Shown one piece after another: positions 1-62,819 of a stretch of DNA of 62,819 bases. This DNA is from Desulforegula conservatrix Mb1Pa (lineage in GTDB: Bacteria > Desulfobacterota > Desulfobacteria > Desulfobacterales > Desulforegulaceae). The stretch's first letter is position 1, and each line of letters begins with the position of its first letter. The notes under the pieces were generated by a model that saw only the letters and a program-made list of their open reading frames with translations, had not been told where the DNA came from and did not search any database. The stretch spans positions 1-62,819 of the forward strand of contig NZ_AUEY01000019.1 of the NCBI RefSeq assembly GCF_000426225.1, written 5' to 3'. The position numbers and the translations under genes were made by a program.

Positions 1-329
1 CTAAAAAGCCAGATCGTCTTGGAATCGGGAACTTTATCGCCTGCATCAATTGAAAGAAAACGCATAAAGGACAATCGGTCTAAAATCTGATATTCAATCC
101 CATCATCAGAAAGGTTGTAAAGAGACTGTAAAATCAGTATTTTAAACATCAGGATAACATCATACGGTTTTGCGCCCGCGTTGCTCTTTCGATCCTTCAC
201 AAAAACATTACTCAAAACAGAACGAAAATCCTCCCATGGAATCACCTTATTCAATTCAACTAATGGATCTCCATTCTTGTCAATTCTCGTATAGCGCTCT
301 TTCCAGTCAAATAATCCAAGCTGCTTCAT
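1..329 (-). CDS. IS5-family transposase, N-terminal part (cut by window edge)
   Basis: Reading leftwards from the ATG at 329, the frame is open to the window edge (109 codons). It begins MKQLGLFDW and continues with a GDPLVELNKVIPWEDF motif and a KPYDVILMFKILILQSLYNL motif. This is the DUF772-type N-terminal domain typical of IS5-group (DDE) transposases. The catalytic DDE region lies outside the window, so whether the element is intact cannot be judged. It would cut and paste its own IS. No terminal inverted repeat could be assigned between 330 and 425. Family assignment is confident; the subgroup is not. Confidence 0.85.
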   Translation of the reverse strand, partial: MKQLGLFDWKERYTRIDKNGDPLVELNKVIPWEDFRSVLSNVFVKDRKSNAGAKPYDVILMFKILILQSLYNLSDDGIEYQILDRLSFMRFLSIDAGDKVPDSKTIWLF

Positions 330-425
330 TGTCTAATTTGCTCACCATATTCATAAGTTAATATGGTTGTCTTATAACATACTTTTACTTGTTTAGTAAT
401 TAATAAAACAATTTTTAGAGATTCT

Positions 426-1430
426 CTATATTATAGGAGCTTTCCTCCCGCCCCTAAGACTCCGATTAGCTTCCATATCAAGCCACATTCCAAAAAGAGT
501 GAACTGACTCGCGCTGATAAAGGTAAACATGGCAGCAAGAGCATTTATTGGGGGAATATGTCCAACAAACACCCAAAAATAAAAAACTCTTAAAAAGAGG
601 AGAAAAGATGAGCAGCCAAAAAAGAAAGCCAGAAAATAAAATAGCACCAGAGGGTGAAAATCCCTGATAACGTATTTTTCCTTCATTCTCCAGAAAAACA
701 GTTTCAGAAGAAGCCAGCTCAAGGTAAACATAACTTTTTTTATGTTCATGCCTGATTTCTCGCCGACATTGTAAACCGGCTCAACGGGAACATCAGCAAT
801 TCTGAAATTGGCCACATTAAGCCTTACAATCAGATCATTGGGTTGACCGTAACTCTTATACATCGAATCCCAGTCTATTGTTTTAAGAACATCACGGTTC
901 ATTGCTGTATAACCGGACTGAAAATCTGAAATCTGCCAGTATCCAGAGGCAATTTTTGTTAAAAGAGAAAGAAAAGCTGTTCCATAATATCTGACTTTGG
1001 GCATCTTTTCATATGCTTTGCCCGAAAAAAATCTGTTACCTTTGGCAAAATCTGTCAACCCCTCAGTAACCGGGTACACAAGTTTTTCCAGATCATCCGG
1101 GTTCATTTGGCCGTCACCGTCCATTCTTACTATAATCTCGGCGTCCTGGCTCAAAACCCATTTAAAACCCTTAGCAAGAGAAGCTCCGCATCCGAGATTT
1201 GTTTCGTTTTTTAACAGAATTATTCTTTTGTCTGACTCAGATATTTTCTCAACTGTTTCAAAAGTGTTATCAGTACTTGAATCATCTACAATTACGATTT
1301 TATCGACAAAGTCAGGCATCGTCTCAATGACTTTTATAATCTGCTTCTCTTCATTATGGGCAGGAACAACAACATAAATTTTTTTATTTGAATACATTGG
1401 ATAATCCTGATTTCTGTTTAGCCCAAACAT
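426..1430 (-). CDS. GT2 glycosyltransferase, polyprenyl-phosphate sugar synthase type
   Basis: A 334-residue GT2 (GT-A fold) enzyme. The start of the fold is IYVVVPAHNEE, followed by the nucleotide-sugar aspartates in VDDSSTDNT and the metal-binding MDGDGQMNPDD. The family (DPM1/GtrB-like) transfers a sugar from a nucleotide donor to polyprenyl phosphate on the cytoplasmic face, making the lipid donor used by GT-C enzymes. After the catalytic domain (about 15-245) come two or three hydrophobic C-terminal segments (about 260-325), as in membrane-anchored GtrB-type synthases. A second Met 11 codons downstream (MYSNKK) has a GGA about 7 nt upstream and may be the true start. It is the last gene of a minus-strand glycosylation cluster and plausibly feeds the GT-C proteins upstream. 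The sugar is unknown. Confidence 0.85.
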   Translation of the reverse strand: MFGLNRNQDYPMYSNKKIYVVVPAHNEEKQIIKVIETMPDFVDKIVIVDDSSTDNTFETVEKISESDKRIILLKNETNLGCGASLAKGFKWVLSQDAEIIVRMDGDGQMNPDDLEKLVYPVTEGLTDFAKGNRFFSGKAYEKMPKVRYYGTAFLSLLTKIASGYWQISDFQSGYTAMNRDVLKTIDWDSMYKSYGQPNDLIVRLNVANFRIADVPVEPVYNVGEKSGMNIKKVMFTLSWLLLKLFFWRMKEKYVIRDFHPLVLFYFLAFFFGCSSFLLFLRVFYFWVFVGHIPPINALAAMFTFISASQFTLFGMWLDMEANRSLRGGRKAPII

Positions 1431-1504
1431 AGAATCTGAATAAAAATGGGTTACTACTGTCGGTGCACAATATATAAGTATACAAGTCTACGTGATTGCC
1501 TGAT

Positions 1505-3154
1505 TTACTTTATAATCTCATAAACTGAATACCCGTAGGCCCTGAATATCAGTCTGGCATGAAGCCTCCAGAAATCTAAAATTATTTTCTGGTGATCATC
1601 ATCAAATACACCGCTTAACCATGACGAGTAGAGTTCTTCACCTACAACAAAATGTGTTATCCTGATATTAGTCAGATTATTAAATATGTCTTTAGCACTG
1701 TTAGCATTATTTGTAAATTTCCTAAAAACATTCTCATCAGTTACCATCGGACGGTCACAGTAATATCTTCTGTTTCCTACAAAAAGGCCAAAAATTTTGG
1801 CATTCCGGTCAACTTTCTGATTAATATATTGATACGCTGAATATTCTGGCCTTTGATTCTGAATATATTCACCCCGCGAAATTTTTCCTGAAAGATACGG
1901 TATAGGATCAATTTTTTTATACAGCTCGAAAAAATAATTATAATTCATCGAAAACATAGCAATGATAATAATTGCAAAGGCTGATTTAATGGTTAACCCT
2001 GAACAACCAAATTTTTTTTTAATTATCTGCCATAATTCCCCAAGCCCGATAAAAGAGAGAACAGTTAAGGGGGCAATGGCTGGTCCAATCCACCTAATGC
2101 GCATATCTGTCTGAACATAGACAAAAATGATATAAGCCCATGCAAATGAAAAAAGCAGAATTTTTTCATGATCAGGAAGCTTTTTCTTCATGTACCTGAC
2201 AACTTCTACAATCATTGAGATTATTGGAAGAAAAAAAAGAAAAGGATTCAGTCGGCCATCAAAATATTTTGGATCATCGTCTCTGCCCTGAAAAAAAATA
2301 CGGACAGGAGTTGTTATTGTTTCAAAAAAACTCTCGCCATGAACCACCCTGCGGTAGTAAAAATGGCTTTTTTTGACTGATTCCCCGCCAGCAAGTCCCG
2401 TATGGCTATCTGAAGGATTGAAAAGAGAGTTATACAGAGGATAAACTGGATTTTTGGTCCACAAGTAATTTTTTACAAGCCAGGGGGAAAAAATTATAAT
2501 CGCAACAATGCAAAAAAGGCAGGCTCGCTCTATGACAAATTTTGACTTCGCAACTTTCTTTTCTGAAAGCCAGATAACAGCAAACATCATAAGCATAAAC
2601 ACAATCAGGCCGTTGTATTTGCAGCTCATGGCAAAGCCGCATGACAAGGCAGAAAAAACAAGATATCGGAGTTTTTCTAATCTTTGCCATTTAATAAGAT
2701 AGTATAATGATAAAAAAGAAAAAAAAATCAGGCCTAGATCAACATATACAGTTACTGACAACTTTACAATTACAGGCAGAGACAGAAAAAACAATGCGCC
2801 TGCACAGGCAGCATATAAAGATGCTCTTTGCCTCAGGATCTTATAAACAAAAAATGATGAAAACAGAGCCATTCCAAAATGAATGTATTTTGGTATAATA
2901 TCATTGCCGAAAAACAAAGGGATTGCGTAAATAAGCTCCAGGAGCTGGGGGTAATATGAAAATTCAATATCAGGAATTTCATATATACCGCCATGCTCTA
3001 TATAAAGTTTGGGAATGGCGAGATGATGGGTTAAGGCATCCCTGTCAACAGGAGGCGTTGAAGCCATTAAAATGATGGTAATAAATAAAAGTGCGTACAG
3101 TAAAATAGAAAAAAAGAGAAATATATTTTTATTATCAAAAAGGCTATTCTTCAT
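1505..3154 (-). CDS. GT-C membrane glycosyltransferase (GT39/ArnT-like)
   Basis: A 549-residue polytopic protein with roughly a dozen hydrophobic segments and a soluble C-terminal tail of about 120 residues. The first extracytoplasmic loop carries the acidic PPVDRDALTHH stretch. An Asp in this loop is the catalytic base in GT-C enzymes such as PMT and ArnT, which move a sugar from a polyprenyl-phosphate donor to protein or lipid acceptors in the periplasm. It overlaps the VKOR-DsbA gene by 11 bp, so the two are probably co-translated. Which acceptor it uses cannot be seen. Neighbouring prepilin and TMTC-like genes make a surface protein plausible. Confidence 0.72.
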   Translation of the reverse strand: MKNSLFDNKNIFLFFSILLYALLFITIILMASTPPVDRDALTHHLAIPKLYIEHGGIYEIPDIEFSYYPQLLELIYAIPLFFGNDIIPKYIHFGMALFSSFFVYKILRQRASLYAACAGALFFLSLPVIVKLSVTVYVDLGLIFFSFLSLYYLIKWQRLEKLRYLVFSALSCGFAMSCKYNGLIVFMLMMFAVIWLSEKKVAKSKFVIERACLFCIVAIIIFSPWLVKNYLWTKNPVYPLYNSLFNPSDSHTGLAGGESVKKSHFYYRRVVHGESFFETITTPVRIFFQGRDDDPKYFDGRLNPFLFFLPIISMIVEVVRYMKKKLPDHEKILLFSFAWAYIIFVYVQTDMRIRWIGPAIAPLTVLSFIGLGELWQIIKKKFGCSGLTIKSAFAIIIIAMFSMNYNYFFELYKKIDPIPYLSGKISRGEYIQNQRPEYSAYQYINQKVDRNAKIFGLFVGNRRYYCDRPMVTDENVFRKFTNNANSAKDIFNNLTNIRITHFVVGEELYSSWLSGVFDDDHQKIILDFWRLHARLIFRAYGYSVYEIIK

Positions 3155-4316
3155 TCACAGCTTTCTCGATTGTTTCAAACGGCAGCTCTCCTATGTAAAC
3201 CTTGCCTTCAATCACAAAAGCAGGGGTAGCCATGATTTCAAGCTTCATACCTACCAGAATATCATTATTTAAAATCTGCCTAACAGTTTTGTTTTTTATG
3301 GCAAAATAGACTTCAGCCCTTGAAAAACCAATCAGCTCACTTATTCTGGCAGTATTGATTCCACCCTCATCACCGATTTCAAGATTGAAAAGAATATCAT
3401 TAACTTTCCAAAAATTCCCCTTATGTGCAGCATAAACCGCTATCAGCGCAAGCTCGCCTGATCCCTCGTGAAAAGGAGCTGTAATAATAACATTATTAAA
3501 TCTGCTGTCCATCGGATAATGCCTGTGTACAAGACGCAATTTATCCGGGTGAGCGGCCACAAGCTGCCGCATGAAAAAATGAGCTTTTTTGCACTGAAAA
3601 CAACGGTAGTCAGAAAACTCTGTTATCGTTAATTTGGGTTTTGTAGCTCCAATCCAAGGATGGCCGTCATCGGTCATTCCTGAATCGATACCTGATTCTT
3701 CAATGGATAAAGGCTTAAGAAGCCAGTATTGGGGCATAAACAGCCACATTGCAACAGGCGAAACGATTATGATAAAAAAAACGATCCGCGCGATTTTAAT
3801 TTTCATAAAAAATTTCAGGTCATTTATCAATCCCCTGAAAATTCCATCAGTATCAAAACGGCTTCTGATAATCCATGAATAAAAAAGCAGCGCAATATTG
3901 ATGGCGTAACTGAGTATGCACATGATGCAGTAGCTTTTGATATAATAACCGGATATGAACGCAAGAACAAGACTGTAGGCTGTGAAACATCCTGATATAA
4001 TAAAAATTAAGGGCCAGCCCCGCCTTTTTTCAGCCCTCACTGTTCCTGATATTGCAATAATAAAAAAAAGAAGCGCATATCCAATGATACCCCAGAATGG
4101 CACCGGTATATTCATAAATATTGAATAGCTGCTCTGGGAGACAGTATCGCAGTTGATGGCCTTTGAAATCGCACAGAAACTTATATAACTGATATCATTA
4201 TAATTTCTGTAATGGGAATAGCTAAGATAAATGGAATTGACGAGACCGGATAATGAAATGATGAAAACAGGTATAAAATAGTATCTGTATGATAACGCAT
4301 TTATTTCTTTTTTCAT
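3144..4316 (-). CDS. VKOR-DsbA fusion (disulfide-bond formation)
   Basis: A 390-residue fusion. Residues about 10-155 form a VKOR domain: transmembrane helices, a periplasmic loop with two cysteines (FCAISKAINC), the PVPFWGIIGY segment, and the CIMC active site in a later helix. After another membrane helix (about 180-200), residues about 225-388 form a DsbA/thioredoxin-4-like domain with a CFQC active site. VKOR reoxidises DsbA by passing electrons to quinone, so the two halves make a self-contained oxidase for disulfides in exported proteins. Its ATG overlaps the upstream gene's TGA (ATGA), implying translational coupling. The prepilin 2 kb upstream has two cysteines and is a natural candidate substrate (inference). 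Confidence 0.88.
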   Translation of the reverse strand: MKKEINALSYRYYFIPVFIISLSGLVNSIYLSYSHYRNYNDISYISFCAISKAINCDTVSQSSYSIFMNIPVPFWGIIGYALLFFIIAISGTVRAEKRRGWPLIFIISGCFTAYSLVLAFISGYYIKSYCIMCILSYAINIALLFYSWIIRSRFDTDGIFRGLINDLKFFMKIKIARIVFFIIIVSPVAMWLFMPQYWLLKPLSIEESGIDSGMTDDGHPWIGATKPKLTITEFSDYRCFQCKKAHFFMRQLVAAHPDKLRLVHRHYPMDSRFNNVIITAPFHEGSGELALIAVYAAHKGNFWKVNDILFNLEIGDEGGINTARISELIGFSRAEVYFAIKNKTVRQILNNDILVGMKLEIMATPAFVIEGKVYIGELPFETIEKAVNEE

Positions 4317-6412
4317 TGCTGCTTATCATCCTTACCTAAAAGCTCCCGTATTTTTTTCATTATGACAGGCTTAATTATATCAGCAGAAACAGGCACTGTC
4401 TGATAAAAAACAGGTAAAACTTTCAGCATTGTATTAATTGAAACTATACTGTTATTGCCAAGCATTTCTTCAGCATATTTTTCAGCAACAGTCATATTCC
4501 CTGATTTTACGCCGTTTTCTATAAGGCAGAAAGTTGTAAACATATTAGCAGGCTCTTTTCTGCCCAGCCTTGATAGAAACCACTCTGCATTTTTATAATG
4601 CCCTGTCATTGAAAGCGCCCTGCCTATATTCAAATATACTGAAGAATCCCAAGGAGACTTATGAAGAGCCTGTCTTAGATAATGGAGAGCTTCATCGGGT
4701 CTGTTCTGCCATAAAAGAATCAGACCTTTTACATTTAAATAATCGCTTTTGAGGTATCCTTTGCGGTTATTAAGAAGCAGGTCCATTTCTTTTGAGGCTT
4801 CTTCCCATCGTCCAAGCATTATGAGTGGTTTTACCATATCAAAACGGCCCTTTATAAAATCAGGATCAATATCAAGGGCTTTCTTATAAAATTCGATTGA
4901 TTTTTCAAACTGATTTCTTTGAAAATATATAAAAGCAATGTTTCCATAAATATCTGAATCAAGATTCTTTCTTGCTTTATTCATAAGCAGAGTTTTTTCA
5001 AAAAGAGCCATTGCTACATCATAGTCTCTTAGTGTAGGATTATCTTTCCATGCTAAAGCAATCGCGACATTTGTAGCAGGCCTTGCATCGTTTGGAGCTT
5101 TTTTCAAAGCATCATACCATAGGGAAAGTTCCGTTTTCCAGACGTTATTGCGACTATATGTATTTATACCAAACCAAATAATTACAAGAGAAGCTGTAAA
5201 TATAATCATCTGATAAACGAAACAGTTTCTACCTTTGAATCTTTTCAAAGCTTCATTTACTCCCCAGGCAACAGGCATAAAAAGGAACATGGAAGGCAGA
5301 TAGTTTCTATGCTCAAAGACGAGTTCCAAAGGGATAAATGTCGATTCTATTATGTGATTTAAAAAATAAAAAAGAATTGATAATGCCAGCAAAGGTCTTT
5401 TAGTGAACTGAAAAAATCCTATAACAATTATCGTAAAAACTGCCAAAATAGAAGGAAGCGTCATCCAAGGCTGAAATAAATTTTTTGAAATTTCAACATC
5501 GTGGGTTATGGAAAACCTATCAGATAGAGGATAGAATAACTGGGAAAGATATCCAAGAATTATTCTTGGCTCTGTAAGAAGCCTTTCCGAAATGGAAAAA
5601 GGCCTGTAATTATATCGATCTATAAAAAAAAACAGGTTGCCTTTAACAAAGATTGCCACCCCGCCAATACTAATGACAGCTACCAATAAAAATATCGCAA
5701 AAAAATGTTTATATTTTATTTGTATTTTCTTCACATCTTTAAAAAAAAGAACATCTACCATAATAATAGATAATGGCAGGATAGCAGCATTTTCTTTTGA
5801 AAAAAAAGCGCAAAAATAGCATAGAATGCAGAGGAAATAAAAAAAATAGCCTTTAGCCTTATTCACAGCTACCTTATGGCCAATGCCATACAATATTAAG
5901 CAACGCCCTTTGACATAAAAAAAAATTGCAGCGATATAAAACATCGCAGCCATACTGGTCATGCGTTGTACTATATATGTTACAGCTGATGTCTGTATAG
6001 GATGCACCGCCCACAGAACAGAAGCCAAAACTGAAATAAAATAGGCTTCTTCCTTCGTAAAGCGCTTTCTTAAATTTGGAGATTCAAAAATAACAAGACT
6101 GGATAGAAGAAGAAAGACTAACGATAACCAATGAATTAAGATATTTATGATGTGATATCCAACTGTATTCGAACCGCCAATCAACCAGTTTAAAGCAAAA
6201 CTCAAATTTGGAAGTGGTCTGTAATTTTTATGACCCTCTCTTGAAAATGAGGATTTCCAAAGAGTGTCATAAGAAAAATTTTCAAGATGGAGGGCTTTAT
6301 TATTAATGATATTCGGTATATCATCGAACTGCCAGACAGAATCAAGGGTATTTGAATATACGCAGGCGATGATCACAAAAAGAAGAAAACTCGTCTGAAT
6401 CGCATTTTTCAT
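4313..6412 (-). CDS. TMTC-like membrane glycosyltransferase with TPR tail
   Basis: A 699-residue protein with an N-terminal multi-pass membrane region (about 1-425) and a C-terminal TPR region (about 450-680). The first extracytoplasmic loop has VWQFDDIPNIINN, where the acidic pair sits at the GT-C catalytic position, and a later loop has LWAVHPIQTSAVTYI. This layout matches the TMTC/PMT-like family, whose eukaryotic members O-mannosylate secretory proteins. Bacterial homologues are mostly uncharacterised. Several TPR units are readable (for example SIEFYKKALDIDPD and ALHYLRQALHKSP). It lies directly downstream of the prepilin but behind a terminator, so its expression from the pilin promoter should be low. 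Enzymatic activity is inferred. Confidence 0.78.
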   Translation of the reverse strand: MKNAIQTSFLLFVIIACVYSNTLDSVWQFDDIPNIINNKALHLENFSYDTLWKSSFSREGHKNYRPLPNLSFALNWLIGGSNTVGYHIINILIHWLSLVFLLLSSLVIFESPNLRKRFTKEEAYFISVLASVLWAVHPIQTSAVTYIVQRMTSMAAMFYIAAIFFYVKGRCLILYGIGHKVAVNKAKGYFFYFLCILCYFCAFFSKENAAILPLSIIMVDVLFFKDVKKIQIKYKHFFAIFLLVAVISIGGVAIFVKGNLFFFIDRYNYRPFSISERLLTEPRIILGYLSQLFYPLSDRFSITHDVEISKNLFQPWMTLPSILAVFTIIVIGFFQFTKRPLLALSILFYFLNHIIESTFIPLELVFEHRNYLPSMFLFMPVAWGVNEALKRFKGRNCFVYQMIIFTASLVIIWFGINTYSRNNVWKTELSLWYDALKKAPNDARPATNVAIALAWKDNPTLRDYDVAMALFEKTLLMNKARKNLDSDIYGNIAFIYFQRNQFEKSIEFYKKALDIDPDFIKGRFDMVKPLIMLGRWEEASKEMDLLLNNRKGYLKSDYLNVKGLILLWQNRPDEALHYLRQALHKSPWDSSVYLNIGRALSMTGHYKNAEWFLSRLGRKEPANMFTTFCLIENGVKSGNMTVAEKYAEEMLGNNSIVSINTMLKVLPVFYQTVPVSADIIKPVIMKKIRELLGKDDKQQ

Positions 6413-6442
6413 AGAGATATAATCAACTGATACAATGCTGAT

Positions 6443-6473
6443 AAAAAAAGGAAGGCGGATTTCTCCGCCTTCC
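6443..6473 (-). terminator. Rho-independent terminator of the prepilin gene
   Basis: A perfect 10-bp stem (GGAAGGCGGA / TCCGCCTTCC) with a 4-nt loop is followed on the minus strand by seven T residues. It lies 31 bp after the prepilin stop and before the TMTC-like gene, so it separates the pilin transcript from the glycosylation genes. Confidence 0.92.
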
Positions 6474-6503
6474 CTCTATTCTGACATCTTAACTGTCATT
6501 AAG

Positions 6504-6926
6504 CTACTTGAGGGACAGAACTTTTGTATATACCTTATTAGTCCATGACTTAGTAGTAGTACCTGCTATGTTAGGAGAAGAGTCTTGGTACTCTTGAGGG
6601 CATCTTCCGCTTCCATCAGTAACTGTGATTGTAATTGCAACGTTAGGATCAGCTGGCCCCACGATTGTCCATGAGTTGGATCCGGTACCTGTGTAGGTAA
6701 GGTCTGTACTCGCAATGTTTGTATGTGTTGGAATTGAGAAATAATCTGCAACTGCTGCTGCTACCGCATTTGCATCAGATTCAGCAGCTGAACAGAAAGA
6801 TTTGTTTCTGTATGCAATGAAGTTAGGTATAGCGATTGCCGCAAGAATACCGATAATAGCGATAACAATCATGAGTTCGATAAGTGTGAAGCCTTCTTCG
6901 CTCTGCATTCTAATTTTTCTAATCAT
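6504..6926 (-). CDS. pilA: Type IV prepilin (PilA-like major pilin or pseudopilin)
   Basis: A 140-residue prepilin. The short basic leader MIRKIRMQSEEG precedes the cleavage site, and FTLIELMIVIAIIGILAAIA forms the hydrophobic assembly helix with Glu5. PilD peptidase would cut after the Gly and methylate the Phe. The globular part is small, rich in Thr/Ser/Asn (possible O-glycan sites) and holds two cysteines (about residues 43 and 108). The ATG has an AAGGAG site 7 nt upstream. It has its own sigma-54 promoter and terminator and is surrounded by glycosyltransferases and a VKOR-DsbA gene. No pilus motor genes (pilB/T/C) are in the window, so a pseudopilin role cannot be excluded. Confidence 0.88.
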   Translation of the reverse strand: MIRKIRMQSEEGFTLIELMIVIAIIGILAAIAIPNFIAYRNKSFCSAAESDANAVAAAVADYFSIPTHTNIASTDLTYTGTGSNSWTIVGPADPNVAITITVTDGSGRCPQEYQDSSPNIAGTTTKSWTNKVYTKVLSLK

Positions 6927-7000
6927 AATGTTTCTCCTTTTCTTTAGGTTGTAAATAATGATTTGACCATGAGATAATAGTTTTTGTTGTTAACAATAAA

Positions 7001-7016
7001 AGCAAACAACATGCCA
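7001..7016 (-). promoter_or_regulatory. Sigma-54 (-24/-12) promoter of the prepilin gene
   Basis: The minus strand reads TGGCATG-N4-TTGCT, matching the RpoN consensus TGGCAYR-N4-TTGCW at every defined base, with correct GG-to-GC spacing. The predicted transcript start is near 6990, leaving a leader of about 64 nt before the pilin ATG at 6926. Pilin genes in many proteobacteria are controlled by RpoN with PilS/PilR. Neither regulator is encoded here. Confidence 0.88.
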
Positions 7017-7155
7017 ATAAATAAACACATATAAATTATGATTGCATAGCCACTACCATAAAACATTAGCTGAGCATATGACATTTTTTGGGATATATAT
7101 ATACAAAAAATGTCAAACACAAAAAAAACTCATCTGTGAAATACTATCAATAATA

Positions 7156-8910
7156 TCATTGAGCCCTAAGAATTTTATCAATATCACTCTGGGCGTGTAT
7201 ATATCCCAGGCTGTAAGATTTCTGGAAATTCCACAAAGCTGCAGCAACATCGCCGATTTCATTATTAACAAGTCCCACCTTATAATAAGCCCTGGCATTA
7301 TCAGGGGTAAGCATTATAGCCTTTCCAAGATATTTCAAAGATTTACTATATTCTTTCTGCTTCAAATAAATGCTTCCAATATTATAATAAGCTAAAGCAA
7401 AATCTGGCTTGATACTCACGGCTCTGAAAAAACTTTTTATTGCTTCCTCATTCTCATCCAAAGCCATATGGCAAACTCCAACATTAAAATGACCATTAAA
7501 ATATGATGGTTTAATTTTGATTGCTTCGGAAAAACAGTCCTTGGCTTCTAATATTCTTTTTTCCTTCATTAAAGCATCACCAAGATTGCCGTAGGCGATA
7601 TAATTATTTTTTGTAACACAGATTGAATGCTGAAATATCGAAATACTGTCACACCAGTTTTTGACATAAAAGCGAGCTGCAAACATAAAAAATATCGCTG
7701 TGGCAAGTAATGAGCTATAAGCGAAAAAATTACCGTACTTTAGTTTATCAAAAACAAATTGGGCGCCGAAGCCCATTATTAAAAAAAGGCCTATAAAAGG
7801 AATATAAGTATAGCGGTCAGCAATTGATTGAGCCCCAACCTGAACAATTCCTATAACAGGAACAAGAGTCCCCATGTACCAAAACCAGCCGACAAAAAGC
7901 CATGGAATTTTTTTAAAAAACCAGATAATCGCTGCCGATACAAATATGAGAAACAATAAGGAAATATAAAAAAATGGCCAATCAATTTTTGGGGCATAAG
8001 GATAAAATATCGAAAGATTAAAAGGATAGACCATTTTAATGATGTATTTAAAGTAAGAAATGAATGCGTTACAAAACCTCTCAGGTAATGGCAGTACGTC
8101 AAGCGATGACACTGCACCTCCCTTGGCCTGAGCTATTACTGTAATATAGCTTGAGAGCATGCTCAATATGAAAAACGGAATTTTTTCTATTATTAGAGAT
8201 GACAATATTCTGTATCGTGGATACATTTTCAAGTCATTCATGCGTTTAAGCGGCCAGTAATCAAAAAGCATCAATAAGAATGGCAGCGTAACGATCATTG
8301 GCTTTGACATTATTCCAAGTGCAAAAAAGGTCATAGCCGACCAATATGTTACTCTTCTGCGTGACTTAGCATAAAAAATATAAGTCAAAATAGTAAGCAT
8401 CATAAAAAAAGTACTCAGAACATCTTTTCTTTCTGCAATCCAAGCGACTGATTCAACGTGCATGGGATGAAGAGCAAAAAAAGCCGCGATAAAAGCACTT
8501 GGCCATTTTTGAGTTGTTGTTTTGAAAAAAATAAAAAAAAGAAGAATGGTATTTAAAACATGGAATAGCAAATTAGTAGCATGATGTTTGCCTGGGTCAA
8601 GACCATAAAGCTGACAGTCCAGCATGTGAGACAGCCACGTAACCGGGTGCCAGTTGCTTGCATGAAATGAAAAAAAGGCCCACTTTATACTATCTGCTGT
8701 CATGCCATGTTTAACATGAATATTTTCAGTGATATATTGAACATCATCATAGTTAATAAAGTCATAATTAACAACTGGGATATATACAAATAAAGTTGCC
8801 GTGAATAATAGACAGCAAATTATGAATTCTGGTCTGACTAACACTTGTTTTGATGAATATTTAATCAAGTTCGGATAATCTTTCAAAAAAAATGCGGCAA
8901 TAAACTTCAA
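7156..8910 (-). CDS. TMTC-like membrane protein with TPR tail
   Basis: A 584-residue paralogue-like partner of the protein at 4313-6412. The membrane region (about 25-425) contains DFINYDDVQYITEN, with the acidic pair expected for GT-C catalysis, then NWHPVTWLSHMLDC and HPMHVESVAWIAERKDV, which are hallmark stretches of the bacterial TMTC/PMT-like family. Residues about 440-575 form four TPR units. The first codon is TTG with no strong Shine-Dalgarno, so the exact start is uncertain. It lies upstream of the sigma-54 pilin promoter and probably belongs to the transcript coming from 10630. Likely a periplasmic protein O-glycosyltransferase, by family only. Confidence 0.76.
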   Translation of the reverse strand: MKFIAAFFLKDYPNLIKYSSKQVLVRPEFIICCLLFTATLFVYIPVVNYDFINYDDVQYITENIHVKHGMTADSIKWAFFSFHASNWHPVTWLSHMLDCQLYGLDPGKHHATNLLFHVLNTILLFFIFFKTTTQKWPSAFIAAFFALHPMHVESVAWIAERKDVLSTFFMMLTILTYIFYAKSRRRVTYWSAMTFFALGIMSKPMIVTLPFLLMLFDYWPLKRMNDLKMYPRYRILSSLIIEKIPFFILSMLSSYITVIAQAKGGAVSSLDVLPLPERFCNAFISYFKYIIKMVYPFNLSIFYPYAPKIDWPFFYISLLFLIFVSAAIIWFFKKIPWLFVGWFWYMGTLVPVIGIVQVGAQSIADRYTYIPFIGLFLIMGFGAQFVFDKLKYGNFFAYSSLLATAIFFMFAARFYVKNWCDSISIFQHSICVTKNNYIAYGNLGDALMKEKRILEAKDCFSEAIKIKPSYFNGHFNVGVCHMALDENEEAIKSFFRAVSIKPDFALAYYNIGSIYLKQKEYSKSLKYLGKAIMLTPDNARAYYKVGLVNNEIGDVAAALWNFQKSYSLGYIHAQSDIDKILRAQ

Positions 8911-8955
8911 TTTTAAGTAATTGCGACCTTTAAAACTTAAATTTGCCGCTTTGTG

Positions 8956-9699
8956 CTATTTAATAAACAAATTATGTATTTTCCCTGATTTTGCGAGTAT
9001 GTAACAATACATAGTTTTCAGACATCCAAATCCATATTGAACACTTCTAAAAAAATTTATCGAAGAAGCCTCAGCAAAGTACTTTGTAGGGCAGCTTATC
9101 TCGGCTATTGTGCAACCAAGCCAGATTATCTGTGCCAGCATCTGGTTATCAAACACAAAGTCATCTGAATTTTTATCAAACGGAATTTTTTCCAGAAGTT
9201 CCCTTGAAAAAGCCCTATATCCTGTATGATATTCAGAAAGTTTTGCCCCAAAACAGACATTACCCGCAAAAGTCAAAAAACGGTTGGCAGCATATCTCCA
9301 CAAAGGCATTCCGCCTTTCAGCGCCCCGCCTCCAAGAATTCTGGAACCAAGAACGCAGTGATAGAGACCATTTCCTATGAGAGAGGCCATTGCAGGTATA
9401 AGTTTAGGCGTGTACTGATAGTCGGGATGAACCATAATAACGATATCTGCGCCATTTTCGAGGGCAAGCCTGTAACAGCTTTTCTGATTTCCTCCGTATC
9501 CTTTATTCCTTTTATGCTTGAATATAATCGACTTGGGCAAGTTTTCTGCTATTTCAACAGTTCTGTCGGAACTGACATCATCCACAATTATAACCAAGTC
9601 GACAACGCCCTGATCCATGACTTCATCATAAGTCATGCGAAGTGTTTTCTCAGCATTATAAGCAGGCATTACCACAACAACTTTTTTATCTTTATACAT
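8956..9699 (-). CDS. GT2 glycosyltransferase, DPM1-like
   Basis: A 247-residue GT2 enzyme without a clear membrane anchor. It shows VVVVMPAYNAEKTLR, the nucleotide-binding IVDDVSSDRT and the HPDYQY metal-site region in place of DxD. The length and the absence of C-terminal membrane segments resemble soluble dolichyl/polyprenyl-phosphate mannose or glucose synthases. It would make the lipid-linked sugar for the adjacent TMTC-like protein, whose gene begins 45 bp downstream. The donor sugar is not predictable from sequence. Confidence 0.82.
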   Translation of the reverse strand: MYKDKKVVVVMPAYNAEKTLRMTYDEVMDQGVVDLVIIVDDVSSDRTVEIAENLPKSIIFKHKRNKGYGGNQKSCYRLALENGADIVIMVHPDYQYTPKLIPAMASLIGNGLYHCVLGSRILGGGALKGGMPLWRYAANRFLTFAGNVCFGAKLSEYHTGYRAFSRELLEKIPFDKNSDDFVFDNQMLAQIIWLGCTIAEISCPTKYFAEASSINFFRSVQYGFGCLKTMYCYILAKSGKIHNLFIK

Positions 9700-9712
9700 A
9701 AAATATAAGGCC

Positions 9713-10630
9713 TTATTTTTTAGCTATGACAATAATTGTGCCACTATTATTAACTATTTTTTCAAAAACGACTATGGGTAAAAAGAGAACTGAGAAAGTG
9801 AAGCCAAGTATAATATTTAAATGATCTATCAAACTATTCGACCTTTTTTTTCTGCCTCTTAATCGATCAAAAAAAACATCCGCCTTCTTAAAAATAGAAT
9901 TCAAGGCGCTCTGAACCCATCCGAGAAGATCATACTCAAACTCCTGCCAAAGCTTGTGTTCGATAATAAAACCATTTGATTTGAGACAGCATTTTAATGA
10001 ATCTGCATCAAAATGGTATATATGACGGGGTACATCCAAATGAAGCCATTTGTTTTTAAATAATCGAGCCTGGATACTTTTTTTATTTGGAACCGCGATA
10101 ATCAGCTTACCGTTTGGAGCAAGAAGGCTATAAATACCAGTGAAAACCTTTTTAGTATCCGGCATATGTTCCAGTGTATGCCACATGGTAATACAATCAA
10201 AAGGTTCACTTCCAGCGAAATCTTCAATCTTTTCTTTAACAGCCAAGTTATTAAATAAATCATAATCAGGATTGATCTCTGTGCCGCTGACATTCCATCC
10301 AGTGGTTTTTAATGATTTTATAAATGAGCCATCTCCGCATCCAATATCGAGCAGCTTTTTGCCTTTACCATTTTTGATTGTCGAGGAAACGATCTTGGAA
10401 CGCCGCTTTATGCAATATTTTTCAGTAAAACCGTGCCTGTTACCATAATATGATCTATCGTAATATTTTTTTAGATCATTAGGCTGGGGGGTTGTATATC
10501 CAAGTCCGCAGCCAGAACAATTATATATCGAGAAAACTTCCATTGAAACACTATCACTGACTGGGCTGTAAAGAGGTTCGAGGTTCATACCACAAATATG
10601 GCATTTGGTATGAAAAGTTTTATCAGACAT
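9713..10630 (-). CDS. Class I SAM-dependent methyltransferase with N-terminal Zn motif
   Basis: A 305-residue protein. Two CxxC pairs near the start (CHICGM and CSGCGLGY, about residues 10-42) look like a zinc knuckle. The SAM-binding glycine loop is LLDIGCGDGSFI (about 93-104), followed by a Methyltransf_23-type core with MWHTLEHMPD. A hydrophobic stretch near residues 270-290 may anchor it to the membrane. This class commonly modifies sugars or lipid-linked intermediates in glycan clusters. It sits 13 bp upstream of the GT2 gene, in the same operon. The substrate is unknown. Confidence 0.8.
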   Translation of the reverse strand: MSDKTFHTKCHICGMNLEPLYSPVSDSVSMEVFSIYNCSGCGLGYTTPQPNDLKKYYDRSYYGNRHGFTEKYCIKRRSKIVSSTIKNGKGKKLLDIGCGDGSFIKSLKTTGWNVSGTEINPDYDLFNNLAVKEKIEDFAGSEPFDCITMWHTLEHMPDTKKVFTGIYSLLAPNGKLIIAVPNKKSIQARLFKNKWLHLDVPRHIYHFDADSLKCCLKSNGFIIEHKLWQEFEYDLLGWVQSALNSIFKKADVFFDRLRGRKKRSNSLIDHLNIILGFTFSVLFLPIVVFEKIVNNSGTIIVIAKK

Positions 10631-10686
10631 TTGTTTTCGCCTATTGTTTTTTATTTTAAACAGGTGTTTCTATTATACCCAATTGA

Positions 10687-10806
10687 CTCACAAAAAGTCC
10701 GATTACCTTCATTCCGGCGCAGGCCGGAATCCAGAAGCGCCTGAACAGAATGGATACCGGATCAAGTCCGGCATGACGACGACGCCTTTTTTTGACTTTT
10801 TGCGAG
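10687..10806. repeat. Dispersed repeat A, copy 1
   Basis: A 120-bp element bounded by inverted ends CTCACAAAAAGTC and GACTTTTTGCGAG. Inside are the two short dyads common to the family (CCGGCGCAGGCCGG; CCGGATCAAGTCCGG). A 78-codon frame through it is a by-product of the repeat and not a gene. Confidence 0.85.
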
Positions 10807-10863
10807 ACCGTCACTCTTAATGGCTTATGCTTCTTGTAAGAGCTATCATACAACGGCAGATAT

Positions 10864-12489
10864 TCATGGAAACTCCCTGAGTATCTGCCCAAGTTTTACG
10901 TGATCAAAAGCAATTCGTCTTGGTCTGCTTTTGGTATAAAAAAACACGTCTCCTTCAATTTCTTCGCCAGGAGCCAACTCTGTGACCAGATTTTTTGAAA
11001 AATCATTATACTGGTATTTGACGCCATCCTCGCAATCAAGAGAAAAGAAATCCGGATTTATCCTGAAAGCATCTGGTCCGACATTTTTTAGCCAGACCCT
11101 TATTTTTCTCTGGTTTCTGTTTTTATTACCTGAAAAGCCGTCATCACGCATAGCCATTACGACATATTCATTTCCTTCGAAAAAAAGAAGCTTCTCACTT
11201 TTCGCTTTGTGAACAAGCCATTCATTCCCAGGAGTTGGTTCAAGACCATAAGCCTTTTCAGCAATTGTTATTGCGCCTTCCAAGACAGCCTTATCCTTAT
11301 TATAATTACGGAGAATACTTTCTGCCTTTTCTGCCATTTTTGAAGCGAACATCATCCTGTTCAGCCTTAGCAAATCGGCGTAAGATTCATTCCCAGGATC
11401 AATGTCTGAAAGCCTCGAATATGCTTCGTATCTGGCTTCATAATCATCAAATGCCATATCTTTTATTTTCTGATTCAGAATTTTCTCGTCAAGGCTGCTT
11501 TTTATCAAAATGAGGAAAGGATTGTAACGCAGATTTGGTATATCATATTTATTAAGTTCTGACTTAGCAGGCTCTATTCCTTCTCTGTCTGCTACAGAAA
11601 TGATATGTTCTTTAAGCGACCAGGCATTTTTACGAAATATATCAGCCTTTTTTTCAAGCGCTGTTTCATCTGCAATACGCTTTTTTTCATCTCTGTAAAC
11701 CCGGTAAGAATCAATGCCGGAATTGACAGAATAATAAACAGCCACAAAACATATAACTACTGAAACAAACAGTAAAATCTGCTTTTTAAAGTTCCATGTC
11801 ACAGAATACGAGGTGAGAGCCAATGATTTTAAAACAGGCGTTAAAGCAAACAAAAAAGAAATAAAATATTTTGCAATTACGACAGCGAACCCTCTAATGC
11901 CTGCTAAAACTTTTGAAAACTCTTTCAGATAATTACATGCGCCAGAAGAAACAGGCGTCTCGTATAGATCCTCCTGTTTCATGGACTCAAGTTTTGCGAA
12001 AACGGCTCCGCAGTTCCGGCACTCATACTCTCCGAAATACCGGTTTGACCTGCAATTGAGACAGAAACCAATAACATGGCCGGTCTCTTCAAATTCCATG
12101 ACAAGTCTATCATCCCCATCACTAAAACTGTCAAATGATAAAATATCAGAGGACTCGGGCTTCCGGTTTTCCTGCTCATCCAAGACTTCTTTGTCCGACT
12201 CCTTTATCAGGGCATTTTCATAGATTTGAAAATCTATGCCGCACATCAGGCAAACCCTGTCATTTTCAAGCCTGTCAAAACCGCATGAAGGACATTTGGG
12301 CCCGGAAAAAGTCTTTACTTCCGGGACTACCTTCTTTTTTTCGTCTGATTCTACCTCCGGTTTCTTAGCGGGCCCGGTATCTGAAGAGCTTTGGTAAATC
12401 TGAAAATCAATCCCACACATCAGACAAATTCTGTCAGATTCTATTCGCTCGAATCCGCATGCAGGGCATTTCAAATCTTGGCCTGTCAT
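10864..12489 (-). CDS. Membrane protein with three zinc ribbons and C-terminal DUF4352-like domain
   Basis: 541 residues, function unknown. Two near-identical zinc ribbons lie at about 8-33 and 66-90 (CPACGFERIES / CPSCGFDRLEN, each followed by CLMCGIDFQIY), and a third at about 142-165 (CLNCRSNRYFGEYECRNCG). One or two membrane helices at about 205-265 separate them from an alpha-helical region and a C-terminal beta domain (about 425-541). That domain resembles DUF4352-type extracytoplasmic modules (conserved IRVWLKNVGPDAFRINPDFF). The cytoplasmic ribbons and exported tail suggest a sensing or scaffolding role, but no function can be assigned. Repeat A copy 1 lies just downstream. Confidence 0.7.
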   Translation of the reverse strand: MTGQDLKCPACGFERIESDRICLMCGIDFQIYQSSSDTGPAKKPEVESDEKKKVVPEVKTFSGPKCPSCGFDRLENDRVCLMCGIDFQIYENALIKESDKEVLDEQENRKPESSDILSFDSFSDGDDRLVMEFEETGHVIGFCLNCRSNRYFGEYECRNCGAVFAKLESMKQEDLYETPVSSGACNYLKEFSKVLAGIRGFAVVIAKYFISFLFALTPVLKSLALTSYSVTWNFKKQILLFVSVVICFVAVYYSVNSGIDSYRVYRDEKKRIADETALEKKADIFRKNAWSLKEHIISVADREGIEPAKSELNKYDIPNLRYNPFLILIKSSLDEKILNQKIKDMAFDDYEARYEAYSRLSDIDPGNESYADLLRLNRMMFASKMAEKAESILRNYNKDKAVLEGAITIAEKAYGLEPTPGNEWLVHKAKSEKLLFFEGNEYVVMAMRDDGFSGNKNRNQRKIRVWLKNVGPDAFRINPDFFSLDCEDGVKYQYNDFSKNLVTELAPGEEIEGDVFFYTKSRPRRIAFDHVKLGQILREFP

Positions 12490-12534
12490 AACCGTGATAC
12501 CTTTAATTATCTTGATGCCATATTAATAACAAAA

Positions 12535-14172
12535 CTAAATTTTCCAGATATTTATACCATGGGTTCTGCCAGCTACAGGAAGATAGACCATAACTTTTGT
12601 ACCCCGTCCCTCTTCAGAAAGGATATGTATATGGCCGTCATTCTGTTTAACCGCAGAGTAAGCAATCGTAAGACCAAGCCCCATACCTTTTCTCACACCT
12701 CTCTCCCGTGTAGAAAAATAGGGATCAAAAATCCTTGGCATATCTTCCTTGCATATTCCAGGGCCATTGTCAGACACGGTTATTTTAACATATTCACCAG
12801 GAGGCAAAAGAAAGCCGGGATGAATGGAATCTGCATCCATAATGACCTTTTCAGCCTCTATCTTCACTGTATTGTCTGACGAGACTGCAGCCTCGAGCGC
12901 ATTGGACATTATACTTGATAAAGCAAGCCTTATTGAATCACAGTCTATGCGTACCTCAGGAAGATCCTTCGGAATATTTGTCACTATTTTTATTCCTGAA
13001 GTCCCGAGATTGAGCATGACAGCTTCATTAATGACAGGGCCGACCAGAATATTCTGGCGATAGACCTTTCTGGTCTGTGAAAAATTAATAAATTTATGGG
13101 TGATTGACTTCCCCATGTTTGCGGCTTTTTCAATCTGCCCGAGCATATTGTGTACTCTGCTGCTTTTTTCCAGCTCCATCTGGGCAAGGGATGTATTTCC
13201 AACTATAATTGAAAGAATATTGTTAAAATCATGGGAAATTCCGGCAGCGATTGTATTTGCCACCTCAAGCTTTCCTGACTTTATTCTCTCGTCCTCAAGC
13301 GCCCTTCTTAATGAAATATCCCTGATTATCAGCTGGTAAAGACGCTCATCCACACCCTCTACGGTTGTCACCCCTATTTCCACAGGAGTTCTGGAATCAT
13401 CCCTCTTTTTTAACACTGTTTCAAAAAAATCTGACGCGCCTAATAACGAAAGGCCACCAGCATTCACTGTAGAATCGAATTCAAAAATACGATCTATGCA
13501 GATTCCTGATAATTCGGAAATATCCATTCCGGCGAGCTCGGCAGCCCGTCGGTTCACCATTTTTATTACACCCTCACTGTCCAGAAGAAAAAGAGCTTCG
13601 CCAGATTCCTCGAAAAGAAGACGGTAGCGCTTTTCGCTGTCTTCAAGAGCTGTCTTGGTTCTTGCCAGTTCCTCTTCCAGCTCCATCTCCTTGGAAACCT
13701 CCGTAAGATTCCCGAATGACAGACAGATCCCATCATTATCAAATGACTCAATTAGTACGGAATCCTTAAGCCACAAAATTCTTCCGCTCTGGGTTCTGAT
13801 TTTGTATACTGCTTCAATATTCCCGGCGGTTTTACCCTGCTTCCTCTGGCTTTCCCTGATAAAAGCCATATCAGCTTTTCTGATTATATGCTTTTTGATT
13901 GTTACATCAAAATATTTATATACTCTCTGATCAATAACAGCCTTCCTAAAAATTTCCGGCAGCCCTTCTGTGTCCGTATCAAAAATCTTCAGAAAGCCTT
14001 TGCTTGCAAACTCATACCATATTGCGCCTGTTTTTTCATCCCAGGCAGAAATATAATGAAGAAAAGGCCCGGGCACTGAATCAAGCCCCTGATAAACCGA
14101 CAGCGCTTCAGCAAGACGCATTTTCAGTTCTTCACTATAACCTGAGTCCAATATTCTTCCATGATAGTTCAA
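12535..14172 (-). CDS. PAS-domain sensor histidine kinase (orphan, soluble)
   Basis: 545 residues. An N-terminal PAS-like region (about 25-155) and a second PAS domain (about 177-290) precede a HisKA domain with the phospho-acceptor His in GISHDFNNILSII (about 315). A HATPase_c domain follows, with N box SNALEAA and G boxes DNGPGI, GMGLGL. No membrane helices are evident, so it probably senses a cytoplasmic signal. The start is TTG with AGAGGA 7 nt upstream. No response regulator is adjacent, and the ISHDFNN H-box type often phosphorylates distant or receiver-only partners. The signal and target are unknown. Confidence 0.88.
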   Translation of the reverse strand: MNYHGRILDSGYSEELKMRLAEALSVYQGLDSVPGPFLHYISAWDEKTGAIWYEFASKGFLKIFDTDTEGLPEIFRKAVIDQRVYKYFDVTIKKHIIRKADMAFIRESQRKQGKTAGNIEAVYKIRTQSGRILWLKDSVLIESFDNDGICLSFGNLTEVSKEMELEEELARTKTALEDSEKRYRLLFEESGEALFLLDSEGVIKMVNRRAAELAGMDISELSGICIDRIFEFDSTVNAGGLSLLGASDFFETVLKKRDDSRTPVEIGVTTVEGVDERLYQLIIRDISLRRALEDERIKSGKLEVANTIAAGISHDFNNILSIIVGNTSLAQMELEKSSRVHNMLGQIEKAANMGKSITHKFINFSQTRKVYRQNILVGPVINEAVMLNLGTSGIKIVTNIPKDLPEVRIDCDSIRLALSSIMSNALEAAVSSDNTVKIEAEKVIMDADSIHPGFLLPPGEYVKITVSDNGPGICKEDMPRIFDPYFSTRERGVRKGMGLGLTIAYSAVKQNDGHIHILSEEGRGTKVMVYLPVAGRTHGINIWKI

Positions 14173-14254
14173 GATGTTATCCTCTTGATGGGTTGAGTTT
14201 GAAGAGAAATTCGGATTAATTTGGGCACAGCCAAAAAAATATTAATTTTGACAA

Positions 14255-14399
14255 GGTCGCAAAAAGTCAAAAAAAGACGCCTGCGTCATACCGGACTTGA
14301 TCCGGCATCTTTGTATTTTCAATTACTTCTGGGCTTCCGGATTCCGGTTTTCACCGGGACAGGCCCCGCCTGAATGACCTTAATAGAACTTTTTGCGAG
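14255..14399. repeat. Dispersed repeat A, copy 2
   Basis: A 145-bp element with ends GGTCGCAAAAAGTC and GAACTTTTTGCGAG, in the opposite internal orientation to copy 1 (CCGGACTTGATCCGG precedes GGATTCCGG). It lies between the histidine kinase and rpsT. Confidence 0.8.
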
Positions 14400-14664
14400 T
14401 CCATCAATTTTATAAAATATTTTAACATATGCGGCAATCTGTTTTATTCAGCATATGCGGCAATCTGTTCCTGATAATCAAAAAACCCCCGCATATCCGG
14501 CATAAAAAGGCCCGCCTCCAAATTACGCTTGCAAAACACTCTATTTATTATTAAAAAATAGCCTTGACATAAAAATCATCAGATAATATTTATACAGTCT
14601 ATTTTGACATTCAAAATACAATTTATGCATATAGAAAAATATCAAACTTAAGGAGTCTTGGAAA

Positions 14665-14937
14665 TTGGCTAATCATAAGTCAGCAGAAAAAAGAGCAAAA
14701 CAGGGCGAGAAGAAAAACCTTCGCAACAGAATGGTAAAAACTCATGTTAAAACAGCAGTAAAAAAAGTCCTCGCAGCTGTTACTGAAAAAGATGAAAATG
14801 CAGCAAGCGTTCTTGACATGGCAAAATCAGCCATAGACAAGGCTGCAAAAAAAGGCGTAATTCACAAACGCAATGCAGCAAGAAAAATTTCCCGTCTTGC
14901 AAAAAAGCTTAATGCGATAAATAAAGCAAACGCGTAA
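14665..14937 (+). CDS. rpsT: 30S ribosomal protein S20
   Basis: 90 residues, very basic, beginning MANHKSAEKRAKQGEKKNLR, with the conserved helical S20 pattern through RNAARKISRLAKKLN. S20 binds 16S rRNA early in assembly of the 30S body. The start is TTG with an AAGGAG site about 10 nt upstream. Escherichia coli rpsT also uses UUG, and the weak start is part of its translational autoregulation there. It is monocistronic, with a strong terminator 34 bp after the stop. Confidence 0.96.
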   Translation: MANHKSAEKRAKQGEKKNLRNRMVKTHVKTAVKKVLAAVTEKDENAASVLDMAKSAIDKAAKKGVIHKRNAARKISRLAKKLNAINKANA

Positions 14938-14970
14938 ACGCTCAAATATATTAGCAACTGAAAATCTGAA

Positions 14971-14998
14971 GCCGGGGATTCCCGGCTTTTCTTTTTCT
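14971..14998 (+). terminator. rpsT terminator
   Basis: Stem GCCGGG, loop GATT, stem CCCGGC followed by TTTTCTTTTTC; a standard rho-independent terminator. Confidence 0.9.
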
Positions 14999-15042
14999 TG
15001 TATAGCCCGGCTTGATCGTTTAAATCGCTTATTGATACTAAT

Positions 15043-15140
15043 GGTCTCGCAACAAGTCAGAAAAGGACTTCAGGCCTGACTTGATCCTTCATCCAGCACT
15101 CTCAGACACTTCTGGATTCCGGCCTTCACCGGAATGACGG
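15043..15140. repeat. Dispersed repeat A, copy 3 (truncated)
   Basis: The left end GGTCTCGCAACAAGTC is diverged from the family consensus. The GGATTCCGGCCTTCACCGGAATGACGG part is present, but the right CTTTTTGCGAG end is missing, cut off 10 bp before the lptE stop. Confidence 0.7.
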
Positions 15141-15150
15141 AAATACCTTG

Positions 15151-15660
15151 TCAATATTCATTCAGCTTTTCATAAACAGTTTCAGCCATTCTTTTTGAAA
15201 CCGTCAAAAGCGCATTCTGCTTATTATTTTCAGTTGTTGTCCTGTTATCAGAAACCTTGTAAGCTTCCTCGTCCGTCAGCTTTGCAAGCTGCCTTACAAG
15301 TTTTCCGCTCTTATCCACAAGATTCACGTCCAGAAAAACCACGGCCTTTCTTTCAGTGGCAATATCAGGATTTGAGTGTGTTATGCCCTTAATGTCTATC
15401 CTTGAGATCTCGCCCTTGATGAATCCGTCAGCCTTTTCGAGAGAAGAATAAGTATCCGCGCTCTTGCTGATGAATTCCTCAATAAGGGAATTGGTCAGAA
15501 CAACCTCGTATCCGCTTTCCCTGCTTTTGTTTTCAAACATCTGGATACCAAGCTTTTTAATGCCTCCGGGAAGTTTTGTTCCAACGGCAAACCTGTAGCC
15601 GCAGGATGTAAACGTACAGACAAGAAGGATGATAAGAACACTTAAATATCTTTTATTCAA
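15151..15660 (-). CDS. lptE: LptE family LPS-assembly lipoprotein
   Basis: 169 residues. A signal peptide with lipobox (CTFTSC-GYRF) predicts lipidation at about Cys20. The mature start GYRFAVGTKLPGGIKKLGI is the LptE signature. LptE plugs the LptD outer-membrane barrel that inserts lipopolysaccharide. The start is TTG with GGAG 6 nt upstream. It lies downstream of leuS on the same strand, the usual arrangement in many Gram-negatives, although a terminator-like hairpin stands between them. No lptD is in the window. Confidence 0.88.
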   Translation of the reverse strand: MNKRYLSVLIILLVCTFTSCGYRFAVGTKLPGGIKKLGIQMFENKSRESGYEVVLTNSLIEEFISKSADTYSSLEKADGFIKGEISRIDIKGITHSNPDIATERKAVVFLDVNLVDKSGKLVRQLAKLTDEEAYKVSDNRTTTENNKQNALLTVSKRMAETVYEKLNEY

Positions 15661-15685
15661 AGGGATCTCCAGAAATATACCAGGA

Positions 15686-15726
15686 CAAAAAAACTTTGCC
15701 GGGAACCGAAGGTGAAAGTTTCCGGC
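15686..15726 (-). terminator. Probable leuS terminator
   Basis: On the minus strand GCCGGAAAC pairs with GTTCCCGGC (one mismatch) around an 11-nt loop, followed by a tract with seven T residues. It would limit read-through from leuS to lptE. Confidence 0.6.
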
Positions 15727-15791
15727 CTATTGAAATGGAAGAGCCTGTCTGGCGCATACCAAATAGTATGCACCAAGGAACAGGCAAAGTA

Positions 15792-18383
15792 TTAAACTAC
15801 TATATTAAGAAGCTTGTTCTTGACATAGATAACCTTTTTCAAAGGTTTGCCATCGATAAACTTCTCTACCTGCGGATCTTCGAGTGCAAGCTTTTTTACT
15901 GTTTCCTCATCCGAATCCAGAGGCATATTGAGCTTTCCTCTGAGTTTCCCGTTAACCTGAACAACCACGGTCACCTCGTCTGCAACAAGGGCGTCTTCCC
16001 TGTAAACAGGCCAAGCCTTTGCAGAAACACTTGAGCCATCTCCAAGAAAAGCCCAGAGTTCTTCTGAAATATGGGGAACAAAAGGCGCAAGCAAAAGTGT
16101 CATGGACTCGATTGAGAATCTGATAACTTCAGGAGCAAATGGAGCTTCTTCCTCTCCTTCCATGAGATAGAGCAAATTAACAAGTTCCATGACAGCACTT
16201 ATTGCGGTATTGAACTGATATCTGTTTTCAATGTCTTCCCCAACTTTTTTGATGGTAAAGTTAGCTTTCCTGAAAAGTTCCTGAACCTTTCCTGATAGTG
16301 CATCCACCGATCCTGAGTATGATTTTTTGCCGTTTATGAGATCATAATAACGGCTGATGATCCTCCAGACCCTGTTGAGGAACCTGTCAGCGCCTTCTAT
16401 ACCCTGGTCGCTCCATTCAAGATCCCTTTCAGGAGGAGCAGCAAAGAGACAGAATAACCTTGTAGTGTCAGCGCCGTATTTATCGAGCATTTTATCCGGA
16501 TCTACGCCGTTCTTCTTTGACTTGGACATTTTTTCAAGGCGTCCTGAAGTAACTGGACTTGAGCACATTTTGCAAACAGGCCCTGATTCTGTCTGAACAA
16601 TTTCATCATAATAAAGAAATTTGTGTTCAGGACAGGTCATGGTCTCCCTGCAAACCATCCCCTGGGTCAGAAGCTTGTCAAATGGCTCCGAGATGCCGAC
16701 AAGCCCTTCGTCCCTCATTACCCTTGTGAAATATCTTGAGTAAAGAAGATGAAGAATCGCGTGTTCAACGCCGCCGATATATTGATCAACCGGCATCCAG
16801 TAATCAACTGACTCACGGTCTATCATCCCTGTGGTGCAGAAAGGGTTGCAATATCTTATAAAATACCACGACGATTCCACAAAAGTATCCATTGTGTCCG
16901 TATCCCTGACTGCATCGGGATTTCCGCATTTAGGACACTGTACCTTCTTGAAAAAATCGAGCGCAGGAAGAGGAGATCCACCATTTTCAAGGAGCTGGGC
17001 ATCCTCTGGAAGCAGAACAGGCAGATTCTCAATTTTTTCAGGAACTATCCCGCATGAATCACAGTGAATCATAGGGATGGGACTTCCCCAATATCTCTGC
17101 CTTGAGATGCCCCAGTCACGCAGCCTGTAGGTCACAGCCTTGTCCCCCAGCCCCTTATCCTTAAGATAAGTTGCTATGGCATCCTGGGCATCCTTATTGT
17201 CCATACCTGTAAAATCACCTGAGTTAACAAGAAAACCAGGAGCTGTATAAGCGGCCTTCATTGTCTCAGCATCAAGGGTTTCACCCTTTGGCTGAATAAC
17301 TACAATGCGCTCGAGATTATATTTTAGCGCAAAGTCAAAATCTCTCTGGTCATGGGCAGGTACAGACATGACAGCGCCTGTTCCATATTCCATCAGGGCA
17401 AAATTGGCGGCAAATACCGGCATTTTCCTGCCTGTCATCGGATTTATGCAATATGCGCCTGTAAACACGCCTTCTTTTTCCAGCATGTCGATATTTCTGC
17501 TGGATCTGTCCTGGGTGGCAATTTTTTCGAGAAAAACTTTTACATCAGCCTCTGTTTCCTTTCCTGACGAAAGTGAAAGGACAAGAGGATGTTCAGGAGC
17601 AAGACACATGAATGTAGCGCCGAATAAAGTGTCAGGTCTTGTTGTGAATACTTCTATTGTTTCCGGGCTTTCCTCGATGGCAAATCTGATTCTTGCACCC
17701 ACGCTCTTGCCTATCCAGTTCCTCTGCATCGTTGTTACTTTTTCAGGCCAGCCAGTGAGATTATCACATTCCTGAAGAAGCTCCTCGACATGATCTGTTA
17801 TGCGGAAAAACCACTGATCCAGCCTTTTCTGACGAACCTGATTTCCGCATCTCCAGCATTCCCCGTCTTCAACCTGCTCATTTGCAAGAACTGTCTGGCA
17901 TGGATCGCACCAGTTGACATGGGATTCTTTTCTGTAAGCCATGCCTTTTTCAAACATTTTTATAAAAAGCCACTGTTCCCATTTGTAATAATCAGATTTG
18001 CAAGTGGCTATTTCCTTTTGCCAGTCATAACTGAAACCGAGACGCTTTAACTGAACTTTCATGGCTTCGATATTGGAATATGTCCAGGCAGCCGGATGTG
18101 TATTATTGCTGATAGCGGCGTTTTCCGCTGGCATACCGAAAGCATCCCAGCCCATGGGATGAAGTACGTTGAAGCCTTTCATTTTTTTGTATCTGGCGAT
18201 CACGTCTCCAATGGTATAGTTACGCACATGGCCCATATGAATCTTCCCGGAAGGATAGGGAAACATTTCAAGTACATAGTATTTGGGTTTTGTCTTATCT
18301 ATGACAGACTTAAAGGACGATTTTTCTTCCCAAAAGCCCTGCCATTTAGATTCTATCATTTCGGGGCGGTAATTTTTGTCCAT
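15792..18383 (-). CDS. leuS: Leucyl-tRNA synthetase
   Basis: 863 residues from the chosen ATG ([15 protein letters not shown]), which has GGAGG 10 nt upstream; a TTG eight codons earlier has no such site. Class I signatures are present: the HIGH-type motif [15 protein letters not shown] and the KMSKS loop [10 protein letters not shown]. Cysteine pairs of the zinc modules occur in CDPCQ/CWRCG, CDSCG/CPKCG and CPEHK/CKMC. The editing domain (CP1) and the C-terminal anticodon and tRNA-binding region are complete, so the protein should charge tRNA-Leu and proofread. Normal length for a bacterial LeuS. Confidence 0.97.
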
Positions 18384-19398
18384 GCGCCAGATGCCTCCGC
18401 TGTTCAAAATTTATAATAACAATAAAACATAAATGAAAATCCTTTATGATCCGGACAATTTCAGTATTAAGGATCACATAATGCCGCAATCTATAGAAAA
18501 AGCACAAATATTAAGGATGGATTTTCACAAACTCATAAAAATGAAAACCCGCCAGAATCAATCAGTACCAGCCACAGCATGATTACAAGTCGGCGGGATA
18601 ATACGGATATCTCATGCCACAACAGGGACCAAATATCAAGAAGGCAGCCAGAATCAAATGACATCTCCAAAAAAAAATTGACTTGAGGCTCTTGATTGCT
18701 TATTTTTCATCCGTCTTTAATTTTATGGTGGTTCAGGTTTATATGGTTTTTCCGGCTTATTTGGCAAGCCGTTAAAGCATCTGCCTTTTGGAACAGTTCC
18801 CCAGAAAACAAAATATGTCTATTTTTGATGGTCAGGCGGCTTTTTATCAGCCGTGCTGTCATCCTAAATTAAGACTGAAATAATATTTTAGCCCGGAGCA
18901 AGTAAACGGGCTTTCCAGACATTGATAGACTCGCAAAAAGTCAAAAAATGACTTTAGCGTCATGCCGGACTTGATCCGGGATCTTTGCATTTTCAGATAC
19001 TTCTGGATTCCGGCCTACGCAGGAATGACGAAAATCGGACTTTTTGCAATGTTGTCAGACATTAAAATAAACGCAATTTCATGGTTTTTACGGACATAAA
19101 AAATACATCTGACCGTTTCCCCATGAATTCAATAATAATCTTTTTTTTGCCAGCGCAGCCATCTTTGAATAATCAGACCCATGCCATTATTCCATTTCGC
19201 GTCCAAGATGATAAAACTACGGCAAAAGGTGAGCAGGGAATAAAAATCCTTGAGCCCTTATGCCGACTATTAAGCTAACCTGATAAAATTTATCGGAAAG
19301 CGACCGGGATACGAAGACAGAATGATAAGCATACTAATTTTATGAGGATGTTCCATTATCCGCTCTGATTGCGCGCCGGCAATAAGGAAAATTTCAAA
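18384..19398. other. 1-kb intergenic region
   Basis: Between the divergent leuS and RNase genes. It contains repeat A copy 4 and otherwise no frame with coding character. A 65-codon frame at 19081-19278 lacks a ribosome-binding site and resembles nothing. Promoters of both flanking genes must lie here but no confident match was picked. Confidence 0.5.
18928..19049. repeat. Dispersed repeat A, copy 4
   Basis: A 122-bp element with ends GACTCGCAAAAAGTC and GGACTTTTTGCAA and the internal CCGGACTTGATCCGG and GGATTCCGGCC blocks. Confidence 0.85.
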
Positions 19399-20859
19399 AT
19401 GAGTATAAAGATCCTTATCAATGCGGTGGACAGTGAAGAATGCCGCATAGCAAAAATCTCAAGCAACAAGCTTGAAGAGTTTCACATTGAAACAGCGGCA
19501 AGGGAAATCACCCAGGGCAATATTTATAAAGGTATTGTGACTAGGGTGGAACCAAGCCTTCAGGCCGTATTCGTGGATTACGGCTCAGACAGACACGGGT
19601 TCCTGCAAAGGCAGGAAATCCATACGGATTATTTCCAGGACGGTATTCAAGTCAGCCAATCCCTCAGAAAGCTGATCAAAAAGGGCCAGGAAGTCATGGT
19701 TCAGGTCACGAAAGATCCTGCACAGACCAAAGGCGCAATGCTGACCACCTTCATATCCCTTCCCGGCCGTTACGCAGTTTTAATGCCTGGCTCGACAAAT
19801 ATCGGGGTTTCCAGAAAAATTGAAAACGAAGAAGAAAGAAAACGCCTCAAGGAAATAATATCGAAGCTCAAACTGCCCGAAGACTTCGGGCTTATCCTTA
19901 GAACCATAGGTGAAAACTGCACAAAAACTGACGTTGACAAAGACGTCAGATATCTCATGAAGCTGTGGAAGGAAATAAACGTCAAGGCCCAGAATGAAAA
20001 GGCCCCTGCCCTTCTTTACAAGGAACGCAGCCTTGCACTCAGATCAATCAGGGACTATCTGACGCCGGATGTCAAAGAAATAATAATTGACCATGAAGTG
20101 GTCTACAAGGAAGTCAAACAATTTGTGCAGATCATCTCTGCTGTCCAGGCAAAGCAGATTAAACACCACAAAGGCGACAATCCTCTTTTTGCCCACTATA
20201 AAATTGAAGACCAGATATCATCAATTTTTGAAAAAAGAGTCCAGCTGAAATCAGGCGGTTATATCATAATTGAACAGACAGAAGCGCTCGTATCCATAGA
20301 TGTCAATTCAGGCAAGGCCACACAACAGGACAGCATTGAACAGACCGCATTTTCGACGAATCAGGAAGCAGCCGAGGAAATAGCAAGACAGCTCAGACTA
20401 AGGGATCTTGGCGGCCTTATAATAATAGACTTCATTGATATGAAGGAAACAAAGCACAAACTTGAAATTGAAAAAAATCTCAAGGCCCACCTGAAAGAAG
20501 ACAAGGCAAGGGCAAAAATCGGCAAAATTTCAAAATTCGGGCTTCTCGAACTCTCCAGACAGAGAATCAGGCCATCCATTGAATTCGGCAGCTTCATCAC
20601 CTGCCCTCTTTGCAGCGGCAAGGGCACCATTCTTTCAACCGAAGCCCTTGGACTTGCTTTTTTGAGAGAACTCAGAACAGAGTCACTTAAGCAGGGAATA
20701 ACCCAGATAAAAGCATCTTTGCCAGTAAATGTTGCAAACTATATTCTGAACAATAAAAGATCCGAACTCTATGATATCGAAACAAAAAAAGGAATTACAA
20801 TAACAATACTGGGCGAACACGGGATTGCACCAATGGCGAGGGAAATCACCTCGTCCTGA
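19399..20859 (+). CDS. rng: Ribonuclease E/G family endoribonuclease
   Basis: 486 residues from the ATG at 19399 (AAGGA about 10 nt upstream; the earlier TTG has none). The order is S1-like RNA-binding domain (about 30-120, GNIYKGIVTRVEPSLQAVFV), then the RNase E/G catalytic core. The Mg-binding aspartates are in SIDVNSGKAT and IIIDFIDM, and the Zn-link cysteines in CPLCSGKG. The family cuts single-stranded AU-rich RNA in mRNA decay and rRNA/tRNA processing. It lacks the long degradosome scaffold of E. coli RNase E, so length fits RNase G. It is probably the only such enzyme locally and may serve both roles. Confidence 0.93.
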   Translation: MSIKILINAVDSEECRIAKISSNKLEEFHIETAAREITQGNIYKGIVTRVEPSLQAVFVDYGSDRHGFLQRQEIHTDYFQDGIQVSQSLRKLIKKGQEVMVQVTKDPAQTKGAMLTTFISLPGRYAVLMPGSTNIGVSRKIENEEERKRLKEIISKLKLPEDFGLILRTIGENCTKTDVDKDVRYLMKLWKEINVKAQNEKAPALLYKERSLALRSIRDYLTPDVKEIIIDHEVVYKEVKQFVQIISAVQAKQIKHHKGDNPLFAHYKIEDQISSIFEKRVQLKSGGYIIIEQTEALVSIDVNSGKATQQDSIEQTAFSTNQEAAEEIARQLRLRDLGGLIIIDFIDMKETKHKLEIEKNLKAHLKEDKARAKIGKISKFGLLELSRQRIRPSIEFGSFITCPLCSGKGTILSTEALGLAFLRELRTESLKQGITQIKASLPVNVANYILNNKRSELYDIETKKGITITILGEHGIAPMAREITSS

Positions 20860-21106
20860 TATTGTTTGGATTAGTCCTTCAGAAATAGTTGAATCATTTA
20901 GCGATTCGTATTATTAGACAGGGCTGGTTTTTTAGGCTATACCATATCGAATTCAAAACCTCACATGGGCCGAAAATATTTGAAAAAGCTTTAATACTAA
21001 CTATTTAGGCTTTACTAGTGGCATTTTGTTTTGATTCCTTTGGTTTGATACATTTTTTCTGTTAACCTTAATGTCTGTAGAATTAAAGTAGTATGGAGGT
21101 AGAATC

Positions 21107-21448
21107 TTGATAGGCACTGCTTATGCAATGGGACAGAGCGGCGCGGCAACCCAGGCGCCTGGCGGAGCTTTCGCCCAGTTTATTCCAATTCTGATCATGT
21201 TTGTGATCATTTATTTTCTTCTGATTCGTCCACAGCAGAAAAAAATGAAAGAACACAAAGAAATGATGAATAACATCAAAAAAGGCGACAAGATTGTCAC
21301 CTCCGGAGGAATCTACGGTACAGTAACCTCCGTATCCGAAACCACAGTGCATCTTGAAATAGCTGACAAGCTGGAAATCAAGCTGGACAAGGCATGCGTC
21401 AATACAGTTCTCAACGCTGCCAACCAGAAAGCTAAAGAAGGCAAATAA
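21107..21448 (+). CDS. yajC: Preprotein translocase subunit YajC
   Basis: 113 residues: one membrane helix (about 22-43, IPILIMFVIIYFLLI), then the diagnostic RPQQKKMKEHKEMM and GDKIVTSGGIYGTV segments. YajC joins SecDF in the Sec accessory complex. The start is TTG with GGAGG about 9 nt upstream. It is followed by a strong terminator but sits directly ahead of secD and secF. Confidence 0.95.
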   Translation: MIGTAYAMGQSGAATQAPGGAFAQFIPILIMFVIIYFLLIRPQQKKMKEHKEMMNNIKKGDKIVTSGGIYGTVTSVSETTVHLEIADKLEIKLDKACVNTVLNAANQKAKEGK

Positions 21449-21452
21449 AAAT

Positions 21453-21479
21453 AACCCGGCTGAATAGCCGGGTTTTTTA
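21453..21479 (+). terminator. Terminator between yajC and secD
   Basis: A 9-bp stem AACCCGGCT / AGCCGGGTT with a GAAT loop and a T6 tail. It would reduce secDF transcription relative to yajC. Confidence 0.9.
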
Positions 21480-21545
21480 TCCTTACTGATTTTTCAGAAA
21501 CCACTTTTATCAAGAAAACCATTCTAAAGCAGAAAGGATGCAGTC

Positions 21546-23114
21546 TTGAAAAACTATTCATGGAAACTAATCACGGCGATTGCTGTAATCGTCATATCAG
21601 CCACATTCGTGGCACCGACTTTCAAGGAAGGAATCTGGCCCAACAAGAAAATCAATCTTGGGCTTGACCTCCAGGGCGGGATGAATCTTGTACTTGATGT
21701 ACAATCAGATGTGGCTGTCGAAAAATCCCTTGAAAGAATGAGCGAAGAAGTAAAAGTTCTTCTCCGCAGGGATCAGATCCAATATGACGCGGTCAAATTC
21801 GTCAAAGAGTCCAAGTCCATTGAAATAAGTCTTAAATCAAAGGCGGACAAGGAAAAGCTTCAGGAATCCATGAAAAAGGAATTCGGAACACTGAAGCAGA
21901 CAAACGAATCTTCCCAGGGTGATGCGTATACTGTAACCATGGCCTTCCCTGCCGAAGAGGTTAATAACATAAAAAAAATGTCAGTTGACCAGGCTCTTGA
22001 GACAATAAGAAACAGAATTGACGCTTTCGGTGTTGCTGAACCTGACATAAGAAAACATGGCGAAAAGGGTATCATAATACAGCTTCCTGGCATCCAGGAT
22101 TCCCAGAGGGCAAAGGATCTGATCGGAAAGACCGCCCTTCTCGAGTTCAAGCTTGTTGAAGACTCAGGCAGCATAGATAGTCCTCCTCCGGGCACCCAGG
22201 TTCTGTACCAGAATGAAAAAGACGCCGAGTCAGGCAAGTCTTCGCCAAAGCCTTTTCTTATAAAGAAACAGGCTCTTTTGTCCGGCGACACGATTACAGA
22301 CGCAAGGGTTCAGATTGATTCCCAGAATTACAACAAGCCCCACGTAACAATCACGTTCGACAAAAAAGGTTCGAGAATATTTGAAAGAATCACCGGGGAA
22401 AATGTTCAGAAACGACTTGCAATAATACTGGACAACAAGGTTTATTCAGCGCCTGTAATTCAGGATAAAATTTCCGGGGGAACAGCAAGAATCACAGGTA
22501 ATTTCACCCTTGACGAGGCCAAGGACCTTGCGGTTGTCTTAAGGGCAGGTGCTCTTCCGGCTCCTGTTGTGATTCAGGAAGAAAGACTCGTAGGCCCTGC
22601 GCTCGGAGCTGACTCGATCCGCCTTGGAGTCACATCCGCACTTATTGGATTGTTGATTGTAGTCTGTTTCATGCTTGTTTATTACAGGTTTGCAGGCCTT
22701 ATTGCCAATATAGCGCTTTTGGTGAACATCCTTGTGATAGGCGCAGTGCTTGCCATGCTTGGAGCAACACTTACTCTTCCTGGCATTGCCGGCATAATCC
22801 TGACCATAGGCATAGCAGTTGACGCCAATGTACTGATCTATGAAAGAATCAGGGAAGAGCTGAGGGCAGGCAAGACTCTCAGGGCTGCCGTAAATTCAGG
22901 CTATGAGATAGCGACTGTGACAATTCTTGATGCCAATATCACAACCCTCATATCAACAATAGTTCTTTTCCAGTTTGGTACAGGCCCTGTCAAAGGATTT
23001 GCAGTTACCCTCACAATAGGCGTTCTTGCGAGTATGTACACAGCCATAATTCTGACCAGGGGAATTTTTGAAATGATTCTGTCAAATCCTGAAAGAAAGA
23101 CAATCAGTATTTAA
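21546..23114 (+). CDS. secD: Protein translocase subunit SecD
   Basis: 522 residues: an N-terminal helix, a large periplasmic P1 region (LGLDLQGGMNLVL motif, about 38-50) and five further membrane helices in the C-terminal half with the conserved GIAVDANVLIYERIREE. With SecF it uses proton flow to pull preproteins out of the Sec channel. The TTG start has AAAGGA upstream. The P1 domain contains the full set of beta repeats. Confidence 0.97.
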   Translation: MKNYSWKLITAIAVIVISATFVAPTFKEGIWPNKKINLGLDLQGGMNLVLDVQSDVAVEKSLERMSEEVKVLLRRDQIQYDAVKFVKESKSIEISLKSKADKEKLQESMKKEFGTLKQTNESSQGDAYTVTMAFPAEEVNNIKKMSVDQALETIRNRIDAFGVAEPDIRKHGEKGIIIQLPGIQDSQRAKDLIGKTALLEFKLVEDSGSIDSPPPGTQVLYQNEKDAESGKSSPKPFLIKKQALLSGDTITDARVQIDSQNYNKPHVTITFDKKGSRIFERITGENVQKRLAIILDNKVYSAPVIQDKISGGTARITGNFTLDEAKDLAVVLRAGALPAPVVIQEERLVGPALGADSIRLGVTSALIGLLIVVCFMLVYYRFAGLIANIALLVNILVIGAVLAMLGATLTLPGIAGIILTIGIAVDANVLIYERIREELRAGKTLRAAVNSGYEIATVTILDANITTLISTIVLFQFGTGPVKGFAVTLTIGVLASMYTAIILTRGIFEMILSNPERKTISI

Positions 23115-23131
23115 TATTGGAAAGGATGACC

Positions 23132-24190
23132 ATGCAATTCATTAAACCAGGAACTAACTTTGACTTCATTGGAAAATGGAAAATAGCAGCAGCCTTTTCC
23201 TGCGCCCTTATAGTGATAACGATCATATCGCTCGTATATCATAGCGGCCCAAGATACGGGGTTGACTTTGTCGGAGGCGCCCAGATCGAGTTAAAGGCTG
23301 ACAAACAGCTGCATGCAGATGATTTAAGAGAGGCTCTCAAGAACATCGGGATAGATGATCCGAGTCTTCAGAATTCAGGAAAGCCTGAAGAAAACAGATT
23401 CATACTCAGAACCCAGTCCCAGATCAAGGGTGGCCAGGGATTCACGGATGATATGAAAAAGAAGCTTGAAGAAACTACAAACGCAAAGATTGAAATACTA
23501 AGCGTAGATGTGGTTGGCCCCCAGGTAAGCGGCGAGCTAAGAAAAATGGCGCTTATGGCCATATTTTTTGCCCTTCTTTTCATAGCCATCTATATTTCCG
23601 GCCGTTTCGAGATGAAATGGGGCGAAAGCATTTTTGCCAGCGGCGTACTGATAGGAATAGTGTATCTTGTTTCGCTATTCAACGTAAGCATACCGATCCT
23701 GATAGGAATAGCCCTTATTGTCAGCTTGGTCATGTTCTGGATGCTTGGTCATAAATTCGCTTTAGGAGCCATAGCATCCCTTATCCATGACGTAATAATA
23801 ACGGTTGGATTCTTCTCTGTTCTGAAGCTTGAATTCAACCTGCCTGTCATAGCGGCCATCCTCACGATCATAGGTTATTCACTGAATGACACCATCATCG
23901 TTTTTGACAGGGTCAGGGAAACAATAAAGAGCAATAAGGGTAAACTGACCTTTGGAGAGCTCATGAACAAGAGTATCAATGATACTCTGAGCAGAACAAT
24001 CCTGACATCTCTCCTTACGCTGATATCCATTACTCCGCTTTACCTGATGGGATCAGGATCGATAAAGGATTTTACATTCGCAATGATCATAGGAATATTC
24101 ACAGGAACCTATTCCTCCATTTATGTAGCAGGTGCCATAGTTTATGCGCTTGAAACCAAGCGTTCAAAAAAACCTATCGCCCAGACATAA
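23132..24190 (+). CDS. secF: Protein translocase subunit SecF
   Basis: 352 residues from the ATG at 23132 (GGAAAGGA 5-6 nt upstream; an in-frame ATG two codons earlier and a TTG at 23117 are less well placed). An N-terminal helix is followed by YGVDFVGGAQIEL, a short periplasmic domain and five helices containing IGYSLNDTIIVFDRVRE. It forms the SecDF complex with the product of the gene 17 bp upstream. Confidence 0.96.
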   Translation: MQFIKPGTNFDFIGKWKIAAAFSCALIVITIISLVYHSGPRYGVDFVGGAQIELKADKQLHADDLREALKNIGIDDPSLQNSGKPEENRFILRTQSQIKGGQGFTDDMKKKLEETTNAKIEILSVDVVGPQVSGELRKMALMAIFFALLFIAIYISGRFEMKWGESIFASGVLIGIVYLVSLFNVSIPILIGIALIVSLVMFWMLGHKFALGAIASLIHDVIITVGFFSVLKLEFNLPVIAAILTIIGYSLNDTIIVFDRVRETIKSNKGKLTFGELMNKSINDTLSRTILTSLLTLISITPLYLMGSGSIKDFTFAMIIGIFTGTYSSIYVAGAIVYALETKRSKKPIAQT

Positions 24191-24204
24191 TTTAAAGATC
24201 TTAG

Positions 24205-24229
24205 AGGCGGCCGAAAGGCCGCCTTTTTT
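24205..24229 (+). terminator. secF terminator
   Basis: An 8-bp stem AGGCGGCC / GGCCGCCT with a GAAA tetraloop and a T6 run. The hairpin ends only 13 nt before the next start codon. Confidence 0.92.
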
Positions 24230-24242
24230 GCAGGCCAAACAG

Positions 24243-25022
24243 ATGAAAAAAATATTCTCCTCAACCTTGCCCCTTAAAAGCATCTTGTTTTCTTCCGCGA
24301 TCATTCTGTCAGGAATGTCATTGCAGGCCTGCGATTTCTTCAAAAAAAAAGATGCTGAAAAAAAAAATGAGTCAGCCAAGGCAGGAGACAGCCAGATAGA
24401 AACAGAGAAAAAAATTGATGAAATCTTAAAAAAAGTTGATAAAATCCTTGCCAATATGGAAGAGTCCCAAAAGCATGCCAGGGATGAAAAACCTCTTGAA
24501 TCAGAATTAAATCAACAAGACCATGAAACACCTTCTGATGCACATCCTGCTCCAGAACATGCTGAAAAAAAAATAGAAGAAACACAACCCCAACAAAACC
24601 AGCAACATGGGTCTGAAACTGAAAAAAAGACATCGGCAGAAAAGCCCAAAGAGTCTCCTGATGTTATTTATAAAAAAGCAATGGATGCCTATAAATCAAA
24701 AAATTTTGAAAGCGCGGCAATCCTATTTGATGAAATTGTCTTATATTTTCCGGGAAATGACCTTTTGGACAATTCCCTTTACTGGAAAGGAGAAAGTCTG
24801 TTTGGCCTTAAAAAATATGATGAGGCAATAGAGGCTTTCAAAATAGTGGCTGAAAAATATCCTGACTCGGAAAAAGCGCCTTCGTCTCTTTTAAAAGCTG
24901 GCTATGCATACCAGGCAATGGGAAACAGAGAAGAATCGATTGTCTATTTCAAAAAAACTGTATCTACGTATCCATTTTCCCAGCAGGGTGCTGTCGCGCT
25001 TTCAATGCTGGAAAAGCCCTGA
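24243..25022 (+). CDS. CpoB/YbgF-like TPR lipoprotein
   Basis: 259 residues from the ATG at 24243, chosen because the signal peptide starts there: MKKIF, a hydrophobic core, then lipobox SLQAC. A Lys/Glu/Gln-rich, coiled-coil-like linker (about 25-140) leads to three C-terminal TPR units (about 145-255; YKKAMDAYKSKNFESAAILF, ALFDEIV, YWKGESLFGLKKYDEA). This is the architecture of CpoB/YbgF, which couples peptidoglycan synthesis to Tol-Pal during outer-membrane constriction. CpoB is usually not lipidated and sits beside tol-pal; here neither holds, so a BamD-like or novel TPR lipoprotein is possible. The Shine-Dalgarno is weak (CAGG). Confidence 0.72.
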   Translation: MKKIFSSTLPLKSILFSSAIILSGMSLQACDFFKKKDAEKKNESAKAGDSQIETEKKIDEILKKVDKILANMEESQKHARDEKPLESELNQQDHETPSDAHPAPEHAEKKIEETQPQQNQQHGSETEKKTSAEKPKESPDVIYKKAMDAYKSKNFESAAILFDEIVLYFPGNDLLDNSLYWKGESLFGLKKYDEAIEAFKIVAEKYPDSEKAPSSLLKAGYAYQAMGNREESIVYFKKTVSTYPFSQQGAVALSMLEKP

Positions 25023-25028
25023 TAAAAA

Positions 25029-26162
25029 ATGCACTCTAACCATATCATAGCTCCCTGGCTGACCCTAAAAGCCGTAAACGGTGTCGGAAACATAACTTTC
25101 AAAAAGCTGATTAATGCCTTTGACACTCCCGAAACTGTTTTGTCAGCTTCATGGAAGGATTTATTTGAAAAGGCAGGAATATCGGAAAACCTTGCAAAAA
25201 GAATAAGCGGAACAAAGACTTCAACTGACATTTTAAAAGAACTTGATCTTGCGGGAAAATCAGACATAAAGATAATAACTTACAATAACGCTGATTACCC
25301 GTCTATTTTGAAAGAGATACCGGATCCGCCTCCATATTTGTATGTCTACGGCAATCTCCTTGCCGAAACTCCGAAAATAGCCATAGTTGGCTCAAGAAAT
25401 GCTACTTACTACGGAATCGAAACAGCAGGCCGACTCGCAAAAAATCTTGCTGGGTTAGGGATAGAAGTTGTAAGCGGTATGGCAAGGGGCATAGACACAT
25501 CTGCCCACGAAGGCTCGCTCCAGGGAATGGGAAGAACCATCGCTGTACTTGGCAGCGGTCTGAAACGGATTTATCCGCCCGAGAATATAAAGCTCTTTCA
25601 CAAAATCTCGGAAAACGGGGCGGTTATTTCAGAGTTTGCTCTTAATGAAGGGCCTGAAGCCAGAAATTTCCCGATGAGAAACAGAATCATATGCGGACTT
25701 TCAAACGGAGTTGTTGTAGTTGAGGCAGGAAACAAAAGCGGATCTCTCATAACCGCAAGGCTGGCAGCGGAACAGGGCAGAGAGGTCTTCGCTGTTCCTG
25801 GAAGCATAAACTCCAGCAAAAGTTCAGGGACTCACAGTCTCCTGAAGCAGGGAGCAAGGCTGATAGAAAATGCGGAAGACATTATTGAAGAACTGCCGTA
25901 CCTTTTAAAAAGCAAGGCCACAATGCAATCAAACGCTTCTGATGCAACAATTCATATGGCAAACCTTGATGAAACAGAAAAAAAAGTCATGGCTAAACTT
26001 GATGCATACCCCTTGCATATAGATGAAATAGGAAGAAAATGCGGACTTGAACCGGGAAAAGTATCTTGCATACTCCTTGAACTTGAGTTAAAGGGGCTGA
26101 TACATCAGCTACCCGGAAAATTATACGCGCTTAAAGAGGACAAGAATTGGCTAAACCGTTAA
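25029..26162 (+). CDS. dprA: DNA-processing protein DprA
   Basis: 377 residues. A short N-terminal helix-hairpin region (about 8-70), a Rossmann-like core (about 75-295) with IAIVGSRNATYYG, VVSGMARGIDTSAH and AVPGSINSSKSSGTH, and a C-terminal winged-helix domain (about 310-370). DprA loads RecA on incoming single-stranded DNA during natural transformation. It starts 7 bp after the lipoprotein stop and overlaps topA by 16 bp; the dprA-topA pair is common in bacteria. Confidence 0.95.
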   Translation: MHSNHIIAPWLTLKAVNGVGNITFKKLINAFDTPETVLSASWKDLFEKAGISENLAKRISGTKTSTDILKELDLAGKSDIKIITYNNADYPSILKEIPDPPPYLYVYGNLLAETPKIAIVGSRNATYYGIETAGRLAKNLAGLGIEVVSGMARGIDTSAHEGSLQGMGRTIAVLGSGLKRIYPPENIKLFHKISENGAVISEFALNEGPEARNFPMRNRIICGLSNGVVVVEAGNKSGSLITARLAAEQGREVFAVPGSINSSKSSGTHSLLKQGARLIENAEDIIEELPYLLKSKATMQSNASDATIHMANLDETEKKVMAKLDAYPLHIDEIGRKCGLEPGKVSCILLELELKGLIHQLPGKLYALKEDKNWLNR

Positions 26163-28444
26163 TAATAGTAGAATCACCGACAAAAGTTAAAACCATAAAA
26201 AAATATGTGGGCAATGAATTCGATGTTGCAGCCACTGCCGGACATATTAAAGACCTTCCTACAAACACTATGGGTATTGACATTGAAGATAATTTCAAAC
26301 CCCATTACGAGGTCATAAAAGGCAAGCAGAAGGTAATAAATGAGCTTAAGTCTGCGGCCAAGGATTCTACAGAAATATACCTCGCGCCCGACCCTGACCG
26401 TGAAGGAGAGGCGATTGCATATCATACAGCAGACATTCTCCAGAAAAAGGGCAGAACCTTCTTCAGGGTACTTTTCCACGAGCTGACCAAAACAGGCATA
26501 GCCGAGGCTTTAAAGTCCCGAGGCGAAATGAACCACAACAAATATGATGCCCAGCAGACAAGGCGAATACTTGACCGCCTGGTGGGATATCATCTATCGC
26601 CTCTTCTCTGGAAAAAGGTTCAGACAGGATTAAGCGCAGGCAGGGTTCAGTCCGTGGCCTTAAGAATCATCTGTGACAGGGAAAAGGAAATAATGGCCTT
26701 TACCCCTGAAGAATACTGGACGATTTCAGCCCTTCTTAACGGCCCGACTCCGCCGCCTTTCACTGCAAAGCTTGCTAAAAAATCAGGTGAGAAAATAAGC
26801 ATTTCAAACCAGTCAGAGGCTGAAAATATTTTAAACGAGCTCAGCGGCAAGCCGTATATAGTTGATAAAATATCAAAAAAGACTTCTCATAGAAATCCGC
26901 TTCCGCCTTTTATAACAAGCAAGCTTCAGCAGGAAGCCATCAAAAAACTCCGCTTCACCGCAAAAAAAACAATGATGGTTGCCCAGCATCTTTATGAAGG
27001 TGTTGAAATCAACGGTGAGCCAGTGGGACTCATAACATATATGCGTACCGACTCTACGCGTATCGCAACTGAAGCCGCAATTGAAGCCCTGGATTTTGTC
27101 AGAAACAATATGGGGCCGGAATACGCCCAGAAAGAGCCAAGATATTTTACAAACAAAAACAAAGCCCAGGATGCCCATGAAGCCATCAGACCGACAAACA
27201 TAAGCCTGACGCCTGAAAGAGTTTCGTCTTTCCTGGACAAAGACCATCTGGCCCTTTACGAACTGATATGGAAAAGATTCGTCGCGTCCCAGATGACACA
27301 GGCAATAATTGAACAGAATACGGTTGCTATCAGAAACGGTGAGTTCATATTCACGGTTACAGGTTCAACAGTTAAATTTCCTGGTTTCATGGCCCTTTAC
27401 ATGTCATCCGACGATGATCAGGATCAGCCTGACAAGCAGCTGATGCCCAAAGGTATTGAAGAGGGCATGGAAGTAGCGTGCGAAAAAATAGAACCAAAGC
27501 AGCATTTCACCCAGCCACCTCCGAGATTCTCGGAAGCAACGCTTGTGAAAGAGCTCGAAGAGAACGGAATTGGAAGACCAAGTACATACGCCACTATCTT
27601 GACTACGATCCAGAGCAAAGGCTATGTGGAGCTCCTGAACAGATATTTCAGACCAAGCGAACTTGGACTCATAGTAAATGATCTTCTTACAGAAAATTTC
27701 CCTGTTGAAATGGATGTCGAGTTCACAGCAAAATTTGAGGAAAATCTCGACAAAATTGAGACCGGAGAAACTCAGTATCAGAATATTCTCAAAGACTTTT
27801 ATGAGCATTTTACTGAAAAGTTAGACTCTGCGGCAAAGAATATGCTCAGCGTCAAAGGAGTTGGTCTTCCTTCAGGCATAAAATGCCCTCAGTGCGAAGG
27901 CGAACTAAAGATCAAGACCGGGAAAAACGGCCCTTTTCTAGCGTGTGAAAAATATCCGGACTGTTCGTATTCATGTAATTACACAAGGGACGAACACGGC
28001 AAAATAAATCCTGTCGCGCCAGTGCCTACTCTCCAGACAGACAAGACCTGCCCCAAATGTGAAAAACCTCTGGTTGTAAAGCACGGCAGATTCGGGGATT
28101 TCCTGGCATGCAGTGGATATCCTGCGTGCAAGCACACCGAATCCATGAATCAAGGCCAGGGAGCATCCTCTTTCCAGCCCGTGGCCTGCCCTAATCAGGG
28201 ATGCACAGGACAAATAGGGGAAAAACGCTCAAAGCGAGGCAAAATTTTCTACGGATGCAGCAAATATCCTGATTGTGATTTCGCAACCTGGGACAAACCA
28301 GTGGACAAAAAATGCCCTGACTGCGGCCATGGCTTCCTGTCTGAGAAATCTTCCAAGATACAGGGCAATTTCCTGAAATGCCCAAGCTGCGGATATTCTG
28401 AGCAGATTGAAAATAATGCAGGAGAAGAAGGTAAAAAAAGCTAA
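26147..28444 (+). CDS. topA: DNA topoisomerase I
   Basis: 765 residues. A Toprim domain (IVESPTKVKTIKKYVG; APDPDREGEAIAYH), then the type IA core with the active-site Tyr in GLITYMRTDSTRI, then four C-terminal zinc ribbons (about 595-755; CPQCEG, CPKCEK, CPNQGC and CPDCGH starts). It relaxes negative supercoils by single-strand passage. The TTG start has AGAGGA 6 nt upstream and lies inside the end of dprA. Confidence 0.97.
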   Translation: MAKPLIIVESPTKVKTIKKYVGNEFDVAATAGHIKDLPTNTMGIDIEDNFKPHYEVIKGKQKVINELKSAAKDSTEIYLAPDPDREGEAIAYHTADILQKKGRTFFRVLFHELTKTGIAEALKSRGEMNHNKYDAQQTRRILDRLVGYHLSPLLWKKVQTGLSAGRVQSVALRIICDREKEIMAFTPEEYWTISALLNGPTPPPFTAKLAKKSGEKISISNQSEAENILNELSGKPYIVDKISKKTSHRNPLPPFITSKLQQEAIKKLRFTAKKTMMVAQHLYEGVEINGEPVGLITYMRTDSTRIATEAAIEALDFVRNNMGPEYAQKEPRYFTNKNKAQDAHEAIRPTNISLTPERVSSFLDKDHLALYELIWKRFVASQMTQAIIEQNTVAIRNGEFIFTVTGSTVKFPGFMALYMSSDDDQDQPDKQLMPKGIEEGMEVACEKIEPKQHFTQPPPRFSEATLVKELEENGIGRPSTYATILTTIQSKGYVELLNRYFRPSELGLIVNDLLTENFPVEMDVEFTAKFEENLDKIETGETQYQNILKDFYEHFTEKLDSAAKNMLSVKGVGLPSGIKCPQCEGELKIKTGKNGPFLACEKYPDCSYSCNYTRDEHGKINPVAPVPTLQTDKTCPKCEKPLVVKHGRFGDFLACSGYPACKHTESMNQGQGASSFQPVACPNQGCTGQIGEKRSKRGKIFYGCSKYPDCDFATWDKPVDKKCPDCGHGFLSEKSSKIQGNFLKCPSCGYSEQIENNAGEEGKKS

Positions 28445-28458
28445 AAACTGTTAGAGAA

Positions 28459-28498
28459 TCTGGGGAACTTTTTACAACATATTCCCCAGAATTATTTT
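28459..28498 (+). terminator. Possible topA terminator
   Basis: A 9-bp perfect stem TCTGGGGAA / TTCCCCAGA with a 14-nt loop, followed by ATTATTTTCTC. The loop is long and the T-tract imperfect. Confidence 0.5.
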
Positions 28499-28532
28499 CT
28501 CTTAAAAAACAAATGAAATAGTCTGTCCAGAA

Positions 28533-29090
28533 CTATGGCAGATCAATAACGTCTATAATTGTCTTTGTGGCATCCGCGACCTTTACAATCCTGTTGTCTA
28601 TTTTCATGAGAGACGTCCCGGCAGCAAGGGGCGGAAGCTGAATCATTATGTCTTTTGGCAGAGGCTCCCCATGCTTGTAGATGTCAGCAGGAATAACTTC
28701 TCCCTTGTTAACTTTCTTCTGCCATCCCGGAGGAAGGCTTCCGCCGCCAGCAACTTTTTTTGCAAGTCCTGGAGGAAGATTCTGGTTCTGTACGGTATAA
28801 TAACTATGTATTGCGTCCTTCTCGGTATTAGAAAAGACCTTAAAAGCATCGTTTGTTTTAGTTTTTCCATGCTCAACGGCCTTATCCTTTTCCTTGTTTG
28901 CCTCTCCCTTTAGAGCATTACCTTCATTAATAATCTCCTGCTCCATCTGGGAAGAAAAAGAATCATTATGTTTGTTCTTATTCTTGTCCTTATTTTTTTC
29001 TGCAAACCCAGGGGCTGCGACACAAATAGAAACAGCAGCCATACCAGCGGCCATAATCAAAAAACTTCTGAAACGGTTATTAACCTTCAT
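28533..29090 (-). CDS. Small periplasmic protein, RcnB/CigR-like
   Basis: 185 residues. A signal peptide (about 1-30, ending GFA) is followed by a Lys/Asn/Glu-rich charged stretch. The C-terminal half has repeated LPPG motifs (NLPPGLAKKVAGGGSLPPGW, GEPLPKDI). The spacing of LPPG-LAKK and LPPGWQKK matches the CigR/RcnB-type periplasmic proteins, whose functions are mostly unknown. GGAGG lies 5 nt upstream of the ATG. It shares orientation with the next gene (29120-29521), 29 bp apart. Confidence 0.6.
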   Translation of the reverse strand: MKVNNRFRSFLIMAAGMAAVSICVAAPGFAEKNKDKNKNKHNDSFSSQMEQEIINEGNALKGEANKEKDKAVEHGKTKTNDAFKVFSNTEKDAIHSYYTVQNQNLPPGLAKKVAGGGSLPPGWQKKVNKGEVIPADIYKHGEPLPKDIMIQLPPLAAGTSLMKIDNRIVKVADATKTIIDVIDLP

Positions 29091-29119
29091 TCTTACCTCC
29101 GAAATAGTTTTGTGTACTG

Positions 29120-29521
29120 TTACTGAGGCCTGTTAACAAGCTGATCCTGCATGTGAACCTTCACTACATATTCAAGCATTTCTTTGCCATTCTGATTAAC
29201 TGAAAACTTGAGAAGCCCGCCTGCTTTCAAAGGCACGCCATTGATCTCGAGTATGAATCTGGTATCCTGTCTTCCCTTAAAATCGACTGTAATCGGCTGG
29301 GAGAGTATCTGCTCTCCATCAAGGGTTACAACAATATCAAGGGGAATCATGGGGTTTTCGCCCGGGAAATCCTGTCCGAGCATCGCAATTACATTAACCT
29401 TGTGGATCATTGCAGGAACAGTTGTGAGATTGATTTCTTCAAGAATATTGATAAAGGAAAGTGCATTTGTGCGGCCATCCACGAGACAGGTTTCACATAC
29501 TACAAGGGATTTGAATTTCAT
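29120..29521 (-). CDS. Hypothetical protein, possibly DUF6941
   Basis: 133 residues, no signal peptide or membrane helix. The start MKFKSLVVCETCLVDGRTNA followed by an all-beta pattern recalls DUF6941, a small cytoplasmic family of unknown role; this assignment is from memory of the pattern and weak. It is probably transcribed ahead of the CigR-like gene. The start is supported by AAAGAG about 8 nt upstream. Confidence 0.5.
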   Translation of the reverse strand: MKFKSLVVCETCLVDGRTNALSFINILEEINLTTVPAMIHKVNVIAMLGQDFPGENPMIPLDIVVTLDGEQILSQPITVDFKGRQDTRFILEINGVPLKAGGLLKFSVNQNGKEMLEYVVKVHMQDQLVNRPQ

Positions 29522-29948
29522 AATAGATCTCTTTCTTTGAGTTTGGTTAGTGACAAAACAGTGAAATGGTGCATCATGATTTTTAAAACGAATGAAATTA
29601 ATTACATTTTTTATGCAAAACAGGAAAGATTATTTTTCACGCCGGAGCCAAGCGCTGGCCTGAGCAGCCAACGCATATAATATGCTCTGTCCCTCCTTAG
29701 GTGTTGAGAAGGATACATACAAAACTATTTGATATTCAAATATAAAAAGGTGCCTCCGGCGGGTCGCTTTTTGAAAAAAGCTCCGCAAAAACTTTCAATG
29801 ATATAAATAATGGGCTGTGATCATAAAAAACATAAAGTTTTTGAGGGAACTTAAGTGTAAAAAGTTCCTTAAGAAAATATACTAAAAACACTTTGTTCTA
29901 CATATTTCTACATTTAATTGGAACATAGCCTAATAATAATACTTAGGA
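29522..29948. other. Intergenic region with repeat B fragment
   Basis: No gene seen. It contains a fragment of repeat B and AT-rich DNA. It separates the divergent-looking hypothetical pair from the end of terC. Confidence 0.5.
29749..29800 (+). repeat. Dispersed repeat B, 3' fragment
   Basis: Contains GGTGCCTCCGGCGGGTCGC followed by the GCTTTTTGAAAAAAGC hairpin and TCCGCAAAAACTTT, identical to the right-hand part of the full repeat B copies. Confidence 0.8.
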
Positions 29949-31022
29949 TCACTCAGTCTCAGAAAGATCCTTTTCCTCTTCAATTATTAGAGAAAAGATA
30001 ACGCCAAGAGCAAGAATCAACACTATCATGCCAAGCAGATAAAGACCGAAGTGTTCGCCAAGCTGTTCTTTAAGCCATTCAGCGACAAGCATTTTGGCTC
30101 CTACAAGGGTAAGAATGCACGCAAGGGAAACCTTAAGGTATCTGAACTTGTCCATCATTCCGGCAAGAGCAAAATAGAGTGATCTGAGGCCCAGAATGGC
30201 AAAAACATTACTTGTGAAAACGATGAATGGGTCTGCTGTTATTGCAAAAATAGCTGGTATGGAATCCACTGCAAAAATAAGATCCGTGGTTTCAATCATT
30301 ACAAGGGCAAGCCCAAGCGGAGTAACAAGTAAAGCGCCTTTTTTGGCCCTCTCCACAACCTTGTCCCTGAGCGCTGTCCCTCCCTTTACAGGAGCTCTTT
30401 TTGAAGCCTTTGAACCGGCCTTTACCAGAAAATGCTGTCCATGATATCTTTCCGTAACAGGAACAAAACGTCTTATAAGTCTTATTACAAAATTATTATT
30501 CAGATCAGATTCATCTGTGTCTATGAAGAACATCTTTATGCCTGTGATGATAAGAAAAACACCAAAGACATACATGATCCAGTTAAACTGAGCTATGAGG
30601 CCTGCGCCAAGAACAATCATGCCTCCGCGCAGAACAAGTGCTCCAAGTATTCCCCAGTAAAGCACCCTGTGCTGGTAAAGCTGTGGAACTCCAAAAAAAC
30701 TGAATATCATTGCAATTACAAATATGTTGTCCACACTTAAGGATTTTTCAACAACATAGCCAGTCAGATATTTAAGAGCAGCAGCCCTGCCGCTGTTTAC
30801 AACTCCGTCTACTACATCAGGAGACAATCCAATTCCGAACCATTTCAGCTCATAGGCATAATAAATAAATACCGTGAAACTCAGACCAAGGGTAATCCAG
30901 ACAAAAGACCAGCCCATGGCTTCCCTGAAGCTTACGACATGGGCATTTCTGTGAAATATCCCGAGATCAAGGGCAAGAATTACAAAGACCAGACATAAAA
31001 AGCAAATCCACAACCAGATCAA
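29949..31022 (-). CDS. TerC family integral membrane protein
   Basis: 357 residues with about eight membrane helices and a basic cytoplasmic loop (about 205-235, rich in Lys and Arg). Conserved TerC residues are visible: the acidic ones in EKSLSVDNIFV and TTDLIFAVDSIPAI. TerC-type proteins (also Alx/YceF) are implicated in metal efflux, notably manganese exported through the Sec route, and in tellurite resistance clusters. No ter genes are near, so a metal-homeostasis role is more likely than tellurite resistance. TTG start with GGAG 8 nt upstream. Confidence 0.92.
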   Translation of the reverse strand: MIWLWICFLCLVFVILALDLGIFHRNAHVVSFREAMGWSFVWITLGLSFTVFIYYAYELKWFGIGLSPDVVDGVVNSGRAAALKYLTGYVVEKSLSVDNIFVIAMIFSFFGVPQLYQHRVLYWGILGALVLRGGMIVLGAGLIAQFNWIMYVFGVFLIITGIKMFFIDTDESDLNNNFVIRLIRRFVPVTERYHGQHFLVKAGSKASKRAPVKGGTALRDKVVERAKKGALLVTPLGLALVMIETTDLIFAVDSIPAIFAITADPFIVFTSNVFAILGLRSLYFALAGMMDKFRYLKVSLACILTLVGAKMLVAEWLKEQLGEHFGLYLLGMIVLILALGVIFSLIIEEEKDLSETE

Positions 31023-31129
31023 ACGAAAATCTCCAAATTAATTTTGATGGTTTATCCTGATAAAAAAAAATGAATTTTATCAGGTCAAAAAAACTTTTTA
31101 TATTAATACAGCTCAATCAATTATGACAA

Positions 31130-31250
31130 GGTCGCAAAAAGTCCTATTGCCGTCATTCAGGCACAGGCCGGAATCCAGAAGTAGCTGAAATTACAGGATG
31201 CCGGATCAAGTCCAGTATGACGCCGATGCCTTTTTTTGACTTTTTGCGAG
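31130..31250. repeat. Dispersed repeat A, copy 5
   Basis: A 121-bp element with perfect inverted ends GGTCGCAAAAAGTC and GACTTTTTGCGAG, in the same orientation as copy 1. It lies between terC and bioA. Confidence 0.87.
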
Positions 31251-31356
31251 TTCATCAATGATGAATACCTTATTAATAAATATCAGAAAAATAATTCTAA
31301 AAAATGAGGTTCAGTTCACATCTCATTCTTAAAAGCGATTGTAATGCACAGATTAA

Positions 31357-32646
31357 TTATATCAAGGCTGTTTCGGCTGCTTTTGCAATTATTTCATAAA
31401 TCATACAGATTTCTTCCTCGGAGGTGCAGTAAGGTGGAAGAATATAAACCACATTGCCCAGAGGCCTCAAAAGAAAGCCCTTCTCAGTGAAAAAACTTTT
31501 AAGTATTGGCCCTATCGAGCTGAGATATCCAGAATCCCCGTAAAAATCAACCGAAGCTATTGTTCCGCAAATCCTGAATCTTGTAAGATTTTCATATTTT
31601 CTAAGGCTCTCCATTTCTTTCTTATGGATATTCTCGATTCTTCTGAAACTGTTCTCATTTTCAGAAAGCAGCCCGAATGAAGCAACTGCCGCTGCGCATC
31701 CAAGAGGATTGGCCGTGTATGAATGTCCGTGATAAAGAGCCTTTGCAGCGTCATCATCATAAAATGATTCATAAACTTCTTCACTTGCCACAGTAACTGC
31801 AAGGGGAAGAAAACCGCCTGTAATGCCTTTTGAAAGGCAGATTATATCAGGTTCAGTACCTGATTTTATGCAGGCAAACCATTCTCCGAGCCTTCCGAAA
31901 CCTGTCATAACCTCGTCATAGATCATCAGAACATCGTGCTTTTTCAAAATATCCTGGAGCTTTTTCATGAATTCGGGCCTGCACATATTCATCCCTGACG
32001 CGCCCTGAACAAGGGGTTCCGCAATCATTGCTGAATATTTGCCGGAATTTTCCGATAGAAGATTTTCAAGATATGAAATGGAGGCGGCTTCTTTTTCCAG
32101 AATTTCTGAATCATCCGACCATGTCGATGGAAAAGGAACGCGATCCACATCAAATAAAAGCTCGTTAAACGGATCATTAAAAACAGATCTCGAACCTGAA
32201 CTCATGGCTCCGAAGGTGTCGCCATGATATGCGCCCTCAAATGCAAGAAAGGATGTTCTTGTTTGAACCCCCTTGTTCTTCCAGTATTGAAATGCCATCT
32301 TGAGCGCCACTTCGACAGCAGTTGATCCGTTATCAGAGTAAAAAACCCTTTTGAGGTTATCAGGAAGCTTTGTAAGAATGAGCCTCGCCAATTTTTCAGC
32401 TGGTTCGTGGGTAAACCCGGCAGAGATGACCTGCTCAAGCTCCTTGGCCTGCCTGTATATGGCCTCAGCTATTTCAGGACAGGCGTGGCCGTGGATATTG
32501 ACCCACCAGCTCGAAATACAGTCCAGAATCTTTTCACCATTTTCAAGATAAAGCCAGGAACCCTTGCCTGACTTTACTTTCAAAGGCTCAGGAGCTGTCT
32601 TCATCTGGGTATATGGCATCCAGACAGGCGATTTTGCTTTATCCAT
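31357..32646 (-). CDS. bioA: Adenosylmethionine-8-amino-7-oxononanoate aminotransferase
   Basis: 429 residues from the ATG at 32646 (MDKAKSPVWMPYTQMK; GAGAGG 8 nt upstream), which overlaps the bioD stop by 8 bp. It is a class III PLP aminotransferase with DEVMTGFGRLG and the PLP Lys in CLSKGITGGFLPL. It converts KAPA to DAPA using SAM as amino donor, the third step of the biotin ring pathway. The substrate-site PYTQMK near the start and SSWWVNIHGH are characteristic of BioA over other class III enzymes. Confidence 0.96.
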   Translation of the reverse strand: MDKAKSPVWMPYTQMKTAPEPLKVKSGKGSWLYLENGEKILDCISSWWVNIHGHACPEIAEAIYRQAKELEQVISAGFTHEPAEKLARLILTKLPDNLKRVFYSDNGSTAVEVALKMAFQYWKNKGVQTRTSFLAFEGAYHGDTFGAMSSGSRSVFNDPFNELLFDVDRVPFPSTWSDDSEILEKEAASISYLENLLSENSGKYSAMIAEPLVQGASGMNMCRPEFMKKLQDILKKHDVLMIYDEVMTGFGRLGEWFACIKSGTEPDIICLSKGITGGFLPLAVTVASEEVYESFYDDDAAKALYHGHSYTANPLGCAAAVASFGLLSENENSFRRIENIHKKEMESLRKYENLTRFRICGTIASVDFYGDSGYLSSIGPILKSFFTEKGFLLRPLGNVVYILPPYCTSEEEICMIYEIIAKAAETALI

Positions 32647-33259
32647 TAAAAAACCTCTCATAGATTTCAATAAGCACAGATTTGTTTATCACTGGGACCG
32701 GCTCAATTTCCGCTACCACCCTCACCTGCCCCAGTCTTTCTATGGATTCTCTGTTCTCTGGATTAACAGGGCCGTTCATTACGACTCCTATTATCTCAAG
32801 GCCACTTCTTTTCAGCGTATCCAGTGTAAGAAGAGTATGATTGATGGTTCCAAGACCGCTTCTTGCAACAACAAGAACAGGCAGGCAGAATTTCCTCATT
32901 AGATCCAGCATAACAAAATCTGCGTTTAATGGAACCATTACGCCTCCGGCTCCTTCAATTACAAGTAATTCTTTATTATTCGGAAGATTAATCAGATCAG
33001 GATCAATGGATATTCCGTCAAGTTCGGCTGATATGTGCGGAGAAAGCGGAGAATTAAGCCTGTAGGCCTCTTTCAGAAAATGTGTGTCAGGCAAACCTGT
33101 AACAGATCTGACCCATTCAGTATCAGTCATATCTTCCAGACCGCTCTGTATCGGTTTCCAGTAATATCCGTTTCTCCCGGCTGTAATTACCGCAGAAACA
33201 AACGTCTTGCCTATTCCTGTATCTGTTCCTGTTATAAAGATTTTTTCAGGAAGAATCAT
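32639..33259 (-). CDS. bioD: ATP-dependent dethiobiotin synthetase
   Basis: 206 residues. P-loop FITGTDTGIGKTFVSA, the substrate region YYWKPIQSGLEDMTD and VIEGAGGVMVPL identify BioD, which closes the ureido ring of dethiobiotin from DAPA, CO2 and ATP. It is coupled to bioA by an 8-bp overlap. The final enzyme gene, bioB, is not in the window. Confidence 0.95.
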   Translation of the reverse strand: MILPEKIFITGTDTGIGKTFVSAVITAGRNGYYWKPIQSGLEDMTDTEWVRSVTGLPDTHFLKEAYRLNSPLSPHISAELDGISIDPDLINLPNNKELLVIEGAGGVMVPLNADFVMLDLMRKFCLPVLVVARSGLGTINHTLLTLDTLKRSGLEIIGVVMNGPVNPENRESIERLGQVRVVAEIEPVPVINKSVLIEIYERFFNG

Positions 33260-33496
33260 AAATCCTGCTTGATGATATTGGTGATTCTATTAGGACTCCA
33301 GAGTCCATGATAAGCCGGTAATACTCAATAACAAGCCTGTTTCAGCATGAAAACAAATAACAAAAAAATAACATAAAGCATATTTTTCTGTTATTGTCAT
33401 TTCTCAAAAAAAATCAAGAGACAGCATTTCTGATTTACTATGGTTCACAAAGGCTTTGCTTAATCAGGCAAGCCAATAACATAATGGACTAACATA

Positions 33497-34192
33497 ATGA
33501 AAATACACATAAAAGCGTTCAAGTATGCCGCAAAAGCATCCATTTTGGTTTCAATGCTTCTTTTTTCAGGCATATCAGGAGCAGTATGTATTGCTGATGA
33601 TGACATGGACTGGGAGAGAAACAAAAGTCATTATAATGAAAATACTGGAAGATCCGGTTATATAGGCCCAAGAATCAACGGCGGAATATTTGCTGGTGAT
33701 GATTTTTCAAATTACTGCAGTGCCGGGCTTGCCTTTGGATACGATATTGACGCAAAACAGAGCATTGAGCTGGATTTTGCATTAGCCAAGGTTGAAACAG
33801 ACGGAGACGGCCCTGTGACAAGTCTTTTCAGGGATGATCCCCAGATTCTTATAGCAGCGATCAATTACAGGTATTTCTTCACACCAAGACACAGCTTCCC
33901 TGGATTATATTTTCTCTCAGGCCTTGCGTACAATGGCATATACTGGGATTATAAAGAAGGAGTCAATGATTCCACAGGTGCAAGGATAACAAGTGATGAT
34001 ATAGACGGTACCGAAATAAGCGCGGGACTCGGCATGACTTTCTTTTCAGTAAAAAACATAGATTTCAGATTCGAAATCATCCCGTCTATTATTTTATGGG
34101 ATGACAAAACAGATAATGATCTGGATCACAATTTTAATCCCTCACGCCTTGTAAAATTCAAAATTGGCTGTGATTTTTACATACCGGAATAA
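33497..34192 (+). CDS. Outer-membrane beta-barrel protein (OmpW/opacity-like)
   Basis: 231 residues. A signal peptide (about 1-35) is followed by a short acidic linker and alternating beta strands: GPRINGGIFAGDDF, SIELDFALAKVE, LIAAINYRYFF and the closing strand LVKFKIGCDFYIPE. Such 8-stranded small barrels are structural or porin-like. It opens a plus-strand trio with the DUF4105 and lipase-like genes. No specific function is readable. It does not end in Phe/Tyr, which is unusual for BAM substrates. Confidence 0.65.
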   Translation: MKIHIKAFKYAAKASILVSMLLFSGISGAVCIADDDMDWERNKSHYNENTGRSGYIGPRINGGIFAGDDFSNYCSAGLAFGYDIDAKQSIELDFALAKVETDGDGPVTSLFRDDPQILIAAINYRYFFTPRHSFPGLYFLSGLAYNGIYWDYKEGVNDSTGARITSDDIDGTEISAGLGMTFFSVKNIDFRFEIIPSIILWDDKTDNDLDHNFNPSRLVKFKIGCDFYIPE

Positions 34193-34247
34193 TGTATTCA
34201 TAACATCTTGAAACTTTACCAATAAACATTCAGGAGATCTCATTAAA

Positions 34248-35228
34248 ATGCGTTTTCTTAAATTCTTTTTTAAAATAATAATATGGCTTTTAATGGCCCT
34301 GATGTCAGTCTGGGGATGTTTTGCAATCTTTTACTCAAATCTCCCTCAAAATCTGGGCATGACAGGAGCAGCAATATTTGCTATTTTCTGTATAACTTGC
34401 CTGACTTTTGGCTTTGCCAAAAAGAAAACCAGAATTTTATTTTTTGCAGTATTTGCAGTTCTCGTAATCTGGTGGATGATGATCCCCCCTTCAAACACCA
34501 GAAACTGGCAGCCTGACGTGGCTGTTCTTCCCTGGGCAGAGTTCAATGGCAATCTTGTGACCATCCATAATATCAGAAATTGCGAATACAGAACAGAAAC
34601 TGACTACACCCCCAAATATTACGACAAAACATTTGATACCTCCAAAATAACAGGGGCAGATTTTTACATGGTTTACTGGGGATCGCCGATGATAGCCCAT
34701 ACAATGCTTAGTTTCGGATTTGAAGGAGGAGACCAGGTCTGCTTTTCCATAGAAACAAGAAAGGAAGTCGGAGAGGAGTATTCTGCCGTTAAAGGATTCT
34801 TCAAGCAGTACGAGCTGACATACGTTGTTGCAGATGAAAGGGATCTTGTAAGACTCAGAACCAATTTCAGAAACGAGGACGTTTACCTCTACAGACCCAA
34901 AACAACCAAGGATATGGCCAGAAAAGTTTTCCTCGACTACCTGAAAGAAGTGAATGATCTTAAAGAAAAGCCCGAATGGTATAATGCCCTTACGAGCAAC
35001 TGTACTACAAACATCAGAAAACATACTAAACCATATTCCGGAAATGCGGTTGTGGACTGGAGAATGCTTGTGAACGGATATCTTGATCAGATGCTTTACG
35101 AAAGAGGAGCAATGGGTTCTGATCTCCCATTCCAGGAATTTAAAAAAAGAAGCTATATCAATGAAAAGGCAAAACCACTTAACGACAACCCAGAATTTTC
35201 CAGACTGATTCGTGTTGGTCTGCCTTAA
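34248..35228 (+). CDS. DUF4105 (Lnb-type) membrane protein
   Basis: 326 residues. Three N-terminal hydrophobic segments (about 5-85) precede a periplasmic DUF4105 domain (about 95-310) with NWQPDVAVLPWAEFNGN, IHNIRNCEYRTE and WYNALTSNCTTNI. The conserved Cys in the last motif suggests a papain-like fold (the Lnb N-terminal domain). The family is often near envelope lipid or lipoprotein genes. Here it is followed 15 bp later by a lipase-like lipoprotein. Enzymatic activity is not established. Confidence 0.78.
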   Translation: MRFLKFFFKIIIWLLMALMSVWGCFAIFYSNLPQNLGMTGAAIFAIFCITCLTFGFAKKKTRILFFAVFAVLVIWWMMIPPSNTRNWQPDVAVLPWAEFNGNLVTIHNIRNCEYRTETDYTPKYYDKTFDTSKITGADFYMVYWGSPMIAHTMLSFGFEGGDQVCFSIETRKEVGEEYSAVKGFFKQYELTYVVADERDLVRLRTNFRNEDVYLYRPKTTKDMARKVFLDYLKEVNDLKEKPEWYNALTSNCTTNIRKHTKPYSGNAVVDWRMLVNGYLDQMLYERGAMGSDLPFQEFKKRSYINEKAKPLNDNPEFSRLIRVGLP

Positions 35229-35243
35229 AGGAACCGGAAACCC

Positions 35244-37109
35244 ATGAAATCTTGCAAAGCATCAGTATTAGGCTTGTCTATTTCTTTAGCATTTTTAGTA
35301 ATCATGTCGGGATGTGCCACTCCGATTGGAGTTAGACCACAGTCTCCGTCTGATTCATACATGAGCAACATGTCCAGCCCATTGAGCGCTGGGCCTCCAA
35401 GTAATACCACGACAATAGTTCTGCACAGATTTGACCTTGTGGACCTGTTTGAAAAAGATCCTGCTTCAGCAATTAAAACTCTTCACGATAAAGCGATTAA
35501 GGATCAGAGAAGGGATATCGTGTTTGCTCTTGCAGAGCTTTCATATTTCTATGGAGATCAACTCGATAATAGCCTGGATTCTGAAAAGAAGAACAAAGCT
35601 CCTGAATATTTCCTGCTCTCTGCAATATACTCATATACTGCAATCCTTGACAAAAGATACGACCCGGTTCCAAATCTTCTTGATCATAGAGTAAGAAGGG
35701 CCTGTGATCTTTATAATTACTCGCTCTGGAGAGGTTTTACAATAAATGGGGATGAGGGGCTTGAAATAAAGGATGGAACCAGAAAACTTCCATTTGGACA
35801 GGCAACAATATCAACCAATGTCTCCCACTTCCCATGGGAACTTGATAAAATCGAAAAATTTGAGCCTGTGGACAAATACTCTGTATATGGCCTAAGCGTA
35901 CGAAACAGGTTCAATGGGATTGGTCTTCCAATGGTAGCCTTAAAACCTTCTCAGGAATCGCCTGTGGGCAGCCAGGTACTCCCTGCGACCGCATTCCTGA
36001 GAATTGAAAGTAATCTGGAAAATATTGAGACCAACGATTTCAAGGCATCTCTTGAACTCTATTCATCCTATGATGATGTTTCAGTAAAGGTTAATGACCG
36101 GGAAATACCCCTTGAAATTGATACAACCACTCCGGTCGCATACAAACTAACGGACAACTCCATATGGTCATTTGGAACTGATCTTTTCCTCGGCAAATTT
36201 CAGAATGTTCCAAACAAACTTTATAAATTCCAGCCTTATAATCCTGATAGAATTCCTGTTGTATTTGTACATGGGACGTTCAGCAGTCCTGTATGGTGGG
36301 CCGAGATGATAAACACCCTTAATGGCGACCCTGTTCTCAGAAAAAAATATCAATTCTGGTACTTCTTTTACAACAGCAGCAAACTCATAACAAATTCAGC
36401 CGCAGACTTAAGGTCAGAGCTTATAAGAAATGTCAAAAAATACGATCCTGAAAACAAATCAAAGACCTTAAACCAGATGGTTGTAATAGGACACAGTCAG
36501 GGAGGCCTTCTCACCAAAATGACCGCAATTGACAGCAAGGACAAACTTCTCAAGACGGTTCTCAAAGGCGATATTGACAAGCTCAACGCAAGCGAGGACA
36601 TTAAAAATATAATCAAAAAAAACCTCGTATTTGATCATCTCCCGTTTGTAAAAAGAACTGTTTTCATATCAACTCCGCACAGAGGAAGTTTCCTTAGCCA
36701 GTCACTCGTAAGAACTCTTGTACGTAAATTAATCAATTTCCCGGACACCATTCTTAAAGGAACCCAGGAAGTATATGGAATTCTAAGGGATGATGTAAAA
36801 AGGCAATGGGAAGGTAAGATTCCGACAAGCGTTGATGCGATGTCCCCGGATGATCCACTCTTAAATGCAATAGCTGATCTGCCTCTTGCTCCTGGGATTA
36901 AAGGGAACTCGATAATTGCCATAAAAGATGATGGAGATCCCAAATTAGGAAACGACGGAGTAGTCGAATACAAAAGCGCACACCTCGAAGGCATGGAATC
37001 TGAATTCATTGCAAGATCATCACATTCTTGCCAGGATAAGCCATCAACCATTGAAGAGGTCAGAAGAATTCTGCTTAAGCATCTTGAAGAAAACGGGACA
37101 AAGCCATAA
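35244..37109 (+). CDS. Lipase-like alpha/beta-hydrolase lipoprotein
   Basis: 621 residues. A signal peptide ends in lipobox IMSGC, so it is predicted lipid-anchored. A roughly 300-residue N-terminal region of unknown fold leads to an alpha/beta hydrolase (about 335-600): oxyanion strand IPVVFVHGTFSS, nucleophile elbow VIGHSQGG, and a late RSSHSC that could supply the catalytic His. It probably cleaves an ester or acyl chain at the cell envelope; the substrate is unknown. Co-oriented with the two upstream envelope genes and followed by a strong terminator. Confidence 0.82.
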   Translation: MKSCKASVLGLSISLAFLVIMSGCATPIGVRPQSPSDSYMSNMSSPLSAGPPSNTTTIVLHRFDLVDLFEKDPASAIKTLHDKAIKDQRRDIVFALAELSYFYGDQLDNSLDSEKKNKAPEYFLLSAIYSYTAILDKRYDPVPNLLDHRVRRACDLYNYSLWRGFTINGDEGLEIKDGTRKLPFGQATISTNVSHFPWELDKIEKFEPVDKYSVYGLSVRNRFNGIGLPMVALKPSQESPVGSQVLPATAFLRIESNLENIETNDFKASLELYSSYDDVSVKVNDREIPLEIDTTTPVAYKLTDNSIWSFGTDLFLGKFQNVPNKLYKFQPYNPDRIPVVFVHGTFSSPVWWAEMINTLNGDPVLRKKYQFWYFFYNSSKLITNSAADLRSELIRNVKKYDPENKSKTLNQMVVIGHSQGGLLTKMTAIDSKDKLLKTVLKGDIDKLNASEDIKNIIKKNLVFDHLPFVKRTVFISTPHRGSFLSQSLVRTLVRKLINFPDTILKGTQEVYGILRDDVKRQWEGKIPTSVDAMSPDDPLLNAIADLPLAPGIKGNSIIAIKDDGDPKLGNDGVVEYKSAHLEGMESEFIARSSHSCQDKPSTIEEVRRILLKHLEENGTKP

Positions 37110-37128
37110 GACCGCATGAAAAAATTCT

Positions 37129-37172
37129 AATAAGCCTTCCCAACCCCAAAAAGGGAAGGCTTATTTTTTTAT
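37129..37172. terminator. Bidirectional terminator between lipase-like gene and bioC
   Basis: A 13-bp perfect stem AATAAGCCTTCCC / GGGAAGGCTTATT with an 11-nt loop and T-rich tail on the plus strand. The A/T flanks also suit minus-strand termination. It overlaps the last bases of bioC. Confidence 0.88.
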
Positions 37173-37943
37173 AAAAAACAGCCCAGCCATATATGTTACT
37201 GTCAGGTTCTTACCAGCCATTTCATCCCAGCCTTTTATGAGTTTTTTCATCAATGCAGGACTTAGATGATCTTCCCTGTTCATGGTTCCAGCGCCAATTC
37301 TTTTGATAGCCCTGAAAAAATCTGCTGAAGACCTGTAATTTACCGGGATAAATTTTGTAAGAACTGTCGATTTAATCCCAAAACCAGAAAAAAACTTAGA
37401 GACCTCGTCAATTGATGGAAGCTGATTAGCTGTAAAAGGTATATCAAGCCTGTTGCAAGCTTCTTCCCATTCAGAAAATGAGCCTTCTGACTGAAATGAA
37501 AAAGCCAGAATTCCTCCGGGAACCAGAGATCTGTATAAACTGAGAAGGGATTTTTCAAAATTTGTGAACCACTGAAATGTGAAGCCTGAAAAAACCATGG
37601 AAAATCTGTTTTCAGGCCAGTTGCTTTCACCATCATATGAGGCAAAAAGAGCATTATCACAATTAATATCCAAAGCTGCCAAATGTTCCCGGCATATTTC
37701 AGCCATTTTTGCAGCAATATCAGTAATGAGAAATGTTCTATCAGGAAAAAGTCGAAAAATCTCCCTCGTGACAAAGCCAGTGCCGCAACCGATCTCAAGA
37801 ACCGGGCCGCAAGGAGTCTCTCCGATGCTATCTTTTATGAATTCCCCAAGAAGCGATGCAGCCATGGCCTGGGCCTCTGCATAGTCATCATATGTGGATG
37901 AAAACCTTGAAAAACTGTCTGATACTGCTTTTTTTGAATACAT
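37161..37943 (-). CDS. bioC: Malonyl-ACP O-methyltransferase
   Basis: 260 residues. SAM-binding motif VLEIGCGTGFVTREI, the early FSRFSSTYDDYAEAQ segment and FSGFTFQWF are BioC features. BioC methylates the free carboxyl of malonyl-ACP so that fatty-acid synthase can build pimeloyl-ACP methyl ester. It is the third gene of a minus-strand bioF - esterase - bioC set, separated from the esterase by 150 bp of repeat DNA. Confidence 0.93.
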   Translation of the reverse strand: MYSKKAVSDSFSRFSSTYDDYAEAQAMAASLLGEFIKDSIGETPCGPVLEIGCGTGFVTREIFRLFPDRTFLITDIAAKMAEICREHLAALDINCDNALFASYDGESNWPENRFSMVFSGFTFQWFTNFEKSLLSLYRSLVPGGILAFSFQSEGSFSEWEEACNRLDIPFTANQLPSIDEVSKFFSGFGIKSTVLTKFIPVNYRSSADFFRAIKRIGAGTMNREDHLSPALMKKLIKGWDEMAGKNLTVTYMAGLFFIKK

Positions 37944-37991
37944 CTCAGGATTCAGCCCTGTCCCTCATTTTTTTAGCATTTATATTTACAA

Positions 37992-38108
37992 GATCGCAAA
38001 AAGTCAGATTACCGTCAGGCAGGCGTCCAGAAATATCTGAACATATAAAAAAGCCGGGTCAAGCTGAATGTCGGATTACGAGCAAAGGTCGCTCTAATCC
38101 GACCTACA
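37992..38108. repeat. Chimeric repeat: A (degraded copy 6) joined to B
   Basis: Starts with the A-type end GATCGCAAAAAGTC, loses the A core after the CAGGCGTCCAGAA remnant, then runs into the B-type dyad (GTCGGATTACGAGCAAAGGT ... CTCTAATCCGACCTAC). The B part enters the end of the esterase gene. Confidence 0.72.
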
Positions 38109-38786
38109 AACGGGAACAAAGCCTTTTTTTTGCATTTCCAGATGATCAAAGACTATCTCCATACATTTTTCATAATGCGTGAAGGGAAGCCCGTGTCCAG
38201 CGCCATCCACCATGATCAGTCTGCTGCCTGGAATGGACGCATTCAGATCTTCTGCCCTCTCAGGCCAGACGATTCTGTCATCTGTCCCCTGCACAAGCAG
38301 AACATAAGGAATCTTTTTAAGATGTTCAACATCAAGAGCTGAATTTGAAAGCCTTTCAAGATCTTCGGCAAGCTTTATTATACCGTCTTCAGTAGCTGAG
38401 ATTTCGTCTGATTCAGCACTGCACATGGATCTGAAGTCGCGTGTGACATCAAAAGAGCCGCTTCCGAATCTTTTTAGCATCAGATTGACGAGCCTTTTCG
38501 AGAACTTCCCTTCCCTGCCTGTTGTGTGGAATTCCCTGAACCCAGATATTGAGACCAGCATATCAGCCTTTTTCAAAAGATGATCAGGCAGAATAAAAAG
38601 TCCAAACGAATGGCTTATGAGAATCTTGCGGGATTTGTCCGATGAAAAATTCGCTGACTCTGGTTGTCCGAAATATCCTCTGTCCAGAACAGACATTTTA
38701 AGGCCAGCCTGCGCATTTTTCATCCATTCTGCCCAGCATCTTTTGTCAAATGCCCATCCGTGCTGGAAAATAATCTCACACTCCAA
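38094..38786 (-). CDS. BioH-like alpha/beta hydrolase, probable pimeloyl-ACP methyl ester esterase
   Basis: 230 residues. Alpha/beta-hydrolase features: HGW oxyanion start (QHGWAFDKRCWAEW), nucleophile elbow SHSFG (Ser in place of the usual first Gly), acid in GTDDRIVWPE and His in GAGHGLPF. It lies between bioF (11-bp overlap) and bioC, the position of the esterase that releases pimeloyl-ACP for BioF. It is not close enough to canonical BioH or to the DUF452 (BioG) type to name. TTG start with GGTGG 7 nt upstream. The last residues GFVPVCRSD and the stop are encoded by repeat B sequence, so the natural C-terminus may have been replaced. Confidence 0.72.
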   Translation of the reverse strand: MECEIIFQHGWAFDKRCWAEWMKNAQAGLKMSVLDRGYFGQPESANFSSDKSRKILISHSFGLFILPDHLLKKADMLVSISGFREFHTTGREGKFSKRLVNLMLKRFGSGSFDVTRDFRSMCSAESDEISATEDGIIKLAEDLERLSNSALDVEHLKKIPYVLLVQGTDDRIVWPERAEDLNASIPGSRLIMVDGAGHGLPFTHYEKCMEIVFDHLEMQKKGFVPVCRSD

Positions 38787-39954
38787 ATCGGTTCCACCTT
38801 TTCATAGCATCACAAAGATGATCAATATCTGCTTCAGTATGGGAAGCTGTTACAGTAAATCTCAATCTTGACTCTCCCCGCGGGACTGTCGGAGGTCTGA
38901 TAGCTGATGCAAAAATTCCATTTGCATAAAGAAAATCGGAAAGCCTTGTGGCATCGACAGCCTGCCCCACCATTACAGGAATGATCTGCGTTGATGAAGC
39001 TCCGCAGTCATAGCCCATTTTTGAAAACTCTAATCTGATTCTTTGGGAAAAATCAGCCACTTTTTTTCGATCAGAATCCATGCCAGGAATAATATCAAGG
39101 GCAGCATCAACAGCTCCCAGCACTCCTGGAGGCAGCGCGGTTGAAAAAATGAAGCCCGTACAGAAGTTCATCAGGTATTCTTTCAAAAGTTGAGATCCTG
39201 CCACATAAGAGCCATAAGACCCAAGGGCTTTGCTGAATGTTCCCATAACAATATCCACATCATGATTTTTGCAAAGACCTGAACCCTTTTCTCCCATTAT
39301 TCCTGTTGCGTGGGCTTCGTCCACCATTATCATAGCTCCAAGTTTATGGGCTATTTCACAGATGCCGCCAATGGGAGTAATATCACCATCCATACTAAAA
39401 ACAGATTCTGTCACAACAAGGACTCTGTCGTATTTTTTTAAAGCCGCCTTTTCAAGGACTTCCGCAAGATGTGACAGATCAAGATGCCTGAAACGAATTA
39501 TTTCAGCTCTGCTCAAAACAGCTCCGTGTACAAGACTGGAATGGCATAGCCTGTCCATGACAATCAGGGATTCACGTGTGCAGATTGCCGGAATCACAGA
39601 AATATTTGCCTGAAATCCGCTGCCAATTATGATAGACGCATCTTTTCCCTTAAATGAGGCAATCTTTGATTCAATTCCCGCAAAATACCCCTTGTCTCCG
39701 CATACAAGCCGTGAAGCTCCTGATCCGCTACCATAAGCTTTCATGAACTCCAGAGATCTTTCCTGGAGAACTGGATTTGAATTGAGGCCGAGATAATCGT
39801 TTGAGCAGAAATTAAGAAGTTCTTTGCCTTCATGCAGAATTCTGGCTCCCATACAGGGCCTAAACTCACGCACGGATCTTCTCAACCCCGCCTTTTCAAC
39901 GTCCTCAAGCCTTTTTCTCATGAAGTCGAGTCTTGCCGGAATATGATCAGCCAT
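38776..39954 (-). CDS. bioF: 8-amino-7-oxononanoate synthase
   Basis: 392 residues, alpha-oxoamine synthase family. NFCSNDYLGL, the PLP-stacking and binding segments MVDEAHATGIMG, and the Lys region TFSKALGSYGSYVAG are all present. It condenses pimeloyl-ACP (or CoA) with alanine. First gene of the bioF-esterase-bioC set, whose reading frames overlap with the esterase by 11 bp. Confidence 0.95.
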   Translation of the reverse strand: MADHIPARLDFMRKRLEDVEKAGLRRSVREFRPCMGARILHEGKELLNFCSNDYLGLNSNPVLQERSLEFMKAYGSGSGASRLVCGDKGYFAGIESKIASFKGKDASIIIGSGFQANISVIPAICTRESLIVMDRLCHSSLVHGAVLSRAEIIRFRHLDLSHLAEVLEKAALKKYDRVLVVTESVFSMDGDITPIGGICEIAHKLGAMIMVDEAHATGIMGEKGSGLCKNHDVDIVMGTFSKALGSYGSYVAGSQLLKEYLMNFCTGFIFSTALPPGVLGAVDAALDIIPGMDSDRKKVADFSQRIRLEFSKMGYDCGASSTQIIPVMVGQAVDATRLSDFLYANGIFASAIRPPTVPRGESRLRFTVTASHTEADIDHLCDAMKRWNRFGV

Positions 39955-39980
39955 AACACCGCACCTAAATCAAAAATCTC

Positions 39981-40127
39981 TAAAGTTTTTTGCGGAGCTT
40001 TTTTTCAAAAAAGCGACCCGCCGGAGGTACCCTGTTTAACGTCGGATTACGGACAAAGGGCGTCCTAATCCGACCTACAAATTGGGCCTACGAATCGGCC
40101 TTTTTTGACGGCAATTTAACCATACAA
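39981..40127 (-). repeat. Dispersed repeat B, near-complete copy (reverse)
   Basis: On the minus strand it reads in family order: ATGGTTAAATTGCC, GGCCGATTCGTAGG, GTAGGTCGGATTAGGACG, the complementary AATCCGAC arm, then CCTCCGGCGGGTCGC with the hairpin GCTTTTTTGAAAAAAAGC. It lies between dnaE and bioF. Confidence 0.82.
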
Positions 40128-40145
40128 GGCAAATTCAGCCCGAAT

Positions 40146-43100
40146 CTAAGCCGCCGCAGGAGCCTTTTTCCTCCTGAAGCCATTTGTTTCAGGCTTTTTG
40201 ACTGGAGGAGGAACAATGACAGAAACCGCCTCTGATCCTGAAAAGCCATTAATTTCTTCCTTCAGCTCTGACACTGGAGATAGAGAAAAACCATTACCTA
40301 ACTCTATCACCGTCTCTGTCTCTCCAGGAATGATAATATGCATATAGGTTTTTGAATTCCCAGGATATTTCTTAAGTATTGTTCTTAAATCCTCCATGCT
40401 TTTCTTGGTAAAAACCTCAGCGCTGAAACCAAGATGCACTTCCATTGGCCATGACTCGTGGGCCTTTTCCATCAGGATTATTTTCTCGGCAAGAATCTTT
40501 ACACCATTCTCGTCTCCCTGAACCACGCCTTCGACCATTATCGGGCTGTCTTCATAAAGTATCCCTGCGACCTGTTCAAATACGCTTGAGAAAACAGTCA
40601 CCTCAACTGTTCCCTGCATATCCTCGAGATTGACAAATGCCATCTGATCGCCCCTCTTTGTCCTTATGACCTTTGACGCCTGAACTGTTCCGCCGATTCT
40701 GACAGGTGTATTGGCCTGGACTTCCCTGATCGAGGATGTATCTGTGGTTCCATACGATTCCATGGCAAACTTGAACTTGTCAAGAGGATGGCCTGAAACA
40801 TAAAATCCAAGCGTCTCTTTTTCAAGGGAAAGCATGAAGCGCTCATCCCAGGCTGGGGTATCAGGCATCTGAGGCTCACCTGTCAGGGAGGATTTTGTTT
40901 TATCAATTTTGAAAAGTCCAAGCTGGGGATCTGACTTTTCCTTCTGAACCCTCTGACCATATTCAAGAGCTTCTTCCAGCACAGTCATGAGCTGGCTGCG
41001 TCTCGCTCCAGTGCAGTCGAAAGCGCCCGCTTTTATAAGAGCCTCAAGTACTCTCTTGTTGACCTTTCTTAAATCAACCCTTGAGCAGAATTCAAATATG
41101 GTCTTGAATGGCCCGTTCTTTTTTCTCTCTTCAATAATAGCCTCAATGGCACCGGCACCAGCATTTTTAACCGCTACCATTCCAAAGCGTATTTTACCGT
41201 CAAAAACCCTGAAATCCGTCTCGCTGTAATTTATATCAGGCTGGAGGACTTCTATCCCATGGGCCCTGCATTCAGCCATGAATTTTACGACACCGTCAAT
41301 GCTGCCCATTTCACTGCTGAGAAGCGCAGCCATAAACTCAACCGGATAATGGGCTTTTAGAAAGGCTGTCTGAAATGCAATCAAAGCGTACGCCGCACTA
41401 TGGGACTTGTTAAAACCGTAGCCACCAAATTTTTCCATGAGGTCAAAAAGCTGACCGGCCTTGGTTAGATCCAGCTTGTTTTCTGCAGCACCTTTTAGGA
41501 AAAGATCGCGGTGTTTTGCCATCATTTCAGGAATCTTTTTACCCATGGCCTTTCTGAGGCCATCGGCGTCTGCCATACTGTAATTTGCAAGTACACTCGC
41601 AATATGCATTACCTGTTCCTGATAAACTATAACCCCGTATGTTTCCTTTAATAGAGGCTCAAGCTCAGGCAACAGATAATTTACAGGCTTTCTTCCGTGT
41701 TTGCATTCGACAAAGTCATCCACCATGCCGCTGTCCAGAGGGCCAGGACGGTAAAGAGCTACAAGGGCGGTAATCTCAGCAAAATTAGCCGGTTTCATTC
41801 GCCTTAAGAGATCTTTCATGCCCGAGCTTTCAAGCTGGAAAACGCCTGTTGTGTCGCCCTTTGCAAGAAGCTCATAAGAGGCAGGATCATTGAAATCAAG
41901 ATCCAGAAGATCGGGCGGAGTCTTACCCTGGGCGCTTATCATGTCGAGTGCGTTCTGAATTACTGTCAGGTTTCGAAGTCCCAGAAAGTCGAATTTGACA
42001 AGACCAATCTGCTCGACCCTTTTCATGTCAAACTGGGTAACAACTTCTCCGTTTTTACCTTTAAAAAGCGGCAGATACTCATAAAGAGGCTTGTCTCCGA
42101 TAACAACACCAGCAGCATGAACCGAGGCATGGCGAGGAAGGCCTTCAAGCACCTTGGAGATTTCAAGCAGTTCCTGAATATCTGATCTGTTTTCAGCTCT
42201 CTGGAGTATTTCAGGAGCTTCTTCCAGGGCTTCCTTCAAGGATATGTTAATTTTATCAGGGACAAACTTTGCAAGCTCGTCGACTTCCCTCAAAGGAATA
42301 TCTAAAGCACGGCCAACATCACGGAGAACCGCCTTTGTCTTGAGTGTTCCATAGGTAATTATCTGGGATACATAATCACCGCCGCCGTAGCGTTTGACAA
42401 CGTATTCATAAACTTTTTCACGGCCATTGATGCAGAAGTCCACGTCAATATCAGGCATGCTGATACGTGAAGGATTGAGGAAACGCTCAAAGATCAGGCC
42501 ATGTTCAATGGGATCGAGACCTGTTATGTCAAGAACATAGGCGACCATACTTCCGGCTGCCGAACCTCGGCCAGGGCCTACAGGAATTCCGTTCTGCTTG
42601 CTGTATCTGATGAAGTCTGCAACGATCAGAAAGTATCCGGGGAAACCCATATTCTTGATTACGCCGGTTTCATACTCCAGCCTTGCTTTGTATAGATCAA
42701 CGTCAACCGAAGGGTTCTTATGCTTAATGACTGCCATTTTCTTTTCAAAACCAGCCCAGACTTCCTCATCAAAAATCTCGTCTGCCGTTTTTTCAGTTGT
42801 ACTGTCAAATTTTGGGAAATGGTAAGTATTGAAGTCAAAATCGACATTACAGCGCTTTGCAATCTCGACGGTCTGCTCCATGATTTCAGGATGGTCTGAA
42901 AAAGGAGCGAACATTTCTTCCCTGGACTTGAAATAAAGCTGGTCAGTATTGAATTTGAAACGTCCGGTATCATTGACAGTCTTTCCTGTCTGAATGCACA
43001 GAAGTACCTCGTGGGCCCGCACATCTTTTTTATCGAGGTAATGACAGTCATTAGTTGAAACAACAGGGATTGAAAGACGTTTGCTTATATCAAAGATTCC

Positions 43101-43694
43101 GGTGTTAACCTTGTCCTGGTCACTCAGTCCATTGCTCTGCACTTCAAGAAAGAAATTATCCTCACCAAAAATACTCTGGTAAAATCTGGCAGTTTCCTCG
43201 GCCTGTTCCATCTTTCCTTCAAGAATTCTCTGGGGGACTTCGCCTTTGAGGCAGGCTGAAAGGGCAATAATTCCCTTGCTGAATTCTGCCAAGACCTCAC
43301 GGTCAACCCTGGGTTTGTAGTAAAAACCTTTTAGCTGGGCAATGGATGCGAGTCTGCATAGATTCCTGTACCCCTCGTTGTTCTGGGCAAGAAGAACCAT
43401 ATGATAGGGATCTTTGTCAGCTTCGGCTGTCTTGTCCGTAAGTTTCCTTGGTGCCACATAGCATTCGCATCCGATTATGGGTTTTACGCCAGCCTTGTTG
43501 GCATATTCAAAAAAATCAAGGGCTCCGAACATGGTTCCATGATCAGTAATCGCCACAGAATCCATGCCATAGGCTTTTGCTCTCTCAAAAAGAGGTTTGA
43601 GCCTGATTGCGCCGTCAAGAAGGCTGTACTGGCTATGAAGATGAAGATGGACAAAACCCGGGATGTTTGATGCTGTTTCTGTCATTTTTGACAA
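40146..43694 (-). CDS. dnaE: DNA polymerase III alpha subunit
   Basis: About 1182 residues. PHP domain first (FVHLHLHSQYSLLDG), then the C-family polymerase core with catalytic aspartates in MPDIDVDFCINGRE and the GPGRGSAAGS loop, tandem HhH, and an OB domain (VRIGGTVQASKVIRTKRGD). It is the replicative polymerase. Start choice: GGAG is 4 nt from a TTG (MSKMTETA) but 13 nt from the ATG three codons later, so TTG at 43694 is preferred; ATG at 43685 is the alternative. Length is standard for DnaE1. Confidence 0.96.
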   Translation of the reverse strand: MSKMTETASNIPGFVHLHLHSQYSLLDGAIRLKPLFERAKAYGMDSVAITDHGTMFGALDFFEYANKAGVKPIIGCECYVAPRKLTDKTAEADKDPYHMVLLAQNNEGYRNLCRLASIAQLKGFYYKPRVDREVLAEFSKGIIALSACLKGEVPQRILEGKMEQAEETARFYQSIFGEDNFFLEVQSNGLSDQDKVNTGIFDISKRLSIPVVSTNDCHYLDKKDVRAHEVLLCIQTGKTVNDTGRFKFNTDQLYFKSREEMFAPFSDHPEIMEQTVEIAKRCNVDFDFNTYHFPKFDSTTEKTADEIFDEEVWAGFEKKMAVIKHKNPSVDVDLYKARLEYETGVIKNMGFPGYFLIVADFIRYSKQNGIPVGPGRGSAAGSMVAYVLDITGLDPIEHGLIFERFLNPSRISMPDIDVDFCINGREKVYEYVVKRYGGGDYVSQIITYGTLKTKAVLRDVGRALDIPLREVDELAKFVPDKINISLKEALEEAPEILQRAENRSDIQELLEISKVLEGLPRHASVHAAGVVIGDKPLYEYLPLFKGKNGEVVTQFDMKRVEQIGLVKFDFLGLRNLTVIQNALDMISAQGKTPPDLLDLDFNDPASYELLAKGDTTGVFQLESSGMKDLLRRMKPANFAEITALVALYRPGPLDSGMVDDFVECKHGRKPVNYLLPELEPLLKETYGVIVYQEQVMHIASVLANYSMADADGLRKAMGKKIPEMMAKHRDLFLKGAAENKLDLTKAGQLFDLMEKFGGYGFNKSHSAAYALIAFQTAFLKAHYPVEFMAALLSSEMGSIDGVVKFMAECRAHGIEVLQPDINYSETDFRVFDGKIRFGMVAVKNAGAGAIEAIIEERKKNGPFKTIFEFCSRVDLRKVNKRVLEALIKAGAFDCTGARRSQLMTVLEEALEYGQRVQKEKSDPQLGLFKIDKTKSSLTGEPQMPDTPAWDERFMLSLEKETLGFYVSGHPLDKFKFAMESYGTTDTSSIREVQANTPVRIGGTVQASKVIRTKRGDQMAFVNLEDMQGTVEVTVFSSVFEQVAGILYEDSPIMVEGVVQGDENGVKILAEKIILMEKAHESWPMEVHLGFSAEVFTKKSMEDLRTILKKYPGNSKTYMHIIIPGETETVIELGNGFSLSPVSELKEEINGFSGSEAVSVIVPPPVKKPETNGFRRKKAPAAA

Positions 43695-44292
43695 GGATCT
43701 CCTGCAAAATACTGTTATTCTGGAAATCATTTTAAAATATGATTTCCTGATTACTTCTGAAAGTTTCCGGCTATGTCGGAAACTTTTGTAATGCTTTTTT
43801 ATCTCAGGGAGGCAGTATGCCTTTTATAAGCAGTACGAAGGCCTTGTATGGTCAATTTGCCTTAAAAAAAAACCAATTCGTAGGTCGGATTAGAGCGTCC
43901 TTTGCTCGTAATCCGACATTGATCCGAATGCCTCCGGGGAGGCAATGTTACCCTTATAAACCAACGAAGATAGGAATAATAAGGATATTCAATGTCACCA
44001 TTCTTATGGTGAGTGCCTCCGGCGGGTCGCTTTTTGTAAAAAGCTCCGCAAAAACTTTAGGGAAACTATTCAACATATTTCCCCGACAATATTCAGATAC
44101 TGCATATGCTTGTGATTCTGTATAAAACACAAAACATAGAAAATTTTTGAAAAATTGCCTTAAAAGTTTATAGATTTTCGTAGGGTGCGTGGCGCTTATC
44201 CGCGCACCTTTTTCCATGCCTTGAACAATCAAAAAATCAAAAGAAACATGAAAATTTTCCAAAAAAAATGAGACCGCTCGGAGGCCTGTTTA
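43695..44292. other. Intergenic region filled with repeats
   Basis: 600 bp without a credible gene. It is mostly the longest repeat B copy, followed by an inverted GGTGCGTGGCGCTTATCCGCGCACC dyad near 44184-44208 that resembles the middle of the copy at 62372. Confidence 0.6.
43843..44063 (+). repeat. Dispersed repeat B, longest copy
   Basis: 221 bp in order: TATGGTCAATTTGCC, AATTCGTAGGTCGGATTAGAG with its inverted arm CTCGTAATCCGAC, an interposed segment with CCTCCGGGGAGGC, then GCCTCCGGCGGGTCGC, a GCTTTTTGTAAAAAGC hairpin and TCCGCAAAAACTTT. It appears to be two modules joined. Confidence 0.8.
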
Positions 44293-44293
44293 T

Positions 44294-44338
44294 CAAAAAC
44301 AAAAATGCTTATGAGAAATATATTTCCCATAAGCATTT
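44294..44338 (-). terminator. guaB terminator
   Basis: On the minus strand an 11-bp perfect stem AAATGCTTATG / CATAAGCATTT with a 14-nt AT-rich loop is followed by TTGTTTTTG. It lies 24 bp after the guaB stop. Confidence 0.8.
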
Positions 44339-44361
44339 ATGAAAAGACTTTTAATTTTTTT

Positions 44362-45825
44362 TTATTCTATTCTGTAATTTGGTGCTTCCTTGGTTATGAT
44401 TACATCATGAACATGGCTTTCCCTGAGACCAGCAGCGGTAATTCTCACAAACTTGGCTTTCTGTCTTAGCTCCTCGATATTGCGGGCGCCTACATAACCC
44501 ATGCCTGCCTTAAGTCCACCAATAAGCTGATAAAGATTTTCAGTAACAGTTCCTCTGTATGGAACCCTGCCGACAATACCTTCTGGAACGAGTTTTTCAT
44601 CTTCTTCCTCGTCTCCAAGATAATATCTGTCCTTGCTGCCCATTTTCATGGCTTCGAGTGACCCCATACCCCGGTACTGCTTATAAGTTCTGCCCTGATA
44701 AAGAATGGTTTCGCCAGGACTTTCTTCAGTCCCAGCCAGAAGGCCGCCGAGCATTACTGTATGGGCACCTGCACCAATTGCTTTAGTGAGGTCACCTGAA
44801 TATTTTATTCCGCCGTCCGCAATAAGAGGCACGCCTGTTTTGTTGGATATTTCACGACAGTTCATGATGGCTGAAATCTGGGGAACGCCAACTCCGGCAA
44901 CGATGCGGGTTGTACAAATTGAACCGGGGCCAATACCTATTTTTACACCGTCAACGCCAGCCTTGATAAGAGCTTCGGCACCTTCTCCTGTTGCAACGTT
45001 TCCTGCAATTACATCAATATCAGGAAATGCAGCCTTAAGCTCGCTCACAGCGTTCATTACGTTTCTGGAGTGTCCATGGGAGGTATCAATGGTAAGGACA
45101 TCAGCCCCAACCTTGATAAGAGCCTCGGCCCTCTGCATCATATCAGCGCCGACACCTACAGCTGCACCTACCCTGAGGCGACCCATGGAATCCTTGCATG
45201 CATTCGGATATTTCTTGATCTTTTCAATATCTTTTATTGTTATCATGCCCTTGAGTCTGCCATTGGCATCAACTACAAGTAGTTTTTCAATTCTGTGTTC
45301 ATGCAGAGCCATTTTTGACTCATCAAGGGTGATTCCTTCAAGAACTGTCACAAGCTTCTTGCTGGTCATAACTTCAGAAACTTTTTTGGTAACAGTTTTT
45401 TCAAATCTAAGATCCCTGTTTGTGATAATGCCAACAAGCTTTTCACCATCAACAACAGGAACGCCTGAAATTCTGTACTGGCTCATGAGTTTTAAAACAT
45501 CGGATACAGGCTGATCAGGTCTGATTGTAACAGGATCAATGATCATGCCGCTTTCTGATTTTTTGACCTTATCTATCTCGAGTGCCTGATCTTCAATTGT
45601 AAGGTTACGATGAACAAAACCCAGCCCCCCCTGACGGGCCATGCTTATCGCTGTTCTTGCCTCGGTAACCGTATCCATTGCGGCGCTGATGATCGGGATG
45701 TTAAGAGATATATTTCTTGTAACTTTTGTTGAAACATTGACTTCGCTTGGTACAACATCCGAATAGTTTGGCAGAAGAAGCACGTCGTCAAACGAATAAG
45801 CCGGTTCCGTTGCAATAATACTCAT
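44362..45825 (-). CDS. guaB: IMP dehydrogenase
   Basis: 487 residues. The TIM-barrel catalytic domain is interrupted by two CBS domains (about 95-205). The catalytic Cys loop is [17 protein letters not shown], and the flap and active site include GSKDRY. It oxidises IMP to XMP, the committed step to GMP. The ATG is preceded by GGAGG about 8 nt upstream. The usual partner guaA is not adjacent. Monocistronic by its terminator. Confidence 0.97.
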
Positions 45826-46182
45826 GGGGGATCCTCCGAAATTATATTCTAAATAAACAGTATTTATAGCAGATTATAAATAAAGAAAAAAACTGCGTCG
45901 CTCAAATGTATAATAGAAATATTTGCAGAATTTTGGGGCTTTGATTACCAGAACATTTTTTTTAAATCAATGCTATTTTCAATATTTTGGCAAACATGAG
46001 CCTGTCAGATACACGATATGGAAAATCATTTATAATCTTTTTGTATTCCACTTCATTTCATTCAGGCCTTTAATAATCTGGTCAGCGGGAAAAGGTCTTT
46101 GACCGACTCCCGCTGACAAATGATTATCAATATATATGGGAATTGAACGGCCAAAGTCCGTTTTTCCGTTCAATCCCATTAA
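45826..46182. other. Intergenic region with a strong dyad
   Basis: AT-rich, no gene. It contains a perfect 10-bp inverted repeat GTCAGCGGGA / TCCCGCTGAC (46081-46090 and 46108-46117). A second one, ATTGAACGG / CCGTTCAAT, spans about 46141-46174. Both lie downstream of the PPIase gene and may act as terminators, though neither has a clear T-tract. Confidence 0.5.
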
Positions 46183-47157
46183 TTATACCTGATTTCTTTC
46201 TATCTTGGCATCTTTCTTCATGTCTTCAAGATAAGCGCGTATTTTTGCTGATACTTCCTTGTTCTTGAGCATATTCTTGATCTGTTCTTTTACTTCGGCA
46301 TAAGGAACAGTGCCTGCTGCTGTCTTGCCTGTAACCTTGATTAAATGCCATCCGAAATCTGTTTTGACAGGCTGGCTGAGATCTCCCTGTTTCATTGCAA
46401 AAGCCGCGTCTTCAAAAGGTTTGACCATCTGGCCCCTTCCGAACTCTCCAAGATCGCCGCCCTGATCTTTACTTGGGCAATCAGAATTTGCCTTAGCAAG
46501 AGCTGCAAAATCTCCGCCAGCAGCAATCTTCTTTCTGAGATCCTTGATTTTTTCTTCCGCCTTCTTGCATCCGGCTGCATCAGCCTTGTCACACTTTGCA
46601 AGAATATGGCTTGCTTTTACTGATTCAGGCTTTTTAAATTTTTCAATATTCTGCTTGTAGAACTCATCTGCCTTGGCATCATCTACTGTGACATCTTTTT
46701 CAAACTTTGTTTTGATAAGACCCTCAACAGCCATGGATTTTTTAACCTGGCTTCGAATTTCAGCAAGAGTGATTCCTTTATCAGCAAGACTCTTTTCCAT
46801 GGTCTTTTCATCAGGGAACTGCTTCTTGATCTGGGTGATCTGTTCTTCAAGCTTGGCGTCTTCAACCTTTATACCTTCTTTTTCACTTGCCTGATAAAGA
46901 AGCTCACGGTCTATGAGTTTTTCAAGAATCGCTTTTTTAAAAACAGGCATCTGGGATGCACCAATCTGCTGACCTGAGTAAAGCATTTTCTGCTGCTCAA
47001 GGCCAACCTCCGTATCAAGAATCTTTGTAGGAATTTCAGTTCCATTTACAACAGCTGCGGCCTTCGGAGCTGCTGGTGCTGCCGGCGTATCAGCAGCCAT
47101 GGCAGAAACAGAAATTCCAAAAACCAACATAATACCCATAATAAGCATGTATTTCAT
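46183..47157 (-). CDS. Periplasmic parvulin-type peptidyl-prolyl isomerase (PpiC/SurA-like)
   Basis: 324 residues. Signal peptide (about 1-21, AMA-A), Pro/Ala-rich spacer, a SurA-N-like helical chaperone region (about 35-175) and one parvulin domain (about 180-290; VKASHILAKC, GGDLGEFGRGQMVKPFEDAAF, TDFGWHLIKV). It should assist folding of outer-membrane proteins. The parvulin domain has an insertion, KCDKADAAGCKKAE, plus a third Cys in NSDCPSKDQGG, which could form a periplasmic disulfide. CAGGAG precedes the ATG. A terminator hairpin lies only 16 nt upstream of the start codon. Confidence 0.9.
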   Translation of the reverse strand: MKYMLIMGIMLVFGISVSAMAADTPAAPAAPKAAAVVNGTEIPTKILDTEVGLEQQKMLYSGQQIGASQMPVFKKAILEKLIDRELLYQASEKEGIKVEDAKLEEQITQIKKQFPDEKTMEKSLADKGITLAEIRSQVKKSMAVEGLIKTKFEKDVTVDDAKADEFYKQNIEKFKKPESVKASHILAKCDKADAAGCKKAEEKIKDLRKKIAAGGDFAALAKANSDCPSKDQGGDLGEFGRGQMVKPFEDAAFAMKQGDLSQPVKTDFGWHLIKVTGKTAAGTVPYAEVKEQIKNMLKNKEVSAKIRAYLEDMKKDAKIERNQV

Positions 47158-47172
47158 TTAATTTTCTCCTGT

Positions 47173-47197
47173 AAAAAACCGGGCTTAAAGCCCGGTT
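47173..47197 (-). terminator. purA terminator next to the PPIase start
   Basis: A 10-bp stem AACCGGGCTT / AAGCCCGGTT with a 1-nt centre (effectively a tight palindrome) and a T6 run on the minus strand. It ends 16 nt before the PPIase ATG and 155 bp after the purA stop. Confidence 0.82.
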
Positions 47198-47353
47198 AAT
47201 ATAATGATTTAAAATCCTGTTTGATCCGATCCACATTAGAGGTTACATCTTTATTCACGGAGAGGCATATTTCAAGTATTCAAAAAAATAAAACCTGACA
47301 ACAAAACAGCCAATCCGATCCTCCAGCCTGATGTACTCGAATGTGGGCCGAAA

Positions 47354-49265
<1,912 letters not shown>

Positions 49266-49367
49266 GAAAAGCTTATTAAAAATATTTAAGGCTAAGGTCA
49301 AATTATTAATTTATGATGTTGACAAGAAATGCATCTTCGCTTATTAGATTCGAGTCTTTTGACAAAT

Positions 49368-49444
49368 GCGCTCGTAGCTCAGCTGGATAGAGTGAAGGAC
49401 TACGAATCCTTAGGTCGCAGGTTCGACTCCTGCCGAGCGCGCCA
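49368..49444 (+). tRNA. tRNA-Arg (anticodon ACG)
   Basis: 77 nt including encoded CCA. Acceptor GCGCTCG pairs with CGAGCGC. D-arm GCTC/GAGT, anticodon stem AAGGA/TCCTT with loop CTACGAA giving anticodon ACG, T-arm GCAGG TTCGACT CCTGC. A34 is expected to become inosine (ICG) and read CGU, CGC and CGA. Confidence 0.97.
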
Positions 49445-49456
49445 TTTGAAATATCA

Positions 49457-49488
49457 AAGCCTGAGCATTTTTTGCTCGGGCTTTTTTA
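49457..49488 (+). terminator. tRNA-Arg terminator
   Basis: An 11-bp stem AAGCCTGAGCA / TGCTCGGGCTT (one G-U pair) with a T5 loop and a T-run tail, 12 nt after the tRNA. Confidence 0.88.
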
Positions 49489-49724
49489 TTTGGCTCCGGT
49501 CGTTTGCATCTACATGAAGCATAGTCTTTAACTCAAGATTTACGAAATTAAGCCCACTAAAATATTTTTCACTACAAAAAGAGTTGGATACGGGGCAGTA
49601 CATTCCATCTAATATGCTTCGTGTTTCTTTATTATAAAACGATCATAGAATTGTTCTGGAAAAATTAGACAGCCATTTAAGCGAAAACCTGATTTCGTAC
49701 CCCATCATAAAAAGTTGCGGAAGA

Positions 49725-49808
49725 TTGGCAAAAGGAACAAGAAAAAATCACGGACCAGCATTCAAGGAGAAGGTGGCATTGGCTATTTTTAAGGGAGACC
49801 TTTTGTAA
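49725..49808 (+). pseudogene. IS3-family orfA remnant
   Basis: 27 codons encode AKGTRKNHGPAFKEKVALAI followed by FKGDLL and a stop. This is the helix-turn-helix start of IS3-type OrfA proteins (RKNHxPEFKxKVALAALKG). Everything after the first helix, and all of orfB, is missing, so the element is dead. Confidence 0.75.
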
Positions 49809-49839
49809 TCATGACCTTATACGTTTACTGGATTCAATC

Positions 49840-50664
49840 ATGAATGAATTTTACACCATAAATACAAGCCCTGAATTGGATGATAGACTTAAACAGGTTG
49901 ATCATCTCAAAAACGCAATAGATCAGAGAAGACCCTTGAAGCCTGATATCTGGTCAACTATTCAGAACAAGCTGAAAATTGACTGGACTTATGACTCGAA
50001 TGCCATTGAAGGAAGCTCTCTGAGTAGGGGCGAGACCTTCTTTTTTCTTCAGGAAGGTTTGACCGTCGAAGGAAAGCCTCTGAAGGATTTTCTGGATGCC
50101 AGAAATCATGCTGATGCCATAGATTTTCTTTTCGATGTTGTCAAAAATGAAAGAAAGATCACCGAAGGACTTATTAAGGAGATGAACGCCTTGCTGCTTT
50201 CGGGTATCAGGTCAACATCAGCAATGAATGAATACGGTCAGATTGTTCAAAAACCTGCCAACCCCGGTCAGTATAAAAAGCTCCCGAATCATGTTCTACA
50301 GATGGATGGTACGATTCATTACTATGCAGATCCGCTTGATGTACAACCTCAGATGCAATATCTCTGCGAGTGGATAAATGAAAACATGGACAGGATTCAT
50401 CCTGCAATGGTCGCAGCGACTGCTCATTATAATCTTGTCAGGATACATCCTTTTGATGATGGAAATGGTAGAGGAGCAAGGCTTCTGATGAATCTGATTC
50501 TGATGAAAAAGAGCTATCCGCCTGCAATTGTCAGAAGCGAAAAGCGAAGATTTTATCTTGAGTGCCTTATAAAAGCTGACAGAAAGGAGCTTAATCCTTT
50601 CATCATGTTTATGGCTGAGTCATTACTTGAAACTGAAAGCAATATTCTGAAAGATCTGGAGTGA
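49840..50664 (+). CDS. Fic family protein (AMPylation domain)
   Basis: 274 residues. The Fic core motif is HPFDDGNGRGARLL (His is the catalytic base; the GNGR loop binds phosphates). An N-terminal SNAIEG matches the inhibitory (S/T)xxxE(G/N) helix of class II Fic proteins, whose Glu blocks productive ATP binding. The flap and C-terminal helices are present. Such enzymes attach AMP to hydroxyls of target proteins. No separate antitoxin is needed when inhibition is built in. It lies 31 bp after the IS3 remnant in an accessory patch. The target is unknown. Confidence 0.9.
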   Translation: MNEFYTINTSPELDDRLKQVDHLKNAIDQRRPLKPDIWSTIQNKLKIDWTYDSNAIEGSSLSRGETFFFLQEGLTVEGKPLKDFLDARNHADAIDFLFDVVKNERKITEGLIKEMNALLLSGIRSTSAMNEYGQIVQKPANPGQYKKLPNHVLQMDGTIHYYADPLDVQPQMQYLCEWINENMDRIHPAMVAATAHYNLVRIHPFDDGNGRGARLLMNLILMKKSYPPAIVRSEKRRFYLECLIKADRKELNPFIMFMAESLLETESNILKDLE

Positions 50665-50697
50665 TCCTTAGCTGGTCATAAAAAACATTCGGCAGTA

Positions 50698-50830
50698 TCA
50701 AAATAAAATACCCTCCTCCAAAAACCTGTATTTCAATCTCCAGAGCTCCCCACCGCTTGAATTGACAATAATAGAAAGGCCGCCTCCACCCAAAAGTATG
50801 AACAGCTTTTCTTTGGGAATGGTGACAAAC
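50698..50830 (-). pseudogene. Remnant of a P4-type integrase (arm-binding domain)
   Basis: On the minus strand one frame reads PKEKLFILLGGGGLSIIV, NSSGGELWRLKYRFLEEG and then a stop. This matches the DUF4102 arm-DNA-binding start of phage P4-like tyrosine recombinases (PKEKPYxLxDGGGLYLLV, GSKxWRLKYRF). The catalytic domain is absent. The fragment lies 1.25 kb from tRNA-Arg, the typical setting for such integrases. Confidence 0.68.
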
Positions 50831-50850
50831 CAAGGCAATATGGAACTATA

Positions 50851-51558
50851 TTGGATAATATGATTAAAAGCGACCGTCCGACCAATAAGCATCAACCAAG
50901 AGGACTGGCAATCCTGCACGAGGACATAGATATCATTGTGGTGGTAAAATCGGCTGGACTGCTGACCATTGGCACTGATCGGGAAAAATCGAAAACGGCC
51001 CACTATCTTCTCAACGATTATGTACGCAAGGGAAATCCAAAATCAAGAAACAGGGTATATGTGGTACATCGCTTAGATAAGGATACGTCCGGTGTAATTA
51101 TTTTTGCCAAAAGCGAACAGGCTAAAAAAATCCTGCAGGAGAATTGGGAGAATACCGAAAAACACTACCTGGCCATCGTTCATGGCCGACTGACGGCAAA
51201 AGAGGGAACGATCTCATCCTATCTGGTCGAGAATAAAGCCCAGAGAGTATACTCTACCAATGATGCGTCCAAGGGGAAGCTATCTCATACGGCCTACAAA
51301 ATTTCGGAAGAATCTAAAAGGTTCAGCCTGGTTGATATCCATCTTCTCACTGGCCGCAAGCACCAGATTCGCGTGCACTTTGCGGAAAAGGGCCATCCAG
51401 TAGTCGGTGACAGGAAATACGAAAATAAGGACATAGCTTCAACACGGCTCGCCCTTCATGCCAGATCAATTTCTTTCACCCACCCCTTCACCTATAAGCT
51501 CATGACCTTTGACACCGGGGTACCTGAGGATTTTATCCGTCTGTTCCGTAGGCTGTAG
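50851..51558 (+). CDS. RluA-family RNA pseudouridine synthase
   Basis: 235 residues with the RluA/RsuA catalytic motif VHRLDKDTSGVIIFAKSE (catalytic Asp), an early LHEDIDIIVVVKSAGLL strand and LLTGRKHQIRVHFAEKGHP near the end. It has no S4 domain. It isomerises a uridine in rRNA or tRNA; the target site cannot be told. The start is either TTG at 50851 (GGA 8 nt upstream) or ATG at 50860. It is an accessory-region paralogue of the synthase at 57754. Confidence 0.88.
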   Translation: MDNMIKSDRPTNKHQPRGLAILHEDIDIIVVVKSAGLLTIGTDREKSKTAHYLLNDYVRKGNPKSRNRVYVVHRLDKDTSGVIIFAKSEQAKKILQENWENTEKHYLAIVHGRLTAKEGTISSYLVENKAQRVYSTNDASKGKLSHTAYKISEESKRFSLVDIHLLTGRKHQIRVHFAEKGHPVVGDRKYENKDIASTRLALHARSISFTHPFTYKLMTFDTGVPEDFIRLFRRL

Positions 51559-51589
51559 CTAAAGAATAATGAATCAAACTGATCCTGGA

Positions 51590-51828
51590 GTTTGATTCAT
51601 TTCTGAAATGGCAAGCCTCTTGTTTTCTCCAATAAGCTCGTCAATTCCTAACGTAAACCCTTGATGGCTTTGGGGATAACGTGGTTTTTCAATCAGTAGG
51701 CATCAAATATTTTCAGCTTTTGTTCTGCATGATCGATAGGAATTTCATATTCGAACTCTGAGCAAGACATTCCTGTTGTCAGCCCTTTAATCGTAAGAAA
51801 TGCCTGTCGCCAGAGATGTGAGAATCTA
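51590..51828 (-). pseudogene. Frameshifted CYTH-domain remnant
   Basis: Minus strand: one frame gives QAFLTIKGLTTGMSCSEFEY then EIPIDHAEQKLKIFDAY and a stop. Two bases further the next frame continues LIEKPRYPQSHQGFTLGIDE, LIGENKRLAISEM. Together these match the CYTH fold (AFLTIKG..T..SEFEYEIP; IEKTRY; GENxGLxxAE). Both ends are missing. CYTH proteins bind triphosphates; this copy cannot be functional. Confidence 0.72.
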
Positions 51829-51917
51829 TTGAAAGAATGGTTACAGGTCACTAAAGCTCATAAAAAAAGACATGATTCGATTCATGGCAGAGTTTAGTGT
51901 CGAGCATACTTGCATCG

Positions 51918-54671
51918 TTATGTAATCCCTGCATTTATTCGTTTGTATCTCTGATCAAAGGCTTCCTTGCCACCCTCCATCACTCGGCATATTTCATCTC
52001 TTATGGTAGGCTCCTGAAGCCCACCCTGTGTGACAATTCGTGTTTGCCCAGACCTCACATCAAGAGCGATGACATTTTCTGCATCACCATTTACGACGAT
52101 GTTAGAATTGTGAGTGACGACCAAAACTTGCCGTTTCTGTTTGATCTCCCGCAGTTGAGTTACGATCAAGTCATAAATCAAATGGTTGTCGAGATCGTCT
52201 TCCGGCTGATCAAGCACGAGAGGCTCATTGCCATACGAGAGGATGAAGGCCAGAAGGGCAGCAGTCTTTTGACCTGGTGATCCTTGCTCTACGGGTTTGA
52301 AGCTCTCGCCTTCCTTGAGGCTGTACCTAACATCCAGAGAATCATCTGGGAACCAACACTGGATTCGATCTATTTGCTCGGAGGTTAACCCTTGGATGTG
52401 GGAGACAAATCGTCGATCTTTGGCCTCTGCTACGGCTGTCGAATCTTTTGCATGGATAGCAAACAGGGTAGATTTCAGACCTGCAACCTTTTCTTTCATA
52501 GTTTTGGCAGGGTTCTTCGTCAGAGTCGATAGAAGCCCCTCATCCCCGCCGATCAAACCAATGTCGCGCTCAAAACCGCCATTACTTCTGTCGATCAGTT
52601 TGCGAAACTCTTCTTCGATCGTGACCTTGTTTCCAAACGGTATGACATTGATCTGTACATACGAATTGCCGACGAGGGTAACCTCAAGAAAGTCCTCACG
52701 AAGCTTGGTTATCTTGGCTCGATGCCCATGAAGCTTGTCCAAGCAGTCGTCCGCGCTCTTCTGATGCTTAGCAAGGGTTTCCCGTTTTTTGTTGAACCCC
52801 TTGAGCTTTTCCTCGAAATCCTGTCTCTGTTTAACCAGAACACCATATTCTAAAGGATCACCAGCACCTACTGCGTTTAGTTGATATAGGAGGTCGGTGT
52901 ACTCCCGGTTCGCCGTTGTGATTTTTTTCGATATTTCCAGGCTGGGCCGCTCTTGAATCCAGGAGATCTTCACTTCATTAATACGTTGCGCGATTGAATT
53001 CATTTCATTCTGGATCTTCTCAAACGTCACACGGATGCCCGCTAAAGTGCCGATTAACTCATTATCCTCTGTATCTTCGGGATTAAAATACTGTAAATCC
53101 AATTCAAGCGGCAACAGACTTCCTGAAATATCCCTAACTTTTTCAGCGCAATCTTCCCAAGTCTTTTCCCAGGAATCAATGGCCTTGCTCTGGTTCTGTC
53201 TAAGCTGATAAGCTTTAAGGACGCCTGCATGCCCAGCCTTTTCAAAAACCTCGAGTTTACGCTTGACATCCTCGAGCTGACCTTTGATTACCGATTCTTC
53301 TTGAAGGCCAGACTGGACTTCACGCGCCTGTGCTCTAAATGAGAGATACTTGGAAACCAGCTCATCACATTCAAGTTGCCAATCACGATGATTGACAGCT
53401 GGGGCATCATCGACGACTTGCAATAGCGCCTGGGGATGCTTCGCCAACTCGAAAATCTGTTTCTGGCTATAAATCCTGACCGGGAACCTTTGCGCAATAT
53501 CTCCTTCGGATGTACTCCAAGTTCCAGGCGAGATCTCTTCCTCTATTACGTAATTGTCGCCAGCATTAGACCACGTGATTCGAAAGCGTCCACCATCTTT
53601 TCGAAAACCGACGGTGATAACTGTTTGACTCGTTAAGAGGCCTTCATCTTGGCGATTGTTCGACGTCTGACTGTATTTGTAGAATTCATTATCAAGGCTT
53701 TTGGGTATCTCTCCCTTCCGTTTGAGAGCAATTCGCAGAAACTCCAATGAAGTCGATTTACCAGTGCCTCGTCCACCAATGATAGTGTTAAGCCAAGGGT
53801 TGAGTTGACAGGAAAAAGGTTTCCCTCTGCCCAGGTACTTCGCTTTATCAACCACGATGCTTTCGATAGCGAGCTGGCCATGAGTGTTAGGATCGCCTGT
53901 AAAAAAGTCAGAACGCTTCAGTGAGAGTGAGCCGTCAATAAGTGCCAACCGCAATCCGTCATAGGACGGTTCCGACATCTTTACCCAGGTAAAATGGCTG
54001 CCCGGATAGCTTTGGCCAGAGGTTCCCATCGGATGATGAGAATCGGTTCCAACTACCTCGGCCCAATTCAAATTCTTGTTGGTGTAGAGTTGTGGCTTTA
54101 CCTGAGCAAGATCCGTCACCTCCATGGCAAATACATTCTTGTTGTCGAGAACCTGCTCAAGCGTGTTGCCAGTAAAATTAGTAAAAAGACCGTTGGCCTG
54201 GTTGACATGAGCGGGGATCGCCAGCCCGCCAAATTTTGCTATTTCATTAATCACCTCAACGGCTGAGCATTCAGAACAGCCGTCACTTTTCCCCTTGGTG
54301 GCACGATACCTGACGGCACCCAGGAGAGAATCAATATCAGAGGAGGTCTTATCTGTGCCGGAAATAGCCAGGATGTGGATATTCCCCTGTACGGTTATCT
54401 CAACCCCAGGAAATAGGTAGAGCGGTCGATAATCCGGACGCCCGTCAGATGCCAACTCCAGAAGTGCCTGCTTGAGTGGATCAATCCAGGCACCTGAATT
54501 GTGATCCGTCACTGCAACGCAATCAACGCCTTGCCGCATGTAGTTGAGCAGCCAATCCTTATGAGATATCTGCTTATGCTGAGCCTGATTAGGGCCTTTT
54601 CCATAATCATCCGATTCCGGTGTGTGATTATGAAAATCGAACTTCCACCACTTTGAACCAATCCACGTCAT
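51918..54671 (-). CDS. PHP-ATPase fusion of TrlF type
   Basis: 917 residues. An N-terminal PHP domain (about 8-235) with metal ligands HNH (14-16), TDHNS, PGVEIT, IPAH and GTDSHH suggests a metal-dependent phosphoesterase. Next comes an SMC/RecN-like ATPase: Walker A GGRGTGKST (299-307), a central helical region (about 430-660), signature-like SPGQKTAALL and Walker B PLVLDQPEDDLDN, with a final VVTHNSN switch. The layout matches proteins annotated as TrlF-family AAA-like ATPases. ATP-dependent nucleic-acid sensing coupled to cleavage is plausible, and its accessory setting fits phage or plasmid defence (inference). GGGAAG precedes the ATG. Confidence 0.82.
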   Translation of the reverse strand: MTWIGSKWWKFDFHNHTPESDDYGKGPNQAQHKQISHKDWLLNYMRQGVDCVAVTDHNSGAWIDPLKQALLELASDGRPDYRPLYLFPGVEITVQGNIHILAISGTDKTSSDIDSLLGAVRYRATKGKSDGCSECSAVEVINEIAKFGGLAIPAHVNQANGLFTNFTGNTLEQVLDNKNVFAMEVTDLAQVKPQLYTNKNLNWAEVVGTDSHHPMGTSGQSYPGSHFTWVKMSEPSYDGLRLALIDGSLSLKRSDFFTGDPNTHGQLAIESIVVDKAKYLGRGKPFSCQLNPWLNTIIGGRGTGKSTSLEFLRIALKRKGEIPKSLDNEFYKYSQTSNNRQDEGLLTSQTVITVGFRKDGGRFRITWSNAGDNYVIEEEISPGTWSTSEGDIAQRFPVRIYSQKQIFELAKHPQALLQVVDDAPAVNHRDWQLECDELVSKYLSFRAQAREVQSGLQEESVIKGQLEDVKRKLEVFEKAGHAGVLKAYQLRQNQSKAIDSWEKTWEDCAEKVRDISGSLLPLELDLQYFNPEDTEDNELIGTLAGIRVTFEKIQNEMNSIAQRINEVKISWIQERPSLEISKKITTANREYTDLLYQLNAVGAGDPLEYGVLVKQRQDFEEKLKGFNKKRETLAKHQKSADDCLDKLHGHRAKITKLREDFLEVTLVGNSYVQINVIPFGNKVTIEEEFRKLIDRSNGGFERDIGLIGGDEGLLSTLTKNPAKTMKEKVAGLKSTLFAIHAKDSTAVAEAKDRRFVSHIQGLTSEQIDRIQCWFPDDSLDVRYSLKEGESFKPVEQGSPGQKTAALLAFILSYGNEPLVLDQPEDDLDNHLIYDLIVTQLREIKQKRQVLVVTHNSNIVVNGDAENVIALDVRSGQTRIVTQGGLQEPTIRDEICRVMEGGKEAFDQRYKRINAGIT

Positions 54672-55356
54672 TTAATTCTTCCCATACTTTTCTCATAACG
54701 GAGAGCTATCCACATCGCCACAGTGCGAGTTAACCCCAAAAAAAGGGTGGGGGCATCAAGTGTGTTTTTACCCCATGGAAACTTTAAAAATCATAGTTTA
54801 GCTATATTAGCTAAACTGCACTTCGGTTGAAAAAGGATTGCCAAGCGAAAACAGCGTTTAATAAAGAATTCTGGCCTGTTGGGACTTCGACCAGAAGTTC
54901 AAAATCCGGGATAATGTTGTTTGAAAGAAAACTATTTAAGGCTGCAGCAAATCATTCAGTTGAAAAGTTTCCGTCTATCCCAATATTAAGATCAAAACAT
55001 GAAAAAACTAAAAATTGCCCAAGTTTTGCAAAGTTGGTATTTAGTGGCTAAAACGCTTTTATAAAATAAAAGACAGGTATTAACATCATATTATTTGTCT
55101 TTTTGTCCATCATTATTTTACTTCTGATCAATAACCATTAAATAAAGGAAAAGCTATAAAGCCAAGTATTTCCGGTCTTGCTGATGAATATGGAGTCGCA
55201 GGCTATGGATGAGAAGTTGTTGAATCAATATTTCCGCAGGGTGCGTACCGTCCTTACACGCTCCACCAGACTCAAAAAGGTGCGTGGGAAAGCGTCACAC
55301 GGATTGAATCGGAGAAAAAGCTATACTTATGCATGGCGTCGCCGGAAATCCAGCTC
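54672..55356. other. Non-coding or decayed region
   Basis: 685 bp without a recognisable gene. It contains a perfect palindrome upstream of the PHP-ATPase. At 55142-55364 a frame is open except for one TGA (ADEYGVAGYG-stop-EVVESIFPQGAYRPYT), perhaps a degraded gene. Frames at 54827-55051 and 55178-55468 on the plus strand look spurious. Confidence 0.5.
54796..54816. promoter_or_regulatory. Palindromic operator-like site
   Basis: GTTTAGCT-ATATT-AGCTAAAC, an 8-bp perfect inverted repeat with a 5-bp centre, 125 bp upstream of the PHP-ATPase start. The size and AT-rich symmetry fit a dimeric helix-turn-helix repressor. No regulator gene is adjacent. Confidence 0.45.
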
Positions 55357-55809
55357 TCATAAATCACTCCAGAGCGAGTCGTCCTTAGCCCATTCAATCA
55401 ATAAATTGGCTCTTTTTACAAGCAGAGGCATCAACTCCTCAAATGAGTCTGTATTGCCAATACAATAATCAGCAGGCTTTTCCCCTTTTTTAAATTCATC
55501 CACATATTGAAGCCAACGCTCAGCCATGGCTTTTATAGCCTTTCTTGGATGCTGAGGCGCTTTTATATCAGAAGAAGATATACAATCGGTCGGGAGATCT
55601 CCAGAAATTACCCACCATCCAATACATTCCGGATATTTGAGACTCTCTACAGCCCAGATTGAAACATACGGAGCAACATGCCAGGCTGGCCAATCCCCAA
55701 CACGCCCATATTTTACTCCTTGAGAATGAAGATAGGCGGTAACAATGGATTTTTGCTCCTCACACCATCTTTCTTCAGTTTCAGGATCATCATAATCTTC
55801 TTTTGTCAT
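55357..55809 (-). CDS. DUF4826 family protein
   Basis: 150 residues from the ATG at 55809 (MTKEDYDDPETEERWCEEQ); a TTG 25 codons earlier gives an N-terminus unlike the family. Motifs DWPAWHVAPYVSIWAVES and GWWVISGDLPTDC match DUF4826, a small soluble family of unknown function often found next to immunity-type or accessory genes. The C-terminus LLIEWAKDDSLW is also conserved. No signal peptide. It stands alone on the minus strand. Confidence 0.75.
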   Translation of the reverse strand: MTKEDYDDPETEERWCEEQKSIVTAYLHSQGVKYGRVGDWPAWHVAPYVSIWAVESLKYPECIGWWVISGDLPTDCISSSDIKAPQHPRKAIKAMAERWLQYVDEFKKGEKPADYCIGNTDSFEELMPLLVKRANLLIEWAKDDSLWSDL

Positions 55810-55971
55810 ATTTGACCCATAAGTAAAAAACAGGAATCTGAGCTGATTCTTGCCCAGATCCGATAAATTGAAGGGTTGGGCCAAGCCTCTCTGCTTTCAA
55901 TTCAAGCCATGATCTAAAAAACAAAGAGGGTTGGATTTAAGGATATTTTTTAAACTATTCGGACCAATAAA

Positions 55972-56002
55972 AATAAAAAGCCCCTTGATTTCTCAAGGGG
56001 CT
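55972..56002 (-). terminator. tRNA-Leu terminator
   Basis: On the minus strand a perfect 10-bp stem AGCCCCTTGA / TCAAGGGGCT with a 4-nt loop is followed by TTTTTATTTTTATT. It lies 33 nt past the tRNA end. Confidence 0.92.
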
Positions 56003-56034
56003 TTAAACAGTGTCTGACACTGTAAATAATAGAG

Positions 56035-56117
56035 TGGTGCCGAAGAGAGGACTCGAACCTCCACGCGATGGCACCAGATCCTAAGTCTGGCGTGTCTACC
56101 AATTCCACCACTTCGGC
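56035..56117 (-). tRNA. tRNA-Leu (anticodon TAG)
   Basis: 83 nt with encoded CCA. Acceptor GCCGAAG pairs with CTTCGGC. Anticodon stem CCAGA/TCTGG with loop CTTAGGA gives anticodon TAG (reads CUA). The variable arm TGCCATCGCGT is of class II length, and the T-arm is GAGG TTCGAGT CCTC. Confidence 0.95.
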
Positions 56118-56205
56118 AAAAACAAGAGACATATAAGTGAATAGCCGGGCAAAGTCAAGCCAACATTTTCAGGGCTTTGCCTTTTTCAAGCATTTCACGG
56201 AAACA

Positions 56206-57729
56206 TTATTTCTTTCCGGTGGATGAAGCCCAAAGATAAAGAGCTATCGAAGCTGAAGTCGCTGCGTTCAACGATTCAACAGCCGGATTTATAGGGATAG
56301 AAAGCGCGTTAGCCCTCCACTTATCGGAAAGGCCCTGCCCTTCCACTCCTGCAAGAAGTCCGAATCTTTCAGGAAAAGTATAGCCAGAAATGTCTTCTCC
56401 TTCTGCTGATAAAGACATGATCGGCATTCCTGAAGCAGAATCAGCATCAAGGTTTTCCATTAATGGCCCATTATAAATCTTAACATGAAAAACAGCTGCG
56501 CCTGAACTTCTGACAGCCTTGGGATGATAAGGATTTGCGCTGCCTTCAAGCATGACAACCGCGCTTACTCCGAAAGCTGCCGCTGATCTTATGACCGCTC
56601 CAACATTTTCAGGATCCTGGAAAGGCACAAAAAGCGTACAACCCATATCTGCCGCATCCTGATTCCATTCTTCAATTTCAGGAGTTCTGACAAGAAGAAG
56701 AGGCGTCTTTGTGCCGAATACATCCAGTTCTTCATAAAGTTTTGGCGCAAGCTGAAACCAGTACATACCGTCCGGGGAAGAATCAGGAGGCGGAGGTGTA
56801 TCGTTTTTTGTGATCCATGCCTCACATATTTCAGGCATTGACTCAAGCACGTCAAAAACCTGCTTGGATCCTGAGACAATTGTTTTGCCTGCCTTCTTGA
56901 TTCCACGGCCGCCAAGAAGCTTCAGGAGATCCCTGAAAATATCGTTTCTGTCGCTTTCTATCTGTTTAATTTTCAATTCAGAAGCCCTTTCAATATTTAC
57001 CTGCCATACAGGAGAAGACACGCGCCTGAAAACAACAAGCCGCCTTTCATGAGCAGTTCCTTTGATAACGTAAGGAGTATCCTGTTCCAGAACATAATCT
57101 TTTTTAAAATTTCTAAGTGTCTTTGCTATTTCATCTTCACATTCAGGCCCTTTCATGAAGATGGCAAGCCCATCCCTTGCAAGGGAACCTGATATCCTGT
57201 CAAGGGTTTCCGGGATATCCTCGACAGCCCTTGTTATGACTCCGTTAACCTGAATTCTTGATTCAGGATACATCCCAGCGCCGAGCACTTCTATACCGTC
57301 AAGTCCCAGCTCACTTATTACAGTACGGAGAAAGTCGTTTCTCTTGCCCCTTGACTCAGATAGTATGATATGAACATCAGGAGAAACAATCTTGAGCGGA
57401 ATTCCTGGCATTCCTGGTCCGGTTCCGAGATCTATAAGCGGAGTGGGCAGCATCATAAAATTTGACGGCATTATGGAATCTGCATAAAGCTTCTGAACCA
57501 TATTCGAAAAGTTATGGATTCTGGTCAGATTGATATCCGGGTTGAATTTTCTGAGCAATTGATGATACTGCCATAAAAGGCGCGCCTGTTTATCATCAAG
57601 ATGAATTCCGCAGCCCGAAAGAATGGATTTCATGCTCTTTTCAGAAGGATTGTCCCTGCCCTGAAAAGAATTTTTATTAAAGGAAGGCGCAGGACGCGTC
57701 CCAAAGTTATCAACATTTTTTTTATTCAT
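56206..57729 (-). CDS. RsmG-TrmH (SpoU) bifunctional RNA methyltransferase fusion
   Basis: 507 residues from the ATG at 57729 (AGG 6 nt upstream); the first Met 28 codons earlier would overlap the divergent gene. The N-terminal half (about 25-235) is RsmG-like: PLIDLGTGPGMPGIPLKI, SESRGKRNDFLR, and ITRAVEDIP in the place of the catalytic Arg region. RsmG makes m7G527 in 16S rRNA. The C-terminal half (about 250-505) is a TrmH/SpoU enzyme: a substrate-binding domain, then the knot motifs NVGAVIRSAAAFG, LLAGVEGQGLS and IPINPAVESLNAATSA, normally 2'-O-ribose methylation. Both sets of motifs look intact and no frameshift separates them. The target of the SpoU half is unknown. Confidence 0.85.
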   Translation of the reverse strand: MNKKNVDNFGTRPAPSFNKNSFQGRDNPSEKSMKSILSGCGIHLDDKQARLLWQYHQLLRKFNPDINLTRIHNFSNMVQKLYADSIMPSNFMMLPTPLIDLGTGPGMPGIPLKIVSPDVHIILSESRGKRNDFLRTVISELGLDGIEVLGAGMYPESRIQVNGVITRAVEDIPETLDRISGSLARDGLAIFMKGPECEDEIAKTLRNFKKDYVLEQDTPYVIKGTAHERRLVVFRRVSSPVWQVNIERASELKIKQIESDRNDIFRDLLKLLGGRGIKKAGKTIVSGSKQVFDVLESMPEICEAWITKNDTPPPPDSSPDGMYWFQLAPKLYEELDVFGTKTPLLLVRTPEIEEWNQDAADMGCTLFVPFQDPENVGAVIRSAAAFGVSAVVMLEGSANPYHPKAVRSSGAAVFHVKIYNGPLMENLDADSASGMPIMSLSAEGEDISGYTFPERFGLLAGVEGQGLSDKWRANALSIPINPAVESLNAATSASIALYLWASSTGKK

Positions 57730-57753
57730 CAAAAGCCTGACCAAATACCTAAT

Positions 57754-58503
57754 ATGATTATTAAAGATTATCTTTTTACACCCGAGTGGCCAGTCCTTTA
57801 CATGGACAACCACCTGTTTGCTCTATACAAACCCGCAGGTCTTCCTGTTCAGGGAGATGAAAGCGGAGACATCTCACTTCTTGACATAGGAAAGCTCTGG
57901 TTAAAAGAAAAATTCAACAAGCCCGGCAATGTTTTTCTTGGACTTGTCCACAGGCTTGACAGACCGGTTGCTGGCGTGATGCTGTTTTGCAGGACATCAA
58001 AGGCTGCCGGAAGAATAAGCGAGCAGATCAGATCGAGGGAAATCAATAAAACCTATATTGCTGTTCTTGAAGGTGACATTGGAATGGAATCCGGCAGACT
58101 TTTCAATCATATTGAAAGAATTCCCGGTAAATCATCTATAATTGTAAAGGCAAAAACAAAAAACTCCAGCGAGGCCAGCCTTTGCTTTAAAACAATAGAA
58201 TCGTCCCAGTCAGGTTCATTGGTCGAAATAGACCTTGAAACAGGAAGACATCACCAGATAAGAATACAATTTGCCTGCATTGGACATCCTGTAAAAGGGG
58301 ATCTCAGATATGGCGCGCCAAAGCCTATGCCTGAAAAACAGATTGCTCTTTTTGCCAGAAGTCTTGAAATTGATCATCCAATCACAGGTGAAAGACTTTT
58401 GATAGAAGCTCCGATACCTTCAGGATGGCCCTGGAAAATGGGAAACAAAGAAGATATTTTCTGGAACTGGTCAGAAATAAAAAGTAAGATCAAGGCCTGT
58501 TAA
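57754..58503 (+). CDS. RluA-family RNA pseudouridine synthase
   Basis: 249 residues from the ATG at 57754 (MIIKDYLFTPEW), the point where homology to the family begins; the frame upstream overlaps the divergent methyltransferase. Motifs: LFALYKPAGLPVQGDES, the catalytic VHRLDRPVAGVMLFCRTSKA and LETGRHHQIRIQFACIGHP. No S4 domain. It modifies uridine in 23S rRNA or tRNA; specificity unclear. Its start is 24 bp from the start of the RsmG-TrmH gene, so the two RNA-modification genes probably share a regulatory region. No clear Shine-Dalgarno. Confidence 0.88.
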   Translation: MIIKDYLFTPEWPVLYMDNHLFALYKPAGLPVQGDESGDISLLDIGKLWLKEKFNKPGNVFLGLVHRLDRPVAGVMLFCRTSKAAGRISEQIRSREINKTYIAVLEGDIGMESGRLFNHIERIPGKSSIIVKAKTKNSSEASLCFKTIESSQSGSLVEIDLETGRHHQIRIQFACIGHPVKGDLRYGAPKPMPEKQIALFARSLEIDHPITGERLLIEAPIPSGWPWKMGNKEDIFWNWSEIKSKIKAC

Positions 58504-58519
58504 GGCGTGAACATAAATG

Positions 58520-58570
58520 TATGCCTTCGGCGAGTCGCTTTTTTGAAAATAAGCTCTGCAAAAAACTTAT
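58520..58570 (+). repeat. Dispersed repeat B, 3' fragment (diverged)
   Basis: TGCCTTCGGCGAGTCGC, then GCTTTTTTGAAAATAAGC and CTGCAAAAAACTTAT; a mutated version of the right-hand module of repeat B. Confidence 0.72.
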
Positions 58571-58640
58571 GGTTTATTTAGGATGAGCCAATACATTTTC
58601 AATAGGATTGAAGTTCCATTCCAACCCACAGGGGATTGCC

Positions 58641-61600
58641 ATGAACACTAAAGCATTCATCAATAAAACGTTCCGGATCATCTTGCCTTTCTGTTTTATT
58701 CTTTTTTTATTTTCCACAGCTTATTCGGCAGAAAATCATTCGGGCAGAATAATAGATCTCAAAGGTGAAGTGCAGATAATCCAGCAAAATGGCGCATCTG
58801 AATCCCCATCACCCGGCAGAATGCTTTTTAACGGTGATTGCCTTAAAACAGGACAGACAGGCTGGGCAGCTGTTTTAATGTCTGATGAAACGCTAATACA
58901 AGTCAGCAGAAACAGCGTATTTGTGATCAAGGGCGTGGCATCAAGGGCAGGATGGTTCGGTTCCGGGGCAAACTCGTCTGGGCCTTCTAACAGCTCTGAA
59001 TACAAACTGGATTCAGGCAAAGTCTGGATGCGGAACAAAAATAAAAACGTACCCATTGATATTGAAACGCCCTCAGTTACAGCAGCAATAAGGGGGACAG
59101 AGCTTAATCTTCAGGTTTCTGAAGAAAAAGCCACCCTGATAACGGTTCTTTCAGGAAGGGTTGGATGCAGGAATGATTTTGGAACTGTAATCGGAGAAAG
59201 AAAACAGCAGATCGGGATTAAATATGGAGAGGCCCCGGCAATAACATCAATTATTACTCCCGAAGATGCGGTTCAGTGGACAGTAACCATACCTGTAATT
59301 TCAGGCCCCATGGACATGCCTTTATCCGGTAAATCTTTCTCAGCCATTAAAAATGAAGAAGCAAGCCTGGAGGAAATGCTCAGGTCTGATTCTAAAAACA
59401 CAGGCCTGAAATTAAGACTTGCGGAAATAAAAAGGGATCTTGGCAAATCCATGGAAGCTGAGAAGCTTTTCAAGGAATGCATATCGACAAATTTTGATGA
59501 AAAAAACAGCCCGTCGGTCAAAAGGGCTTTTAAAGGACTTGGGTGGACATATCTTGACCGTAACAGAAACAGGGAAGCCCAGGATTCTTTTCTAAGGGCT
59601 GATTCAAATGAAAAGATGGTCATACTCGGTCTTTCAGAAACTTACAGCAGACTGAACAAGCCCCAGGAAGCCAGCAAAATAAATGAAAAAGGAGAGGTTC
59701 AGTTTCCTGAAAGCCCTGAATTCAAGCTTCAAAAAGCATTTTTTGAAATAAAGAACAGAGAACCACAAAAAGCTGAAATCATTCTGAAACAGCTTACTCA
59801 AAAATCCCCTGATTATTCCCTTGCATGGTCTGCCTTGTCCCTCGTTTCCCTGTATAAAGGAGACAAGGACTCTGCCCTGTTATATTCAGAAAAAGCAATA
59901 AGCCTGAAACCAGAATCCCCTACCCCTTACATCATCAAGAGCTATGCTCACCAGGCGGCCTTTGACCTGGATTCAGCCAAAAAATCTACGGAAATGGCCC
60001 TTGAACATGATCCAGCAAATACACTTGCCCTTGTGAATCTCTCAAAACTCCTCTTCGGAAGCGACCATACTGAAGAGGCAATGGAAACAATAAACAAGGC
60101 AGAAGATTCAAATCCTGAAAACGGTGAGGTTCACAGCACCAAAGGATTCATTCTTTTGGCCTTAAGAAGGACAGATGAAGCTTCGGAAAGCTTTAAGAAA
60201 GCAATTTTTGCGGACAGATCCATCGGAGAATCATACCTCGGTTATGCCCTTGCAATGATGAGACAGGGAGACGCAGATACGGCGCTTCAGTATATATCCG
60301 CAGCCATTGCGCTTGAGCCGAGGCGTTCCCTTTTTGTGAGTTACTGGGGAAAAATGCTCTATGAAATTAAGAGATTCGACAGAGCCATAGAAGTTCTCGA
60401 ACTTGCTTCGAGCCTTGATCCCAAAGACCCTACTCCGGATCTTTACAGGGCGCTTATACTTAACGACCTCAACAAGCCAACCGAGGCCATAGAAGCTGTA
60501 AACAGATCCATTAAACTGAATGACAACAAGGCTGTGTATAATTCCAGATTCATTCTTGACCGGGATCTTGCCGTCAAATCAGTGGGGCTTGCTTATCTAT
60601 ACAACAGACTCGGACTATCTGACTGGGGAACAAACAAGGCCCTCGCGTCCATCAAGCAGGACTATACAAACTATGCAGCGCATTTTTTCTATGGAAACGG
60701 AGTCTTCAGGGATGGAGACATGTCCAGGGTTTATACAAGCGAAACCCTTCTTGGAAAACTGCTTCAGCCAGCAAACGTAAACTCATATAACAGCTTTAAC
60801 AATTACACTTCATTCTTTGAAAAACCTGATGCCGAGGCGACTTTATCAGGCAGCCTGGGAAGCCATAACACTGCTTCAGGTTCTGCCATAGTTTCAGGTT
60901 CCGCCCCTGAAACAGGAGTCGCGTTCAGTGCTTCTGCAACAAGAAACATAACAGAAGGATGGAAAGGCACGAACAATGCGGAATCAAACGGAGCCTCTGG
61001 CATTGCCAAATGGAATCCAACAATCAATGACGGCATAATGCTTTACGGTGCAGATATCGAATCCAGAAAAGAAGACAATATGACTGCTTATTCATATGAC
61101 GCAAAATCAGATCCTTACGACAGGAATAAAAACACATTCAAGAATTTTGAATCAGGCTATCATCACCACTTCGGGCCAGGAACGGATTTCCTTCTTTATT
61201 TCAACAAAACCGTAAATGATGACAGATCCAGATACCACGACAGTTTTCCTCCATTTAATGTGGAAAATCCTTATCCGCCGCCTGAATATGTTCCAGTAAC
61301 CATGCATATACTTGGTAATGACACAAACGATATCCCGGCATCCCAGCTCCAGGGACAGCTTCATTATTCCAGAGGCAACCATCAGCTGATGACAGGAGCG
61401 CTGAAATGGTGGCAGGACAGGGAACTGAAATCTTCCTATACTGACTATTATCTTCTTTATGACGAGACAATAATAGACGCGGTGGACGGTCAGGCAGGCG
61501 GCAAGACAGAAAACAGCTTCAACAGCTTTTATCTAAGAGACATCTGGAATCCTGCTCCTGGTTTTGTAATAGATGCGGCAGCATACTTTGACGTCATGGA

Positions 61601-62342
61601 GAGTGCAAACCCATACAACAAGGCAAAGACAGATCTGACAGAATTCAATCCCCGCTTTGGAATAACCTGGAATCCGGCCCCTGCCCACACTTTCAGGATA
61701 GCCGCATTCAGATATCTCCTGCCCTGGTTTTTGAACAGAATCGACCCTCTTGAAGTTGCAGGGATTCCGATATTCAGGAATGCTGATCCTGGCTCCATAA
61801 CCAAAGAAGCTGACCTTGCCTATGAATTCGAATGGGGATCAGGCTTTGCCGGAATAAATCTTTTCACGATCAACAAGGAAACTGAATACAAGGGTTATGA
61901 TTCAGCCGAAATATTAAGATCATATACAGACGAAGGAGATTCAAACGGTTTCAGACTCACGCTTAACCAACTCCTTTGGAAGGGCATGGGCGTCAGCTCT
62001 TATTATTCATATGCAGATACCGAGGACGACAACAAGCCATCCGCCGCAAGAAGGGATCACAGAATCACGGCCAAGCTTAGCGGAGTCCATGACAGCGGAG
62101 TATTCGGCTCTGTTGCCCAGACCTTCAGATACGAAGACAGAAAATTTGCAGGACTCGAAGATGAAGAAATCTGGCTCACAGACGCTGAAATAGGAGTGGA
62201 GCTTAAAGACAAGAAAGGCGTCATAAGATTTCAGGTTCTAAACATATTTGACAACCATTTTGACTGGATAACCGATCTTTATGTTTCAGCCGGAAGGGTT
62301 CCGACCACGGAATTTCTTTTGACCACGAGCCTGAATTTCTAA
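58641..62342 (+). CDS. FecR-TPR-outer-membrane barrel fusion protein
   Basis: 1233 residues from the ATG at 58641 (signal peptide ending AYSA). Order: FecR domain (about 35-190; GRIIDLKGEVQIIQQNG, VTAAIRGTELNL), a TPR solenoid of about ten units (about 245-660; for example ALLYSEKAISLKPESPTPYI, AIEVLELASSLDPKDP), then a beta-barrel-like region (about 740-1233) ending in LLTTSLNF, with the terminal Phe typical of BAM substrates. The barrel half resembles TonB-receptor or OM porin strands but has no visible TonB box or plug domain. The FecR domain is usually a periplasmic signalling or peptidoglycan-adjacent module. A role in surface export or glycan secretion is possible; function unknown. GGGG near the ATG is a weak Shine-Dalgarno. 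Confidence 0.75.
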   Translation: MNTKAFINKTFRIILPFCFILFLFSTAYSAENHSGRIIDLKGEVQIIQQNGASESPSPGRMLFNGDCLKTGQTGWAAVLMSDETLIQVSRNSVFVIKGVASRAGWFGSGANSSGPSNSSEYKLDSGKVWMRNKNKNVPIDIETPSVTAAIRGTELNLQVSEEKATLITVLSGRVGCRNDFGTVIGERKQQIGIKYGEAPAITSIITPEDAVQWTVTIPVISGPMDMPLSGKSFSAIKNEEASLEEMLRSDSKNTGLKLRLAEIKRDLGKSMEAEKLFKECISTNFDEKNSPSVKRAFKGLGWTYLDRNRNREAQDSFLRADSNEKMVILGLSETYSRLNKPQEASKINEKGEVQFPESPEFKLQKAFFEIKNREPQKAEIILKQLTQKSPDYSLAWSALSLVSLYKGDKDSALLYSEKAISLKPESPTPYIIKSYAHQAAFDLDSAKKSTEMALEHDPANTLALVNLSKLLFGSDHTEEAMETINKAEDSNPENGEVHSTKGFILLALRRTDEASESFKKAIFADRSIGESYLGYALAMMRQGDADTALQYISAAIALEPRRSLFVSYWGKMLYEIKRFDRAIEVLELASSLDPKDPTPDLYRALILNDLNKPTEAIEAVNRSIKLNDNKAVYNSRFILDRDLAVKSVGLAYLYNRLGLSDWGTNKALASIKQDYTNYAAHFFYGNGVFRDGDMSRVYTSETLLGKLLQPANVNSYNSFNNYTSFFEKPDAEATLSGSLGSHNTASGSAIVSGSAPETGVAFSASATRNITEGWKGTNNAESNGASGIAKWNPTINDGIMLYGADIESRKEDNMTAYSYDAKSDPYDRNKNTFKNFESGYHHHFGPGTDFLLYFNKTVNDDRSRYHDSFPPFNVENPYPPPEYVPVTMHILGNDTNDIPASQLQGQLHYSRGNHQLMTGALKWWQDRELKSSYTDYYLLYDETIIDAVDGQAGGKTENSFNSFYLRDIWNPAPGFVIDAAAYFDVMESANPYNKAKTDLTEFNPRFGITWNPAPAHTFRIAAFRYLLPWFLNRIDPLEVAGIPIFRNADPGSITKEADLAYEFEWGSGFAGINLFTINKETEYKGYDSAEILRSYTDEGDSNGFRLTLNQLLWKGMGVSSYYSYADTEDDNKPSAARRDHRITAKLSGVHDSGVFGSVAQTFRYEDRKFAGLEDEEIWLTDAEIGVELKDKKGVIRFQVLNIFDNHFDWITDLYVSAGRVPTTEFLLTTSLNF

Positions 62343-62371
62343 ATGCTTGGTTTGAATTTTAAAAGCTGCCT

Positions 62372-62495
62372 TTTATGGTCAATTTAGCCTAAAAAAAGCC
62401 GATTCGTAGGGTGCTCAAGCTCTAAGGCTTGCGCACCAGATGCGTGTGCCGGGGGGTCGCTTTTTGAAAAAAGCTCCGCAAAAACTTTAAATGAT
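62372..62495 (+). repeat. Dispersed repeat B, copy with variant centre
   Basis: Begins TTATGGTCAATTTAGCCT and GATTCGTAGG as in the longest copy, but the centre is GGTGCTCAAGCTCTAAGGCT with TGCGCACC. It ends with GGGGGGTCGC, GCTTTTTGAAAAAAGC and TCCGCAAAAACTTT. Confidence 0.8.
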
Positions 62496-62620
62496 ATGGC
62501 TGAATAGCCTATCACCTATCCATCTGATCAACGACAGTTATAAATCCCCCCTGACGACAATTAGAATTCCCGCTTAATGCAAACCCGGTTATCCAATGTT
62601 GTGATATGGAGGATCATTGG

Positions 62621-62819
62621 ATGATCACTGACAATCAGGTGAAGAAATTGAAGAAAAATTTAAGCGCGGGAAAAAGCCTTGTAATCTCGGCATTGCAAGC
62701 TGGCATGGATGAAAAGACAGCGAGGAAATACAGGGATCTGGACAAGCTGCCGAGCGAGCTGAAAGCATCCAGTGATAGGTGGTGGCGAACTCACGCTGAC
62801 CCTTTTGGCGGAGTATGGG
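62621..62819 (+). CDS. istA: IS21-family transposase IstA, N-terminal part (cut by window edge)
   Basis: 66 codons to the window end: MITDNQVKKLKKNL, the helix-turn-helix ALQAGMDEKTARKYRDLDKL and PSELKASSDRWWRTHADPF. This is the IstA N-terminus (AGMDEKTARKYR and WRTRxDPF are characteristic). GGAGG lies 8 nt upstream of the ATG. IstA with the ATPase IstB moves IS21 elements; istB would lie beyond the edge. The element's left end is probably in the 62540-62600 stretch (TGACGACAATTAGAATTCCC), but the inverted repeat could not be confirmed. Confidence 0.86.
   Translation, partial: MITDNQVKKLKKNLSAGKSLVISALQAGMDEKTARKYRDLDKLPSELKASSDRWWRTHADPFGGVW

Follow-up and report, generated by a model that had tools for sequence, protein, structure and literature searches.

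The locus studied here occupies positions 426-10630 of the window, that is, the whole 62,819-nucleotide stretch of Desulforegula conservatrix Mb1Pa DNA that was analysed (contig NZ_AUEY01000019.1), and it holds eight genes, all on the minus strand. The first-pass annotation had listed them as a methyltransferase, a GT2 enzyme, a GT-C/TPR protein, a prepilin, another GT-C/TPR protein, a VKOR-DsbA fusion, a third GT-C protein and a further GT2 enzyme. All eight are present, with families confirmed by Pfam and AlphaFold models. We established computationally their order, the folds and catalytic residues of their products, a predicted sigma-54 site and the co-occurrence of a pilin cysteine pair with the oxidase. 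By position, the features are:

426-1430, minus strand: GT2 enzyme resembling polyprenyl-phosphate-sugar synthases, with two C-terminal hydrophobic segments (Pfam PF00535, E 1e-27)
1505-3154, minus strand: third GT-C transferase, ArnT/PMT/STT3-like in fold (Pfam PMT_2, E 4e-11)
3144-4316, minus strand: VKOR-DsbA fusion (Pfam VKOR and Thioredoxin_4/DSBA; E 1e-25, 1e-12 and 3e-7)
4313-6412, minus strand: GT-C plus TPR protein, core type (Pfam TPR; GT-C from the AlphaFold model)
6504-6926, minus strand: type IV prepilin, PilA class (Pfam N_methyl, E 5e-9)
7002-7016, minus strand: predicted sigma-54-type promoter, TGGC-N7-TTGC, 90 bp 5' of the prepilin start codon
7156-8910, minus strand: second GT-C plus TPR protein, module-B type (Pfam TPR; GT-C by sequence only)
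8956-9699, minus strand: GT2 enzyme resembling polyprenyl-phosphate-sugar synthases (PF00535, E 1e-22)
9713-10630, minus strand: SAM methyltransferase, accessory (Pfam Methyltransf_23, E 3e-28)

The core-type GT-C/TPR gene shares 4 bases with the start of VKOR-DsbA, and the third GT-C gene shares 11 bases with its 3' end. The prepilin has a class III signal peptide, the GFTLIE motif and a hydrophobic helix, scores above the cut-off of NCBIfam IV_pilin_GFxxxE, and contains in its mature form the cysteines C33 (codon 6794-6792) and C97 (codon 6602-6600). In the oxidase, whose VKOR domain corresponds to PF07884 and for which a profile comparison gave solved VKORs and DsbA-like proteins, the loop cysteines C48/C56, the VKOR centre C130-x-x-C133 and the thioredoxin centre C239-F-Q-C242 are invariant in 16/16 aligned sequences, which bears out its annotation as a fusion.

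Folds and motifs of the GT-C enzymes

The GT-C folds of the core-type GT-C/TPR protein and of the third GT-C protein were modelled with high confidence. In the former, a GT-C domain spans residues 1 to about 430-450 and is followed by TPRs; its membrane part matches STT3 and Pmt4 (Z 17-19). No solved GT-C structure appears among the 50 Foldseek matches listed for this model, where TPR proteins occupy the top places. The third GT-C protein is closest in fold to ArnT (5ezm, Z 24.5 over 437 residues), then to Pmt1-Pmt2 chain B (Z 24.3 over 373) and the archaeal oligosaccharyltransferase (3waj, Z 23.6 over 447), its fold kin including STT3/AglB. The PMT_2 match of the module-B protein was weak (1.6e-5, 25.6 bits, just below the cut-off of 26.1). 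Within the genome, the GT-C part of the latter has no other match at E<=0.001, and the third GT-C type has no second match. Homologues of the GT-C/TPR proteins are also found away from pilA in several relatives.

Residues D30-D31, R65-P66 and E367-H-R369 are invariant in 49 core-type sequences, and D55-D56, W87-x-P89 and D365-R366-x-x-Y369 are conserved at 93% or more in 61 module-B sequences, all 61 of which have the DD inside their first 120 residues. An ERxxY-type motif ([ED].?R..Y) was found in 61/61 module-B but 4/57 core-type sequences, for which the pattern is ill-suited since EHRNY stands there instead. In the third GT-C type, R38-D39 is invariant (53/53 sequences), the acidic residue corresponding to the first outer loop.

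Both GT-C/TPR proteins had been labelled TMTC-like. A GT-C domain followed by TPRs, the DD motif and part of the catalytic motifs speak for that label, but Pfam TMTC_DUF1736 (PF08409) matches neither protein (4313-6412 at E<=1, 7156-8910 at E<=0.1). As far as the available part of PMC7801869 describes the animal O-mannosyltransferases TMTC1-4, the shared traits are this domain order and a DD in the first outer loop, a YRP second motif and an invariant Lys (K-E in the consensus) for the core type, and [DE]RxxY for the module-B type, with a polyprenyl-phosphate sugar donor expected. Set against the same partial source (PMC7801869), the window proteins differ in having no TMTC_DUF1736 and in having EHRNY in place of ERxxY in the core type; hydropathy gives a provisional nine segments for each protein, versus the 11 transmembrane regions argued for TMTC. 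They also differ in their bacterial host and in a presumed acceptor that is a pilin and not a cadherin. Cadherins are the clients of TMTC, and to our knowledge bacterial TMTC-like proteins have no assigned function.

Linkage to pilA in related genomes

Whether related genomes, too, place these families near prepilins had been named beforehand as the point on which the pilin-modification reading could fail; we looked for such linkage, and it held. A core order, pilA - GT-C/TPR - VKOR-DsbA - GT-C, is seen repeatedly across Desulfobacterales and Desulfobulbales, also in cable bacteria. Among 80 VKOR-DsbA loci, all counted although some come from the same genome or are nearly identical (L213/L215, L171/L178, L191/L225, L210/L234, L215/L249), PilA lies within 10 kb in 53 (the pilins of L226 and L238 being read directly) and a GT-C protein is present in 76. 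A core-type GT-C/TPR gene ends at most 1.5 kb upstream of VKOR in 46 of the 70 loci with at least 1.9 kb of upstream sequence, and a gene of the third GT-C type starts at most 3.5 kb downstream in 57 of the 67 loci with at least 1.5 kb downstream. The pilins were found by likeness to the window pilin, a query that also recovers Cys-free PilAs in relatives. Six loci with at least 8 kb of upstream sequence have no PilA within 10 kb of VKOR (L177, L193, L203, L207, L206 and L185). In L206 a TPR-like coding sequence continues past the end of the sampled stretch, and in L185 a PilA lies about 18 kb away. The single-contig genome G053 (79% complete) has VKOR and GT-C and no PilA-class match better than 1e-6.

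In 18 of 38 relatives a module-B homologue lies no more than 10 kb from PilA, versus 0.23 expected, the expectation being the share of the genome within 10 kb of the listed module-B matches (E down to about 1e-41; at most 23 candidates per genome scored). This rules out a chance neighbourhood. Since 12 of these 18 relatives have no pilus-type VKOR, glycosylation and oxidation look like separable modules.

The two GT2 genes had been read as a local supply of lipid-sugar synthases. Both lie in the window and resemble such enzymes in sequence, but they are less constant than the core: a GT2 of either type occurs in 20 of the 80 loci, many of which are short, and against NCBIfam the closest families (AglJ, PpgS and dolichyl-phosphate hexose transferase) all score well below their curated cut-offs. 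The GT2 of 8956-9699 finds counterparts with 62-78% identity in 12 related loci and is a frequent neighbour of the module-B protein. The methyltransferase, although present in the window, was rejected as a core part: alone among the eight genes it has no close homologue at the mapped related loci, its only matches there being 24-28% identical and in three of them.

Of the 53 linked loci, 31 have a TGGC-N7/8-TTGC site in the 350 bp preceding PilA, compared with 0.47 expected from mononucleotide shuffles. In the one relative inspected for it (L052), an NtrC-type regulator is encoded directly upstream of pilA.

The pilin cysteine pair and the oxidase

C33 and a second Cys in [RN]CP are kept in 53/53 VKOR-linked pilins, which otherwise differ widely in their globular parts. 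Across the order, a pilus-type VKOR (match with E below 1e-80) is present in 16 of 58 genomes. We surveyed pilin cysteines in 39 of the 58, our own included, for which a clear PilA sequence could be extracted; among the 19 others, G023, G045 and G053 have the pilus-type VKOR. C33 plus an RCP-type Cys was found in 13/13 genomes with a pilus-type VKOR versus 2/26 without (Fisher 1.3e-8, kinship ignored). Another VKOR type occurs in G025, G026, G041, G048 and G057, the first four of which are counted among the 26. The cysteine survey kept G025 (E 8e-11), which is absent from the 38-relative linkage count, where G017 stands instead. A looser rule, one Cys in each pilin half, gave 13/13 versus 8/26, as the strict 2/26 excludes six pilins with another Cys pair. 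Six genomes combine a pilin with a different Cys pair with neither VKOR nor DsbB, and the pilins of G006, G012 and G048 have two or three Cys elsewhere. The C33/RCP pair occurs without any VKOR match in G018 (79% complete) and G049 (97% complete); among the 12 relatives that have GT-C/TPR near PilA and no pilus-type VKOR, G018 alone has it. The pair could serve as a sequence signature for predicting the oxidation module in a species.

On an RpoB tree, each trait (Cys pair, pilus VKOR) needs eight changes, and no independent pair goes in opposite directions. Well-supported branches alone leave too few independent pairs to reach significance (sign test p 0.125).

The D. conservatrix genome has no second VKOR and no DsbB match. 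In the order, DsbB was found in 1/58 genomes and any VKOR in 21/58, the other 37 giving no VKOR match whatever. A plasmid origin of VKOR-DsbA was rejected, as tblastn against plasmids gave 32 records of which none spans 80% of the query.

A putative pilin-maturation cassette

The recurrent linkage, together with an oxidase that co-varies with the pilin Cys pair, supports the earlier reading of this locus as one for pilin modification. It is probably a pilin-maturation cassette made of two separable modules, oxidation and glycosylation, both working in the periplasm on one major type IV pilin. The catalytic steps and their order, the sugar and the acceptor residues are all inferred. In the oxidation module, VKOR-DsbA would close the C33-C97 disulfide of PilA, joining the end of the membrane-proximal half of helix 1 (Cys33) to the globular domain (Cys97), and its VKOR half would hand the electrons to quinone. 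In the glycosylation module, the GT2 enzymes would charge polyprenyl phosphate with a sugar at the cytoplasmic face, and the GT-C/TPR enzymes would transfer it on the outer face to hydroxyl side chains of PilA (O-glycosylation), while the third GT-C protein may add or extend a sugar. By analogy with TMTC, the TPR domain is expected on the periplasmic side, where it would hold the pilin. S34 and S94, conserved Ser/Thr columns beside the pilin cysteines, are candidate acceptors only; Ser+Thr content, taken as a sign of glycosylation, did not differ between pilins with pilus-type VKOR (22%, 13 genomes) and without (21%, 26 genomes). More tentatively, it is possible that Desulfobacterota have a TMTC-like O-glycosylation pathway dedicated to type IV pili, in which one operon couples sugar transfer by GT-C/TPR enzymes to quinone-driven formation of a disulfide on the same pilin.

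VKOR-DsbA might instead be the general disulfide oxidase of the cell, placed in the pilA operon only for an abundant client or for strong expression. Its standing as sole VKOR in a genome with no DsbB match, the rarity of DsbB in the order, and its company with the third GT-C gene in L177, L193, L203 and L207, loci that show no PilA, all point that way. Yet the 37 genomes with no VKOR match indicate that the two known oxidases, VKOR and DsbB, are dispensable there, and the presence of the pilus-type VKOR tracks the pilin Cys pair, so we regard a purely general role as rather unlikely. The two readings overlap, as a pilin-dedicated enzyme may serve other clients. That tracking could itself come from linkage alone, since PilA may be exchanged together with the cassette: with pilA inside it, horizontal transfer of whole cassettes would explain why both traits change eight times on the RpoB tree while the oxidase acts elsewhere. 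Hitch-hiking alone, however, would not preserve both Cys in 53/53 divergent pilins, and we find this explanation improbable.

As to the glycosyltransferases, the GT-C and GT2 enzymes could make or decorate another surface polymer, such as lipopolysaccharide or exopolysaccharide, and lie near pilA only for co-regulation. ArnT, the best fold match of the third GT-C protein, is a lipid A modifier, and the GT-C/TPR homologues away from pilA would fit such a role. However, the pilA linkage persists across different arrangements and in a fixed core order, and none of the 10 proteins scanned in 426-14172 is a polysaccharide export or assembly protein, which makes this role improbable as well. Still less probable is a purely non-enzymatic role of the GT-C/TPR proteins in pilus assembly, like that of PilF/PilW, with working TPRs on a membrane anchor. 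The TPR part of the core-type model does resemble PilW (2vq2; Z 19.6, 215 aligned, 2.8 A) and PilF (2ho1; Z 18.8), though it resembles many unrelated TPR proteins too, whereas the membrane part is folded like a GT-C, D30 and D31 are kept in 49/49 core-type sequences, the DD is present in all module-B sequences, and GT2 enzymes adjoin the module-B type in many mapped loci.

The preferred reading, a pilin-maturation cassette, would add a further pilin glycosylation architecture to those of TfpO and TfpW, give a type IV pilus operon its own disulfide oxidase, and offer a concrete acceptor to test for bacterial TMTC-like proteins. TfpW is a GT-C enzyme fed by a polyprenyl-phosphate sugar. According to the portion of PMC11841053 at hand, it adds D-arabinofuranose, and in Pseudomonas aeruginosa the TfpO/TfpW gene accompanies the major pilin gene in a pilin-group-specific manner; here, too, glycosyltransferase genes lie next to the pilin gene and are conserved along with it. 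Unlike these systems, the present cassette has two or three GT-C proteins, two of them with TPRs, local GT2s and a VKOR-DsbA, a distinction drawn from published descriptions. Oxidative folding is likewise known from the sortase pili of Actinomyces oris, where VKOR reoxidises MdbA. The accessible sections of PMC5478893, a paper that uses terms beginning with VKOR 21 times, state that assembly of these pili needs oxidative folding by MdbA, with electrons passing to menaquinone. Those Gram-positive pili rely on a separate MdbA, unlike the VKOR-DsbA fusion in a type IV pilin operon described here.

In the open-access papers searched we found nothing joining TMTC, bacteria and pilin, nothing joining pilin, mannosyltransferase and tetratricopeptide in Desulfo- bacteria, and nothing on VKOR homologues in disulfide formation in Deltaproteobacteria; the excerpts of PMC5174107 and PMC11705803 hold nothing on the pilA cassette question. 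The first-pass annotation had called the system undescribed, which needs tempering because a pilA cluster of cable bacteria was noted in 2023 (PMC10580974). In the part of that account available, the Candidatus Electrothrix cluster likewise comprises PilA, at least one TPR protein, two sugar-modifying enzymes and a methyltransferase, but the account describes it for cable bacteria only, takes the TPR proteins as interaction proteins and mentions no VKOR, disulfide or glycosylation. The same extract (PMC10580974) reports high PilA expression in cable bacteria and calls PilA function there unclear. On the more tentative reading of a dedicated pathway, the cell's chief recognisable disulfide oxidase would, in much of the order, be a pilus enzyme, and in cable bacteria its substrate would rank among the most abundant proteins. 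If the pilin of these bacteria is modified and cross-linked, this would matter for gliding, adhesion, phage defence and the reading of their extracellular filaments.

Cassette layout and candidate promoter

All eight genes that the first-pass annotation had proposed at 426-10630 were found there, on the minus strand and with the domains claimed (Pfam). They are listed together with a putative promoter element:

426-1430, minus: GT2 enzyme
1505-3154, minus: third GT-C protein
3144-4316, minus: VKOR-DsbA fusion (the oxidase)
4313-6412, minus: core-type GT-C/TPR protein
6504-6926, minus: type IV prepilin PilA
7016-7002, minus: sigma-54-type site, upstream of the prepilin gene 6504-6926
7156-8910, minus: module-B-type GT-C/TPR protein
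8956-9699, minus: GT2 enzyme
9713-10630, minus: methyltransferase

Of 53 related loci, 31 have the sigma-54-type pattern no more than 350 bp from PilA, compared to 0.47 expected from shuffles. Downstream of the prepilin, the core GT-C/TPR gene overlaps the VKOR-DsbA gene by 4 bases, which itself overlaps the third GT-C gene by 11 bases, as would be expected of one operon. Taken as a whole, the genomic data strongly support a real, conserved candidate pilin-maturation cassette. The window begins where its contig does (genome of 4.47 Mb in 178 contigs), and this contig end is occupied by a truncated transposase (1-329, minus; Pfam DUF772 transposase domain, E 1.4e-17), immediately downstream of the 426-1430 GT2. 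The assembly break falls inside a mobile element.

The VKOR-DsbA oxidase and the pilin cysteine pair

By scanning a species-level genome collection with a VKOR-DsbA profile, we confirmed 110 relatives, the best 80 of which were used. The titles of these 80 loci name Desulfobacterota or "Deltaproteobacteria"; a few say Proteobacteria only, one 3.2-kb contig is listed under Bacillota, and some of the loci share a genome. Cultured carriers among them include Desulfobulbus rhabdoformis DSM 8777, Desulfofustis glycolicus DSM 9705 and Desulfosarcina widdelii PP31. All six redox cysteines of VKOR-DsbA are kept in 16/16 aligned sequences. The linkage of these families to prepilins held in related genomes: of these best 80 loci, 53 have PilA no more than 10 kb from the oxidase, and 76 have a GT-C gene near it. 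The third GT-C type begins within 3.5 kb downstream of the oxidase in 57 of the 67 loci with at least 1.5 kb of downstream sequence. In 46 of the 70 loci with at least 1.9 kb of upstream sequence, the end of the core GT-C/TPR gene is no more than 1.5 kb upstream of the oxidase. Among the oxidase loci without PilA within 10 kb, 21 have less than 4 kb of upstream sequence and six have at least 8 kb. Of these six, PilA lay about 18 kb from the oxidase in L185, no PilA was seen in L177, L193, L203 and L207, and in L206 a TPR-like coding sequence continues, by eye, past the end of the stretch examined; L238, which also has at least 8 kb upstream, does contain PilA.

The main rival explanation, which is possible and partly overlaps with the preferred reading of a pilin-maturation cassette, is that VKOR-DsbA is a general oxidase merely resident in the pilA operon. 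Among the 58 genomes of the order, DsbB was matched in one and VKOR in 21, 16 of them of the pilus type; our own genome gave no second match for VKOR, the module-B GT-C part or the third GT-C (E<=0.001), the module-B query being unable to reach the more distant core-type GT-C/TPR. As for the pilin, Cys33 together with the cysteine of an [RN]CP motif occurs in the window pilin and in 53/53 oxidase-linked pilins. PilA could be read in 39 genomes of the order, where the pair is found in 13/13 with the pilus-type oxidase versus 2/26 without it (Fisher 1.3e-8, kinship ignored). Of the 24 genomes lacking both, position 33 is Asp, Asn or Glu in 17, and six have another Cys pair. On an RpoB tree built from 38 genomes, 35 of them with both traits, each trait requires 8 changes; over five independent pairs on supported branches, an average of 3.9 change the same way and 0 the opposite way, which is not significant (p 0.125) because independent pairs are too few. 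G049 (97% complete) is an exception to the oxidase rule, with neither a VKOR nor a DsbB match despite its Cys-type PilA.

That PilA (L143:5153-5533) adjoins enolase and CTP synthase genes. A second pilin class with another cysteine pair (YQCK Cys29 and a C-terminal Cys) was observed in six genomes (L055, L151, L084, L159, L154 and L156), in which VKOR and DsbB gave no match. Our own genome encodes a second pilin of the same class as the window pilin (G000:C62:7136-7450, L149; 51% identical, two Cys), with no GT-C or VKOR match in the 17 kb around it.

Predicted glycosylation enzymes as a separate module

The predicted model of 4313-6412 (mean pLDDT 92) matches GT-C enzymes over residues 1 to ~440 (STT3, Pmt4; Z 17-19), and TPR proteins, including PilW and PilF, over the remainder. 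All 49 sequences of this type share D30, D31, R65, P66, E367, H368 and R369. The description of these proteins as TMTC-like stands in part: the invariant residues resemble the M1 and M2 motifs given for animal TMTCs in PMC7801869, whereas M7 is present as a variant, EHRNY, and the Pfam TMTC_DUF1736 model does not match 4313-6412. The 7156-8910 type, judged from sequence alone, carries [ED].?R..Y plus a DD near the N-terminus in 61/61 sequences. The model of 1505-3154 (mean pLDDT 92) matches ArnT, the Pmt1-Pmt2 complex and archaeal oligosaccharyltransferase (Z ~24), and both GT2 proteins most closely resemble polyprenyl/dolichyl-phosphate-sugar synthases, below every curated cut-off.

In 18 of 38 relatives, the best PilA has a homologue of 7156-8910 no more than 10 kb away, versus 0.23 expected. 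Twelve of these 18 fall among the 26 relatives without the pilus-type oxidase; six of their pilins lack any cysteine and the C33/RCP pair occurs in G018 only. A GT2 of the 8956 type (~70% identical) is often near the module-B gene. Therefore, the sugar enzymes follow the pilin while the oxidase follows the pilin Cys pair, and glycosylation looks like a module separate from oxidation, linked to PilA independently of the oxidase.

In G018, a B12-binding radical SAM protein (L081:2276-3811) is encoded between PilA and a GT-C/TPR gene. At G027:C10 79390-101070 (L051, L052), five module-B-type GT-C/TPR paralogues and one core-type have VKOR-DsbA and the third GT-C nearby, with PilA within ~22-24 kb, a local expansion of sugar enzymes at one pilA locus.

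Proposed mechanism and known systems

In the proposed mechanism, a GT2 would put sugar on polyprenyl phosphate, the GT-C/TPR enzymes would move it outside to pilin hydroxyls, the third GT-C would add or extend sugar, and VKOR-DsbA would close C33-C97 with quinone as electron acceptor. We infer every catalytic step from family membership. According to PMC11841053, the pilin glycosyltransferases TfpO and TfpW accompany pilA in Pseudomonas. The cassette here is predicted to be a variant of such pilin-linked glycosylation, with an oxidation module added. For cable bacteria, PMC10580974 already describes a pilA cluster that also encodes TPR proteins, two sugar enzymes and a methyltransferase; searching that paper for the terms VKOR, disulfide and glycosylation gave no hits. 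Quinone-linked oxidative folding is known for sortase pili of Actinomyces (PMC5478893). Our searches of an open-access library turned up no paper that links type IV pilins of Desulfobacterota to VKOR or to TMTC-like proteins.

Elsewhere in the window, 51918-54671 encodes a 917-aa protein with borderline AAA/SMC matches and no others, 35244-37109 a 621-aa protein with sub-threshold esterase-like matches and no others, and 58608-62342 a large TPR protein with a FecR domain.
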